Of a stretch of 54,846 nucleotides of DNA, positions 1 to 54,846 are shown piece by piece. Source of the DNA: a virus; IMG/VR virus record IMGVR_UViG_3300024319_000016, positions 1 to 54,846 of that record; one strand, written 5' to 3'. How positions within the stretch are numbered: the stretch's first letter is position 1; the number at the start of each line of letters is the position of its first letter. Position numbers and translations under genes: made by a program. The notes beneath the pieces were generated by a model, which saw nothing but the letters and a program-made list of their open reading frames with translations, did no database searches and was not told where the DNA came from.

Positions 1-13
1 TTCCTCCCCTTTG

Positions 14-28
14 TATATATAATATATG
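14..28 (+). promoter_or_regulatory. AT-rich start-adjacent element
   Basis: The 15-mer TATATATAATATATG ends in the ATG of the HAD gene. The identical 15-mer occurs at 4504-4518, ending in the ATG of the 1531-residue hub gene. It may be a -10-like element giving a leaderless or very short transcript, or an A/T-rich ribosome-loading site. The evidence is only the repetition and position. Confidence 0.3.
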
Positions 29-877
29 AAACAAACATTAATAGAATCAGAAATTAAAAGACTTATGGAAATCATGAGTGTTGAGGTATCTGAAGGTTTT
101 AACGAAGAGGGTTTACCTGATTTTAAGTATTACGCATTTGATTGGGATGATAACCTAATGTATATGCCAACTGAAATTATGGTGAAAAGTTTTGGAGACC
201 AAGAAATAGGTATGGGTACTGCAGATTTTGCTGAGTACAGAGGACAGATAGGAAAAGAAGACTTTGACTATAAAGGTCATACTATAGTTGGTTTTGCTGA
301 AAATCCTTTTAGAAATTTCGGTGTAGATGGAAATGACCAATTTGTTAAAGACGCTATGATTGCTAAAACAGGTCCTTCATGGAATGACTTTATAGAATGT
401 ATTAACGGAGGTTCAATATTTTCTATTATCACGGCAAGAGGACATAACCCTGAGACATTAAGAGAGGGTGTGGAAGCTATTGTTAAAGACGGTAAGGGTG
501 GTTTATCATTCGAATCGTGTGTGGAGTCACTTAAGAAATATAAAGGTGTTATAGACGGGGATGGTGAAGAATTATTCCAAGAATATTTAGACCTATGTAG
601 ATTTCATCCTGTTTCACACGGAGCGGGTAGTGCTGCTAACCCTGAAGAAGAAAAAATTAAGGCATTAGAATTATTTATTAAACACGTTAATTCTTTATCT
701 GAAGAATTGGCGGTTACGATGGAGTTAGAAAATGACATCAAAAATAATTTTGTCCCGATGATTGGGTTTTCTGATGATGATAAAGCTAATGTCGACAATG
801 TAAAAAAATACTTAGACGACAAAGGAGAAGAAAATGTCAACGTGTATTACACTAAGACTGATAAAACAAAGATGTAG
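26..877 (+). CDS. HAD-superfamily phosphatase-like protein with a targeting-like N-terminus
   Basis: A 283-residue protein with the HAD signature: motif I DWDDN (residues 39-43), a motif II threonine in IITARGH (134-140) and an acidic motif IV in GFSDDDKANVD (247-257). HAD enzymes use the first Asp of motif I to form a phospho-aspartate, so a phosphohydrolase role is likely, but the substrate cannot be read. The first 20 residues form a short amphipathic helix-like segment (LIESEIKRLMEIM) that resembles N-termini of other proteins here (15381, 16161) and contains L-x-E triplets like T4 prohead-protease sites, so it may be packaged in the head. The start at 26 follows directly on a TATATATAATATATG element. 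It stands alone upstream of the tail-tube gene. An alternative is a polynucleotide-kinase-type 3' phosphatase without its kinase domain. Confidence 0.75.
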   Translation: MKQTLIESEIKRLMEIMSVEVSEGFNEEGLPDFKYYAFDWDDNLMYMPTEIMVKSFGDQEIGMGTADFAEYRGQIGKEDFDYKGHTIVGFAENPFRNFGVDGNDQFVKDAMIAKTGPSWNDFIECINGGSIFSIITARGHNPETLREGVEAIVKDGKGGLSFESCVESLKKYKGVIDGDGEELFQEYLDLCRFHPVSHGAGSAANPEEEKIKALELFIKHVNSLSEELAVTMELENDIKNNFVPMIGFSDDDKANVDNVKKYLDDKGEENVNVYYTKTDKTKM

Positions 878-1067
878 ATGCTAGAACTAGTATACTAGTA
901 ATATTTAAGTTATTATATTTTATATATTTTATTTCTTAAGTGTTTTTAAGTGAGTTATACTGGAACTAGTTTAAACAAAATAATTAAAAGTGTCAACTAA
1001 TATCGAAAGATTTTTAAATTACTTGATATTTATAGATAAATAAGAAACAAATTAAAAAAAATACAAA
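878..1067 (+). promoter_or_regulatory. Intergenic region with palindromes and promoter-like box
   Basis: A 190-bp non-coding gap between the HAD gene and the tail tube gene. It holds a perfect 14-base palindrome ACTAGTATACTAGT (886-899), a second GAACTAGT copy with palindrome AACTAGTT (964-971), a duplicated TTAAGTG motif near 937-955, and a TATTTATA octamer at 1027-1034. No ORF or clear terminator was seen. The palindromes could bind a regulator; this is inference only. Confidence 0.4.
1027..1034 (+). promoter_or_regulatory. TATTTATA promoter-like box before tail tube gene
   Basis: Exact TATTTATA, 33 nt before the ATG at 1068. One of at least eight exact copies lying just upstream of genes in this window. 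Confidence 0.5.
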
Positions 1068-1556
1068 ATGGCTGATTTATTAATGAAAATGCCTGTTCCT
1101 TACGAACCAAAGAAAAAGAATAGGTTTATTTTAAGATTCCCTTCAAGTTTAGGGATAAATGAGTGGTATGTAAGTACAACATCTAGACCTTCAGCGAACA
1201 TAGGTTCAGTTGAAATACCATTCCTAAACACCTCAACATTCGTTGCAGGTAGGTTTAATTGGAACACTATTAATGTAACGTTTAAAGACCCGATTGGTCC
1301 TTCAGCGGCACAAGCATTAATGGAATGGTTTAGATTACACGCAGAATCTGTTACAGGTAGAATGGGTTATGCTGCGGGTTATAAGAAAGATATTGAATTA
1401 GATATGTTAGACCCAACAGGTGTTGTGGTAGAAAAATGGATTATACAAGGAGCCTTTTTAACTGACTTAAACTTTAATGACTTATCTTACTCTGATGAAG
1501 GTTTAGCTGACATCTCAGTAACGTTAAGACCAGATAGATGTATATTAGTATACTAA
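1068..1556 (+). CDS. 19: Tail tube protein (T4 gp19-like)
   Basis: A 162-residue protein, almost exactly the length of T4 gp19 (163 aa). It starts with the typical short N-terminus followed by a KKKNRFILRF strand. It contains the family-like elements FNWNTINVTFKDPIGPSA (about residues 62-79) and a C-terminal SVTLRPDRC strand. In T4-type phages gp19 hexamers stack to form the inner tube inside the sheath. It is followed by an intrinsic terminator and then by the tail-chaperone and tape-measure genes, the canonical tail order. The start is the only sensible one and is preceded by an A-rich leader and a TATTTATA box. The sheath gene is probably upstream of the window. Confidence 0.9.
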   Translation: MADLLMKMPVPYEPKKKNRFILRFPSSLGINEWYVSTTSRPSANIGSVEIPFLNTSTFVAGRFNWNTINVTFKDPIGPSAAQALMEWFRLHAESVTGRMGYAAGYKKDIELDMLDPTGVVVEKWIIQGAFLTDLNFNDLSYSDEGLADISVTLRPDRCILVY

Positions 1557-1583
1557 AACTATAACGGCCATATAAAATTAAAG

Positions 1584-1608
1584 AAACTCACTTCATGTGG
1601 GTTTTTTT
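1584..1608 (+). terminator. Intrinsic terminator after tail tube gene
   Basis: Stem AAACTCAC / GTGGGTTT (1584-1591 with 1597-1604, one T-G wobble), loop TTCAT, then a T-run to 1608. It lies 28 nt after the tail-tube stop codon. It also shows that a GTG start at 1597 for the next gene is unlikely. Confidence 0.8.
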
Positions 1609-1659
1609 ATGCTTTACAATGTGGTTATATGGTGTATTATTAAAACAAAAGTGTTTAAT

Positions 1660-2409
1660 ATGGACGAACAAAATTATAAAATGGAAGTAGCCTTCGATGT
1701 AATACCGTTACCGACTAACGGGGTATTCTACAAAAATAAGAAAGACACACTTAAAGTTTCTTTTCTTACTGCATCGGATGAAAACATTTTAACATCACAA
1801 AACTTAATCCAACAAGGTTTGGTTATTGATGAGTTACTTAAGGTTAAAATCTTAGATGACGATATTACCGTGGATGAATTACACGATTCAGACAAAGAAG
1901 CCGTTTTATTGTTTTTAAGAAATACCGCATATGGTTCTATGATTAAACTATCTGTAATTGACCCTGATACCGGTTCTTCGGTTGAGGTTGATTATGACCT
2001 ACAAAACATTAAGTATAAAAAATTTACTCTAACATCTGATAGTGAAGGGTTATTTGATTATACACTACCAACATCTAAAAAAGTCGTTAAATTTAAGTTC
2101 TTATCACCAAATGATGAGAGAGAATTAGAAAAAATTAGTGAGGTTTATAAAGATATGTTAATAAAACCAACAGTCACTAAAAGGTTAGAAAAGATGATTA
2201 TTTCAGTTGATGGTGAAAAAGACCCAATGAAAATATCACACTTCATTAGTACAATACCTATTAGAGATTCTCAGAGTTTTAGGAAGTATGTCACTGACAA
2301 CACACCAGGTTTAGACAAAGGGGTAGAGATAACTTTACCTTCGGAAAAAAAAATACAAACATTCTTTAACCTTGACACAGAATTTTTTCGTCCATTCTAC
2401 GGACTATAA
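1660..2409 (+). CDS. Tail assembly chaperone / baseplate hub assembly protein (T4 gp26/gp51-like)
   Basis: I choose the ATG at 1660 (249 aa) instead of the GTG at 1597, which lies inside a terminator. The sequence begins MDEQNYKMEVAFDVIPLPTN and has the mixed alpha/beta character of the T4 baseplate-hub assembly family (gp26 or gp51-like). It sits between the tail tube and the tape measure, exactly where myoviruses encode tail assembly chaperones. Near its 3' end lies a run of nine A (2345-2353), and a second frame opens there and continues to 2575. The gene may therefore make a short form ending at 2409 and a longer frameshifted form of about 304 residues. The family link is by similarity of style and position; the chaperone role is inferred. 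Confidence 0.65.
   Translation: MDEQNYKMEVAFDVIPLPTNGVFYKNKKDTLKVSFLTASDENILTSQNLIQQGLVIDELLKVKILDDDITVDELHDSDKEAVLLFLRNTAYGSMIKLSVIDPDTGSSVEVDYDLQNIKYKKFTLTSDSEGLFDYTLPTSKKVVKFKFLSPNDERELEKISEVYKDMLIKPTVTKRLEKMIISVDGEKDPMKISHFISTIPIRDSQSFRKYVTDNTPGLDKGVEITLPSEKKIQTFFNLDTEFFRPFYGL
2345..2353 (+). other. Candidate +1/-2 frameshift slippery run (A9)
   Basis: Nine consecutive A within AAA AAA codons of the chaperone ORF. The downstream frame is open from 2333 (after a TAA at 2330-2332) to the stop at 2573-2575. Slipping by +1 or -2 on this run joins the 249-residue ORF to the downstream ORF. A second candidate is the T6 run at 2383-2388. Confidence 0.5.
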
Positions 2410-2575
2410 AACATCTGTTTTAGAAGAAATCTATTATTTAGGGAAACATCTGAATTTCACGTATAGTGATGTTATGATTATGCCTGTCTACGAAAGAAAG
2501 TTTTTTGTTAATATGTTAGTTGAGGAATTTGAAAAAAAGAAACAAGACTACGAGAACGAAAAGGCTAAAAGGTAA
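2372..2575 (+). CDS. Downstream frame of tail assembly chaperone (likely frameshift extension)
   Basis: This open frame overlaps the end of the previous gene by 38 nt. Its only start in the overlap is a TTG at 2372 with no ribosome-binding signal, so independent initiation is doubtful. It encodes about 67 residues with a compact helical part (YLGKHLNFTYSDVMIMPVYE, about residues 22-41) and a charged Lys/Glu-rich tail. It looks like the T extension of G/GT-type tail chaperones, which recruits the tape measure while the tube polymerises. I read it as the 3' part of a fused long form; a separate small protein is the alternative. Confidence 0.55.
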   Translation: MTQNFFVHSTDYKTSVLEEIYYLGKHLNFTYSDVMIMPVYERKFFVNMLVEEFEKKKQDYENEKAKR

Positions 2576-2609
2576 TCTACATTATATCCACAAAAAAAAG
2601 GTTAACGGG

Positions 2610-2617
2610 TATTTATA
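2610..2617 (+). promoter_or_regulatory. TATTTATA promoter-like box before tape measure gene
   Basis: Exact TATTTATA, 17 nt before the ATG at 2635. Confidence 0.5.
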
Positions 2618-2634
2618 GTTATACTTAATACCAA

Positions 2635-4479
2635 ATGACACAAAAAGCCATTGATGCACTTAAGAGACTAAATAACGCAACTGATGAAACGCAGAAGCAG
2701 AAGATAATGGCTGATGAATTATCTAAAGCTGCTAGTGAGGCGTCTAAAAAAGTCGGTGGAAGTGTGACGAGTCAGTCTGCGTTAGGTAAGACTAGTGAAT
2801 ATATAAAATCATTAGGTTCAATGGGGGGAGCAACAATTAGTTTTGATAAGAATATCTTAGATTTAACGGATGATGTGTTAAAATTCGGTAAGGCAATGGT
2901 TAGTTTGGATTTTGGTAAAATTCTTACTTCATTTAAAGAATTAGCAAAACCAATAATAGCCTTAGACACCGCACTTAGAAATCAAGTAAATAGAAGTTTA
3001 GGTCTTACAGGTGGATTGGCTAGAGACCTTAGGGCTGATATTATTGAGGTTGCGGAAGAGACAACAAAATATGGTATTGAAATAGGGTATGTTGCAGACA
3101 CATATTCAACATTTATAAATGACTTAGGACTTGCGGTCCCTATAAGTCGAGAGGTTGGTGAAGGACTAATGTTACAAGCTAGAGCGGTTGGTCTTACTGC
3201 TTCTCAAGCAGGTTCTTTCTTAGCTACCTTAACAAATTTTGGTGTTGGTTTAGAAAAAGGACCTGAAACACTTAAGGAAATGGCTTCAACTGCGAGGTCA
3301 ATGGGTCTGTCTACCAACAAATTTATGGAATTTGCTACTACAAATTTAAAGATGATAAATACTTTAGGTTTTAGTAAGGGAATTAGAGGTTTTACTCAGA
3401 TAGCGGCAAAGGCTTCATCTATTGGTTACGACCTTGCTAGTGCACAGTCCGCCGCTGAAAAACTTTTTGATATTGATGGTGCGGTTGAAATGGCAGCACA
3501 ACTAAATGTTTTGGGGGGTGATTTTGGTAAGTTAGGTAACGCAATTGATTTAATGTTCTCACCAACGAACGACATGGAAGGGTTTACTAATTCATTGATG
3601 GATGCAACTAAACAGTTTGTTTCTTTTAATGCTGAGAAAAACACATTTGATGTTAGTCCTTTAGATTTAAGACGAGCACGTGAATTTGCTAAGGTAACGG
3701 GGATGAGTATTGAAGAAGTTATACGAAGTGGTAAGAGATTAGCGAAGATGGAGATGATAAAGGATAAGATATCCTTTTTACCTGATTTATCTGAAGAAGA
3801 AAGAACATTGATAGGGAATTTAGGGTCTATAAGTGATAGTGGTGAGGTCACCTTAAAAGGTAAACTTGTTAGTAAAATGGAAAGTGCAGAACTTACAAAC
3901 ACACTTAGGTCTTTAAAACAAGAAGACAAGAAAAAGGCGATGACTGAGAAAGAGATATTAAACGAACAGTTAAACCTTTTTACTAAGTCAAATTACTATC
4001 TAAAAGCAATAGCATTACAGGTTACAGGTGCAGGAGATGGTGGTGGTGCCTTTACTGCCGTTGGAGATGACTTAAACGATTTGGTATACAGTATGATTAA
4101 AGACGATACCAAGAGAGAGGCGATGTTAGATGGTTTTATGACGATGTTTGCCAAAAATGATATTAGAGGTATTGAGGCTAGTTTAGAGGCAAATGCTAAA
4201 ACAGATGACCAAAAAATTGCGGTACAAGGGATTAAAGATAAGATGCAGGATTATATGAGTGAATACCAAAAAGTTATGGGGGTATCGGCAAAAAATAGTG
4301 GTATCTCAGGTGTTGGTAGTTCTTTGAAAGAGAATGTTGAGGTTAAGCTTAGTCCAACGACAAATGTTAGCGTTACCATTGATAGTCAATTGGAGAAATT
4401 CACTAATGATGAAAGAAAAATCCTTAAAAATTATGCTGCGAAAGTGGTTGTGGATAATCAAGGTGGTGATGGTAGATAA
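2635..4479 (+). CDS. Tail tape measure protein (T4 gp29-like)
   Basis: A 614-residue, largely alpha-helical protein rich in Ala, Lys, Ser and Leu, with a Gly/Ala-rich helix-breaking middle. It follows the tail chaperone pair and precedes the hub genes, the standard tape-measure position. Its length is close to T4 gp29 (590 aa), which would predict a tail of about T4 length if the usual scaling of roughly 0.15 nm per residue holds. The protein should lie inside the tail tube and set its length. The C-terminus ends in charged sequence (VVVDNQGGDGR). No lytic domain is visible. The call rests mainly on position, length and composition. Confidence 0.7.
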   Translation: MTQKAIDALKRLNNATDETQKQKIMADELSKAASEASKKVGGSVTSQSALGKTSEYIKSLGSMGGATISFDKNILDLTDDVLKFGKAMVSLDFGKILTSFKELAKPIIALDTALRNQVNRSLGLTGGLARDLRADIIEVAEETTKYGIEIGYVADTYSTFINDLGLAVPISREVGEGLMLQARAVGLTASQAGSFLATLTNFGVGLEKGPETLKEMASTARSMGLSTNKFMEFATTNLKMINTLGFSKGIRGFTQIAAKASSIGYDLASAQSAAEKLFDIDGAVEMAAQLNVLGGDFGKLGNAIDLMFSPTNDMEGFTNSLMDATKQFVSFNAEKNTFDVSPLDLRRAREFAKVTGMSIEEVIRSGKRLAKMEMIKDKISFLPDLSEEERTLIGNLGSISDSGEVTLKGKLVSKMESAELTNTLRSLKQEDKKKAMTEKEILNEQLNLFTKSNYYLKAIALQVTGAGDGGGAFTAVGDDLNDLVYSMIKDDTKREAMLDGFMTMFAKNDIRGIEASLEANAKTDDQKIAVQGIKDKMQDYMSEYQKVMGVSAKNSGISGVGSSLKENVEVKLSPTTNVSVTIDSQLEKFTNDERKILKNYAAKVVVDNQGGDGR

Positions 4480-4503
4480 ACACAAAAAAATAATTAAGAA
4501 TAC

Positions 4504-4518
4504 TATATATAATATATG
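4504..4518 (+). promoter_or_regulatory. AT-rich start-adjacent element (second copy)
   Basis: TATATATAATATATG, identical to the 15-mer at 14-28, with its last three bases forming the start codon of the 1531-residue hub gene. Confidence 0.3.
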
Positions 4519-7500
4519 TCTAATTTAAATTTTACAAATACTGAGATATTAAGAAACAGTCTACTTAGTAGGAATCTAGATGATTCTTATGGGTTTAGTA
4601 CACCTTTGCCTAATACTTTCACCGATTCCACATATGGAATACAAGGAACTTCAGACCTTTCAGTGAATGACCAATTGGACGTTAGTGAAACGGCTGAACC
4701 AATCATAGATACGATTGGTGTTTTAAATCAATATGGTCCTGAACAATATAGTATAACAAATATTCAAACGGTAATAAGTAGTATTGGTAGTCAATTAGAC
4801 TATTTACAGAGTTTTGTTCCTTCACCGAGTAGAGGTAGTTTAGGGTTAATTTCAATATTAACGGGTGACGATAATGGTGAGGGTGATACTGAAATGGTTT
4901 CTATCGCACGTGCTCAACTTAGGGGTATGGCATTGGAAACGATGGGTGTTAAGTTAAGAGAATCTACTTTAGGTAGAATTAACGCATTAGACGCCATTAA
5001 TGACCCAACGGCTTTAGACGGGTTACTAACAGGAAGAGAAAGTATTATTGAAAGAGATTACCAAATTACAGTTCCCGGTAATCCGATAACAAGAGCTGCA
5101 GAATATTTCGCAAGAGTTTCGGGGACACAGTTACCCGTTTCTTATATTCCTGGTGAGTTCTTTGAAGAAAATGTTGAAAAAGGTAAAGTTGAAGGGTTTT
5201 TAGATAAGGCTGGTTCTGCGATTGGTCAAGTATTAAATTTAGACTTTAACAGTCACAAAAAAACATATAGTCAAAAACTATTACAATATACTTCGGGTGG
5301 TCAAAAATCAAGACTATTTAAATCCGTAAATTATAACAAATATAAACCAAACTTTGATAGTAGTGTTGGGGGTGTTTTAAACAATGTTGTTGGGTTTGTC
5401 CAAGGACTTGTAGGGTTAGACCCTTCAGATGGGTCTTTTTACGTTGGTTCGCCAGACTCAGACCCAGGAACAATCTTTAACTATGATAGTCAAAGTAATA
5501 CACAAAAAGGGTTTATTGTTTCAGGACCGTCTAAGATGGTTAAAATGTTTGAGGGTGATATACCATTAAACACATACCCACAGAGCGGTAGAAAGTACTT
5601 AAACGGTACTAGACCAAGAAATACAGAAACCGATTTCATTTGGATTGGTGATGGTAATGATATACCAAGAGGAACGATAGATGGTGTTTCCGTACAATCA
5701 AACGAGAAAACCATTAAAGAAGATACTCTTTTAGGGTTCACAGAAAAAATGGTTCAAGACGCATCCGCATTAGAGGGTGAAGCAAGATTAAAACATCCCG
5801 GTACTGTTATAAGTAACGTGGCCTATAAATATCATGATGGGTACAAAATAATATCCAAAGGTAGTGGGGTTATAGGTGAGGATGATGACTTCTGTCGTGT
5901 ATGGACTAAAGATTACGGTTATGACCGTTATGGAAGGTTGGTTAGACATAAAGGAATACAAAATAATCAGAGAAGGGTTCCTGGTTCTGTAATCAGGTCA
6001 CAAATGATGTTAAATATCGGACCAACTAAAGATAATGATGGAGAAAATATAAATTTTGGGACAGATAAAGAAGGTAAGAACTTAACTAAGTATATGTTCT
6101 CAATTGAGAATTTAGCGTGGGTTGGTTCTGATAAATTAAAAGACCGACCAATATGTGAACAAGGACCTAACGATGGTAGAATTATGTGGTTCCCTCCTTA
6201 TGATTTAAAATATACCGACGACAACAGAGCTAGTTGGACCACACACACGTTCCTAGGTAGACCTGAACCTGTATATACATATAATAATTCAGAAAGAAGT
6301 GGTACTATTAACTTTAAAGTTGTTGTTGACCACCCTTCAATTGTTAATTTATTAAGAAAAAAATTAGAGAAGAATATATCTCCAGAGAAACAAGAGGAGA
6401 TAATGACCGCTTTCTTTGCTGGTTGTAAAGATTATGATATTTACGAATTAGCAAGTGAGTTTAGTTCACTATCAATGAACGATGTTGAAAGGCTTGACGA
6501 ATATTTAAAATTAGAAGGGGACTTAAAATCTGATGTAAAAGATGGAGAAAAAGTCATTACTAAACCAGTAGAATCGGTGAAGAAAATTAAGTCTGTTTTT
6601 GAAGAAAAATATGATAGTAAAACGAAAGATATTCAGTTATATTGGTTTAATGATGTACCTGGACCAAACACAACGGCAGATAAGACACCTAATTCGGAGT
6701 TTGATAATGACCTTAATGGTTATATAGAAAGGTTTGACGCACCTCAAGAAATAGATAGTGATTACCAAAAAAAGGTTAACGAACTTACAGACGATGATTT
6801 ATTTGAAGGAGATGTTAATTGGGGGGAAAATGAATTGTTGGTTTTTAAAGGTATTTTAGATAATATTAAATCGGTTGTTGAAGAATTAAAGACAACGGTT
6901 AGTGAGACCCTTAACCAAGAAGACGACACAGAGGATAAATTCACATTTGAAATAAAAATAAAAGCGACCACGTCTGCGGTTGCGACACAAGAATATAACG
7001 ATGCTTTAGCTAGTAGAAGAGCGGAATCACTTAAGAAATATTTGTTAGGGGATAAAGACCAAAAAAGGATATCTATAGTAATAGAATCAATAGGTGAAAA
7101 TCCTGAATTCTCAGGTTTGAATTGTACTAAACTACAAAACACCACTAAAGGTAAAATATACTCAAAATCGGCAACCTATTGTCGTACGGCAACCGCTAGT
7201 ATTGCTGTATTAGGTGAACCAACAGTTCCTGTATATAAGCCGGGAAAAACAGAACCAACATACAAGAAAGCGATAGATAAAATAGAAAAAAACCCTGAGA
7301 ATAAAGACGGTTGGGATTTAATATTAAAAACTATTCACTCTGAATGTGATTACTTTTTAGAATTAAAAGAAACTGACCCGTTGGTGTTTGGAAGCTTAGT
7401 GGAGAAATTAAAATATTTCCAACCAGGTTTTCACTCAACAACACCTGAAGGGTTAAACTCACGATTAACATTCTTACAACAATGTTTAAGACCCGGTGAA

Positions 7501-9111
7501 ACAATAAAAGTTTTTGATGAAAACAAAAATGAAGTTACTGACCTATCATCAAATAGTGCGTTTGGGAAACCACCAATCTGTGTATTAAGAATTGGAGACT
7601 TTTTCCATACCAAAATGGTTGTTGATAATGTCAATTTTTCGTATGACGATGCGTTATGGGATATGAACCCTGAGGGTATTGGGATGCAACCAATGATTGC
7701 GTCTGTTAATATGGGGGTTAAGTTTATTGGTGGTCACGGTATTGGTGGTGCGGTTAACGAATTACAAAACGCATTATCGTTTAATTATTATGCGAACACA
7801 GAAGTTTATGATTGGATGTCGACTGAGACTGATGGTGGTAGAGACCCTAAAAAGGTTGAAGAAATTCAAAACGCGTATAAAGATAGAATGACTAAACAAT
7901 TATCAGACAATTTAAATAACCCAGAAATATCAAAAGATGATGACGAATATTGGGGTAATTTAATGGAAAGTGATACTGAAAATATTACATACAATCAGTT
8001 TTATAATAACTTTACTGAGAGTATTAATGATTACGCAAACGAGTTAATCACTCAGACGAAAACTCTATACGACAAATTTGGTAACTCTGCGGTACGACTA
8101 CTTTATGATAAAGAAAAAAGATGGAACATAAAATCCGTTACAAAATATAGTACGACTGATAGTGTTGAAATAGGGTATATTGGTAGAGATGATTATGATT
8201 ACAATGAAGCTTATGATAAGATATTATTTCTCATTCAATTAGTGGTTGATAATGTAAACGAATTTGCAGACGAAATCTACATCGAACTAAAGAAAACGAT
8301 AAACTTCAATGAAGAGAAAAACGAAGAATATATAAAAATAAATAAACACTTATTAAAAGAGGTTAAAAAGAAATTTTCCGATTTTGGAATACAAATACAG
8401 GACTCCATAAGTGCGGTACACAATAAACAGAAATCATTGCAAGAACCATTAGATGCTTTTAATATCATCTTAGGTGATGAAATTGATGGGTATAGAGGTA
8501 AAGACAACGAGTTTGTTGTGAAATACCTTAATAATCTAACACAGGATAATGGTGATTTATCGGGTGATTTTGAATCGGCGTTAAATAAAGCGAAAAAACT
8601 TTATGATGATTATGTGTCCACACTATCTGGCGAAAGTAAAGAATATGAAATAAGTTCTAAATCTGAATTAACAGACATAAGTAAAGGAAACATCACTTTA
8701 GACGCTGCTCTTTATTATTACAATGAATTACTACCCTTATTTTTAAATGATGGTATACTTGATATTGATGAACAAATCAAAAACAATACGGAATTTGATA
8801 GACGTATTAGAAGAAAATTTGCAGAACAGTTAGTGATTATAAAAAATAAAAACGTTAAGACTCTTAATGTTGATAGTGTTACTTGGGAAAACGTTGTTAA
8901 AACAAACCAAGTTTATGACTTTAGGTTAACCGAATCTATTGACCCGTCAAACACTGAGATATTAAATGAATATTATAGACAAGTTAATCCTAATAAAGAG
9001 GATTCTAAGGGAATATGGAATCCATTTACAATGCCTAGTTTAGGTTCTCCAGATTCTGCGGTACTTTATAATCCGCCTAACCAATTTAGTAATGACCCTC
9101 AAATGGCCTAA
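4516..9111 (+). CDS. Giant baseplate hub / tail-tube initiator protein with OmpA-like insert
   Basis: A 1531-residue protein. About residues 578-605 read FLGRPEPVYTYNNSERSG, the kind of strand seen in baseplate-tube junction proteins (T4 gp48/gp54 type). Around 1020-1050, LRIGDFFHTKMVVDNVNFSY followed by GMQPMIASVNMGVKFIGG resembles tube-initiator/LysM-associated proteins of contractile systems. T4 gp48 and gp54 are under 400 residues, so this is greatly enlarged. Residues about 768-870 hold an OmpA-like segment, with EYNDALASRRAESLKKYL at 826-843. The OmpA GHTD-type Asp is not visible, so peptidoglycan binding is uncertain. The C-terminal 400 residues are charged and helical. It is followed 5 nt later by the gp53-like gene. 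The hub role is likely; the exact T4 equivalent is not settled. Confidence 0.6.
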   Translation: MSNLNFTNTEILRNSLLSRNLDDSYGFSTPLPNTFTDSTYGIQGTSDLSVNDQLDVSETAEPIIDTIGVLNQYGPEQYSITNIQTVISSIGSQLDYLQSFVPSPSRGSLGLISILTGDDNGEGDTEMVSIARAQLRGMALETMGVKLRESTLGRINALDAINDPTALDGLLTGRESIIERDYQITVPGNPITRAAEYFARVSGTQLPVSYIPGEFFEENVEKGKVEGFLDKAGSAIGQVLNLDFNSHKKTYSQKLLQYTSGGQKSRLFKSVNYNKYKPNFDSSVGGVLNNVVGFVQGLVGLDPSDGSFYVGSPDSDPGTIFNYDSQSNTQKGFIVSGPSKMVKMFEGDIPLNTYPQSGRKYLNGTRPRNTETDFIWIGDGNDIPRGTIDGVSVQSNEKTIKEDTLLGFTEKMVQDASALEGEARLKHPGTVISNVAYKYHDGYKIISKGSGVIGEDDDFCRVWTKDYGYDRYGRLVRHKGIQNNQRRVPGSVIRSQMMLNIGPTKDNDGENINFGTDKEGKNLTKYMFSIENLAWVGSDKLKDRPICEQGPNDGRIMWFPPYDLKYTDDNRASWTTHTFLGRPEPVYTYNNSERSGTINFKVVVDHPSIVNLLRKKLEKNISPEKQEEIMTAFFAGCKDYDIYELASEFSSLSMNDVERLDEYLKLEGDLKSDVKDGEKVITKPVESVKKIKSVFEEKYDSKTKDIQLYWFNDVPGPNTTADKTPNSEFDNDLNGYIERFDAPQEIDSDYQKKVNELTDDDLFEGDVNWGENELLVFKGILDNIKSVVEELKTTVSETLNQEDDTEDKFTFEIKIKATTSAVATQEYNDALASRRAESLKKYLLGDKDQKRISIVIESIGENPEFSGLNCTKLQNTTKGKIYSKSATYCRTATASIAVLGEPTVPVYKPGKTEPTYKKAIDKIEKNPENKDGWDLILKTIHSECDYFLELKETDPLVFGSLVEKLKYFQPGFHSTTPEGLNSRLTFLQQCLRPGETIKVFDENKNEVTDLSSNSAFGKPPICVLRIGDFFHTKMVVDNVNFSYDDALWDMNPEGIGMQPMIASVNMGVKFIGGHGIGGAVNELQNALSFNYYANTEVYDWMSTETDGGRDPKKVEEIQNAYKDRMTKQLSDNLNNPEISKDDDEYWGNLMESDTENITYNQFYNNFTESINDYANELITQTKTLYDKFGNSAVRLLYDKEKRWNIKSVTKYSTTDSVEIGYIGRDDYDYNEAYDKILFLIQLVVDNVNEFADEIYIELKKTINFNEEKNEEYIKINKHLLKEVKKKFSDFGIQIQDSISAVHNKQKSLQEPLDAFNIILGDEIDGYRGKDNEFVVKYLNNLTQDNGDLSGDFESALNKAKKLYDDYVSTLSGESKEYEISSKSELTDISKGNITLDAALYYYNELLPLFLNDGILDIDEQIKNNTEFDRRIRRKFAEQLVIIKNKNVKTLNVDSVTWENVVKTNQVYDFRLTESIDPSNTEILNEYYRQVNPNKEDSKGIWNPFTMPSLGSPDSAVLYNPPNQFSNDPQMA

Positions 9112-9116
9112 AAATT

Positions 9117-9434
9117 ATGCAGTACTACGATAGATATTCTGAATTTCATTTTAACGGAGAACACAAAGTTGTTCCGGCGATTAATCTGAATAAAAAAGGT
9201 TCTGATGTTGTTGTTACCTATAAAAAAGGTGTATCAAGATTGGATAAATTTTCACAACAATATTACGGGACACCGTTCTTTAATTGGTTAATATTACAGG
9301 CAAACCCAAAATATGGTGGTTTAGAGTGGAATATTCCGGATGGTGATACTATAATTATACCATTCCCTTTGGTCCCAACTTTAGAAGAGTATAAGACAAA
9401 GGTAGACGAATATTACTACTACTATGGCAGATAA
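9117..9434 (+). CDS. LysM-like baseplate protein (T4 gp53-like)
   Basis: A 105-residue protein whose residues about 33-82 follow the LysM/tail-protein-X pattern: YKKGVSRLDKFSQQYYGTP, then FFNWLILQANPKYGG, then IPDGDTIIIPFP. T4 gp53 carries a LysM-like fold and links baseplate wedges around the hub, so I assign a gp53-like role. It is shorter than T4 gp53 (196 aa) and ends in a run of tyrosines (YYYYYGR). Its end overlaps the next start by 11 nt, so it is probably translationally coupled to the hub gene downstream. Confidence 0.7.
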   Translation: MQYYDRYSEFHFNGEHKVVPAINLNKKGSDVVVTYKKGVSRLDKFSQQYYGTPFFNWLILQANPKYGGLEWNIPDGDTIIIPFPLVPTLEEYKTKVDEYYYYYGR

Positions 9435-12400
9435 AATACAGAAAGGTAATATCTTTGTTCAGAAAGAGGAGAACAACTTAGTCATTATCGACCCGAATAA
9501 AGTACATACGGGTGGTAAGACAGGTGCTCCTGTTGACAGGTACGTACCTCAAGAAGATTTAGTTTATTTTGTTAACTTAGAAGCTAACCCTGTACCACGT
9601 AGTATTTTAGATGTTGGTGGGAACGAAGAAACGGTTAGGAACGTGGTTGCCTATGGTAAGGTAAATTACTTAGGACCGAACGGTGGTAAACCAATGGACA
9701 CTTCATGGACCGAAGATTTTTCGGGTAAAACAAATAGTAAAACTGCGATATCAGACACTAAGAGAGAATATTATACGGGTAATGTTGATTACGATTTCCA
9801 AATGGAGAATCAATATAATACTCAGTTATTGGGTATTAAAGATATTAAGATTGATACTAAACCCGACAATTTAAAAACCTCAATTATTACGATTAGAATG
9901 GTTGACGTTAGGGGACGTGCTTTATTTGATAAAGGACCTTCTTCGATTTACTCAACATTTTTTCATTTACCATATCCACAGTTTTATTTAACGGTTAAAG
10001 GTTATTATGGTGAAGCGATAACATATCAAATGGTATTATCGGGACAAGTGAAAACTTCGTTTGAGAGTGATGGTGATTATTATGTCACTGCATCATTTAT
10101 GGCGACAAACCAAAAATTATTAAATGATATTCGATTAAAGGATGCCGAAGTGGCACCTTATCTTTTTGAATATGTAAAACCAAAGACAGATGCTGACGGG
10201 GAGGTTAAAACTTGTAAATCAACCAAAGGGTTCGACATACTAAATCAAGTTTATCTTAATTACGGTAAAGATAATTTAATTAGTGAAAAGTTGGCTAAAA
10301 AACCATTAACATTACCACAGTTAAGTAAGTTAGTTAAGAGGTTAGATACATTCTTAGAGGATGATTTAATGGACGAAGCGGACATTAGTTTTTTCTCTGA
10401 CATATCGGAGTATGGTAAAGTATTATCACAATTAAACACTGCGGTTATTGAGTGGTTTAGTAAATTCTGTAACGTAAATAATCCAATACCTATTGATGAC
10501 GATAAAGGAGGTCAATACTTTGAATTTAAAAAGGCGTATCAGGGTGGGATTCTAAAAACAAAAGTAGGGGATAAGGTAACGGGTTCGTTTAATATCCTTG
10601 AAGATAAAAAATATAACCAATCGATATATACGATTATAGATGGATACCTTAAAAGGTTAAGTGAGATTAAGTATTTTGGTAAACATCAAAAACTTGTGTT
10701 AAAAACTGATGAAAAGGGAGGTATGAATGAAATCACATATACCTCAATAAACACGTCTAAATTAAATCATTCGTTATTGATTTATAATTTTAAGAAAAAA
10801 CAAGTAAGAATTGATTTGTTTATTGATGAGTTAGAAAAAGTGATTAACACATATACTCGTGAATACGAACAAATTAAAGACCAAGTCGAAGAGGTTTTAA
10901 GTAATGTACAAAACAATTACTTAGGGTTTGAACCTACACTTAAAAACGTGATGGGTGTTATATTGGCAAACACAGAGACGTTTTTAAAGGTTATGAAATA
11001 TACTCACGACCTGTCTTATAAGCAAAGGTTTAATGGAGACAGAAAAAAGGGTATTGATATGAAAGATAATCCCGATTCTGTTAATGATGTCGTCTATCCG
11101 TTTCCTACGATATATGATAAAAACAAAGAGGGTCGATTAGAGGAATATTATCCTGGTGACCCTGCGGTTAAGAGTAAATTAAAGGGTTACGACACTGCGA
11201 CATGGCCTGAGGTTAAATTGGTTGAAGAGTATCTTTCAGCCGCAACAACGAATGGGGCTATATCATCAGAATTTTGTGATACCGCAACGACTGACAAAAC
11301 ATCTAAGGTCTCGGATAAAGTGAGATATGGTGTTTTAACTAAGGATTTAACCGATAATGAGGGGGCGTTTAACGAGTCATCATTTTCAGGTTTAATATAT
11401 AGATTATATAATAGGGCAATTTATTCTGTATTAGGTACAGGGTTTTCTAAAAAGACTATTGATGTTATTGGTTACGAAGATGCTAATAATGGTAAATACT
11501 CTATCAATCGACTACTTAACGGTAAGAACTTATTTAAGGAAGGGGTAACCAATTTAAACGCATTGTTTGGTGGAGGTTATTTGGGTAAAGATATCCAACT
11601 AATAGAAACCGCTAAGAGTTTAATACTTACAAAATCCACTGAGAAAGATATAGAAGACCGTAATAGTTTTACGGTAATTGACACAATTGTTGATGAAACC
11701 GTTGTTAAGATAAGTCCTTTTGCAAAGGCGGGGGACGTTTTAATGGAGGAGGTTAAAAAATACGAAACACACGGATTAGAGCCTTATCCATATACTAATG
11801 ACGAATGGTGTAAAGACAATTTAAAAATTAACAAAACAAATAAGTTTAACAGAAAGGTTAGTACCACATATACGGAAAGTTTAAGGTATACGGTATCTAA
11901 CTCGGACAAAGATGTTACAAAAGAAGATTTATTTCTTAGTTCAGACATAAATCCGTTACAAACACCTAATTTTGTTACAACAGATTCAGATATATCAAAA
12001 GCATATTGGTTATTAAATACGATACCAACTAAGTCGATGACTGACATTTACGAAGGTGAGAATTCGCTTAAACAAAACTACTTCGCAAGATTTTTAGGTG
12101 GGGATATAAAAGAGGTCTCTAATGTACAATTATTGAAGTGGGGGTCTATGTGGTATAGATATACACATCAACTCGAAACTAATGAAGATATCTTAGATAA
12201 TGTTTGGGGTGATTTAGACATTAGTGGGTATAGTCAAAACCTATATGATATTAAAGGAAACAGTAACGGAGTTAGTACCTTTTTTAATTATGATATAACA
12301 AGTGAGAATATCTCTTTAGGGTTTTACCCTGAGTTGATAATTGACAAACTTAACAGGGTTATTAATGATGTTGAATTTGAGGTTGAGAAGATACAAGAGT

Positions 12401-15114
12401 ATATTGATTCGGGTAAACTAGTTATTAAAAAAATAGGAAACATTATAACGACAGAGGAGTCAGATAAGCAAAGTATTGATTTGTATAGGTGTTATTATAT
12501 AACAGAGGAAGGGATTATTAGATTACCTTCATACTCAGGACCTATCACCCCTATTAGTAAAAATAAAATACCTGTGTTGGTTAACCGTTCAGTGTCAGAA
12601 GATTGGGACGGTCAGTTTGATAAAGGTGTGTTTGAAGATTTACCGTTCTCAACAGTAAGTAGACCAAAAACCGATGAGCATGTCATTAACAGTGAGGGTA
12701 CATTGTCTTATGGTCATATTGAAAGTTTAGTGTCGTTGTTTAGTTATGAAACGTTAGAAAAGTTTAAAACAATGTTTATAGATTTTGCTAAGAGAAAATC
12801 AGACAACAATGTGGGGTCTTATGAGAATTTCTACTATGAGTTATTAAAGTCGGATACCGAGTTAGAGGAGTCATTTGTAAAAAACAACATAGAAAACATT
12901 TCAAAAAATAAGGGTTTAATTGATGTTATTAAAATATCGTTTGATAAAGCAATAGATGTAAAACTTTCGGTATTATCATCATATGTTGATAGTTTTGTAA
13001 AAGAACCGATTAAGTTTGCTGAGTTTAAAACAATCGCAATGGACGACAATTTATTCTTTAAGATAAATGGGTCTGTTAGTCGTGATGATGTTAATGACAT
13101 AAGAAAAAGTTTTTTCGAGTTATCGGACATCGCACCTACAGAACAAAACTTCAAGGACTTTAAGGGTATTATTAATGTATGGGCGGAATGGAAGTTATCG
13201 AACACAGGTGGTGATATAGATGGGTTTAAGAGTTCTTTATTACCTACATTGACAGGTTTCATAGGTAAAATAGACGGGTATATTGACAATATATTCAAAA
13301 ACTTTAGTGAGTTAATAAATGCCGAGGACGGTAACAGTGCATTGGAAAAAAGTGCTAGTGATATATCAGGGGTTGAGTTACAGAAAATTACTTACCGTAT
13401 ATTAAAGAATATTAATGATACATGGATTGGTGGGTTCGATTGGGATAAGGCTAACTTAGCTAAGTTATTTAAATATCTTAATTACCTTAACGAACCAATA
13501 GGTGATAAGTTCCTTATGGATGTTAGAGTATTGAATAAATATTTTAATGAGTCAAATAAGGGAAAACCTATCGCGTCATTTATATCGATGATATTAAAAG
13601 ATAATGCGTTATCAGAACCAATGTCATTTGCATCAAATGTGAATTTCTACGGTAATTTAACTAACGCGGCTGAAAATATTAAAGACGCACAGAAATTAGC
13701 CAATGATGTGTTTGGTACACATACAACGGTTAATAAAAACGGATTACCTGGTTTTGTTGTGTTCTTTAGGTCAAACGAGTCCGAGTACTTAAACATTAAA
13801 AAACCAAACTTCAAATACGGTAGTGACGGTTTTGACATTGCGGTTAAGAATCCAATATCGGATAAACCCACAGATGTAAAACAATTGAGAGAAGGTAATC
13901 GTGGAGTTGCGTTTAATGTTGACTTTGGAATTCAAAACCAAAATATGTTTACAGATTTTAGTATTGAATCTTATGATGGGGTTAAATCGGGTGAAGAACT
14001 TATTGTTACTGAGAATATTGCCAATATGAGAAAAGGAACCACTGCGTCTTCTATTTCTACAAACTTATTGGATGTTATGAAAACGAGAGTTTATCAGTGT
14101 TCTATCAAAATGATGGGTAATGCGATGATACAACCGTTTATGTATTTCAACTTAAGATATATACCGATATATTCAGGAACTTATTTTATTCTATCTGTCG
14201 AACATACACTTTCACCAGATTCAGGAATGATTACGACGTTTAAGGGTGTAAGAATATCTAAGGCTAGTGTTTCTAACATCGATAAAGGGATGGTAAAAGC
14301 ACGAAGAAATTTATTAGACAATTTAATAGAAAAATTAGTTACTAAGAAAAGGGCTACCGAACTTACAAAACCTAATGTCTATGGTGGTGATACTGAAAAT
14401 CAAGGGAATACGGGTGTTAAACAAACTGCGGACGTTGGTTGTGTTGTTTCAAAGTATTGGACTAATAACGGTAAGAATCCAATCCCTAAGTATGATATAC
14501 CAAACAGTCCTACGAGATTGACTGATTTAGAACTTAAAGGATTAATAGAGACGGCTGCTAGTCAGTTACCTAATTATAGTGATACTGTTAAGAATGGATT
14601 AATGGCAATGACATTTACGGTCTCTAAGAGAGAACAGGGTAGAGGTAATGGTGTAAGGTTCTTATATGATAACCCATTCGGATTACACTTAGACGGTGGT
14701 GGTCAGAGTACCTTTAGAGAGGAAATTAAAGGGTATTTCTGTCCTTCGACTAGTGATGGATATGTTAGGTCTACGGCAATATTCCATGATGTAAGTAAAG
14801 AAGAAAAGGTTGAAGATGGTATTGTAAGAGCATATAAAGCATTTATGAAGTCAATGAAGAAACGTGGGGAAACTTATTACGGAGCGAATCATTGGGAAAG
14901 TGAGAATTCCGCAAACCCTGAATATTTAGCTAGTTTATGGGCGTTCTATTGGAATACTAGTTACAAAGCGATTAAAGATGAAGGGGATACGAAAGGTAAC
15001 TTAATAAGTGAGTATGACAATGGTAAGGTATCGTATAAGAATGGTACTAACAAAGACTATTCAGATGAGTTTGATACCTTTACTAAGTACAACGCTACTT
15101 TTAATAAACTATAA
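9424..15114 (+). CDS. Giant baseplate hub protein with C-terminal muramidase-like domain
   Basis: A 1896-residue protein. The N-terminal third contains beta-rich hub-like sequence (TSIITIRMVDVRGRALFDKG, about residues 151-170, then FHLPYPQFYLTVKGYYGEAI). Around residues 1555-1610 the pattern CSIKMMGNAMIQPFMYFNL then GTYFILSVEHTLSPDSGMIT resembles the end of gp27/gpD-type hub proteins. From about 1698 to 1840 a separate domain has KREQGRGNGVRFLYDNPFGL (about 1734-1753), reminiscent of the E...NNPFG motif of glucosaminidase/muramidase domains. T4 uses separate gp27 and gp5 proteins; here hub and cell-wall hydrolase seem to be on one chain. The middle 900 residues are unassigned. The catalytic assignment is inferred and a candidate Glu lies in KREQG. 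Confidence 0.55.
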   Translation: MADKIQKGNIFVQKEENNLVIIDPNKVHTGGKTGAPVDRYVPQEDLVYFVNLEANPVPRSILDVGGNEETVRNVVAYGKVNYLGPNGGKPMDTSWTEDFSGKTNSKTAISDTKREYYTGNVDYDFQMENQYNTQLLGIKDIKIDTKPDNLKTSIITIRMVDVRGRALFDKGPSSIYSTFFHLPYPQFYLTVKGYYGEAITYQMVLSGQVKTSFESDGDYYVTASFMATNQKLLNDIRLKDAEVAPYLFEYVKPKTDADGEVKTCKSTKGFDILNQVYLNYGKDNLISEKLAKKPLTLPQLSKLVKRLDTFLEDDLMDEADISFFSDISEYGKVLSQLNTAVIEWFSKFCNVNNPIPIDDDKGGQYFEFKKAYQGGILKTKVGDKVTGSFNILEDKKYNQSIYTIIDGYLKRLSEIKYFGKHQKLVLKTDEKGGMNEITYTSINTSKLNHSLLIYNFKKKQVRIDLFIDELEKVINTYTREYEQIKDQVEEVLSNVQNNYLGFEPTLKNVMGVILANTETFLKVMKYTHDLSYKQRFNGDRKKGIDMKDNPDSVNDVVYPFPTIYDKNKEGRLEEYYPGDPAVKSKLKGYDTATWPEVKLVEEYLSAATTNGAISSEFCDTATTDKTSKVSDKVRYGVLTKDLTDNEGAFNESSFSGLIYRLYNRAIYSVLGTGFSKKTIDVIGYEDANNGKYSINRLLNGKNLFKEGVTNLNALFGGGYLGKDIQLIETAKSLILTKSTEKDIEDRNSFTVIDTIVDETVVKISPFAKAGDVLMEEVKKYETHGLEPYPYTNDEWCKDNLKINKTNKFNRKVSTTYTESLRYTVSNSDKDVTKEDLFLSSDINPLQTPNFVTTDSDISKAYWLLNTIPTKSMTDIYEGENSLKQNYFARFLGGDIKEVSNVQLLKWGSMWYRYTHQLETNEDILDNVWGDLDISGYSQNLYDIKGNSNGVSTFFNYDITSENISLGFYPELIIDKLNRVINDVEFEVEKIQEYIDSGKLVIKKIGNIITTEESDKQSIDLYRCYYITEEGIIRLPSYSGPITPISKNKIPVLVNRSVSEDWDGQFDKGVFEDLPFSTVSRPKTDEHVINSEGTLSYGHIESLVSLFSYETLEKFKTMFIDFAKRKSDNNVGSYENFYYELLKSDTELEESFVKNNIENISKNKGLIDVIKISFDKAIDVKLSVLSSYVDSFVKEPIKFAEFKTIAMDDNLFFKINGSVSRDDVNDIRKSFFELSDIAPTEQNFKDFKGIINVWAEWKLSNTGGDIDGFKSSLLPTLTGFIGKIDGYIDNIFKNFSELINAEDGNSALEKSASDISGVELQKITYRILKNINDTWIGGFDWDKANLAKLFKYLNYLNEPIGDKFLMDVRVLNKYFNESNKGKPIASFISMILKDNALSEPMSFASNVNFYGNLTNAAENIKDAQKLANDVFGTHTTVNKNGLPGFVVFFRSNESEYLNIKKPNFKYGSDGFDIAVKNPISDKPTDVKQLREGNRGVAFNVDFGIQNQNMFTDFSIESYDGVKSGEELIVTENIANMRKGTTASSISTNLLDVMKTRVYQCSIKMMGNAMIQPFMYFNLRYIPIYSGTYFILSVEHTLSPDSGMITTFKGVRISKASVSNIDKGMVKARRNLLDNLIEKLVTKKRATELTKPNVYGGDTENQGNTGVKQTADVGCVVSKYWTNNGKNPIPKYDIPNSPTRLTDLELKGLIETAASQLPNYSDTVKNGLMAMTFTVSKREQGRGNGVRFLYDNPFGLHLDGGGQSTFREEIKGYFCPSTSDGYVRSTAIFHDVSKEEKVEDGIVRAYKAFMKSMKKRGETYYGANHWESENSANPEYLASLWAFYWNTSYKAIKDEGDTKGNLISEYDNGKVSYKNGTNKDYSDEFDTFTKYNATFNKL

Positions 15115-15139
15115 AACCTGATATTTTAATATTTGGTTA

Positions 15140-15147
15140 TATTTATA
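15140..15147 (+). promoter_or_regulatory. TATTTATA promoter-like box
   Basis: Exact TATTTATA, 15 nt before the ATG at 15163. It lies inside the longer reading frame that opens at 15133, which supports the start at 15163. Confidence 0.5.
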
Positions 15148-15162
15148 TATAAACACATTATT

Positions 15163-15369
15163 ATGGAAAATAATAAATTACAAAACGCATTAAATCAGTT
15201 TTTAGGTAGAAACGTTGTTGTTGAAGACAAAGGTGACTATCAAGAAGTATGTGATTTACAAACAGGTGACTGTTACACTATCAGAACAAAAGACGGTTTA
15301 ATTGAGAGACAAACAAGATTAGATAAAAAATTTATAACTGAGGACGGTAGAACGTTACTTAGAGGGTAA
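15163..15369 (+). CDS. Small conserved-looking phage protein of unknown function
   Basis: I choose ATG 15163 (68 aa, starting MENNKLQNALNQFLGRN) because the frame opening at 15133 has a hydrophobic start that overlaps the promoter-like box. The protein has a short helical N-terminus, then a beta-like part with two cysteines (EVCDLQTGDCYTIRTKDGL) and a charged end (KFITEDGRTLLRG). I do not recognise a family. It sits between tail-hub genes and putative head-core genes and is followed 11 nt later by the acidic protein gene, so the two are probably co-transcribed and may share a virion role. Confidence 0.6.
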   Translation: MENNKLQNALNQFLGRNVVVEDKGDYQEVCDLQTGDCYTIRTKDGLIERQTRLDKKFITEDGRTLLRG

Positions 15370-15380
15370 TATTATATATT

Positions 15381-16088
15381 ATGAAAAAAACACAAGAAGA
15401 GCTTCTTAATGAGGAGTTAGGTAGGTTTATGTCTATCAACAAATATGTTGGTACTATTAACGAACAAGAGTTAGGTGGTGAAGAGGAGGTGTCTACTGAA
15501 TTACCAACAGGGTTGGATACAGAGACTCCTGAATTAGAGGACGAGGTTGAAACAGAAGATGAAGTATCAACTGAAGAACCAGGTGGTGGTTTGGATGATG
15601 CGTTATCGACTACTGAGGAATTACCTATGGGTGATGAAGAGGAGTTAGAAACAACAGAAGATTCAGATACTGAAGAAGTAGATGTTACTGATTTAGTTGA
15701 CGGACAAAAAGAATTAGAGGAAAAATTTAAATCAACGGAAGAAAAGATTAGTCAATCGGTCGAAAAAGTTGATGGAGTATTTTCTAAGTTAGATGACTTA
15801 GAACAAAAAATGGGTGAATTGGATAAGTTATATAATGCGATTGACGACTTAGGTGATAAAATCGAACAAGCTAAACCAAAAACCCCTGAACAAAAATTAG
15901 AATTACGTTCATTAGATTCATACCCTTACAATCAGAAATTAACAGATTTCTTTGATGATAAGGAAGTTGAAATGGATGTGACAGGTAAGGATGATTATGT
16001 ATTAACATCTGATGACGTTAAAAATATGTCAGAAAAAGATGTTAAGGATTCATTCGTAGCACCTGATGAGGTTGAGGAAAACGACTAA
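15381..16088 (+). CDS. Acidic coiled-coil protein, candidate prohead core/scaffold
   Basis: A 235-residue, highly acidic protein. Residues 1-30 form a short targeting-like segment (MKKTQEELLNEELGRFMSIN) with L-x-E and I-x-E triplets. Residues about 30-110 are almost all Glu, Asp, Thr and Ser. Residues about 110-165 look like a coiled coil (KELEEKFKSTEEKISQSVEK). Acidic core proteins with N-terminal targeting peptides that the prohead protease cleaves at [LI]-x-E are known from T4 (gp22, gp67, gp68, internal proteins). This suggests a prohead core or packaged protein, but no family was recognised. It ends 22 nt before an intrinsic terminator. Confidence 0.5.
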   Translation: MKKTQEELLNEELGRFMSINKYVGTINEQELGGEEEVSTELPTGLDTETPELEDEVETEDEVSTEEPGGGLDDALSTTEELPMGDEEELETTEDSDTEEVDVTDLVDGQKELEEKFKSTEEKISQSVEKVDGVFSKLDDLEQKMGELDKLYNAIDDLGDKIEQAKPKTPEQKLELRSLDSYPYNQKLTDFFDDKEVEMDVTGKDDYVLTSDDVKNMSEKDVKDSFVAPDEVEEND

Positions 16089-16110
16089 GAAAAAAACAAT
16101 CTAAATATTA

Positions 16111-16139
16111 AAAGGGGTACGAAAGTATCCCTTTTTTTT
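16111..16139 (+). terminator. Intrinsic terminator after acidic core-like gene
   Basis: Stem AAAGGGGTAC / GTATCCCTTT (one G-T wobble) with a GAAA tetraloop, followed by eight T residues. It ends 22 nt before the next start codon. Confidence 0.85.
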
Positions 16140-16149
16140 ATTCTTTATA

Positions 16150-16157
16150 TATTTATT
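16150..16157 (+). promoter_or_regulatory. TATTTATT promoter-like box
   Basis: One mismatch (last base) to TATTTATA, lying between the terminator and the ATG at 16161. It is only 3 nt from the ATG, so if it acts as a -10 element the transcript would start inside the gene. It may not be the real promoter. Confidence 0.2.
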
Positions 16158-16160
16158 AGT

Positions 16161-17045
16161 ATGGATATTAGAGAAACTATTAAAGAGGATTTGGCCGTTT
16201 GGTTCGGGACTAAGAAAAAACCGAAAGGAAGTAAACAACCAAAAGGACCATGGGTTAATATTTGTAAAAAGAAAAAGGGAGGTGGACATCCACCTTGCGG
16301 TCGTTCAGATGATGACGGTGATGGGAAAAAAGATGGTGCTTATCCTAAATGTAGAGCAGTCCATGTCGCATCCAAAATGTCAGATGATGCCAAAAAAAAG
16401 GCATGTGGACAAAAAAGAAGGGCTGAAAAGAAAACCCCTAAAACGGGTAAGGGTAATAAACCTACAATGGTATCCAACAAAAACTTAAAAGAAAATATGT
16501 CAAAGACAGTTAAGATTACAGAAATAGAACTATATACTATAGTTGAAAATGTTATAAAAGAACAAAAAGAAAAATTATCAAAGTTTGATTCGGTATCGGA
16601 TATCGCTGAATGGTCTAAAATAGTCTCACAATTTTCAGGTGACGATTTTAGATTTGTAGAATATAAAAGATTTAGAGCCGCGACTGATAGTGATGGTGAG
16701 TATTTAGCTCATTGGGACCATAAATTAGGAATGGGGTTCTTTGATGAGATGGCTTTAATCCCTGAAGATAGTTTAGAAGGATTAGGTATTGTTAAAGACG
16801 ATAAAGAGTACGAGTTTTTTGGTGATTTAAATGAGACCGACTTACTTGAAGGTAAGAAAAAAAGTAAAAGTAAAAAATCTAAAAACGCTTTATGTGCGAG
16901 AGGTAAGTCAGCGGCTAAGGCTAAGTTTGACGTTTACCCGTCAGCATATGCTAACGGATATGCGGTACAGGTCTGTAAAGGTACTATAAAAGGTTTAGAC
17001 GGTAAAAAAAGGTGTTCAGGTAAATATTGTAAGGGTAAAAAGTAA
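16161..17045 (+). CDS. Basic Cys-containing protein with two viral domains of unknown function
   Basis: A 294-residue protein with three parts. Residues 1-110 are very basic with spaced cysteines: KGPWVNICKKKKGGGHPPCG, then YPKCRAVHVASKMSDDAKKK. This resembles a small domain of unknown function seen in large DNA viruses (DUF5872-type, from memory). Residues about 113-140 (MSKTVKITEIELYTIVENVI) look like the targeting-like N-termini of neighbouring proteins. Residues about 150-230 are acidic. The C-terminus is basic again, with CARGKSAAKAKFDVYPSAYA and four Cys near the end. The basic ends suggest nucleic-acid binding or packaging with DNA. An in-frame ATG at 16497 directly after an L-K-E triplet could be an internal start or a cleavage point. 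Function unknown. Confidence 0.6.
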   Translation: MDIRETIKEDLAVWFGTKKKPKGSKQPKGPWVNICKKKKGGGHPPCGRSDDDGDGKKDGAYPKCRAVHVASKMSDDAKKKACGQKRRAEKKTPKTGKGNKPTMVSNKNLKENMSKTVKITEIELYTIVENVIKEQKEKLSKFDSVSDIAEWSKIVSQFSGDDFRFVEYKRFRAATDSDGEYLAHWDHKLGMGFFDEMALIPEDSLEGLGIVKDDKEYEFFGDLNETDLLEGKKKSKSKKSKNALCARGKSAAKAKFDVYPSAYANGYAVQVCKGTIKGLDGKKRCSGKYCKGKK

Positions 17046-17075
17046 TAAACTATTATTCGTTTATTTTTAATATTG

Positions 17076-17111
17076 AAAGGGTTATATTTATAGATATAAT
17101 CCTTTTTTTTT
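17076..17111 (+). terminator. Intrinsic terminator abutting the next start codon
   Basis: A 12-bp stem (17076-17087 with 17094-17105, one G-T wobble), six-base loop, then a run of nine T (17103-17111). The very next base, 17112, is the A of the following ATG. The stem-loop contains the promoter-like octamer TATTTATA (17085-17092). Confidence 0.75.
17085..17092 (+). promoter_or_regulatory. TATTTATA box embedded in a terminator hairpin
   Basis: Exact TATTTATA, 19 nt before the ATG at 17112, in the same spacing class as the other boxes, but inside the left arm and loop of an intrinsic terminator. Confidence 0.4.
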
Positions 17112-17657
17112 ATGTCATTTTATTATAAATTTGGTACTGTTGAAACTACAACCCCTTGGAATAGACCTACATTGGAGGTGTTTAATGAGTGGTGGGAAGA
17201 ATTCAAAACATTTGAAGGTGTTTCTGATTATGATTTCTATCTGTCAGGTAGTTTTCTGACTTTAAGAGATACTGATAAAACATGGGACGTAGATGTTATA
17301 GTAACAGGTCCGATTAAAAATTTTGTAAATTTAAGTGATATTTTAAAACACGGTAGGTTATTAGGGTTTCAGAAAAAAATCTTTATAGACCTTTTCTATT
17401 ACGACTCGATAGAGTTTTGTTACGGTGAAATTAGTGAGGAAAATATTAAGTACTACCTTAAAGGTTTTTTACTTGGGCAAGAACTTAAGATTGTTGATGG
17501 TAAAACTGAGGTCGATAGAAAACTTCATAGTACTTTAACTCCGGGTAAGCCATATGGTTCCGATGTGGGATTTGTTTACACAAAACAACCAACAGTCAAA
17601 CAGTTAAACAACAAGGAAAAATATCACCCTACAAACCGAGCAAAAAAACTAAATTAA
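17112..17657 (+). CDS. Nucleotidyltransferase-fold protein
   Basis: A 181-residue protein showing the minimal nucleotidyltransferase pattern: GSF at 46-48, the acidic pair D59-V-D61 in WDVDVIV, and a third acidic residue D93 in IFIDLFYYD. This GS-x(11)-DxD-x(31)-D arrangement matches the metal-binding triad of the DNA-polymerase-beta-like superfamily (kanamycin-nucleotidyltransferase and MNT-type proteins). The substrate could be a nucleotide, a tRNA, a protein or a small molecule; nothing here decides. The C-terminal 50 residues are basic (YHPTNRAKKLN). It lies alone between a terminator and the SSB promoter, so it is probably regulated separately. Confidence 0.6.
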   Translation: MSFYYKFGTVETTTPWNRPTLEVFNEWWEEFKTFEGVSDYDFYLSGSFLTLRDTDKTWDVDVIVTGPIKNFVNLSDILKHGRLLGFQKKIFIDLFYYDSIEFCYGEISEENIKYYLKGFLLGQELKIVDGKTEVDRKLHSTLTPGKPYGSDVGFVYTKQPTVKQLNNKEKYHPTNRAKKLN

Positions 17658-17681
17658 ACTTCTCTACGTTCAACATATTAG

Positions 17682-17711
17682 TTGACTTATTAATAATAAT
17701 GTGTATCTTTA
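17682..17711 (+). promoter_or_regulatory. Bacteroidota-like host promoter for SSB gene
   Basis: TTG at 17682-17684, then 19 nt, then TATCTTTA at 17704-17711. This fits the Bacteroidota primary-sigma consensus (TTG near -33 and TAnnTTTG near -7) except for the last base. It predicts a transcript start near 17716-17718 and a leader of about 70 nt. Confidence 0.55.
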
Positions 17712-17715
17712 CATT

Positions 17716-17751
17716 GGGTTAGATAACCAAACACGAGAACGGGTTATAACC
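17716..17751 (+). promoter_or_regulatory. Duplicated GGGTTA..TAACC element in SSB leader
   Basis: GGGTTAGATAACC (17716-17728) and GGGTTATAACC (17741-17751) are near-identical inverted repeats in the presumed 5' leader of the SSB gene. T4 gp32 represses its own translation through a leader pseudoknot, so an autoregulatory site is possible. The perfect short palindrome GGTTATAACC spans 17742-17751. Confidence 0.35.
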
Positions 17752-17785
17752 GAACAATAATTTATTAATAACAAAAAAAGTAAAC

Positions 17786-18667
17786 ATGTCAAACATTTTA
17801 GACGCGGTTCTACAACAGTACGAATCAAACAAAATCGAGCCAAAATCAAACTCGAACAGAATGTCTCAAGACGAGAGACTTAAAAAGTATTTCACCACTA
17901 TCTTACAGAAAGGTGAAAGAGAAGGTCAAAAAAGAGTACGTATCCTACCTACTGCAGATGGTACGTCACCATTCAAAGAAGTATGGTTCCACGAATGTCA
18001 AGTTGGTGGTAGATGGATGAAAATCTATGACCCAGGAAAGAACGAAGGTAAACGTTCACCATTAAATGAAGTTAACGAAGCACTTATGATGACGGGTTCT
18101 GAGCAAGACAAAGTCTTGGCAAGACAGTACAAGTCACGTAAATTCTATATCGTTAAAGTAATCGACCAAGACAAGCCTGAAGATGGTGTTAAGTTTTGGA
18201 GATTCAAACACAACTACAAAGGTGATGGTATCTTAGACAAGATTATTCCAATTTGGAAAAACAAAGGAGATGTAACTGACCCAGCGGTTGGTAGAGATTT
18301 AATCCTTTCACTTTCATTAGTAAAAGCACCAAACGGAAAAGAATATACTAACGTTGCGTCAATCATGTATGATGACCCAACACCTATTTCTACAGACGCG
18401 GCACAACAATCAGAGTGGACCGATAACGTTATGACGTGGGAAGATGTATATGCTAAGAAACCTGAAGAATATTTAGAGGCTATCGCTCAAGGTCACGAAC
18501 CAAGATGGAGTTCAGATGCTGGTAAGTACGTATATGGAGACGGTGAGAACATCGTAGAAATTTCAGGAGGTACGTCTACAACCACAAAGGTTGAGACTGC
18601 ACCAACACAGGTAAAAATAGAAGATACTCAAGCGAACGCTAAGGTAGACGAAGACTTACCATTTTAA
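17786..18667 (+). CDS. 32: Single-stranded DNA-binding protein (T4 gp32-like)
   Basis: A 293-residue protein, close to T4 gp32 (301 aa). It has a basic N-terminal arm with KKYFTTILQKGEREGQKRVR (about residues 32-51), a central OB-like core with many aromatic residues, and an acidic C-terminus ending DEDLPF, the SSB tip used to contact replication proteins. It should coat single-stranded DNA during replication and recombination. It heads the replication cluster and has its own host-like promoter and a structured leader. A Thr-rich stretch (SGGTSTTTKVETAPTQ) links the core to the acidic tail. A perfect hairpin follows 14 nt after the stop. Confidence 0.9.
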   Translation: MSNILDAVLQQYESNKIEPKSNSNRMSQDERLKKYFTTILQKGEREGQKRVRILPTADGTSPFKEVWFHECQVGGRWMKIYDPGKNEGKRSPLNEVNEALMMTGSEQDKVLARQYKSRKFYIVKVIDQDKPEDGVKFWRFKHNYKGDGILDKIIPIWKNKGDVTDPAVGRDLILSLSLVKAPNGKEYTNVASIMYDDPTPISTDAAQQSEWTDNVMTWEDVYAKKPEEYLEAIAQGHEPRWSSDAGKYVYGDGENIVEISGGTSTTTKVETAPTQVKIEDTQANAKVDEDLPF

Positions 18668-18681
18668 TAAACACTAATCAC

Positions 18682-18709
18682 ATGGTACCGACATTCGTGT
18701 CGGTACCAT
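18682..18709 (+). other. Perfect 12-bp hairpin with TTCG tetraloop between SSB and UvsX
   Basis: ATGGTACCGACA / TGTCGGTACCAT pairs perfectly around TTCG. No T-run follows, so it is a poor intrinsic terminator. It may protect the abundant SSB mRNA 3' end, be an RNase site, or weaken read-through to the recombinase. Confidence 0.75.
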
Positions 18710-18727
18710 ATTATCACACAAACAAAT

Positions 18728-19726
18728 ATGGCATTAAAGAAAAAAGACTTTAGTAGTATTAAATCAAAATTCTCAAAACAGGCGAAGTTCAAGGCTGATA
18801 AATTTTTTGATTTAGGACCATCCTTTTTAGATGCAACAGGATTACCAGGACCTGCTATGGGACACATCAATATGATGTTAGGACATTCAGATACAGGTAA
18901 GACGACGGCATTGGTAAAGTCAGCGGTAGACGCTCAGAAGAAGGGTATATTACCTGTGTTTGTAATTACTGAACAGAAATGGGATTTTCCACACGCAAAG
19001 TTGATGGGATTAGAAATTGAAGAGGTAGTTGATGAAGAAACAGGGGAAATTGAATATGATGGGTTTTTCTTATTCAATAACCACTTTGAGTATATTGAGC
19101 AAATTACAGATTATATCAATGAACTGTTAGACGCTCAGGCTAAAGGTGACTTACCATATGACTTACTTTTCCTTTGGGATTCAGTAGGTTCAGTACCATG
19201 TAAAATGACTTATGATGGTAAGGGTGGTAAACAACACAATGCTTCGGTATTGTCGGATAAAATTGGAATGGGTCTTAATCAAAGAATCTCAGGTTCTAGA
19301 AGAACAGATAGACCTCACACCAATACATTATTAGTGGTAAATCAACCATTGGTTGAGTTACCAGATAACCCATTTGGGCAACCAAAGATTAAAGCTAAGG
19401 GAGGGGAATCGTTATGGTTAAACTCAACATTAGTATTCTTATTTGGTAATCAAAAAGGCGCTGGAACAACTAAAATTTCGGCAGTAAAAGACAAAAGAAA
19501 GGTAAGATTCGCAACAAGAACTAGAATATCTATTATGAAAAACCACGTAAATGGAATGGGGTATGAAGATGGTAGAATTTTAGTCACTGCTCACGGTTTC
19601 TTATCAGGTAAAGATTCGGCGGAAGAGAAAAAATCTTTAGAGAAATACAAGGCTGATAACGCTCCTTATTGGAAGACGATGTTAGGTATTGAAGGAGAGT
19701 TTGGTCTTTCGGTGGACGGAGAGTAG
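18728..19726 (+). CDS. uvsX: UvsX/RecA-type recombinase
   Basis: A 332-residue RecA-fold ATPase. Walker A is GHSDTGKTT (about residues 52-60); the Walker B strand is LLFLWDSVGSVP (about residues 145-156). Downstream come a QRISGSRR segment and the NTLLVVNQP strand typical of RecA/UvsX. T4 UvsX is 391 aa, so this is slightly short. It should form filaments on SSB-coated single-stranded DNA and drive strand exchange for recombination-dependent replication. It follows SSB across a strong hairpin and precedes the exonuclease. Assignment to UvsX over cellular RecA rests on the phage context and divergent Walker A. Confidence 0.9.
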   Translation: MALKKKDFSSIKSKFSKQAKFKADKFFDLGPSFLDATGLPGPAMGHINMMLGHSDTGKTTALVKSAVDAQKKGILPVFVITEQKWDFPHAKLMGLEIEEVVDEETGEIEYDGFFLFNNHFEYIEQITDYINELLDAQAKGDLPYDLLFLWDSVGSVPCKMTYDGKGGKQHNASVLSDKIGMGLNQRISGSRRTDRPHTNTLLVVNQPLVELPDNPFGQPKIKAKGGESLWLNSTLVFLFGNQKGAGTTKISAVKDKRKVRFATRTRISIMKNHVNGMGYEDGRILVTAHGFLSGKDSAEEKKSLEKYKADNAPYWKTMLGIEGEFGLSVDGE

Positions 19727-19770
19727 AGAGAGTAAAAAGTATATATGGTTTAACCTTTCAAGGTATATAA

Positions 19771-20811
19771 ATGAAAAACACGTTAGTAGTTGACGGAGAC
19801 AACTTATTTAGAATAGGATTTTACGGAGTAAAGAACTTTTACACTAAAGGAAAGCATGTTGGAGCTATATACCATTTCTTAAATACGATTAAGAGACATA
19901 TTCAGGCCCATAATTATAACAAGATAGTAGTATTTTGGGATGGGTCTGAAAACTCTTCGTTTAGGAAAAAAATATTCTTACATTATAAAGATAATCGTAA
20001 GAGTAGAAACTTATCAGAAGAACAACAAGAGTCTTATAACTTCCAAAGACAGAGAGTAAAACAATATTTAGAAGAATTATTTGTACGACAATCAGAATTT
20101 AATGTTTGTGAGGCAGATGATAATATTGCGTTTTATTGTCAAAATTCAGAAAACGAAACAAAGGTTATTTTCTCATCGGACAAAGACCTTACACAACTTA
20201 TTAGTGACGATGTCAAAGTTTTTTCGCCTACAAATTCATATATGTATGAATTGGGTGATAAGATTGAATTGAATAAAGTTGACATACCGACATATAACGT
20301 TGCACTTACAAAGATTTTTGTTGGAGATAAGAGTGATAATATTGATGGTATTCAGATGTTAGGTGAGAAGACTTTCGTTAAACTTTTCCCAAAGGTGTTA
20401 GACGAAGAGGTTAGTGTCGAGAACATTATTGAACAGGCGGAACGCATATTTTCTGACGATAAGAATAATAGGTTAATAAACAACATTCTTACGGGTAAAA
20501 CCAAGAGAGGTGTGTTTGGTGAAGAATTTTTAAATATTAACAAACAAATCGTTGATTTAAGCGTACCTTTGTTGACCGACGAGGCAAAAAATGATATACT
20601 TGAATTAGTGAACGAACCATTAGACCCGACAGGTAGGGGATGGCAGAACTTAATTAAAATGATGCACGAAGACGGGTTATTTCAGTTCTTACCTAAACGT
20701 GACGATGGTTGGACAGAGTTTTTCACGCCACTCTTAAAATTGGCGAGAACAGAGAAAGAAACATTTAGTAAAACAAACAAAAGAAGAAGACATGAAAGAA
20801 AAAAACGATAA
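19771..20811 (+). CDS. FEN-type 5'-3' exonuclease / RNase H (T4 rnh-like)
   Basis: A 346-residue PIN/FEN nuclease. Metal-binding acidic residues are visible in LVVDGDNLF (residues 5-13), CEADDNIAFYC (113-123), SSDKDLTQLI (135-144) and VGDKSDNIDGI (187-197); the last is the helix-hairpin-helix boundary typical of the family. In T4 the Rnh protein (305 aa) removes RNA primers and adjacent DNA from lagging-strand fragments. It overlaps the next gene by 20 nt, implying coupled translation. A GGTTTAACC motif sits 16 nt before the start (19747-19755), echoing the GGTT..AACC elements before SSB. Confidence 0.85.
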   Translation: MKNTLVVDGDNLFRIGFYGVKNFYTKGKHVGAIYHFLNTIKRHIQAHNYNKIVVFWDGSENSSFRKKIFLHYKDNRKSRNLSEEQQESYNFQRQRVKQYLEELFVRQSEFNVCEADDNIAFYCQNSENETKVIFSSDKDLTQLISDDVKVFSPTNSYMYELGDKIELNKVDIPTYNVALTKIFVGDKSDNIDGIQMLGEKTFVKLFPKVLDEEVSVENIIEQAERIFSDDKNNRLINNILTGKTKRGVFGEEFLNINKQIVDLSVPLLTDEAKNDILELVNEPLDPTGRGWQNLIKMMHEDGLFQFLPKRDDGWTEFFTPLLKLARTEKETFSKTNKRRRHERKKR

Positions 20812-21238
20812 CTCAACAAAATTTGAGTTTCTATTAAAATTGAATGACAATATTGTATGTCAAAGATATTTTAATGTCAAAGGATTCAATTCTAAAACGT
20901 TAAAATCGTTAGAACTTCACAATGAAGTTGCCGATGTAGTCAATGAATTAAAAGAAACATTGAAGTACAAAACTAGTGACTATATGGCGGAAAACTACCA
21001 CTTATTTTTAGATGGTGGTGACTTAGAAAAAGGGAATACTCAGAACGATTATTTCACTATTTCGATACGTAAGGACGATAGAGATGTAATTACTCGTTAC
21101 TTTGAAGGTTCAATCTACCCACCTAAAGTTAGGTACACGGTAGATATCAGACCAACACTAAGAAGAATCTTAAAAAATTTCACCGACACATTGTCAGGAA
21201 AAAACGCAACAACAAACTATCTAACTTACAAACTTTAA
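20792..21238 (+). CDS. Unknown protein encoded between exonuclease and helicase
   Basis: A 148-residue protein of mixed charge that starts inside the end of the exonuclease gene (MKEKNDNSTKFEFLLKLNDN). It contains FEGSIYPPKVRYTVDIRPTL near residues 104-123 and a basic C-terminal region. I recognise no family. Its position among replication genes and its coupling to the exonuclease suggest a role at the replication fork, for example an accessory to the primase-helicase, but nothing in the sequence proves this. Confidence 0.65.
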   Translation: MKEKNDNSTKFEFLLKLNDNIVCQRYFNVKGFNSKTLKSLELHNEVADVVNELKETLKYKTSDYMAENYHLFLDGGDLEKGNTQNDYFTISIRKDDRDVITRYFEGSIYPPKVRYTVDIRPTLRRILKNFTDTLSGKNATTNYLTYKL

Positions 21239-21241
21239 TAG

Positions 21242-21249
21242 TATTTATT
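21242..21249 (+). promoter_or_regulatory. TATTTATT promoter-like box before helicase gene
   Basis: One mismatch to TATTTATA, 27 nt before the ATG at 21277. It is the only such box in front of a replication gene, so it may be chance. Confidence 0.25.
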
Positions 21250-21276
21250 TTAGGGTAGTTAATTAAACGAGTATAT

Positions 21277-22671
21277 ATGAAGGATAAAAATTTTGGATAT
21301 TTAGGACATAGCTTTCAAATATCTCTACTAAATAATTTAGTGGAAGATAAGAGATTTGCAACGACTATCATTGACGTGATAGACCCTAAGTATTTTGACA
21401 ATCAGTATTTTAAATTGATTGGTCAAATGGTGAAAGAGTACCACAGAAAATATGAAACTTCACCTTCATATGATGCACTCGAGCAAATTGCGAGATTAGA
21501 GGTAACACAAGAAATGGCACAAAGAAATGTCATGGATATGATACGTCAAATCAAAGAGCACGAATCTAAAGACCCATTGTTTATCCAAGAAAAGGCGACT
21601 AAGTTTTGTAAACAACAAGAGTTAGGTAAAGCAATGGCTAAAGTTAAAGAGATAATGGACAAAGGAGACTTTGAAAATTACGAAAGAGCTGAGGCGTATA
21701 TTCGTGAAGCATTACAGGTAGGTGAAAAAGATTTGGGAACCCAAGACGTATTCGACCACTTAAGTACTGTTTTAGATGATGATTATAGACATCCGATACC
21801 TATGGGTATTGAGGGGTTAGATAATCTCTTAAATGGTGGTTTAGCGAAAGGAGAGCTTGGAGTGATATTAGCACCGACAGGTGTTGGTAAAACAACCATA
21901 CTTAGTAAAATTGCGAACTCCGCGTATAATTTAGGGTATAATGTTCTTCAAATATTCTTTGAAGATAATCCTAAGATTATACAAAGAAAACATTTCACTA
22001 TGTGGACAGGTATCGCACCTCAAGAATTGTCAGACAATCGAGATGATGTTATGACAAAAGTAAATGAGATTAAGGCCAATAGTGAAGGTAAGTTAATATT
22101 GAAAAAGTTACCATCTGATTCTCTTACATTGGGACAGATTAAGAGTCAGGTTAGAAAGATAATCGCAGAGGGCACTAAAATCGATTTAATTGTAATGGAT
22201 TATATTGATTGTGTGGCGGCTGAGAAGAATTTCAGTGGTGACGAATGGAAAAGTGAAGGAAATATTATGAGACAATTTGAGGCTATGTGTTACGAATTTG
22301 ATGTTGCTGCTTGGACTGCAACACAAGGTAACCGTTCTTCGATTTCATCTGAGGTCGTTACGACTGACCAAATGGGTGGGTCGATTAAAAAGGCACAGGT
22401 TGGACACGTAATTATTTCTGTAGCAAAAACACTTCAACAAAAAGAATTAGGACTCGCGACAATCGCTATTACTAAGAGTCGTTTAGGACAAGACGGTGTT
22501 GTATTTGAAAATTGTAAGTTTGATAATAAATTATTAGATATCAGTACTGAACAAACAAATACATTCTTAGGGTTTGAAGAAAACAAAGAAGAGAAAAGAA
22601 GGGACCGTGTGTTACAAGCACTACAAAGAAGGAACCAAACTTTAGGGAAATCAAACAAAACAAATAATTAA
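21277..22671 (+). CDS. 41: Replicative DNA helicase (DnaB / T4 gp41-like)
   Basis: A 464-residue helicase. The N-terminal domain (residues 1-170) is helical, as in DnaB. The RecA-like motor has Walker A LAPTGVGKTT (about residues 198-207), a Walker B-like LIVMDYIDCV (about 305-314), and the H3/H4 region with ATQGNRSSISSEVVTTDQMG (about 348-367), which contains the DnaB-type Q and the arginine-rich loop. T4 gp41 is 475 aa. It should unwind the fork as a hexamer. No primase domain is fused, so a separate primase is expected outside the window. Confidence 0.9.
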   Translation: MKDKNFGYLGHSFQISLLNNLVEDKRFATTIIDVIDPKYFDNQYFKLIGQMVKEYHRKYETSPSYDALEQIARLEVTQEMAQRNVMDMIRQIKEHESKDPLFIQEKATKFCKQQELGKAMAKVKEIMDKGDFENYERAEAYIREALQVGEKDLGTQDVFDHLSTVLDDDYRHPIPMGIEGLDNLLNGGLAKGELGVILAPTGVGKTTILSKIANSAYNLGYNVLQIFFEDNPKIIQRKHFTMWTGIAPQELSDNRDDVMTKVNEIKANSEGKLILKKLPSDSLTLGQIKSQVRKIIAEGTKIDLIVMDYIDCVAAEKNFSGDEWKSEGNIMRQFEAMCYEFDVAAWTATQGNRSSISSEVVTTDQMGGSIKKAQVGHVIISVAKTLQQKELGLATIAITKSRLGQDGVVFENCKFDNKLLDISTEQTNTFLGFEENKEEKRRDRVLQALQRRNQTLGKSNKTNN

Positions 22672-22680
22672 AACATTATT

Positions 22681-23661
22681 ATGAAACAAGTAGAACCTAT
22701 TTTACAGGAAAATAAGGACCGTTTCGTCCTTTTTCCAATCAAGCACCATGACATTTGGGATTGGTACAAAAAATCTGAAGCATCCTTTTGGACTGCTGAG
22801 GAGATAGATTTATCCGCTGACTTTGGTCATTGGGAGAATCTAAACGAAGGTGAGAAACACTTCGTTAAAAACGTATTGGCGTTCTTTGCAGCGTCAGACG
22901 GTATAGTTAATGAAAACTTAGCTGAGAATTTTGTTAGTGAAGTACAGTATACTGAAGCTAAATTCTTTTATGGTTTTCAAATTATGATGGAGAACATTCA
23001 TTCAGAGACATATTCTTTGTTGATTGATTCTTATATTAAAGATAAGGAAGAACAGAATAAATTATTCAACGCAATTGAGACGGTACCAGCGGTTAAGAAG
23101 AAAGCCGAGTGGGCATTAAAATGGATTGATTCTGATTCATTTGCTGAGAGATTGGTTGCTTTTGCTGCCGTTGAAGGGATTTTCTTTTCAGGGTCATTTG
23201 CCTCTATTTTTTGGTTAAAGAAAAGAGGGTTAATGCCAGGATTAAGTTTTTCTAATGAACTTATCTCAAGAGATGAAGCATTACACTGTGATTTTGCAGT
23301 ACACTTACACAACAATCACTTAATTAATAAAGTACCACAAGAAAGAATCAAAGAAATTATTCTTTCAGCTTTAGAGATTGAGAAGGAATTTATTACAGAA
23401 TCGTTACCAGTATCATTGATTGGTATGAATTCAGATTTAATGAAACAATATTTGGAATACGTTACTGATAGACTATTATCGTCATTAGAATGTCCAAAAG
23501 AGTTCGGTTCATCAAATCCGTTTGATTTTATGCAGAACATTGCATTACAAAATAAAACAAACTTTTTCGAGAAAAGAGTATCAGAATATTCTAAGAGTGG
23601 TGTAGGAGATAAAAAAGAAGATGAAGTTGACCCATTTGGTGGAATGGATATTGATTTTTAA
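22681..23661 (+). CDS. nrdB: Class Ia ribonucleotide reductase small subunit NrdB
   Basis: A 326-residue R2 protein with all expected residues: di-iron ligands D43 (EEIDLSAD), E104 and H107 (MENIHSETY), E165 (AVEGIFF), E199 and H202 (DEALHCD), and the radical tyrosine Y111. The C-terminus ends in an acidic tail ([10 protein letters not shown]) that would bind NrdA. It generates the tyrosyl radical needed to make deoxyribonucleotides for phage DNA. The NrdA gene follows 15 nt later in the same operon. The order nrdB-nrdA is the reverse of many cellular operons. Confidence 0.95.
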
Positions 23662-23675
23662 AAAAAGAAAATAAG

Positions 23676-26153
23676 ATGAGTAAAATGAGAGTATTAAAAA
23701 GAGATGGTTCTACTGACACAGTTAGATTAGACAAAATCTCATTAAGGATTAAAAAACAAACTTACGGGTTAAATACCGATTATGTTGATTACAACGCAGT
23801 CGCAATTAAAGTCGTAAACGGTTTATATGATGGTGTAACAACAGATGAATTGGATAATTTAGCATCTGAAACTGCGGCGTCTATGGCTACGATACATCCT
23901 GACTACTCTATACTCGCGGCACGTATCGCAATTACTGCGATGTACAAAAACATCGACAAACAATTCACGTCGGTGGCAAGTAAATTATATAATTATATTG
24001 AACCAAAAACAGGTGAACAGGCAGGTATGATTTCTGACGGTACTTATTCAGTAATTGAAAAGTATGGTGATAAATTAGATAAAATGATTGTTCATGATAG
24101 AGACTTTAACTTTGATTACTTCGGTTACAAAACGTTAGAAAAGTCTTACCTATTAAAGATTGATGGTAAAATTGCTGAGACACCTCAGCATTTGTATATG
24201 AGAGTGGCCGTAGGGATATGGGGAGATAATATTGAAAAAGTCGAATCGACTTACAATATGTTATCAACAGGAGTTATGACACACGCAACACCAACATTGT
24301 TTAATGCGGGAACTAAAAGACCACAATTATCGTCATGTTTCTTATTGGACATTGACGATGATTCAATTCAAGGAATTTATAAGACATTATCTGATTGTGC
24401 AGCTATTTCACAATCGGCGGGTGGTATTGGACTTAACATTCATAAGATTCGTTCTAAAGGTTCTTATATTAAAGGGACTAATGGAACATCGAATGGTATT
24501 ATACCAATGTTAAAAGTATTCAACGAAACTGCGAGGTACGTAGACCAAGGTGGTGGTAAAAGAAAGGGGTCAATAGCCGTTTACTTAGAGCCATGGCACG
24601 CTGACATCTACGACTTTTTAGATTTAAGAAAGAATCACGGTAAAGAAGAATTAAGAGCGAGAGATTTATTCTTGGCGTTATGGATTTCAGATATATTCAT
24701 GGAGAGAGTTAAGACCAATGGAGATTGGACATTATTCTCACCTAATGAAGTGCCAGGATTGATAGATGCTTATGATGATGGAGAGAACAAGGCGTTCAGT
24801 GATTTATACCAAAAGTATGAGTCAGAGGGTAAAGGTAAAACGATTAAGGCTCGTGAATTATGGGCGAAAGTTTTAGAATCACAAATTGAAACAGGAACTC
24901 CTTATATGTTATATAAAGACCCTGCGAATGCTAAGTCTAATCAAAAGAATTTAGGAACGATTAAGTCGTCTAACCTATGTACTGAAATTTTAGAGTATAC
25001 AGATAAAGATGAAACTGCGGTTTGTAATTTAGCATCTATCGCATTACCAAAAATGGTAAACATACCTGAAGGTAAAGTACGTTCACAAAACAAAGGTTTG
25101 AGAACATTTGATTTTGATATGTTATACGATGTCGCATACAAAACGACTGTTAACTTAAATCAAGTGATTGATATTAATTACTATCCGACTCCTGAAACTA
25201 AACGTTCAAACTTTAGACACAGACCGATTGGTATTGGAATCCAAGGTCTTGCGGATGTATTCGCAATGATGGGATATCCTTTCGATTCTGAACTGGCGTC
25301 TAAATTGAATAAAGACATTTTTGAGACAATTTATTTCGCAGCGGTTACCGCATCTAAAGATAGAGCGAAGGACGAAGGTCATTATGAGACGTTTAAAGGG
25401 TCTCCACTTTCTGAGGGTAAATTCCAATATGAACTTTGGGGTTTCACTGACTCTGATATGTCAGGAAAATGGGATTGGAATTCGTTAAGAGATGAGGTGG
25501 TGGAACATGGTGTTAGAAATTCATTATTAATGGCACCAATGCCAACGGCATCTACGGCTCAGATATTAGGAAATAATGAATGTTTTGAACCATTCACTGC
25601 TAATATCTATAAAAGAAATACTTTATCGGGTGAGTATGTTATGGTAAACAAACATCTTATACAGGATTTGGTAAATTTAGGTCTTTGGAGTGATAAGGTG
25701 AGGTTACAAATGTTCGCTGGTAACGGTTCAGTACAACACATCGATGAGATACCACAAGAGGTTAAGGATAGGTATAAGACTGTTTGGGAAATTTCACAGA
25801 AGAAATTGATTGATATGGCAGCTGATAGAGGTGCGTTTATTGACCAATCACAGTCTATGAATTTATTTATGGAAGATGTTAACGCGGCTAAACTAACCGC
25901 AGCACACTTCCACGCATGGGAGAAGGGTCTTAAAACGGGTATGTATTATTTGAGGACGAGACCAAAAGCAGAAGCTTTAAAAGGTTTAGGTATTGATATG
26001 TCTACAATAGAAGAGACACCAAAAGAAGTTGTTGTTCCACAAATTGAGACACCAAAAATAACACAACCAACACCAATGACCGATGAACAGTTATTGAATG
26101 ATATGGTTTGTTCGTTAGACAATCCTGACGACTGTGAAGCATGTGGTTCATAA
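23676..26153 (+). CDS. nrdA: Class Ia ribonucleotide reductase large subunit NrdA
   Basis: An 825-residue R1 protein. An N-terminal ATP-cone is present (residues about 1-95, starting MRVLKRDGSTDTVRLDKISL), so activity should be controlled by ATP/dATP. Active-site features include the LSSCFLLD cysteine, SSNLCTEIL, ETAVCNLASI, the MPTASTAQILGN loop and the tyrosine pair in GMYYLRTRP. The C-terminus ends with a CEAC pair (C820, C823) that would be reduced by thioredoxin or glutaredoxin. No intron or intein interrupts the gene, although RNR genes are frequent hosts for them. It is the last gene of the replication cluster and is followed by a terminator. Confidence 0.95.
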   Translation: MSKMRVLKRDGSTDTVRLDKISLRIKKQTYGLNTDYVDYNAVAIKVVNGLYDGVTTDELDNLASETAASMATIHPDYSILAARIAITAMYKNIDKQFTSVASKLYNYIEPKTGEQAGMISDGTYSVIEKYGDKLDKMIVHDRDFNFDYFGYKTLEKSYLLKIDGKIAETPQHLYMRVAVGIWGDNIEKVESTYNMLSTGVMTHATPTLFNAGTKRPQLSSCFLLDIDDDSIQGIYKTLSDCAAISQSAGGIGLNIHKIRSKGSYIKGTNGTSNGIIPMLKVFNETARYVDQGGGKRKGSIAVYLEPWHADIYDFLDLRKNHGKEELRARDLFLALWISDIFMERVKTNGDWTLFSPNEVPGLIDAYDDGENKAFSDLYQKYESEGKGKTIKARELWAKVLESQIETGTPYMLYKDPANAKSNQKNLGTIKSSNLCTEILEYTDKDETAVCNLASIALPKMVNIPEGKVRSQNKGLRTFDFDMLYDVAYKTTVNLNQVIDINYYPTPETKRSNFRHRPIGIGIQGLADVFAMMGYPFDSELASKLNKDIFETIYFAAVTASKDRAKDEGHYETFKGSPLSEGKFQYELWGFTDSDMSGKWDWNSLRDEVVEHGVRNSLLMAPMPTASTAQILGNNECFEPFTANIYKRNTLSGEYVMVNKHLIQDLVNLGLWSDKVRLQMFAGNGSVQHIDEIPQEVKDRYKTVWEISQKKLIDMAADRGAFIDQSQSMNLFMEDVNAAKLTAAHFHAWEKGLKTGMYYLRTRPKAEALKGLGIDMSTIEETPKEVVVPQIETPKITQPTPMTDEQLLNDMVCSLDNPDDCEACGS

Positions 26154-26172
26154 CCAAAAAAAACAGATTGAT

Positions 26173-26199
26173 AAAAAGAGGGCTTAGGTCCTCTTTTTT
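26173..26199 (+). terminator. Intrinsic terminator after nrdA
   Basis: Stem AAAAAGAGG / CCTCTTTTT (26173-26181 with 26190-26198) plus one G-T pair, loop CTTAGG, T-rich 3' arm. It closes the replication/nucleotide module. Confidence 0.85.
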
Positions 26200-26239
26200 A
26201 TTTATTGACTTTAATAATGGGAGAAAATAGTTAATTTAA

Positions 26240-26247
26240 TATTTATA
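26240..26247 (+). promoter_or_regulatory. TATTTATA promoter-like box before baseplate wedge operon
   Basis: Exact TATTTATA, 16 nt before the ATG at 26264 and directly downstream of the nrdA terminator, as expected for a promoter opening a new transcription unit. Confidence 0.6.
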
Positions 26248-26263
26248 GTAATAAAGCAACTAA

Positions 26264-26722
26264 ATGGCGGATATAAATAATTTTGGGATTGATTTTCCTT
26301 TTTCGGATTCTACGAATGGGAAGTATTTAAAAATGACGAACACTTCAAGTAAAGAAGTAAGGGCGGCATTGATTCATTTGTTATTAACAAGAAAAGGAAG
26401 TCGTTATTATTTACCAAGTTTTGGGACTAAACTATATGACCATATATTTGAACCAATGGATGAGAGTACTTTCAGTAAGATACAACAAGATGTTGATGAA
26501 TCTGTTAAAGAATTTTTACCACAACTAACGGTTAATAGTATAAAGGTTACTCCTTATTTAGAAACAGAAGAAAGTCCTGGTGAGTTTACAACAGGATTAG
26601 ATGAAAGGCTTTATAGGGTGGCCGCTAAAGGTACTGAAGAGTACACGGCCAAATTAAGGATTGATTACACAAATAGTATTGGTCAATTCGCAGAAAGAGA
26701 TTACATTTTAATTAACATATAA
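26264..26722 (+). CDS. 25: Baseplate wedge protein (T4 gp25-like, GPW family)
   Basis: A 152-residue protein with the gp25/GPW pattern: an early FPFSDSTNGKYLKMT segment, VRAALIHLLLTRKGSRYYLP (about residues 33-52) with the family R-G-x-R-x-x-x-P-x-F-G core, and a C-terminal RIDYTNSIG strand. T4 gp25 (132 aa) connects wedge protein gp6 to the sheath. The next gene is gp6/J-like and starts 3 nt after the stop, so the two are co-translated, matching the conserved gp25-gp6-gp7 order of contractile systems. Confidence 0.9.
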   Translation: MADINNFGIDFPFSDSTNGKYLKMTNTSSKEVRAALIHLLLTRKGSRYYLPSFGTKLYDHIFEPMDESTFSKIQQDVDESVKEFLPQLTVNSIKVTPYLETEESPGEFTTGLDERLYRVAAKGTEEYTAKLRIDYTNSIGQFAERDYILINI

Positions 26723-26724
26723 CC

Positions 26725-28560
26725 ATGGCAGATAAGATTTCATACGTAGAAAGAGACTTTTTGGGGTTAAGAACTGAATTAGTTAACCTAACAAAAGAGT
26801 ATTACCCAGATTTAATACAAAATTATAACGATGCGTCATTATACTCGGTATTCTTAGATATGAACGCTGCGATTGGTGATAATTTACATTATCATATTGA
26901 TAGAACAATGCAAGAGACTGTGTTGGACTACGCACAACAAAAACAATCAATATATAATATCGCCAGAACTTACGGATTAAAGTTACCGGGTAAAAGACCT
27001 TCAGTGACTTTAGTTGACTTTACAGTTAACGTTCCTGTTTCGGGGGATAAAGAAGATTCTAGATATTTGGGTATCCTAAGAAGAGGAGCTCAGGTGTCGG
27101 GTTCGGGACATATATTTGAAACGATTTACGATATTGACTTCTCAAGTCAGTATGATTTGAAAGGTAATCCAAACAGGACTAAAATTCCTATTGTTGATGG
27201 TTCGGGGACAATATTATCGTATAATATAACAAAAAGAGAGGTTGTTGTTAATGGGGTAACAAAGGTGTTTAAAAAAGTTATTAGACCTTCAGATGTTAAA
27301 CCATTTATGAGATTATACCTACCGGATGAAGATGTGTTAGGGATTGTGGATGTTATAGAAAAACAAGGAACAACATTTAGTACAGTACCGTCAGATGCAG
27401 AATTTAGAAAAACTAAAAATAAGTGGTATGAGGTTAAAAGTTTATCACAGGATAGAATTTTTACTCAAGACCCGACATCTCCTTCAGACCAACCAGGTGT
27501 TGTAAGGGGTAAGTATAAAACAGTTGATAGAAGATTTATATCTGAGTTTACTCCTGAAGGATTTGCGTTTGTGACTTTTGGTGGTGGTAATACATCGGCT
27601 CAAGACCAATTCGATACTTTCGTTGACTTAGAAGGAAGTTACGATTTATTAGATTTCACAAATAACTTATCGTTAGGTAAATCAGTTAAACCAAACACTA
27701 CTTTATTTATAAAATATCGTGTTGGTGGTGGTATAACATCTAACGTAGGTGTTAATTCATTAAACGACTTAGGTGATTATGATTTTTCGGTAACAGGACC
27801 ATCGTCTAATATCAACACACGAGTTATTAACTCTTTAACTGCGTCTAACGTAGCCGCCGCAATTGGTGGGGCGGACAAACCATCATTAGAAGAAATTAGA
27901 AATATGGTTGCGTTTAACTTCGCCGCTCAAGAAAGAGCCGTGACATTGAATGATTATAGAATATTAATAAAGACAATGCCAGCAAAATATGGAGCACCAT
28001 CAAAGGTGAACGTATTTGAAGAAGATAATAAGATAAGAATTAATTTATTGTCTTATGATTCTGATGGTAGTTTAACAAATAAAGTTTCTAACGTTTTAAG
28101 ACAAAACATTGCTGAGTATCTATCAGAATATCGAATGATTAACGATTATATTGAGACAGAAGTTGCTGAGATTATTGACTTAGGTTTTGAGATAGATGTT
28201 ATATTAGATAAGAATGTTAATCAAACAGAAATCATATCTTCGATTTTATCAGAAGTGTCTTCATATTTGGAGATTGATGGTAGAGACTTAGGTGAACATT
28301 TATATGTTGGTGAGTTAAAACAAATTGTTAATTCACAATCTGGTGTGGTTAACTTAGTCGATTTAAGGGTTATTAATAAAGTGGGTGAAGGGTATTCAGA
28401 TACTAAAACTGCTCAACCGTATATTGATGAAGACACCAAACAAATTCAATTAGGTGATGAAACGGTTTATATGAGAAGTAATCAGATTTACCAAGTTAGG
28501 TTCCCAAGTAAGGATATCGTTGTCAGAGTTAAAACAATTTCTGCACCTTTGATTAATTAA
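26725..28560 (+). CDS. 6: Baseplate wedge protein J (T4 gp6-like)
   Basis: A 611-residue protein, near the size of T4 gp6 (660 aa). The N-terminus (MADKISYVERDFLGLRTELV then YPDLIQNYNDASLYSVFLDM) is the typical start of gp6/J proteins. Residues about 385-420 (ADKPSLEEIRNMVAFNFAAQ then ERAVTLNDYRILI) are the baseplate-J core motif. gp6 dimers form the iris-like ring of the baseplate. It follows gp25 directly, and the next gene, separated by about 80 nt, is a large structural protein with its own promoter-like box. Confidence 0.9.
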   Translation: MADKISYVERDFLGLRTELVNLTKEYYPDLIQNYNDASLYSVFLDMNAAIGDNLHYHIDRTMQETVLDYAQQKQSIYNIARTYGLKLPGKRPSVTLVDFTVNVPVSGDKEDSRYLGILRRGAQVSGSGHIFETIYDIDFSSQYDLKGNPNRTKIPIVDGSGTILSYNITKREVVVNGVTKVFKKVIRPSDVKPFMRLYLPDEDVLGIVDVIEKQGTTFSTVPSDAEFRKTKNKWYEVKSLSQDRIFTQDPTSPSDQPGVVRGKYKTVDRRFISEFTPEGFAFVTFGGGNTSAQDQFDTFVDLEGSYDLLDFTNNLSLGKSVKPNTTLFIKYRVGGGITSNVGVNSLNDLGDYDFSVTGPSSNINTRVINSLTASNVAAAIGGADKPSLEEIRNMVAFNFAAQERAVTLNDYRILIKTMPAKYGAPSKVNVFEEDNKIRINLLSYDSDGSLTNKVSNVLRQNIAEYLSEYRMINDYIETEVAEIIDLGFEIDVILDKNVNQTEIISSILSEVSSYLEIDGRDLGEHLYVGELKQIVNSQSGVVNLVDLRVINKVGEGYSDTKTAQPYIDEDTKQIQLGDETVYMRSNQIYQVRFPSKDIVVRVKTISAPLIN

Positions 28561-28617
28561 TCAAGTTTACATTACTTTGTATTATCTTATTATTAATTAG
28601 GAAAATATTTAATTTAA

Positions 28618-28625
28618 TATTTATC
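28618..28625 (+). promoter_or_regulatory. TATTTATC promoter-like box
   Basis: One mismatch (last base) to TATTTATA, 15 nt before the ATG at 28641. Spacing matches the other copies. Confidence 0.4.
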
Positions 28626-28640
28626 TAAAAAGAAACACGT

Positions 28641-31600
28641 ATGTCTAAATCCTATAGAATAAGAACAACACCCGGAGTAGATACTAACATTAAAATCAAT
28701 ATCGACCAAGACTTTGATACGTTAGACATCTTATCCCTAAAAATGACACAAACAAGTGAGTACACAAGTTTATGTGCTGACTTTGGTGTTGTGGTGGGTA
28801 GAGTGTTCACTAACGGAGGATATGGGATACCAAATGCTCGGGTTTCAATATTTGTACCTATTGAAAACATTGATGAGGACAATCCTGTTATCAGTGAAAT
28901 ATATCCATTCAAGACATCAACGTCAAGAAACGAAGATGGGTATAGGTATAACTTATTACCTAGCATTAAACAACATTCTGGTCACACACCTACGGGTACA
29001 TTCCCAACTAAAGTGGATGTCTTAACTCAGGACCATGTTTTAGAGGTGTATGACAAATATTACAAATATACTGCAAAGACCAATGACTCAGGTGACTTTA
29101 TGTTATTTGGGGTTCCATTGGGGACACATACATTACATTACGACTTAGATTTGTCTGACATTGGTTGTCAGTCTATGGTACCATTTGATTTTGTTTATCA
29201 GGGTACCTCTGAAGAGTTATTTGAGAATTCATATACTTTTATGTCGTCGGATAATATAGATTCGCTACCTCAAATTATTTCCACACAGAAAACTGTAAAC
29301 GTAGAACCGTTTTGGGGTAATCCTGAATTGTGTCAAATCGGTATTACTCGTTCTGATTTTGATTTAAAGGAAAGGGGTGTTAGTATTGAACCGTATTCTA
29401 TTTTCATGGGTGGAACTTATACTGATAGTGAGAGAAATGCCGTTAGAGTTAGGTGTAATGTCGACAATGATATGGGTGAAAAGTGTTCACTAGTGTCAGG
29501 TAAGGGAGATATCGAATGTATTCGATTTAGTGGTCAGTATGAAAGTATTAATGGGGATGTAAATTTTAAGAGACCTATATTAGAGTCTATACAGTTAGAT
29601 AGTGAAATTGATTCTGATGGTAGTTTCTTTGTCAGGGTCCCTATGAATTTAAATTATGTTACGACGGATGAGTTTGGGTATATTGTTGAATCTAAAGACC
29701 CTGATGTTGGAATACCAACATTAGGTAAATATAGGTTTAGGTTATCACTTCAAGATGATAGTGGTGGTAAAAAATCGTATAGGGGTAAGTATTTGGCACC
29801 TCAGATTAAAGAACATCAGACTAACAATAATGGAGACTATTCGTCGATTGACCCTAAGTCATATGCGTTTTCGACAAATTTAGACGATTATCCTTCGGGG
29901 GCTATGGATGACATTGTTGGTGAAAATAACGGGGATAGACATCCTAACGATTATTTTTACTCTTTGAGGTATAATAGGCTTTATACTATTTCAGGGTTTA
30001 TCAATCAGTATTATAATAAGTCGTCATTAGAGGCTGCCTTTTCGATTTTTGTAAGAAATAGAAATGAATCGTTTTTAGGGATTAAAGAAATTCAACCAGA
30101 AGCTCAAGAAGATTGTGCGAATAATAACCAATATTTTCCAATAACAGATGCGGTTGCTAATAATAAGTTTAAGTTTTTAATTGTTATTATAGTAAACCTA
30201 TTAGAAGCTTTCTATCTTAAAATAACCCAATTTTTATTTGATACTATAGTAGAACTGATATTTGATGTTTCGGATTATATATATTCCATAAAAATTGGTC
30301 CATGGAGACCACTTAAAACTCTTGGTAATAGATTTGCTGATATTGCTAGAGGTATACAAATTTCAACCTTTAGAACGTTAGGTTTGGTTAATTATCCTGA
30401 TTGTTATGATTGTGAAGATGCTGCATCAAACATTGACCAAGCAACACCATCATCGGGGTTCCAATATGATATAGATTTACCTGAATCTTCTGAATTAGAG
30501 AGTTTATCATTGATTAAACCGTCTATTTTTTCTTCAGGTACACCGTTACCGGTGGAATTCGATGAATTTTACGTAAATTACGATTCATCACCTGATTATG
30601 ATTTACATATACCAACAAATACTGTGGTGTTATCGCCAGATAAGAATTATATTATTAAATACATCACTAAGGCTGCTCTCACGTGGGTGGACCCTAACAG
30701 TGGTAATACGATAACTTTATCACCACCAGAGTATTCGTATTTACTTGTTGGTTATGGTACTGAAAATCCGTTTGATGTTGGTTATAATTCGGGAGCTATT
30801 CCGAGTAAGATTTTAAATGGGTTTTTGGATATTGCCGAGACATTACTTCAAGAGAATGGTTCGAATGGGAATGAAGACACTTTGTTTCCAGGTACTGCTC
30901 ATGCTCAGAACGGGGTGATATACCTTGAGGATATATATGAAAATGATACTTTAGTGATTACAGGTGGTGGTGATGGTGGTAACGTAGTTGCTGAGTCTGG
31001 TTGTGAGAAGTACGACGTTATTTATGATGAAGATAATGATATGTCATTAAAGGCTTTTATAGACCCAAACCCATATAGTTATTACATACAAAATCCTACT
31101 GAGATTGATAATTACCCTGATGTTTTTATTGATGGTAATGATGACCCATGTACTTTTGAACCGCCAGAATATGGTGTTGTTGCTACTATTTCAAGATACG
31201 CCAATGAAAATTACTCACTGACGGATAGGAGAGGGAGACCATTAGCGATAAAACATCGTGGTACTGGTACTGCGTCAGGGTTTTCAGAATTTAGAGATGG
31301 TAAATATATGTTAGTTCCCGCAGCAGGTAAAAACCAACAACTTATTAATAACTATATTAGAAGAAAAAGATTAGGTAAGTTACTATGTTCGGGTTATATT
31401 TCATATGGGTTCTTTAACTCATGGTTAAATGGGTCGTTATATTTTTTCCAATTTAGAAGAAGAAGAGGTGGTAGTAACGCTAAGTTTTGTAAAGATTTAA
31501 TATATAGAAAAAATGATGAGACAGGGGTTCACTACTACTACCGCTCAACACCGTATTATAATGGTGAATTCACAGGACTTAAAAAGTCTTACGTTGGGTT

Positions 31601-32465
31601 ATTTGAGGGTAGCGTAACCAGAAGTAAAATTGAAATATTATCACCAACAACGTTAACAGATTTAGGTCCTAGAAATACATTTATAAATGAGATTTGTACG
31701 GATAAAGAATTGGATGTTAATTGTTCAATAGGTAGGAGTATTGGTTCTACAACATACCAAGATATTAATGACCTTATGGAGTATATAATTATGTCTAAAG
31801 AGGTTAAAGAAAAGGGTAAGTTAGATGCTAAGGATTTGTTTGATAAGCGATTTGGTAACTCTATTGATGGGGACATTGCTCAACTATTAAATTATAATTC
31901 ACAAATGGGCATTTTTGGGTATGAAGATGAGTCGGAAGACAGTCCATATTGGCCAAGTGGGGGTGCATTTGTTTATGACGGTGTGGGTCCTGTGGGTGTT
32001 GATTTTGTTTTTTCAGAAGACGATGAGGATACTTTAGACATTGTTGAGATGAACGGGGCATTGATGAGGTTATGTGTTAACGGGGTTGGTAACTTAACTG
32101 AAACATCACAAGAAGTACCATATTATATGTGGGATAAAAAGGGTGTAGGTTTTGGTGGTGATGAAAATCACGATTGGGATAAAACAAATATTTCTAAAAC
32201 TAAATACCAAGGTGGTTGGGTTGAAGATGGGATGTTAAAACCAGATACTGTACCGGGAGATGACGATACTCAGTACTATTATGATAACGATACTACTACG
32301 GAATTAGCGTATGAAGCATATACGTTACCACCGATTAGGGATTGTGAATCAGAAAACTATAATAATAATAAAATACCATTAGGTGGACCGTTTTTCTTTT
32401 ACTTTGGTTTAAGAACGGGTAAGACTTCATGGAATAAATTTATAGATAAATTCGGACCTAAATAA
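28641..32465 (+). CDS. Large virion protein with Ig/carboxypeptidase-regulatory-like domain
   Basis: A 1274-residue protein. Residues about 45-185 look like a beta-sandwich of the carboxypeptidase-regulatory/Cna-B type: VVVGRVFTNGGYGIPNARVS, then TNDSGDFMLFGVPLGTHTLH. Residues about 510-550 form a strongly hydrophobic stretch (FLIVIIVNLLEAFYLKITQF) followed by more hydrophobic sequence, unusual in a soluble baseplate part. The C-terminal half has clustered Arg/Lys (RRKRLGK; FRRRRGG), repeated Tyr and acidic stretches. It lies between gp6-like and other baseplate genes and its stop overlaps the next ATG (TAATG). A peripheral baseplate or membrane-contact role is inferred. No T4 counterpart was recognised. 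Confidence 0.5.
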   Translation: MSKSYRIRTTPGVDTNIKINIDQDFDTLDILSLKMTQTSEYTSLCADFGVVVGRVFTNGGYGIPNARVSIFVPIENIDEDNPVISEIYPFKTSTSRNEDGYRYNLLPSIKQHSGHTPTGTFPTKVDVLTQDHVLEVYDKYYKYTAKTNDSGDFMLFGVPLGTHTLHYDLDLSDIGCQSMVPFDFVYQGTSEELFENSYTFMSSDNIDSLPQIISTQKTVNVEPFWGNPELCQIGITRSDFDLKERGVSIEPYSIFMGGTYTDSERNAVRVRCNVDNDMGEKCSLVSGKGDIECIRFSGQYESINGDVNFKRPILESIQLDSEIDSDGSFFVRVPMNLNYVTTDEFGYIVESKDPDVGIPTLGKYRFRLSLQDDSGGKKSYRGKYLAPQIKEHQTNNNGDYSSIDPKSYAFSTNLDDYPSGAMDDIVGENNGDRHPNDYFYSLRYNRLYTISGFINQYYNKSSLEAAFSIFVRNRNESFLGIKEIQPEAQEDCANNNQYFPITDAVANNKFKFLIVIIVNLLEAFYLKITQFLFDTIVELIFDVSDYIYSIKIGPWRPLKTLGNRFADIARGIQISTFRTLGLVNYPDCYDCEDAASNIDQATPSSGFQYDIDLPESSELESLSLIKPSIFSSGTPLPVEFDEFYVNYDSSPDYDLHIPTNTVVLSPDKNYIIKYITKAALTWVDPNSGNTITLSPPEYSYLLVGYGTENPFDVGYNSGAIPSKILNGFLDIAETLLQENGSNGNEDTLFPGTAHAQNGVIYLEDIYENDTLVITGGGDGGNVVAESGCEKYDVIYDEDNDMSLKAFIDPNPYSYYIQNPTEIDNYPDVFIDGNDDPCTFEPPEYGVVATISRYANENYSLTDRRGRPLAIKHRGTGTASGFSEFRDGKYMLVPAAGKNQQLINNYIRRKRLGKLLCSGYISYGFFNSWLNGSLYFFQFRRRRGGSNAKFCKDLIYRKNDETGVHYYYRSTPYYNGEFTGLKKSYVGLFEGSVTRSKIEILSPTTLTDLGPRNTFINEICTDKELDVNCSIGRSIGSTTYQDINDLMEYIIMSKEVKEKGKLDAKDLFDKRFGNSIDGDIAQLLNYNSQMGIFGYEDESEDSPYWPSGGAFVYDGVGPVGVDFVFSEDDEDTLDIVEMNGALMRLCVNGVGNLTETSQEVPYYMWDKKGVGFGGDENHDWDKTNISKTKYQGGWVEDGMLKPDTVPGDDDTQYYYDNDTTTELAYEAYTLPPIRDCESENYNNNKIPLGGPFFFYFGLRTGKTSWNKFIDKFGPK

Positions 32466-34156
32466 TGTCAAACAAGAAAATAGTTTTACCTGAGTTAAGG
32501 TTTAAAGGTTCTGAGGAGACGGACATGACCTTAAAAGTTGAGTTAGCTCAAGATAGTCGACATGTTGTTGAAGGGGACCGAACCGTAATATTAAGTCAGT
32601 CTGAACAATATGATAGAGAGAGACAAAAGTCTGAAAAATACAGAATAACGACAATCATAAGAACAATATGGAAAAATCTTACGGATGTTTCAACGGACAA
32701 TGTGGAAATACTTCAGGAGATGTTTTTTAATAATGATAAAATAAGTGGACTTATTAATGATACGTCTGCAAATACTCCGTCAGATTTACTTAGAACTCAA
32801 ATGGTGGGTAAAATATCTTCGGATGAAATTGATTTTATACGTAGAGATTATAATGGTAGTAATGACCCAAATAGTTATTCGTGGTATAAGGGGGGTAATG
32901 GTTTTGGTTCGGTATATTCAGATAGGATAAATTGGAATTTGTTTATAACGTATCCTAGCGAAAAGTATGTGAGTGAAGGTGACATAGAGGTTAATCTACA
33001 GGAGGGTCAAGGTGCGGTTCAATTTAATTTAAATAACGGATTGCCGTTTAAGTCAGTGGATAATGGTTCTTATTTTGAACTATATTGTCCGTTTGAGCAT
33101 GGGTTAACTAAAGATGACTTTGTTGAAATAGAGGGTGAAGTATACAGTGTGGATATCATAGGAAATACGAAATATCAATCAGAAAAAAGATATTTTGGAA
33201 TATATAAAGGACAATTGGCTGACGGGTTAGTATTGGATGAAGGTGAGTTTAAACGTGTGGTCGAGAAAAATAATAAAGAGGAGTCTACTTCAGAATATTA
33301 TGTGGTAAAACATAAGATTATAAAGACTCACGGTGATTTTGAATTACAAAAAAATGCTTTTGAGTCTTCGATTTTTGAAGATGAAAAGGTGATACAAAAG
33401 TTTGGTGTTGATAAGGACACAGGAACCCCAGAATTTGAAGAGAATGGTAAGGTTGTGACCCAAGAGCACGGGTCTACATATATGTCGATTTTAAAAGACG
33501 AGGTTGATGTCGAAGGGTTAACGGACCATTTAGAGAGACCATTAACTAAATTGTATGTCAGTAAGATACATACTAATAGTATGTCGTTCTTTAGTAGACA
33601 ACAATATGGGTATGAACCACAGTTTGGTTTTGGAAACGAAGAGGATTTGTTAAATGATGAATCGTATTTATATGATGGTAATGATAAGGTTGTTAAGAAC
33701 CTAAATGTTGGTGACTACATTTTAGGTGGGATATATGAATATAATCCGTACACTATGTTAGAGAGAAAGGTTGCTGATAGGTATTTGAGATTAAAATATA
33801 ACGATGAGTATTTCACGATAGATGAAGGTCCTAATTATAGATACACCCCGCACTTCGAATATGAGATAAGGGTATATTCGGATTATATTGAAGAGTCCGA
33901 AACGAGTGATATTTATAATTTACCGTCATATGCTAAGTATTTCGAAAAAGAAAATGTTTGGAAATGGAGAGATATATGGTCGAAAGGGTATGTTAACCCA
34001 AATGGGTTAGGTGTTGATTATCCGTTTATTAACGGATGTCATTATATTAATAATATAGAAAACTTTTACATAAAACCAGATACCATTAATGGTATTACTA
34101 ACGACAGAGGTGACGACCCTCGAATAAACCCATTCTTAATTGACGATTGTGAGTAA
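32465..34156 (+). CDS. Virion structural protein, unknown
   Basis: A 563-residue, acidic, tyrosine-rich protein that begins MSNKKIVLPELRFKGSEETD. An early part, residues about 35-110, is helical (YDRERQKSEKYRITTIIRTI); the rest is beta-like. No enzymatic motif or family was recognised. Its start overlaps the preceding stop by one base and its end overlaps the next gene, so it belongs to the same wedge/fibre operon and is very probably a baseplate or fibre-attachment component. Confidence 0.55.
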   Translation: MSNKKIVLPELRFKGSEETDMTLKVELAQDSRHVVEGDRTVILSQSEQYDRERQKSEKYRITTIIRTIWKNLTDVSTDNVEILQEMFFNNDKISGLINDTSANTPSDLLRTQMVGKISSDEIDFIRRDYNGSNDPNSYSWYKGGNGFGSVYSDRINWNLFITYPSEKYVSEGDIEVNLQEGQGAVQFNLNNGLPFKSVDNGSYFELYCPFEHGLTKDDFVEIEGEVYSVDIIGNTKYQSEKRYFGIYKGQLADGLVLDEGEFKRVVEKNNKEESTSEYYVVKHKIIKTHGDFELQKNAFESSIFEDEKVIQKFGVDKDTGTPEFEENGKVVTQEHGSTYMSILKDEVDVEGLTDHLERPLTKLYVSKIHTNSMSFFSRQQYGYEPQFGFGNEEDLLNDESYLYDGNDKVVKNLNVGDYILGGIYEYNPYTMLERKVADRYLRLKYNDEYFTIDEGPNYRYTPHFEYEIRVYSDYIEESETSDIYNLPSYAKYFEKENVWKWRDIWSKGYVNPNGLGVDYPFINGCHYINNIENFYIKPDTINGITNDRGDDPRINPFLIDDCE

Positions 34157-35060
34157 AGTACGAATAGTTAAGGGAAAAAGTTTAAACATCCCGATTAGTT
34201 TAGAGACTAAATTTGATATTACAGGTCAGGAGGATTTGATTGAAAAATTTTCTGATGATGTATTACAGGATATAATAAACCCTGTAAAAGATTATGAGGT
34301 GTCTAAATTCATCCATAATTATTGTGACGAAGAAGATGAAAACTGTGAAAACCCTGGTGATAATGGATTATATATTGCGGCGTCATTTATAGATAAAAGT
34401 GGTAACTCACCATTTTGGATTGATGAATATTACCCTCAGGAGTTCAATAAAGAGGAGTTAGTTTTATTCAGTAATGCCGTAAAGAATAGTTTTTTTAAGT
34501 TAGATTTCTTTGATACGACATCAAGGGAGAGACAAAAACTACAACTTACTAAGATAATTCCTATGTACTTGTCTAATTTGGCTTTTTACGACGTTGATTA
34601 CGATGGTATTGCCGATTATGAAGATGATATGGTGGATATTGATGGTGATGGTGATGATGATAATACTGCAGGAAATGACGATTATGGTGATAGGTTTGAA
34701 AGTAGTCGGCTATTAAAACCAACTCAAACAGGGACGTATATTGTACCAAACTTATATTCTAACAATGTTAAAAATAATGAGATATCGGATTTATTTGTCT
34801 TTAAGAGTTTAGAAACAAAACCGTTTAATGAGTTTTATATGGGTTGTAGGTTTTTTAATGCAAAGACAGGGGGTGTTGTTAGAATGACTAACGACGCATT
34901 GATTGATTCAGGGATAAACCCTAAAAAAGATTTTTACTATAAAGTTAAATTAGATAGACAGAAATTGACTTATGAAATTTATGAATATAGTGATGGTGTT
35001 GAAGGGGGAAGAGTAGGTGATTCAGAAGATAACCCATTAATGTTTTATCAAATGTTATAA
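34149..35060 (+). CDS. Virion protein with calcium-loop repeat
   Basis: I prefer the GTG at 34149 (303 aa, MSKVRIVKGKSLNIPI) to the TTG at 34140; both overlap the preceding gene. Around residues 147-172 there is a dense Asp run, VDYDGIADYEDDMVDIDGDG, which matches the DxDxDG calcium-binding loops of thrombospondin type-3 or dockerin-like repeats. It also starts with a beta-like segment similar in style to its neighbours. A calcium-stabilised baseplate or fibre part is the likely role. Its stop overlaps the next start (TAATG). No T4 counterpart was recognised. Confidence 0.55.
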   Translation: MSKVRIVKGKSLNIPISLETKFDITGQEDLIEKFSDDVLQDIINPVKDYEVSKFIHNYCDEEDENCENPGDNGLYIAASFIDKSGNSPFWIDEYYPQEFNKEELVLFSNAVKNSFFKLDFFDTTSRERQKLQLTKIIPMYLSNLAFYDVDYDGIADYEDDMVDIDGDGDDDNTAGNDDYGDRFESSRLLKPTQTGTYIVPNLYSNNVKNNEISDLFVFKSLETKPFNEFYMGCRFFNAKTGGVVRMTNDALIDSGINPKKDFYYKVKLDRQKLTYEIYEYSDGVEGGRVGDSEDNPLMFYQML

Positions 35061-36019
35061 TGAAAAAGACAATTAAAAAAATATCAGACAATACTAATTA
35101 CCGTCTTAAGGTTTATTTAGAGCAAGATTACGACAATGTTGGTTTATATACTCCAACTGATGGTGATATTGGTCATATTGATGTATTATGTAATTTTGTT
35201 GTTCAAACCAATGAGAATGATACGACAGTTAAATTACGTGATAGTGTTAATGACGATAGATATAAATTTATGAAAAGTCTTTCATATAATGTTGATTGGG
35301 GTGACGGAAATCAAAACACATACCAAGTTAACGGTGTATTAAACACGCATCAATATAGTGGTAATGGTTCGTATGATATAACACTTACAATTGATACTCC
35401 GTGGGGTAGAAATAAACAGGTAAAGAAAGTGACAGTCCCTTCAAATATTGATATTACGTTTGACGTTAATGCGACCACTCCCGAGAGTTTAGGGTATGAC
35501 TACGAAATGTTATCGTATGTTAATACTTCAGGTGTTATAATATGTGATGGTGGGGTTAGTCGTTTAAATGAATTAAGAAGATATGGAGCAAATGGATTAC
35601 AGGCTACTATTACCGAGGTTGAGGGTAAATCGGGAATTGACGGTATATCTCAGATAACTAGTGGGTTATCAACAACAAATATGGTTTATGTATATTTCAT
35701 TGACGGGATTAAGTATATGGATGATGAGGAAACGGGATACACCACGATTAGTGTTTATCCGTCTTTATTTACGAATGGGCAAAATGAAGGATTTACTCAC
35801 GAACTTTTGAGTATGGATACAGGTCCTGTGGTACATCAAGAGGTGTTTCATGGAATAACAAACGAAATTGAGATACAATCAGATATCTTTATTGAGAGAG
35901 GTAAACAGGCTCCATTTGAGTTCTATTATAAGATGGGTGAGGTATCCAATATGAAGGAACTTGAACAGAATGGAAATAAATTCTTCAAGATTAACGATTC
36001 TGATGATATTAGGGACTAA
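35060..36019 (+). CDS. Virion protein with PKD-like domain
   Basis: A 319-residue protein. Residues about 75-120 fit the PKD fold: VDWGDGNQNTYQV (W80-G-D-G), then THQYSGNGSYDITLTI, with the usual H-x-Y and G-x-Y spacing, then a terminal KKVTVP strand. PKD domains are Ig-like spacers in surface and virion proteins. The remaining C-terminal 190 residues are mixed and unassigned. It is translationally coupled to the gene before it. A role in the baseplate rim or fibre attachment is inferred from neighbours. Confidence 0.6.
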   Translation: MKKTIKKISDNTNYRLKVYLEQDYDNVGLYTPTDGDIGHIDVLCNFVVQTNENDTTVKLRDSVNDDRYKFMKSLSYNVDWGDGNQNTYQVNGVLNTHQYSGNGSYDITLTIDTPWGRNKQVKKVTVPSNIDITFDVNATTPESLGYDYEMLSYVNTSGVIICDGGVSRLNELRRYGANGLQATITEVEGKSGIDGISQITSGLSTTNMVYVYFIDGIKYMDDEETGYTTISVYPSLFTNGQNEGFTHELLSMDTGPVVHQEVFHGITNEIEIQSDIFIERGKQAPFEFYYKMGEVSNMKELEQNGNKFFKINDSDDIRD

Positions 36020-36036
36020 AAAATTTAATAAAATAC

Positions 36037-36044
36037 TATTTATA
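36037..36044 (+). promoter_or_regulatory. TATTTATA promoter-like box
   Basis: Exact TATTTATA, 15 nt before the ATG at 36060. Confidence 0.5.
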
Positions 36045-36059
36045 ATAATATAAAAAGAG

Positions 36060-36968
36060 ATGGCAACAGGTAATTACGGAATAAAGAGACCAGCAGATGT
36101 TACACCTTCCGATGTGGAGGTTTTTTTACATTATGCTTCAGATAGAGATTCGAATACGGCACCAGTGTTTAAAAAATTAAATGCTAGTGATATTTTGTCA
36201 CCTGTTTTCCATAACGATGTGACAGGTGGTACTCAAGAAACAGAGATGTTAGGGGGTTTATATAACTTAACACTTGAAAGTGGAGAATTTTCAGATTTAG
36301 GGGTGTATAACTTATACATCAGACCAAAAGAAATAAGAACAAACATCACAGATTGTGGTGTGTTATTAACATTACCAAACGTTAAGGGGTTAATATTTGA
36401 TGTATCAAGTATACCATCTGAAGATAGAGGTAAATTTGTAAATAACGGATTGGTTGGGTACAGAATTGAATACTTAGACGATAGTGGTAAAAAGATTAGT
36501 AACTTCTATAGAGTTATAACGAGTAGTTTTTTCTGTGAACCGATTGTTGCTAATTTAACAAATACAAATCAAAAATCTTTAAGATATAGATATACGAGTA
36601 ATCCTACGAGTTTAGTATATTGTACTGTAACTCCGAGTACTGCTCCAACAAATAATCCAAATGAGATTCCATTTATTGGTGAACCAAACCAAAATGTTAT
36701 CTTAACCAATACTTACTTTAACCCTGTACACATGGAGGTTGAGTTAGTAGAACACGACGAACAAACATTAGCATACGCATTGTATGGTAATCAAACTAAG
36801 TCAATTGAAGACGGAATATACACGATTTACGATAAAGAGAATAATATATACAGACAGTATAACTTATTTGAAATACGTGATGAAATTAATAATAAATTAT
36901 ATGAGGTCCGTGAAGATAGAATTGATGACATCGACACGTCCAAAGGTTTTGATAATATAGCGAATTAA
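36060..36968 (+). CDS. Virion structural protein, unknown
   Basis: A 302-residue protein starting MATGNYGIKRPADVTPSDVE. It is beta-rich to about residue 220 and ends in a helical, charged tail (EIRDEINNKLYEVREDRIDD). No catalytic motif or family was recognised. It has its own promoter-like box and its stop overlaps the start of the giant wedge-fibre gene by one base. That coupling suggests a partner of the giant protein, for example an adaptor between wedge and fibre. Confidence 0.55.
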   Translation: MATGNYGIKRPADVTPSDVEVFLHYASDRDSNTAPVFKKLNASDILSPVFHNDVTGGTQETEMLGGLYNLTLESGEFSDLGVYNLYIRPKEIRTNITDCGVLLTLPNVKGLIFDVSSIPSEDRGKFVNNGLVGYRIEYLDDSGKKISNFYRVITSSFFCEPIVANLTNTNQKSLRYRYTSNPTSLVYCTVTPSTAPTNNPNEIPFIGEPNQNVILTNTYFNPVHMEVELVEHDEQTLAYALYGNQTKSIEDGIYTIYDKENNIYRQYNLFEIRDEINNKLYEVREDRIDDIDTSKGFDNIAN

Positions 36969-39900
36969 TGGCAAACATTAGATTTCCTTCTAACGGTAGT
37001 GGTACATTCTCAGATGGTCTTGTAGGGGGTCAGAATACTGAGGGTAATGATTTCACGCAGAAAAACTTTTCTGAAGAAGGAACTCCTGTTGTTAGAGATA
37101 CTAAAAGTTTTACAACTTCAGATTTTTCTAAACCAATTTCTTTAGAGGACTTAAACAGTGAGGAATCAATTAAAGAAGTTAGTAAACTATTTGACCAATC
37201 ATTAAAAATAAAGTTTAACACTGAAAAGGGGTCCAAAGATTTGTTTGGTTCTGCTTTCTTAAGAGCTAAGGTTGCGGTTGAGAATATCGCAAACACATTT
37301 CCAGCCTCTTTAAGAGTGTTTAAAACAACAACCGACGCTCAGACCGTTGATACGGCATATGACGTTGTAAACAATCTACAATTTAATACCACGACCTTTA
37401 AAATACCATTAAGAGCGATTAGAAATCCATTAGGGATTGAATATAGTAATATTGGTTTAAAAGTTTTCGATGGACAATACGATTCTGATAGAAACTTCGC
37501 TAAAGAATTTACAAAATATGTTTTATTGTTTTCGGGTGTTGAATATAAAATTAAAAAGGTTTTATTACCAGAAGACAGATATAATGGTGAATTATCAATT
37601 ACTGTTCACGGAAAACCATTTACAGGTTCAACACAGGAAGAATTCTACATTAAGTTAAACGACATCTTATTTGAGAAGAAGTTTGAACTAATGGACGATT
37701 TTGAACAATTATTATTAGATAGAGAGAACGTTCCATTATACGAGGCTAAGTTTAAAGTCCCTAAAGAAACGAGTGACGGTAATTTGTATTTTGGTGATGA
37801 AAAGATAAAATGGGAATTGTCCGATGACTTTAACATTGTAGTTGAAGGGGATAAATTTGAAAGATATTTAGAGAAGTTATTTGAAACGTGTGAAGTTATT
37901 GATAACTACAAGGCGAATTTAATTGCTCGTTTTTTAAGTACGGCTTCTTTACAAGAGTTTGATACGGAAGGTCAAAAAGTTAAGAAAATATTCCAACTAT
38001 ATGGTAGGTTTTTCGATGATGTAAAGAAATTCATAGACAATATTGCGTATATGAACAATGTTACGTATGATAAGATTAATAACGTACCCGATTTACTATT
38101 AAAGAACTTGGCTGGGTTATTAGGATTGGATGTGATAACCTCAATTACGGACCGTAACATCGAAGAGTACTTATATAAGAAAAAAGACAGTCAGTTTGAT
38201 GGGTTAACAAAAGGAAAAACACCATTTGAGACTGACATTGAAATATATAGAAGAATAATATTAAATTCAGCGTACCTATTCAAATCTAAAGGTACGAGAA
38301 AACCCCTTAGATTCTTATTGAGTTTTATTGGGGCACCTGAATCATTTGTTGAGATAAACGAATACGTTTATAAGGTTATAAACCGAATTGATTACGATAA
38401 GTTTTCTGAAAAATTAGATAACGTTATTGATGGTGAGTGGTTTGAATCTGACGTAGACTTCAAAACGATAAAAGTTTGGAGTGAAATTAAAGAGGAATGG
38501 TTAGATAAGTCGGATTTCCAAAAGAAATATCCAAATGTTGAAATAGACGTATTAGGGTATTTAGAGAATGGTCAACTACCTGACGGTGAGAACCATGGTG
38601 ATGCTTATATTTTAGATAAAGAACTGATTAGTGTTGAAGTACAGAAATCGGGTGGGGTGTATAATGTTGATGACTATCCAATAGAGAGAGTTGGTACTTC
38701 AGACAATTCAATACCTAAAACTCCTACGATAACTAACGACTACTTCTTCCAAAAGGGTGCTGGTTGGTTTGAAAGGACAGATTCACATAAGTCTGTTTCG
38801 GTATTGGATGAAGAAAGGTCTGATTTGACAACTTCACCAAAAACAATTAAGACAAAATTTGAAGATTTCACTTATGGTGAGAAATTCTATGATAGATATA
38901 AAAATTTCCCAAACTTCGATGATGGTTGGGAGTTAAAGGCTGACATCGACAATAAGAAGTCAGATTCAGACACAAACAAGTTTATATTAAACAGAAAGAA
39001 CGTTGATATATTCCTTAACCCTGGTCGAGCGGTGTTATTTGATTTTGTAAGGACATATCAAAAACACTCATTATCGTATTCAGGTGTATTATTAAATAAC
39101 TTAACATTTGCTCAATTCTCTGAATATGGTTTTTGGAACGGAGTTGAAGTAGGTAAAGGTAAGTACGGAAAGAAATATTGGGATTTAATCGAATTATTTA
39201 AGGATTACTATGAAAGTGGGTTAGGTAAGGCGTATGATTATGACTTAACGTATGCGTACTTAAACAAAATTAGTACATATTGGATACGTTTAGTTGAACA
39301 GTTTATACCGGCAACTACTTTATGGTTTACTGGTGAAAAAGTTGAGAACCATAATCTACATAGACCAAAGTTTAATTGGGAAGAACCGTGTAGAAACGAT
39401 GTTATGTCATTAGACTTATCATTGGCGAAGACATTATATGAGACATTAATTGACTCATTAAAAAAATATAAGAATATACCTGACTGTTACGAAAGATTAT
39501 ATCGTTATGGTAATTGGTATTTACAGGTAAAAATAAACGACAAAATATACCAAATAGGGGGCGAAGAGTGGACACATTTCTTTACTTCGACCGAGTCTGA
39601 TAAGATGGGTTCGTGTAATTTGGATAATGCTCAACCTGGTAGTCCTGACACGTGTCCACAATACGACAATCCGATTTATATGTTATGTGATTTTGAAACA
39701 TACGTAACGTGTTATCCTGATGAATGTAAAGATTTTGTGACCACTATTGTTCAGATGTTGTCACAAATATCTAAAGACATATATAGAGATGAGATTGCTG
39801 ATAAAGTTAGTGATTGTGATTTTTTATGTGATAACGACGATGGATTGACGTATGTTGCTGACACAGTATTTGGTTCTACTATAAAGACGACTAGTCCAGA

Positions 39901-42900
39901 GGTTGAAGGGTTAAGTGCTTTTGAGATTGAAGGGTTTAAAGATGGTGAGTTTTGTTATGATTGTCATAACGAGATAAAGTTAATAACCAATAGTTACTGT
40001 GGAGAATGTTTCGATATAGATTCGTTAGAAATAGGGATGAAAGTTATTATTAATGAGGGTGAAGGACAAGATGACTGTAAAGACAGATGTTTTGTGTTGG
40101 AGAACATTCCGTTTAGTATTGACCAAAGTCAGTTCGGAGGTGTTCACTATGACGTAAATTACCCTGACCATCATATAGATAGTTTAGACCCGAGGGGTAC
40201 TGTATTTTTAACTGAAAAGTTTGAAGTTGTTAAATGTGTGGACTACGATAAAGTATATCATGGGACGTATCAGTATGTCGGTGGGTTAGATACAATAGAC
40301 AGGTTTCCTGTGTATAAACACATAACTGAAGACATTTATCTTTCGTGTTATCCTGATGCGCCTGAATCGGTTAATGGTGACTTTATGTTTACTGAAGGAC
40401 CTAAAGGTTCATATACTCAAATATATGGTAAATTATCAGATAAAAACTTATTAGATTTCACAAACGTATTCACACATTCATTAGAATGGGAAATTGACGA
40501 CTGTATAACAGTTGATGATTTAGAAGAAGACCAAAATGTTATCAGACACCGTTATGCTACGGGCGATAGTATTGGTATTTGCGATAGAGTTAATGACGAT
40601 GGGTTTGATTATGTGAAAATATGGTTACATGGTGGGACTTTTGAAGCTCAAGACGGTACCACTTTACCTTATGATATGTTCTTTGATTGTAAAGAAGATT
40701 TGGTTGAGGGAGAAACTATATGGTATGACGAAGCTGGTGATGTTTTTATTGTTAAGATTAAATCAGGTGAGAATAGGTTGATACATGCGTACGACCAATC
40801 AGGTGCTCCGATACATATATATTTAAAAGAAAGAAACGCCATGTTGGTGGGTCTTGATTTTGAAACGGATTTAGAAACTATCGACGAATATGGTGGTTAC
40901 GGTCAGTATGGTGGATACGGTGGTTACGGTCAGTATAGTGGATACGGAGGTTACGGTGACTATACGTCTTACGGAGGTTACGGTCAGTATGGCGGATACG
41001 GAGGTTATGGAGGATATTTCTGTTACGGAAACGAATATCTATTTTATTCAAATATAAACCCTTATTGTGTTGGTAGACTTGATTATGAGATAAGACCTGA
41101 GTGTCAAGGTTATTTAACGGATACTGAATTTTATAGGGTTAAAGGAGAAACAATACCATACGAAATAACTATTGATGAGGTAATTGTCGGTGAAAATGTT
41201 GAAACAGTTAGGGTTCAGGATATTAATGTCGGTGATTTAATTATCGCTGCGAGTCCTAATTACGGAGAAATGGATTTCTGTGATTACTCGGAGTTTCAAT
41301 ATGGAAATGAAGGTATTGTGTGTAATTACACAAAAAACATTAAAATGGTTCCTGTGATGAGTACATCATGTGGAAGAATATACAAATACATTAATATTAA
41401 TGAAGGTAGGGTTAAAGTAGAATTCCATCATAATATTTTGGTGTTAGAGGATTTAAACAAAACGAATTCGAACGACTTATTAACAACGTGTTATACTGAA
41501 GCACCTACAAAACCAATTGGAACGATTTATAACTTAGACGGGACACCATCACAGGTGTTTTACGATAATGAATATCAGATAATCTCTAAACCGGCTAATG
41601 AGATTGGTATTGGTGATTATATAATAACAACAGAAGAGTGTGGTGTAATTGAAGTAAAGAGTTTGGTTTATGATGATTACTGTGATGAGGGTCTGTTTAA
41701 TGACAAGTATCAAATTAAGTTTGATGAGGATATGTTTGCGTGGTATAGACCGAAAGACGGATATGATACAATATATATCAACGATAAATGTGTTCCTTAT
41801 TGTGAGTTAATATGTTGTGATGAAATAGAGATGTGTATTGACGACATAACTATTGGTGATATTTGTATTGACGATATAAGTTACGTTATTGGTGATGTAC
41901 CAACAACAACTACTTCTACTACAGAAGAGCCAACAACAACGACTAGTACGACTAAGGATAGGACTACTACTACTTCTACGACAGAAGAGCCGATAACAAC
42001 TACTTCTACGACAGAAGACCCGACAACAACTACTTCTACTACAGAAGAGCCAACAACAACGACTAGTACGACTACTGAAAAACCATGTGTTTGTTATAAA
42101 ACAAACCCTTATGATGATAGAATGTTTGTGGTTTACAAAAATTGTGATGGAAATCAGATAACAATAAATAAAACATGTAACTCTACTATCTGTCAGGGGA
42201 TTGAATTTTCAGCTACGGAAATATTGAGTGGACAATCGGAAGTTTTTATTGTTGATTGTGAAGATAAAACAACAACTACTTCTACTACAGAATCTCCGAC
42301 AACAACTACTTCTACGACTAAGGATAGGACTACTACTACTTCTACTACAGAAGCGCCGACAACAACGACTAGTACTACAGAAGATAAGACGACTACCACT
42401 TCTACGACTAAGGATATAACGACAACCACTTCTACAACAGAAGAGCCGACAACGACTACCTCTACGACTAAGGATATGACGACAACAACTAGTACAACGG
42501 AACAACCGACAACAACGACTAGTACAACAGAAGAGCCGACAACGACTACTTCTACAACAGATGTTGAGCCGTTATGTGTTTGTATAGAATTTACACATAT
42601 TTCTACGGGACCTGGAAGACATATTGGGTATTATGACGATTGTGATGGTATTCAGAGAGAGATAATGGTAAACCCATTAGAAAGTGAAAAAGTGTGTGGT
42701 ACCGGGTTAAATATATCAACATCAGATGGTAAATTAATTTACCAAGTAGGTGAGGAATGTGACAAAAATAGAAAATGTCCAAGCGATGAAACGACAACAA
42801 CGACAAGTTTTAGAGAACCTGACGACCCAACAACAACGACTAGTACAACAGAGGATAGGACAACGACTACTTCTACTACAGAAGAGCCAACAACAACTAC

Positions 42901-43327
42901 TTCAACCACTATGGGTGACGGTGGTTCGGGTCCGATTACAACGACAACAACTAGAGGAAATAATGAAACAACTTATTGTGTTAATTTTGATTGGTTAGGT
43001 TCTCAGGTAATACCACAATCCTCAGGTAAGGCATATGCTGATAGTACAACAGTTAGTCAAATAACTGAATTCTATTTATATGATGTCGCTTGTGGAAATG
43101 GTGATTTTGATACATTAGCAAACGCATTAACCACGGGTTATGGTCTTACGGTTAGTAGAGGTAATTCGACGGCTAACTTTACTCTTAATTCGTTGACAAA
43201 CAATAGTCAAATGAACTATTGGACTTTAGGGGTTACTTATAACTCAGGAACAGTAACACAGGCACCCGAAGGGTTACCATGTCATCAACCGAATTACTTC
43301 TGTTTCACACAACCAATACTAAGTTAA
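36968..43327 (+). CDS. Giant wedge-fibre fusion: gpI/gp7-like N-part, Gly-Tyr repeats, mucin-like tracts
   Basis: A 2119-residue protein. Residues about 320-460 resemble gpI/gp7-type wedge proteins (VTYDKINNVPDLLLKNLAGL; then FKSKGTRKPLRFLLSFIGAP). About 870-1300 is Cys-rich and Asp-rich. Residues 1308-1350 are a GGYG/QY repeat. About 1365-1640 is beta-rich, with paired GD motifs (INVGDLIIAA, IGIGDYIITT) and VEFHHNILVL, slightly like a Hint domain. Three mucin-like blocks built on TTTTSTT-x-x units follow (about 1645-1705, 1765-1867, 1939-2002), separated by small Cys-containing modules (each beginning CVC). A C-terminal domain of about 115 residues closes the chain. The position after gp25/gp6 fits a wedge protein fused to a side fibre. 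It probably anchors in the baseplate and projects a Thr-rich stalk. Confidence 0.6.
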   Translation: MANIRFPSNGSGTFSDGLVGGQNTEGNDFTQKNFSEEGTPVVRDTKSFTTSDFSKPISLEDLNSEESIKEVSKLFDQSLKIKFNTEKGSKDLFGSAFLRAKVAVENIANTFPASLRVFKTTTDAQTVDTAYDVVNNLQFNTTTFKIPLRAIRNPLGIEYSNIGLKVFDGQYDSDRNFAKEFTKYVLLFSGVEYKIKKVLLPEDRYNGELSITVHGKPFTGSTQEEFYIKLNDILFEKKFELMDDFEQLLLDRENVPLYEAKFKVPKETSDGNLYFGDEKIKWELSDDFNIVVEGDKFERYLEKLFETCEVIDNYKANLIARFLSTASLQEFDTEGQKVKKIFQLYGRFFDDVKKFIDNIAYMNNVTYDKINNVPDLLLKNLAGLLGLDVITSITDRNIEEYLYKKKDSQFDGLTKGKTPFETDIEIYRRIILNSAYLFKSKGTRKPLRFLLSFIGAPESFVEINEYVYKVINRIDYDKFSEKLDNVIDGEWFESDVDFKTIKVWSEIKEEWLDKSDFQKKYPNVEIDVLGYLENGQLPDGENHGDAYILDKELISVEVQKSGGVYNVDDYPIERVGTSDNSIPKTPTITNDYFFQKGAGWFERTDSHKSVSVLDEERSDLTTSPKTIKTKFEDFTYGEKFYDRYKNFPNFDDGWELKADIDNKKSDSDTNKFILNRKNVDIFLNPGRAVLFDFVRTYQKHSLSYSGVLLNNLTFAQFSEYGFWNGVEVGKGKYGKKYWDLIELFKDYYESGLGKAYDYDLTYAYLNKISTYWIRLVEQFIPATTLWFTGEKVENHNLHRPKFNWEEPCRNDVMSLDLSLAKTLYETLIDSLKKYKNIPDCYERLYRYGNWYLQVKINDKIYQIGGEEWTHFFTSTESDKMGSCNLDNAQPGSPDTCPQYDNPIYMLCDFETYVTCYPDECKDFVTTIVQMLSQISKDIYRDEIADKVSDCDFLCDNDDGLTYVADTVFGSTIKTTSPEVEGLSAFEIEGFKDGEFCYDCHNEIKLITNSYCGECFDIDSLEIGMKVIINEGEGQDDCKDRCFVLENIPFSIDQSQFGGVHYDVNYPDHHIDSLDPRGTVFLTEKFEVVKCVDYDKVYHGTYQYVGGLDTIDRFPVYKHITEDIYLSCYPDAPESVNGDFMFTEGPKGSYTQIYGKLSDKNLLDFTNVFTHSLEWEIDDCITVDDLEEDQNVIRHRYATGDSIGICDRVNDDGFDYVKIWLHGGTFEAQDGTTLPYDMFFDCKEDLVEGETIWYDEAGDVFIVKIKSGENRLIHAYDQSGAPIHIYLKERNAMLVGLDFETDLETIDEYGGYGQYGGYGGYGQYSGYGGYGDYTSYGGYGQYGGYGGYGGYFCYGNEYLFYSNINPYCVGRLDYEIRPECQGYLTDTEFYRVKGETIPYEITIDEVIVGENVETVRVQDINVGDLIIAASPNYGEMDFCDYSEFQYGNEGIVCNYTKNIKMVPVMSTSCGRIYKYININEGRVKVEFHHNILVLEDLNKTNSNDLLTTCYTEAPTKPIGTIYNLDGTPSQVFYDNEYQIISKPANEIGIGDYIITTEECGVIEVKSLVYDDYCDEGLFNDKYQIKFDEDMFAWYRPKDGYDTIYINDKCVPYCELICCDEIEMCIDDITIGDICIDDISYVIGDVPTTTTSTTEEPTTTTSTTKDRTTTTSTTEEPITTTSTTEDPTTTTSTTEEPTTTTSTTTEKPCVCYKTNPYDDRMFVVYKNCDGNQITINKTCNSTICQGIEFSATEILSGQSEVFIVDCEDKTTTTSTTESPTTTTSTTKDRTTTTSTTEAPTTTTSTTEDKTTTTSTTKDITTTTSTTEEPTTTTSTTKDMTTTTSTTEQPTTTTSTTEEPTTTTSTTDVEPLCVCIEFTHISTGPGRHIGYYDDCDGIQREIMVNPLESEKVCGTGLNISTSDGKLIYQVGEECDKNRKCPSDETTTTTSFREPDDPTTTTSTTEDRTTTTSTTEEPTTTTSTTMGDGGSGPITTTTTRGNNETTYCVNFDWLGSQVIPQSSGKAYADSTTVSQITEFYLYDVACGNGDFDTLANALTTGYGLTVSRGNSTANFTLNSLTNNSQMNYWTLGVTYNSGTVTQAPEGLPCHQPNYFCFTQPILS
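40889..41017 (+). repeat. Gly-Tyr repeat region
   Basis: In-frame repeats encoding variations of YGGYGQYGGYG inside the giant wedge-fibre gene. At DNA level, short units such as ggttacggtcagtatggtgg recur. The repeat breaks with a DYTSY segment midway. Confidence 0.85.
41900..42084 (+). repeat. Mucin-like Thr repeat block 1
   Basis: About six 27-nt units each encoding TTTTSTT plus two residues (EE, KD, ED or TE, usually followed by Pro or Arg). Mostly Thr/Ser with a regular charged pair. Confidence 0.9.
42262..42570 (+). repeat. Mucin-like Thr repeat block 2
   Basis: The longest block, about ten 27-nt TTTTSTT-x-x units, flanked on both sides by small Cys-containing modules. Confidence 0.9.
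42790..42975 (+). repeat. Mucin-like Thr repeat block 3
   Basis: Irregular start (TTTTTSFREPDD), then three TTTTSTT units and an ITTTTTRG end, leading into the C-terminal domain. Confidence 0.85.
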
Positions 43328-43371
43328 ATAAAAATATAAAGACAATAAGTAAAAGATTTAATAGAATAAAT

Positions 43372-43379
43372 ATATTTAT
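43372..43379 (+). promoter_or_regulatory. TATTTATA promoter-like box
   Basis: Exact TATTTATA, 13 nt before the ATG at 43393. Confidence 0.5.
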
Positions 43380-43392
43380 ATAATAAAAGAAA

Positions 43393-44352
43393 ATGGGAAA
43401 TATTAACGATACTAATAACAGGTTAGCCACAGACACTCCAGATACTACTACAACTACTACCACAGGTGGAGTTTCGGTTACGTTTAGTAGTCCTAGTAAT
43501 GGACCGTGTAATTTAACATTTACCCCTGATTGTGGTGGGGTAACGACTAATAATAATATGTCTATGGCTGCTACTGACACGCCTGATACACCTACCGTGA
43601 CAATACCGGGTATTAATTTCCCTTACACTTTTTATCCTTCAGAACATGGAGTTGATGATATTTTTGGTACATATACGTTTAATTGTGGTGGTTGTGAATA
43701 TATAAGAAACATAGAGAGAGTGTGTAATGATAATGATATATCATATACAGTATTAGGTTCTTCTGTTACTACAACGACAACAGAGGATGTTACAACAACT
43801 AGTACGACTGAAGATGTTACAACGACTAGTACAACTGAAGATGTAACAACGACTAGTACAACTGAAGATGTAACAACGACTAGTACGACTGAAGATGTAA
43901 CAACGACTAGTACGACTGAAGATGTAACAACGACTACAACCACAGAGGATGTAACAACTACAACCACTCAAAGACAATATAGTACCTTCTTCAAAAGTAC
44001 GGTAAAAAGTGAGTACGGTTGTGACCAAATCGTTGATGAAAATGGAGACCCAGGTGGTTTCTGTCACCCTTCATCTGGATATCTGGTTGAGACTAGATTC
44101 TATGTGGAAGGGGCTAATAGAACTATTCATAGTAATTTACAAGACCAAAACGTATATACAGATTCGAATTTAACAAACCCACTACCAGACGGTTATTATT
44201 ATTGTAGTGCCAATTCTGAAGAGGCGGGCGGAGTTACGTATACTGCTCTTCCGGGTTTAACTCATAAGGGTATACAGGTAGAAAATGGTGTTGCTGATTG
44301 TTCAACCCACAATTGTAGTGATGATTGTGGTGGTGGAAACAACGAACTGTAG
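43393..44352 (+). CDS. Mucin-like fibre protein A
   Basis: A 319-residue protein. An N-terminal Thr-rich arm leads to a module (SNGPCNLTFTPDCGG, then IPGINFPYTFYPSEHGVDDI and FNCGGCEYI, about residues 38-105) that is repeated in the next gene, so the two are tandem paralogues. Residues 131-192 are seven 9-residue units EDVTTTSTT or EDVTTTTTT. The C-terminal about 125 residues form a Cys-containing domain (YGCDQIVDENGDPGG; ending CSDDCGGGNNEL). No signal peptide is present, consistent with a virion part instead of a secreted one. It is likely an accessory fibre or adhesin with a Thr-rich stalk that could be O-glycosylated by the downstream enzymes. Confidence 0.6.
   Translation: MGNINDTNNRLATDTPDTTTTTTTGGVSVTFSSPSNGPCNLTFTPDCGGVTTNNNMSMAATDTPDTPTVTIPGINFPYTFYPSEHGVDDIFGTYTFNCGGCEYIRNIERVCNDNDISYTVLGSSVTTTTTEDVTTTSTTEDVTTTSTTEDVTTTSTTEDVTTTSTTEDVTTTSTTEDVTTTTTTEDVTTTTTQRQYSTFFKSTVKSEYGCDQIVDENGDPGGFCHPSSGYLVETRFYVEGANRTIHSNLQDQNVYTDSNLTNPLPDGYYYCSANSEEAGGVTYTALPGLTHKGIQVENGVADCSTHNCSDDCGGGNNEL
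43783..43968 (+). repeat. 27-nt tandem repeat encoding EDVTTTSTT
   Basis: Seven near-identical units with the pattern gaagatgtaacaacgact plus a Thr/Ser remainder. High DNA identity between units suggests recent expansion or homogenisation. Confidence 0.9.
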
Positions 44353-44391
44353 TGATGGTTAAGATTATTAAAAATTTAAAAAATACAAGAC

Positions 44392-45750
44392 ATGTCTAAT
44401 ATAAACGAAAAAGAAAACAATAACGTTAGTATCAATAATACGTCTATTGATAGTAATGGGAATGGTGATTTAGCTGCTACTGATACTACAACAGTTAATG
44501 GGAATGGTAGTTTAGACGCTACTGATACTACAACAGTTAATGGGAATGGTAGTTTAGACGCTACTGATACTACTACAGTACAACCTTCAACTCAAACGGT
44601 TAGGTTTGAACGAATGAGTAATGGTAAATGTGATTTAACATTTACCCCAACGACTACAACGTCTACAACATCTACGACTAATAATACGTCTAAGGCCGCT
44701 ACGGATACGACTGATACGACAACAACACAACCTAACAGTGTTAGTATCCCCAACGTGTCTTTTCCTTACGAGTTTGACCCTTTAGACCATGGGTTTGATA
44801 ATATCTATGGGGAATATAAATTTGACTGTTGTGGGTGTCCATACCTTATTACCATTGAGGTCCCGGTTACAACGACTAGTACCACTGAAGAGGTTACAAC
44901 AACTACTACTGAAGAGGTTACGACAACGACAACTAGTAAAGACACTGACCCAATAACGACCACAACTACTACTGAAGAGGTTACAACAACGACAACGACT
45001 GAAGATGTGTGTGATAACTGTACTACGGTTAGGGTTCGTAGAAATACGTTATTGTATGGTGTTAGTTTTGATTATATAGATTGTGATAATGATAGTCAGT
45101 CTTATACCTTCCCAACTAAGGTTAGTGTGGTTGATTTATGTGTATGTACAGGAAGTATACCAAGTAGTGATGACTATACTATTGAATTTATCGAAGAATG
45201 TACAACAGGATTACCGGTATTAACCTGTGATTTATTATCGTACACAGTTAATGATGGGGAGAATGGAGAACTAGTTAGTTTTAATAATGGAAGCGGATTA
45301 TTTATACCTGCTCAGGTGACACCTAGTCAATATGTTTTAGGTGTTGGAACCTATACTGTTAGTGTTACAGTACCAAATGGATATAGTAACGCAGGTGAAA
45401 CTTTAGAATGTGTGAGTGATGAGGTTATTGTATCTCAAGGTGGTGGTGATACCACGACAACATCGACAAAGGGTTCATCTGATGCGTTTTGTGCTAAGGT
45501 AACATATGGGCCTAACAGTCCCAATAAACTACAAACGTCACTTGGTGGTGAGATACATGAATTTTTAATCTCGATGCAGATTACATATGAAAATGAAGAC
45601 GGTGGTGGATTCTTTAACAAATGTACTGACACGGGGACGTTCTTCGTAGTAGAAGGGAATAGTCCAAGAGTTATTAGGGAGTCTGATGAAATTGATGTTA
45701 CGTATAACGCTGATGATTTATGTGATGGTGACTACCATTGTGATAGATAA
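44392..45750 (+). CDS. Mucin-like fibre protein B (paralogue of A)
   Basis: A 452-residue protein. The N-terminus carries tandem 14-residue repeats (ATDTTTVNGNGSLD). Then comes the module shared with the preceding gene: SNGKCDLTFTP, IPNVSFPYEFDPLDHGFDNI, FDCCGCPYL. Thr-rich spacers (TTTSTTEEVTTTTTEEVTT) follow, then a Cys module resembling those between the mucin blocks of the giant protein (Y-x-DCD... VDLCVC). Two further beta-rich domains follow, one of them Gly/Asn-rich with NGYSNAGETLECVSDEVIVS. It is the last structural gene before the glycosyltransferase island. A fibre or adhesin role is inferred. Confidence 0.6.
   Translation: MSNINEKENNNVSINNTSIDSNGNGDLAATDTTTVNGNGSLDATDTTTVNGNGSLDATDTTTVQPSTQTVRFERMSNGKCDLTFTPTTTTSTTSTTNNTSKAATDTTDTTTTQPNSVSIPNVSFPYEFDPLDHGFDNIYGEYKFDCCGCPYLITIEVPVTTTSTTEEVTTTTTEEVTTTTTSKDTDPITTTTTTEEVTTTTTTEDVCDNCTTVRVRRNTLLYGVSFDYIDCDNDSQSYTFPTKVSVVDLCVCTGSIPSSDDYTIEFIEECTTGLPVLTCDLLSYTVNDGENGELVSFNNGSGLFIPAQVTPSQYVLGVGTYTVSVTVPNGYSNAGETLECVSDEVIVSQGGGDTTTTSTKGSSDAFCAKVTYGPNSPNKLQTSLGGEIHEFLISMQITYENEDGGGFFNKCTDTGTFFVVEGNSPRVIRESDEIDVTYNADDLCDGDYHCDR
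44476..44580 (+). repeat. 42-nt tandem repeat encoding ATDTTTVNGNGSLD
   Basis: Two full 42-nt copies (44476-44517, 44518-44559) nearly identical in DNA, then a partial third copy. Confidence 0.9.
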
Positions 45751-45753
45751 TAA

Positions 45754-45761
45754 TATAAATA
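45754..45761 (+). promoter_or_regulatory. TATAAATA box before glycosyltransferase island
   Basis: Exact match to the T4 late-promoter octamer TATAAATA, 11 nt before the ATG at 45773 and just after the previous stop. In such AT-rich sequence it could be chance; it is unusual because other genes here have the reverse-complement form. Confidence 0.3.
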
Positions 45762-45772
45762 AAAAATAATAT

Positions 45773-46705
45773 ATGGTGACCATATGTTCACAACCCGATA
45801 ATATATATTTTCATTGGCAAAACCTAATACAATTCTATAACTTTAAAAAGTTAGGAATTTTAAAAGACCATAGGGCGGTTTTTCTAGTTAGTCAAGGAAA
45901 ATCTCCTTCTAAGTTTGTTTTAGAATTTAAAAAACAATATCCTAAAAACGTTTTCATATATATGGACGATAGGGTACAAAAACACTACATCCCAACAATT
46001 AAAATACACGGGGTTGTTAAGTACTTAACGACTGACAGAAAACAACAAGATTTAATGTTGATAGATTCGGACATTATTCTTAACGAAAAAATCGATTATA
46101 GTAAATTCACAGAAAATAATACGGTATATTGTAGTAACACAAAAGGGTATTTAGGTTATCAATATCTAAAGACTAAGGGGGATGAAATTGTTACAGACAT
46201 GTGTCACTTTATGGGGATTACTTTAGATGATGTAAAAGACCAAAATGATAACTCAGGTGGTGCTCAATTATATTATAAAGGTGTTGATGGGTTATTAGAG
46301 TATTTTAAAGAGGTTGAGGACAAAGCCCCTAAATTATATGATTTGATGGTTAAACACCCAACGTATAATGATTATAAACCAACAATACAAGCATGGACAT
46401 CAGAGATGTGGGCAGTGTTATGGTTACTATGGAAACGAGACGTTAAGACTGAAATACATTCCGAATTAGACTTCAGATGGGCTACTGATGACATTTCTTT
46501 ATGGAAGACAAATAAGATACTACATATGGCTGGTGTAACCGCAGGTATGAAAGACGTTTTCTTTAAGGGTGGTTTTATCACAAAGGCACCATTTAATGCT
46601 AATTTTGATTATATTAGAGAGAATTCTATCACTAATATCTATATAGAAGAAATGGAAGAATTAAAGAAAGACCAATCTTTCAAAAACTTAATAGAACTCC
46701 TTTAA
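45773..46705 (+). CDS. Putative GT-A glycosyltransferase 1
   Basis: A 310-residue protein. A DxD metal-site candidate, D98-S-D100, lies in LMLIDSDIILNE. Further on there is a DNSGGAQLYYKG segment (about residues 163-174) like the GGxQ region of GT8-type enzymes, and LHMAG near residue 250. These features fit a GT-A fold that uses a nucleotide-sugar donor. The acceptor is not known. It opens a seven-gene run of glycosyltransferase-like genes immediately after the Thr-rich fibre genes. I infer that it modifies virion proteins, but DNA or host glycans are possible acceptors. Confidence 0.55.
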   Translation: MVTICSQPDNIYFHWQNLIQFYNFKKLGILKDHRAVFLVSQGKSPSKFVLEFKKQYPKNVFIYMDDRVQKHYIPTIKIHGVVKYLTTDRKQQDLMLIDSDIILNEKIDYSKFTENNTVYCSNTKGYLGYQYLKTKGDEIVTDMCHFMGITLDDVKDQNDNSGGAQLYYKGVDGLLEYFKEVEDKAPKLYDLMVKHPTYNDYKPTIQAWTSEMWAVLWLLWKRDVKTEIHSELDFRWATDDISLWKTNKILHMAGVTAGMKDVFFKGGFITKAPFNANFDYIRENSITNIYIEEMEELKKDQSFKNLIELL

Positions 46706-46757
46706 TTTTTATTCACTTTATTTTTTAATTTAATACTTTTACGTATACAATAGAGCT

Positions 46758-47789
46758 ATGCGAAGACGTAAAAGTAAAATATTTGACATATATATAACCA
46801 CAGGTGCTGGTAACACGGTCGGTGGTGGTTCAGACGTATGGGTTAATAATTGGTTAAAGTTAATACCTAAACATTTGGATATTAAACCAATTCTACTTAT
46901 TGATAATTATAGATTCCAAGGGTTTGAAGAGGACTCAATACCAATAGAGCACATTTTCTATAACGAAAGACCTGATGAATCTAAAAGATTATTACAGGAA
47001 TGTCGACACATTCACTTCTTACATAATCATTACACTAAAAGACCTCACTTATGGAAGTATAGGTTTAAGTTTAAGAGTATTGCGGTTCACGCATACGCCA
47101 GAGAGATAGTTAATTCTTATAAGGAGTTAGGGTTCTCAAGAGATTCAGTCCCTTTTTTATGGAATGTTGAATGGCAAGACGAATTAATCCGTGAGTGTGA
47201 AACTAAATATTGGGTCGGTTCACAAAAGGGTTTAGTTAATGATATTTTTAACGACTGTATAACAATACCAAATTATTATGAGTTTATATGGAATAAGGAA
47301 TATTTTCATAGTAATGTGGTTGGTTTTGCTGCAAGGGCAGAAACAAGAAAAGCGATTCATTTCTTGGAGAATGTTAGGTCCAATGCTTTTACATCAAGTA
47401 ATGGTGTTAAGATATGGGAGAAAAACACTAAAATGAAGTTCAACAATACTAAAATCATTGAGTATAATCCAAACTTAACAGATGAATATTACAATAGTAG
47501 TCTGTTCGGTATATTCCATGGTGCTTATGTTAAAGAACCATTTGGGTATTCAATTCTCCAAGCCGTTGATGCGGGTAAATTACCTATAATATCTAAAGGG
47601 TGGTGTCCTGAGTTTAACTATCCGTATCGAGCGTCGAGTAAGGAAGAGTTTGAAAATATGGTTAAGTTAATACAAAACACAAACAAAGAAACAAGAAAAA
47701 ATATCTTTAATTCGGCAAAAGAATTTTTAAAGAAATTTGACAATAAAGACCATTGGGTTGAAAGAATGAAAACAATATATAATGAATAG
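46758..47789 (+). CDS. Putative GT-B glycosyltransferase (GT4-like) 2
   Basis: A 343-residue protein. The N-terminal domain has a Gly-rich loop near GGGSDVWVNNWLKLIP (about residues 22-37) as in GT-B enzymes. The C-terminal domain has VVGFAARAETRKAIHFLENV (about residues 193-212) and EPFGYSILQAVDAGKLPIIS from residue 260, the GT4 EX7E region. The first Glu is present (E260), while the second position carries Gln (Q268). A retaining GT4 activity is therefore likely but altered. It overlaps the next gene by 8 nt. It is the only GT-B member of the island; the others look like GT-A. Confidence 0.7.
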   Translation: MRRRKSKIFDIYITTGAGNTVGGGSDVWVNNWLKLIPKHLDIKPILLIDNYRFQGFEEDSIPIEHIFYNERPDESKRLLQECRHIHFLHNHYTKRPHLWKYRFKFKSIAVHAYAREIVNSYKELGFSRDSVPFLWNVEWQDELIRECETKYWVGSQKGLVNDIFNDCITIPNYYEFIWNKEYFHSNVVGFAARAETRKAIHFLENVRSNAFTSSNGVKIWEKNTKMKFNNTKIIEYNPNLTDEYYNSSLFGIFHGAYVKEPFGYSILQAVDAGKLPIISKGWCPEFNYPYRASSKEEFENMVKLIQNTNKETRKNIFNSAKEFLKKFDNKDHWVERMKTIYNE

Positions 47790-48735
47790 AAAATTAATAG
47801 TTTCACGAATGTGGACAAAACGAGGCATACAACAGTACTTCTCATTACTCCAAATATCTAAAGAATTTTGGGACTTTGAAATAGAAGCACATATTCTAAT
47901 TGACGATTGGACACACGATGATGATTGGACTAAGGAGATAGAAAAACTTAATAACCCACATAGAGAAGGGTTTCCGATGAGTGTGGAGTTTTATACCAAA
48001 GAAGAATTAAAACAATGGTACCATAGTAATAATATTATAGATAAGAGTGTCTTTGATAACATGAAAGGATTTTTACATATTTATCATCTTCTGTTGTATT
48101 TTTATTTATATGTTGAAAAAGGTATCGATTACTTAGTGTCTTATGATGATGATATCGTGTTTAATAAAAAGGTTAGTCCTGAGTTAAATGAAATCGATGG
48201 TTTAATTGCTAATAAGACACCATTTGTTATTGACGAAGAGTACTTCCCTATGTCTGACAAAAGTATGTTTGTTGGGTTATCTAATTATTTTAACCGTGAT
48301 TTAACACCTGATTATTATAGAAATAATGTAAGGGGTGTTGGTGCTAATGCTGGTTTTATGGGTATAGAAACCTCATCGATATTTAGTTCTTTTAAAGATA
48401 ATTTTATGGGGTTATTATCTTTGTTTGATTTCAAATCGCCAAACTTAAAATCTATTGATGAACCTTACCATTATACTGATAAGGTTTTATTCGATACTCA
48501 AGAACAAAGTTTTATGAGTATTATGTTACACTGTTTTGCGACAAAAGATTTATTTAGGTTAGGTGGAGCGTTAGGGTATTTCTTTGACACTCCAATACAA
48601 GAGGCGGTAAATAAGTCTAAATTAATACATTTCACAGGAGACAGAAAATACGACCCACAATTCCCAAAGATTATTATAGATTTTCTAAAGAAACACGGTC
48701 ATAACAATATCACACCAGATTGGTTTTATTATTAA
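47782..48735 (+). CDS. Putative GT8-like glycosyltransferase 3
   Basis: A 317-residue protein. The acidic motif D122-D-D124 (LVSYDDDIVFN) fits the metal-binding site. NAGFMGIE (about residues 190-197) and EQSFMSIML precede HFTGDRKYDP at 283-292, which resembles the GT8 H-F-x-G-x-x-K motif. Together these support a retaining GT8-type enzyme (glycogenin/LgtC class). The gene overlaps the previous one, so expression is coupled. Acceptor unknown. Confidence 0.7.
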   Translation: MNRKLIVSRMWTKRGIQQYFSLLQISKEFWDFEIEAHILIDDWTHDDDWTKEIEKLNNPHREGFPMSVEFYTKEELKQWYHSNNIIDKSVFDNMKGFLHIYHLLLYFYLYVEKGIDYLVSYDDDIVFNKKVSPELNEIDGLIANKTPFVIDEEYFPMSDKSMFVGLSNYFNRDLTPDYYRNNVRGVGANAGFMGIETSSIFSSFKDNFMGLLSLFDFKSPNLKSIDEPYHYTDKVLFDTQEQSFMSIMLHCFATKDLFRLGGALGYFFDTPIQEAVNKSKLIHFTGDRKYDPQFPKIIIDFLKKHGHNNITPDWFYY

Positions 48736-48741
48736 ATAATT

Positions 48742-49851
48742 ATGTTGGAACCGTTATACAATAAAGAAATATTAGAAGAAGGTATTATTGAAGCATTAAG
48801 ACACATTGATGCTTTTGATGATATTGAAAAGGCGAAAGAATGTCTAAGAACCGCACTATCACCAAATGAAAAATGGGCGATTAATTTACTAAACTCGAGT
48901 GTTAGTGATAATATGAAATTCCACACAATGAATGGGTATAATTTACCGTTTTTTGAGAATGACAGTAATATACCAAAAAGAGCGAAAAATGCTAGATTAT
49001 GTGTCGTATATCAAGTATGGGGTAATCATAACTATTTAAAGTTTTTATACCTATCAATTTTATCACAATTGGTGTATACGGATATTTTAGATTTTGATAT
49101 TAAAATATTTTTAGGAAAAGGATTTGTTAATGATGTAGGTGCGTCATTAATCGACCGATTATTACCTGAAGGGTCTATTATACCTGTTAATGATGGGTTA
49201 TCTTTAAAATATGGATTAACTTCCCATCCACATTTACAGAACTACGACGTAGTTTCTGTTGTTGATACAGACGCATTTTGGTACCACCCTAAAGGTGAGA
49301 AAACTAACGTATACCAAAAAATGTTAGATTTGTATGACTCAGGTTTTGATGGTCTTATTATGGCACCAGACCCTGACTTGGCAAGTTCAGTGTTTTGGCA
49401 AAGAAGAGATACGTTAAACACCAATATACCGGCTGAACATTATAAAAACTATTTCTACAGAAATGCGAATACGGATGAAAAAAGACTTACTGATTTTGTG
49501 GACCATGATAAGAATTGGTTTCTATCGTGTCTATTTGTGTACGGTAAAAATCAATTTAGAGAACCAGGATATGGTAAATACGCATTGACCTGTTTATATG
49601 ATGAATTACTTTGTGATGAAACCGTTTGGATGATGTGGGGTCTCGGTCACGATTACGAAATCGAGAATATGAATAATACAGGGTTTTTACGATGGGTTGG
49701 TGCGAATGATTTCGATAGGTATTGGAGCAATGAGAAAAATAGTGAAGATGTTTTGTCTTATATTCATCCTGTACAGGGAGACCATTGTTATAATATGAGT
49801 CTAATTAAGTTATATGATAAAATAGTAGAAGACTATAAATTAAGTAGATAA
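48742..49851 (+). CDS. Putative GT-A glycosyltransferase 4
   Basis: A 369-residue protein with a helical N-terminal extension of about 80 residues, then a Rossmann-like start (LCVVYQVWGNHNYLKFLYLS) and the DxD motif D175-T-D177 in SVVDTDAFWY. A later CDETVWMMWGLGHDYE and IHPVQGDH (near residue 335) are plausible acceptor and metal sites. The stop overlaps the next ATG by one base. The overall pattern fits a GT-A enzyme; no specific CAZy family is assigned. Confidence 0.6.
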   Translation: MLEPLYNKEILEEGIIEALRHIDAFDDIEKAKECLRTALSPNEKWAINLLNSSVSDNMKFHTMNGYNLPFFENDSNIPKRAKNARLCVVYQVWGNHNYLKFLYLSILSQLVYTDILDFDIKIFLGKGFVNDVGASLIDRLLPEGSIIPVNDGLSLKYGLTSHPHLQNYDVVSVVDTDAFWYHPKGEKTNVYQKMLDLYDSGFDGLIMAPDPDLASSVFWQRRDTLNTNIPAEHYKNYFYRNANTDEKRLTDFVDHDKNWFLSCLFVYGKNQFREPGYGKYALTCLYDELLCDETVWMMWGLGHDYEIENMNNTGFLRWVGANDFDRYWSNEKNSEDVLSYIHPVQGDHCYNMSLIKLYDKIVEDYKLSR

Positions 49852-50774
49852 TGAAAAGACCTGATTATACTGTGATGTATGCTTTACACGTCATGCCAGA
49901 AGAAATACAAGATGTTGGTAGGATAATAAAAGACTTTGAAATATCGACAAAAGAAAACTCAAATGTGGGGGTTACCTTATATATTGATTTGAATTTTTCA
50001 GATGTCTATTATGATTGGTCAAATTCTAAAATGACTAAAGAAACTTTTTATAATTTATTTCAAAACTTCATAACACATTCTCGAAAGAACTTAAATATAA
50101 TACACAATGTTAGAGATATGGGGCATTGGGGAGTTAATTCAACTAGAAGAAACGTGATTAATGAATACAAAGATACGTTTGATTATATTAGTTTTATTGA
50201 TTGTGACATATTTTTTGACCCAACGGCGATTCAATATGTGTATAAAACATTAGAAAAAGAGATGGGAGAATTTATTATATTCTCTGGTTTATTGCCTAAG
50301 ATGTGGAACGAACACTTTGATGGTCTCACACATAAAAAATTTAAGAATGTGACTGACAGGTCATTTCCTTTTAAGATTAACCCTTTGAGTGTTTATGGGT
50401 TTCACCAAACTCAGAAAAATGAGGTTGGATATACTTCTGACATTATGATTGGGGGTGGATGGTTTAACGTTTTTTCTACAACGATTTTCGATTACGTAAC
50501 CATACCGACAGAATTAGGGGTTTATGGTATTGATGACCATTGGATTCAAGAATGTTGTCGTTTTCTTAATAAATCAGGGTGGGATATTAAACAATGTTAT
50601 AATAATAAATTTTTAATATTAGAGAACCACGGTCGTAAGTTTAATATACCAGAACCTTTTATAGTTAAAAAAATGGTAAATGGGGGTAAATTTGAATATG
50701 AAAAAAACGCAAAACAAAATTACGAAAGTTTATTCAGTGAATATAAACAAAGTATTATAAGTAAGTATTTCTAA
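49851..50774 (+). CDS. Putative GT2-like glycosyltransferase 5
   Basis: A 307-residue protein with an early ALHVMPEEIQDVGRIIKDFE helix, the DxD motif D117-C-D119 in SFIDCDIFFDP, a GGGWFNVFSTTIFDYV segment (about residues 201-216), and GIDDHWIQECCRF (about 224-236). The last resembles the acceptor-side ED/DD region of inverting GT2 enzymes. A final ENHGRKFN (near 260) could provide a metal His. It is preceded and followed by other transferases at near-zero spacing. Confidence 0.6.
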   Translation: MKRPDYTVMYALHVMPEEIQDVGRIIKDFEISTKENSNVGVTLYIDLNFSDVYYDWSNSKMTKETFYNLFQNFITHSRKNLNIIHNVRDMGHWGVNSTRRNVINEYKDTFDYISFIDCDIFFDPTAIQYVYKTLEKEMGEFIIFSGLLPKMWNEHFDGLTHKKFKNVTDRSFPFKINPLSVYGFHQTQKNEVGYTSDIMIGGGWFNVFSTTIFDYVTIPTELGVYGIDDHWIQECCRFLNKSGWDIKQCYNNKFLILENHGRKFNIPEPFIVKKMVNGGKFEYEKNAKQNYESLFSEYKQSIISKYF

Positions 50775-50776
50775 CG

Positions 50777-52279
50777 ATGAAGTTATTTTTTACTTTTTAC
50801 AGTAAAGAAAGTATTCCTAAGTTACACCACTTTTTCAAACATTACAGAAATTTAGGGGTAACTAATTTTTATGCGATATATCATGCGTATGAAGAACACA
50901 CTAAAGATGTTTTAGATTATGTGATGGAAAATGCTATGGTTGTTAAGATATGGGACGGGGTCTTTAACGAACATATTAAAGTAAAACACATAAATGATGC
51001 GAGGTTAAAATTCTCAAGTTATGGTGAATGGTCGTTTACTGTTGATTGTGATGAATTTATAGATATTAGTGTTAATGACTTAAATAAAGTGGTTGATAGT
51101 GATGCGAACTATGTAAAGTTTAGTTTGATTGATAGAGTTTCTAAACCATCACTTAAAGAGGTTACGATAGAAGAAGACATAGAAATAACGTTTCCCTATT
51201 ATTCTTTTATTACATATAGTTTATTAGAGGGGGCGATATCTAAAGTGCCTCTATCTGTTCGTGAAGTCATTATTGGTTTAGGTTATCACGATGTCATTGG
51301 AGAACAAGAACAAGTTGTTAAGTTAATAAAACACCCTTTAAATGGTTACGTAAATCACTTTAAATGGGATAGTGATATTATCTATACTATACACGATAGA
51401 GTGACTAATAGATTAATAGATGACGGAAGTGCTGATGATTATAAAGAAGAATGTAATGTTGCGTTGTCTTTGGATTATGATGGAATAATTACCTACGACA
51501 AGCCTTTAGGTATGAAGTTATTGTTTATTGTTTGGTCCCTTCAGGATTATAATATGTTAAAACAATTCTTTATACATTATAGAACCTTAGGTGTTACCAA
51601 ATTTTATTGTATTTTTCATACTTACGGTATGGAAGATAATTTTATTTACGATTTTGTTAAACAAAATGCTGAGATTGTACATCATTGGGATGAGAAATAT
51701 ACGACAGAATGGGAATGTAAACTAAAGAATAAATATAAGAGAGAAATTTGTGATGATGAGAACGAATGGGTGTGGTGTGTTGATGCTGACGAATTTGTTG
51801 ATGTCTCACAAGATTTTGTGAGGGAAGTGATAAGTAGTGACTCAAATTATGTTAACGGGTGGATGATAGATAGGTTTTCTGAAGATGGGTTAATAGTCCC
51901 ATTGGATGATAACATGTTTAAACAGTTCCCAATTAGGACTTACTATACACGATTTAAGTTAAATGGTTCTGCGTCTAAAATTCCACTAACGCGTTCTTAT
52001 GTTATTATTGGTGTGGGTCATCATGTCGTATTAAACGAAATGTATGATTTTAATTTAAAAGATGAGAGAGTCTTAATACCTTATAATGATAATGAGGATA
52101 CTTGGATTGAAGTTGCTCATATTAAATGGCATTATCAATTATTAGAGGAGATATATAATAAATTCACTAAAACAATGAATTTATGTCAATACTCGGCAAG
52201 AGAGTTAGGTATTTTTGTGTTGGATTATTGTTATAAGGAAAAATCAATAACTGAAATTATTAAAGATGTGAGAATATGA
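50777..52279 (+). CDS. Tandem-duplicated glycosyltransferase 6 (GT2/GT92-like, two domains)
   Basis: A 500-residue protein made of two similar halves offset by about 245 residues. Corresponding motifs: FFKHYRNLGVTNFYAIYHAY and FFIHYRTLGVTKFYCIFHTY; VDCDEFIDIS (D90-D92) and VDADEFVDVS (D336-D338); VIIGLGYHDV and VIIGVGHHVV; HFKW and HIKWHY. The FFxHYR..GV..FY start plus D-x-D-E-F is typical of the Glyco_tranf_2_4/GT92-like group. Both halves retain the acidic motif, so both could be active, giving an enzyme that adds two sugars or makes a polymer. The stop overlaps the next ATG (ATGA). Confidence 0.75.
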   Translation: MKLFFTFYSKESIPKLHHFFKHYRNLGVTNFYAIYHAYEEHTKDVLDYVMENAMVVKIWDGVFNEHIKVKHINDARLKFSSYGEWSFTVDCDEFIDISVNDLNKVVDSDANYVKFSLIDRVSKPSLKEVTIEEDIEITFPYYSFITYSLLEGAISKVPLSVREVIIGLGYHDVIGEQEQVVKLIKHPLNGYVNHFKWDSDIIYTIHDRVTNRLIDDGSADDYKEECNVALSLDYDGIITYDKPLGMKLLFIVWSLQDYNMLKQFFIHYRTLGVTKFYCIFHTYGMEDNFIYDFVKQNAEIVHHWDEKYTTEWECKLKNKYKREICDDENEWVWCVDADEFVDVSQDFVREVISSDSNYVNGWMIDRFSEDGLIVPLDDNMFKQFPIRTYYTRFKLNGSASKIPLTRSYVIIGVGHHVVLNEMYDFNLKDERVLIPYNDNEDTWIEVAHIKWHYQLLEEIYNKFTKTMNLCQYSARELGIFVLDYCYKEKSITEIIKDVRI

Positions 52280-53727
52280 TAGGTATACATTCGGTTTTTA
52301 GTAATGAGAATAGGGGGTTTATTTATAACGTAAATACTGACATTAGTACGGTTGAGTTATATACGTGGGTTTATTCAATATTAACGTGGAAAAGAGATGG
52401 ACATCCATTATACCTATATTGTGATGATAAAATTAATGAATTTGTTACCAAGTACGGTTTTGGTCATTTATATGATGAGATAAGGGTTAGAAATTATGAT
52501 AATGATATTCACGAATGTTTTTGGTCGTACAATAAAATACGAGTAATAGAAGAATTTGGGGAACCTGTTTGTTTATTTGATGTCGATACGTTTTTTAGAA
52601 ACACTGAATTTACTAAGTTACAATATGATATGATAACATATCATTATGAATTATGGGATTCAGAATTAAAAGATAAGATGTTTAACCGTAAAGATAGTTT
52701 AAAAAACTTAAGTTTCTATCAACCTGTGGATGACAGTGTTGAGATTGTTAATGGTAGTTTATTGATTTTTAATAGTTATGATTTAAAAACAGAATTTTTA
52801 CGTAACGCTAAAGAGGTTGTTGACACTATAAAAACAATAGAATATGAAAGTCAATTTGAATATGATTCGTATACTATTTTTATGGAACAGGTTAATCTGG
52901 GTTATTTAAATAATAAGTATAACTGTGGTAAAGTGTCTAAAAGAAATGAATGGGGGAACTATAGGTTTAATGGTGACGAACCATTTGTACATTTAGGTCA
53001 TGACAAAGAGCGATTGGCTCACGGTAATCCACAGACGAAAGAAAGATACGTCCATATTATTAAGGAAAAGATTATTGAGTTAGGTTATCCTGAATTTGGA
53101 AAGTTATTCTCCCTAACAACGTTTGAAGGAGATAAGGACCAAAACTCTTTAATACCTCAAAGGGTTAAACCAACCGCCAGAAATATGGGGGATAAGATAA
53201 GTTCTGAATTATTTACTAAGTGGTATGGTGATAATGTAAAGACACTTAAAGATAGTCGATTTGATATTGCAATATGGGGTTCTATATTGGGTAATGATAT
53301 TGATTTAATTGTATCAACATCTGAAGGGGTTAATATAAGTGGTAAAGAATTAGAAGAGTTTATGTTATTATTACATAGGTCAGGTGATTATATAGGTATT
53401 ACTGTTGAGGTGTTATACACCAATAATATTAACTATTTCAGAGAATTTAGAATGGAAAATTCCCAAAAAGTAAAAGAAGATATTCTTATTGGGTTTGTTT
53501 CTGAATCGGATTATGAACCAAACGGTGAGTTAAGAACGGTGGGTAAATTAAAGTTTTATGAAGGACCGTTTAACGATGCTTACTATAAATCAACGAATAA
53601 ACATGATGAAGTTCTATTTATAGATTCGGTAAAAGATATAAAAAACAACGATGGGTATACACATTTTTCATCAGAGGTTTATAATACCATATATGAAAGG
53701 TTTGGAATTTTCAGTATGTTAGGCTGA
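52276..53727 (+). CDS. Putative glycosyltransferase 7 fused to a nucleotidyltransferase-like domain
   Basis: A 483-residue protein. The N-terminal about 280 residues look like a GT-A protein with D102-V-D104 (LFDVDTFFRNTEF), VNGSLLIFNSYDL and VHLGHDKE near 237. From about 300 a second domain shows IAIWGSILGNDIDLIVS (GS at 335-336, D341-I-D343) and a later strand with E378 (ITVEVLYT), which is suggestive of a minimal nucleotidyltransferase fold, though the GS-to-DxD spacing is short. The two parts could act together, but the second function is tentative. It is the last gene of the island. Confidence 0.5.
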   Translation: MIGIHSVFSNENRGFIYNVNTDISTVELYTWVYSILTWKRDGHPLYLYCDDKINEFVTKYGFGHLYDEIRVRNYDNDIHECFWSYNKIRVIEEFGEPVCLFDVDTFFRNTEFTKLQYDMITYHYELWDSELKDKMFNRKDSLKNLSFYQPVDDSVEIVNGSLLIFNSYDLKTEFLRNAKEVVDTIKTIEYESQFEYDSYTIFMEQVNLGYLNNKYNCGKVSKRNEWGNYRFNGDEPFVHLGHDKERLAHGNPQTKERYVHIIKEKIIELGYPEFGKLFSLTTFEGDKDQNSLIPQRVKPTARNMGDKISSELFTKWYGDNVKTLKDSRFDIAIWGSILGNDIDLIVSTSEGVNISGKELEEFMLLLHRSGDYIGITVEVLYTNNINYFREFRMENSQKVKEDILIGFVSESDYEPNGELRTVGKLKFYEGPFNDAYYKSTNKHDEVLFIDSVKDIKNNDGYTHFSSEVYNTIYERFGIFSMLG

Positions 53728-53743
53728 AAAAATATTAACTGAA

Positions 53744-53751
53744 TATTTATA
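53744..53751 (+). promoter_or_regulatory. TATTTATA promoter-like box
   Basis: Exact TATTTATA, 14 nt before the ATG at 53766. Confidence 0.5.
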
Positions 53752-53765
53752 ATAAAAGAATATAG

Positions 53766-54846
53766 ATGGCATATCTAAAGAAAAATATAGAAACATTAAT
53801 TGATATTAAGATTACAGACAAAGGTAGAGAGTTAATTTCTACTGGTAAGTTCTGTAACATTGAGTATTTTCAGGTTGGTGATTCTGAATTTGACTATAAA
53901 AACGAAGACATCTTTAAGAGAGATGGGAAGAAGGATACACAGATAGTATTTAGAGCTAAAGATAAAGATTCGGATGTTAAATATCCGATACCTGTCGGTA
54001 GTGAAAATCCTGATGACCCATTAAGTTGTAATACTTATGGTAGGGTTTACCCGAATCATCAAGAAGAGGTTGTAAGTAAGAAAGTAGAGTTTTTAGGTGT
54101 GACGCAAAATCAAAATATTAAAACACCGTTAGGTATATGTGTACCATTGATGAACTTTGATGGGACAGATACTTTGGTGACTAACAAGTTAATATCTTGT
54201 GAATATATTCTAATCAAATTTCCGCAAGACCCATCAAACGTTTTAGATACTGATGGTCCTTGTTTATGGTATAAAGTCGTTTCGTTTATTGATGAAAACA
54301 CGATTCAATTAGATAGACCTTTACCTAACTATTCTTTTGTTACTGACCTTAGTAAAGAGGCCACATTATTTGAGTACGCAAAAAGAGAGACTACAGAATA
54401 TTTAGATTTCAATGTTGCGTGGACTGAGGAGTTCGCTGGTTTTGATGTTAACTTACCAAGAACATTTGCTGAAGGGTCTAAATATCTATCAGCTAAAGAG
54501 ATGTTCGGTTATACGTCATATGAGCATGGAGACAATTATTATTCATGTAACCCTGAACCAACAACGACCACTACAACGACAATATGTCCTCCTGAGTTTT
54601 TATCATTGGACCTAACAAGAGAACCTACAGTACAATTATTTAGTAATGTTGAAGTAAGTGGAGAGAGTTGGGATTATTGTTCTTCTTATGTTGATTCTTA
54701 CGGTAAAGAGGTTTATGTGTATCCTGACGAACAAAAATTTATTGGTGTAATACATTATACTAAATGGGAAGACTATTATGGAACAGGTGAATGGTGGAAA
54801 GAATTTGACAGTGAATTCGAATTGAACCTACCAACGTTAATGTACC
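53766..54846 (+). CDS. Fibre-like structural protein, truncated by window end
   Basis: An ORF of at least 360 codons that is still open at the last base, so only its N-terminal part is visible. It begins MAYLKKNIETLIDIKITDKG. A beta-rich N-terminal region of about 255 residues, partly resembling baseplate/fibre-attachment proteins (ITDKGRELISTGKFCNIEYF), is followed by a poly-Thr linker (PTTTTTTT, about residues 265-272) and then a new domain with TICPPEFLSLDL. The linker links it to the mucin-like proteins upstream of the glycosyltransferases. Its own promoter-like box precedes it. A tail-fibre role is probable. Confidence 0.6.
   Translation, partial: MAYLKKNIETLIDIKITDKGRELISTGKFCNIEYFQVGDSEFDYKNEDIFKRDGKKDTQIVFRAKDKDSDVKYPIPVGSENPDDPLSCNTYGRVYPNHQEEVVSKKVEFLGVTQNQNIKTPLGICVPLMNFDGTDTLVTNKLISCEYILIKFPQDPSNVLDTDGPCLWYKVVSFIDENTIQLDRPLPNYSFVTDLSKEATLFEYAKRETTEYLDFNVAWTEEFAGFDVNLPRTFAEGSKYLSAKEMFGYTSYEHGDNYYSCNPEPTTTTTTTICPPEFLSLDLTREPTVQLFSNVEVSGESWDYCSSYVDSYGKEVYVYPDEQKFIGVIHYTKWEDYYGTGEWWKEFDSEFELNLPTLMY

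Follow-up and report, generated by a model that had tools for sequence, protein, structure and literature searches.

A predicted GT-A enzyme family, phrog_4417, coupled to poly-threonine tracts in phage virion proteins

Analysis of the window, the whole stretch of 54,846 nucleotides considered here, revealed seven consecutive + strand ORFs (45773 to 53727, genes being named by their first position) directly after three genes that carry Thr/Ser tracts. We consider it probable (about 0.8) that this region is a phage virion-glycosylation island, in which the 45773 protein glycosylates the tracts and the next enzymes probably lengthen or diversify the sugar. The initial annotation had connected enzymes and tracts by adjacency only; for 45773 the connection is now strongly supported by repeated adjacency in other genomes and by comparison of homologous loci with and without the enzyme, whereas for the other six it is tentative. 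One of two hallmarks of a phage virion protein-glycosylation system is found here, namely linkage between a glycosyltransferase gene and a virion protein that offers a Thr/Ser acceptor region; the other would be sugar on the virion protein itself.

The window is a 54.8-kb fragment represented by the uncultured virus record IMGVR_UViG_3300024319_000016. Its genes for a gp19-like tail tube protein, gp25, the gp6 baseplate wedge protein, UvsX, DnaB helicase and ribonucleotide reductase place the virus among the T4-like myoviruses. The Thr-tract genes and the enzyme island come after the baseplate genes, which are homologues of gp25 and gp6, and from this position we infer that 36968, 43393 and 44392 are structural genes. 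The features are as follows.

36968..43327, + strand: tail-region protein of 2119 aa in which the unit TTTTSTT-xxx builds three Thr/Ser arrays (ORF and repeat analysis; syntenic in relatives downstream of baseplate genes).
43393..44352, + strand: 319-aa Thr-tract protein with a 27-bp (TTTSTTEDV) array at about 43768-43968 (ORF and repeat analysis).
44392..45750, + strand: paralogue of 43393, 452 aa long, whose Thr tracts are shorter and irregular (ORF and tract reading).
45773..46705, + strand: phrog_4417 protein with a glycogenin/GT8-like predicted GT-A fold, proposed poly-Thr O-glycosyltransferase (PHROG profile, AlphaFold, Foldseek, neighbourhood and with/without tests).
46758..47789, + strand: GT-B/GT4-like protein (weak match to Pfam Glycos_transf_1, E 0.09; 36% identical homologue in the huge phage LR756508).
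47782..48735, + strand: putative GT-A protein with a DDD motif conserved in the relative L003 (motif).
48742..49851, + strand: putative glycosyltransferase with a DTD motif (motif; LR756508 is the sole phage record with homologues).
49851..50774, + strand: putative GT2-like protein with a DCD motif (weak match to Pfam GT2, E 0.065; distant homologue in LR756508).
50777..52279, + strand: two-domain glycosyltransferase, tandem Glyco_tranf_2_4 / GT92-like, with DxDE in each half (Pfam PF13704).
52276..53727, + strand: N-terminal DVD-containing glycosyltransferase-like domain and C-terminal domain with a nucleotidyltransferase-like GS..DID motif, both assigned from motif reading.
53766..54845, + strand: next tail-region gene after the enzymes, with a TTTTTTT linker, cut by the contig end (ORF; 703 aa in the relative L002).

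The Thr/Ser arrays of 36968 are located at about 41900-42076, 42269-42561 and 42830-42910, the first two with a 30-bp period. The three consecutive tract genes of the initial annotation are therefore present, but the nine-residue unit ascribed to all of them is found in 43393 only; the unit has ten residues in 36968 and is irregular in 44392, where the tracts lie at 44650-44691, 44869-44910, 44956-45000 and 45451-45480. The pattern TTTT[ST]TT occurs 18 times in the 36968 product, as compared to 0 times in 1000 residue shuffles. Within a tract the third codon positions are mixed (ACA, ACT, ACG and ACC), which indicates that the amino-acid pattern is what is kept. The poly-Thr linker described for the gene after the island was recovered in 53766, and homologues of this gene possess poly-Thr in relatives that carry the glycosyltransferase (L221-L224) and none in relatives that do not. 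Additionally, a Gly/Tyr-rich repeat (GYGQYGGYGGYG) is found in the 2119-aa protein at 40888-41029, upstream of the Thr arrays.

The 45773 protein matches phrog_4417, a family without annotated function, over its full length (E 1.1e-67), residues 1-298 of its 310 aligning with positions 1-292 of the 293 in the profile. An AlphaFold model built with 49 relatives (pLDDT 97.1, pTM 0.92) is a compact, soluble GT-A domain without extra segment. The closest solved structures found by Foldseek are glycogenins (E 1.4e-6), followed by other GT-A enzymes; with a TM score of about 0.5 and ca. 10% identity to glycogenin/GT8 structures, the likeness is a moderate one of fold. The DxD motif (D98, D100) is invariant in 49 family sequences, and on predicted fold and DxD motif 45773 belongs to the GT-A enzymes, so that the fold check proposed earlier was borne out for this protein. 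Its likeness to GT8 is one of fold and not of sequence: none of the 49 family members matches Pfam GT8 at E 0.05. The match to the hydroxyproline O-arabinosyltransferase family (HPAT, GT95-like; PF23452) falls below the family cut-off (E 0.033; 14.0 bits, cut-off 23.9) and recurs in only one of the 49 members. Scans of Pfam, NCBIfam and PHROG provided no functional name, and no Pfam glycosyltransferase family scored above its cut-off. A sequence search of the PDB with 45773 gave chance matches only (TAL repeats).

Relatives of 45773 are present in 74 phage records, and scans of bacterial genomes and viral contigs added 37 and 80 loci, respectively. In Enterococcus phage phiFL1A and Lactococcus phages 1706 and CHPC971 a gene annotated as major tail protein comes immediately, or almost immediately, before the phrog_4417 gene; the latter has the same neighbour in staphylococcal Sextaecvirus phages, Lactobacillus phages PLE3, iLp84 and Semele, and Arcanobacterium phage TPWB06, and it follows a capsid gene in other phages. 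Thr runs occur in at least one nearby gene at all 15 isolate loci (seven of seven first, then eight more). When 8 kb around phrog_4417 are considered, a poly-Thr gene is present at all of these isolate loci, 36 of the 37 prophage loci, 12 of 13 near viral loci and 64 of 70 distant viral loci, counts which are not independent because the distant loci include near-duplicates. The poly-Thr genes peak at offsets -1, +1, +2 and +3 from phrog_4417, with capsid and connector genes at -5/-6, and are about absent beyond seven genes.

In prophages of Bacillales, poly-Thr tags form the C-termini of major tail, major capsid and connector proteins, and at 30 of the 37 prophage loci such tags occur on more than one protein (two or three), often with identical last residues. 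The tail and capsid proteins of Lactococcus phage 1706 likewise share the identical C-terminal tag TTTTTTTTTHHD, and several isolates are similar. As poly-Thr acceptor peptides for 45773 or for the orf14 protein of phage 1706 we would propose TTTTSTTEEPTTTTSTT and GVTTTTTTTTTTHHD. In Sextaecvirus-type phages (L019:3117-3930, L022:3164-3926, L409 and L410) a short Thr run closes the major tail protein, and a far longer poly-Thr stretch is encoded in a different frame by an ORF that overlaps or adjoins its gene; this layout suggests a programmed frameshift in the ACN run that would yield a minor, heavily Thr-tailed isoform.

These neighbourhoods bear on a proposal in which the enzymes modify host surface glycans, in serotype conversion or superinfection exclusion, and share an operon with the tract genes by chance. 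Serotype-converting glycosyltransferases encoded by phages are known and provide a precedent, but the model of 45773 shows just a compact, soluble GT-A domain, and surface modification would not explain why phrog_4417 goes together with tags borne by capsid, connector and tail proteins. We consider this proposal very improbable.

Comparison of homologous loci that differ in the enzyme supports glycosylation of the tracts by 45773. A search of 399 Bacillales genomes was done with an alignment of the major tail protein core, from which the tail had been removed, and with an enzyme alignment, and the region around each of 57 major tail protein genes was read for enzyme and tail. The poly-Thr tail is present on five of the five homologous proteins encoded with the enzyme and on none of the 52 encoded without it; the core alignment was made from enzyme-positive loci and could bias detection toward their relatives, and the enzyme-negative matches include 14 at high scores (about 190-330 bits). 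A tree was built from 38 tail-protein cores; in its best version the enzyme is gained or lost at least eight times, four of these changes being forced by well-supported branches, and the tract follows the enzyme at all eight without disagreement. The four strictly independent, well-supported pairs are all concordant, a number too small for a significant sign test alone. Relatives of the window phage were found by their gp6 match, and longer stretches were then taken to reach the island. Pure runs of six or more Thr (T6+) between the homologues of 36968 and 53766 occur in eight of eight relatives with the enzyme, the window included, as compared to none of seven without it, four of which are partial stretches.

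The coupling is one-way: tracts without the enzyme are common and the enzyme without tracts is rare. Among 59 randomly met viral loci that code for long poly-Thr, phrog_4417 is immediately adjacent in eight and not found in the stretch examined in 51, two more records having it elsewhere; the Pfam families listed for the neighbours of the remaining loci include no glycosyltransferase domain. The notion that any Thr tract implies a glycosyltransferase was rejected on the count of 51 loci. The initial annotation had named tracts without glycosyltransferases, or the reverse, as the pattern that would speak against it if usual, and this pattern exists in the first direction only; the expected co-occurrence in related genomes holds among the relatives of the window phage and does not extend to tracts at large. 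Long poly-Thr proteins are also frequent in environmental viral contigs (L289-L368), mostly without a recognisable glycosyltransferase nearby. A phrog_4417 relative in an Arachidicoccus MAG (L058:9995-10855) is part of a RiPP-like locus with double-glycine leader peptides and a peptidase/ABC-type protein and without poly-Thr; this locus counts against the island reading and hints at peptide acceptors in general and possibly at peptide glycosylation.

A further proposal is a T4-like glycosylation of modified DNA bases by the enzymes, with the Thr tracts as plain flexible linkers. Phage glycosyltransferases that act on DNA are well known, the window phage is T4-like and, as described above, many Thr tracts are found without a phrog_4417 enzyme. 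Against this, phrog_4417 genes reside in structural clusters beside tail and capsid genes, small siphophages included, and poly-Thr tags track phrog_4417 across otherwise homologous tail proteins; furthermore, Pfam and PHROG scans of most other genes of the window, itself an incomplete contig, gave no base-hydroxymethylation gene. DNA glycosylation by 45773 is unlikely, and we give the proposal as a whole little credence.

The case for the six further enzymes differs from that for 45773. All seven ORFs of the island had been annotated as glycosyltransferase-like; the ORFs are consecutive as described, and independent evidence for glycosyltransferases was obtained for 45773, 50777 and, weakly, 46758, so that four of the seven are candidates only. 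The 50777 protein is a two-domain enzyme that matches PF13704 in two stretches, one in each half (E 8.5e-15; 55.5 bits, cut-off 27.5); the match of 49851 to GT2 is weak. The GT-B, GT4-like label of 46758 corresponds to a similarly weak match. The 47782, 48742 and 52276 proteins possess DxD-type motifs but gave no match to a glycosyltransferase family in Pfam, NCBIfam and PHROG scans. In the L003 copy of 52276 the N-terminal DxD is lost and the C-terminal nucleotidyltransferase-like GS..DID motif is retained. Profile comparison of 45773 with 47782, 48742 and 49851 detected no homology, and the island is therefore no mere expansion of one gene.

Outside the phage group of the window, the only homologues found of the six further enzymes are distant ones in one huge phage, and these enzymes have no tie to tracts elsewhere. 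It is accordingly conceivable, and we hold it to be a serious if less favoured possibility, that only 45773 acts on the tracts and that the other six form a separate pathway with another target, such as further proteins of the tail, bases of the phage DNA or sugars on the host surface. LR756508, a 484-kb uncultured huge phage, encodes relatives of the window gp6, 46758 and 49851 together with a Gly_transf_sug enzyme at LR756508.1 103000-150000 (L288), and the 47 kb searched in this tail region contain neither phrog_4417 nor poly-Thr; matches to 48742 are found at three places elsewhere in LR756508.1, including about 473.6 kb. The 46758, 49851 and 48742 enzymes may therefore have other targets. 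The relatives L014 and L098 carry the 45773 homologue alone at the same position, without the other six; the seven-gene island seems to have been elaborated from such a one-enzyme arrangement. Opposed to a separate pathway is the contiguity of all seven genes between two tract-bearing genes and their joint retention in L003, with 36-79% identity per gene. An extension of the 45773 glycan by the six further enzymes is put forward as a proposal.

Returning to the virion-glycosylation island, the tracts and the tight coupling of phrog_4417 to poly-Thr virion proteins are observed and the fold of 45773 is predicted; what we infer is the choice of acceptor, the identity of the sugar, the order in which the enzymes act, what the six further enzymes do and how the phage benefits. 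As judged from these sequence comparisons, 45773 very probably O-glycosylates the Thr tracts. In the proposed mechanism this soluble GT-A, GT8-like enzyme would take a host nucleotide sugar and, acting in the cytoplasm, add the first sugar to Thr/Ser residues in the tracts of freshly made tail proteins 36968, 43393, 44392 and 53766, either ahead of assembly or in its course. All or part of the enzymes encoded next (the GT4-like 46758, the GT2-like 49851, the tandem GT2/GT92-like 50777 and others) would probably lengthen or diversify this sugar. The glycosylated tracts could form stiff, hydrated, mucin-like stalks around the baseplate or distal tail, and in prophages the result might be sugar-coated tubes and capsids. 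As to benefit, the sugar may shield the phage from proteases or from being recognised, or the stalks may set the spacing of its receptor-binding parts.

The occurrence of phrog_4417 beside Thr-rich virion proteins in many unrelated viruses points to a widespread, undescribed viral sugar-coating route. We think it fairly likely that phrog_4417 is an unrecognised, widespread family of phage poly-Thr O-glycosyltransferases, which would recognise a portable C-terminal or internal T6+ tag that has been added time and again to virion proteins of unrelated kinds (major tail, major capsid, connector and tail fibre), and that the window represents this system at its most complex, where as many as six additional enzymes would assemble an intricate glycan on the mucin-like stalks. 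If so, cultured Lactococcus, Lactobacillus, Enterococcus and Staphylococcus phages, Bacillales prophages and aquatic T4-like phages would share an enzyme-plus-tag module that is recognisable from sequence, and virion glycosylation would become predictable and directly testable in laboratory phages. Such a short poly-Thr tag, paired with a small and soluble enzyme, might also be of use as a tool for glycosylating proteins in bacteria.

Similar to glycogenin and other GT8 enzymes, 45773 combines a GT-A fold with a DxD motif, and glycogenins are among its best PDB matches; the acceptor of glycogenin is its own Tyr, whereas the predicted acceptors of 45773 are Thr/Ser tracts of another protein. 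HPAT is a protein O-glycosyltransferase, to which 45773 is connected by the weak, sub-cut-off match given above. Mucin-type O-glycosylation also places dense sugar on Thr/Ser/Pro-rich tandem repeats, a likeness by analogy and not by demonstrated homology; that system belongs to the eukaryotic secretory pathway, which is absent here, and the phage enzyme would be cytosolic. In the open-access literature (subscription papers and preprints being outside the scope) we found no description of the phrog_4417 family, the poly-Thr tag or their pairing. According to the account of Freeman et al. 2023 in PMC12619734, the capsid and tail-tube subunits of mycobacteriophages bear glycans at their C-termini, and phage-encoded glycosyltransferases are involved. 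As far as that account goes, the system proposed here is of the same kind, with phage-encoded glycosyltransferases and virion-protein C-termini; that work concerns mycobacteriophages, and in the system proposed here the enzyme is of phrog_4417 and the acceptor would be a poly-Thr tag or tract. Phage virion glycosylation itself is thus already known from mycobacteriophages, and it is the phrog_4417 enzyme family and the poly-Thr tag that appear undescribed.
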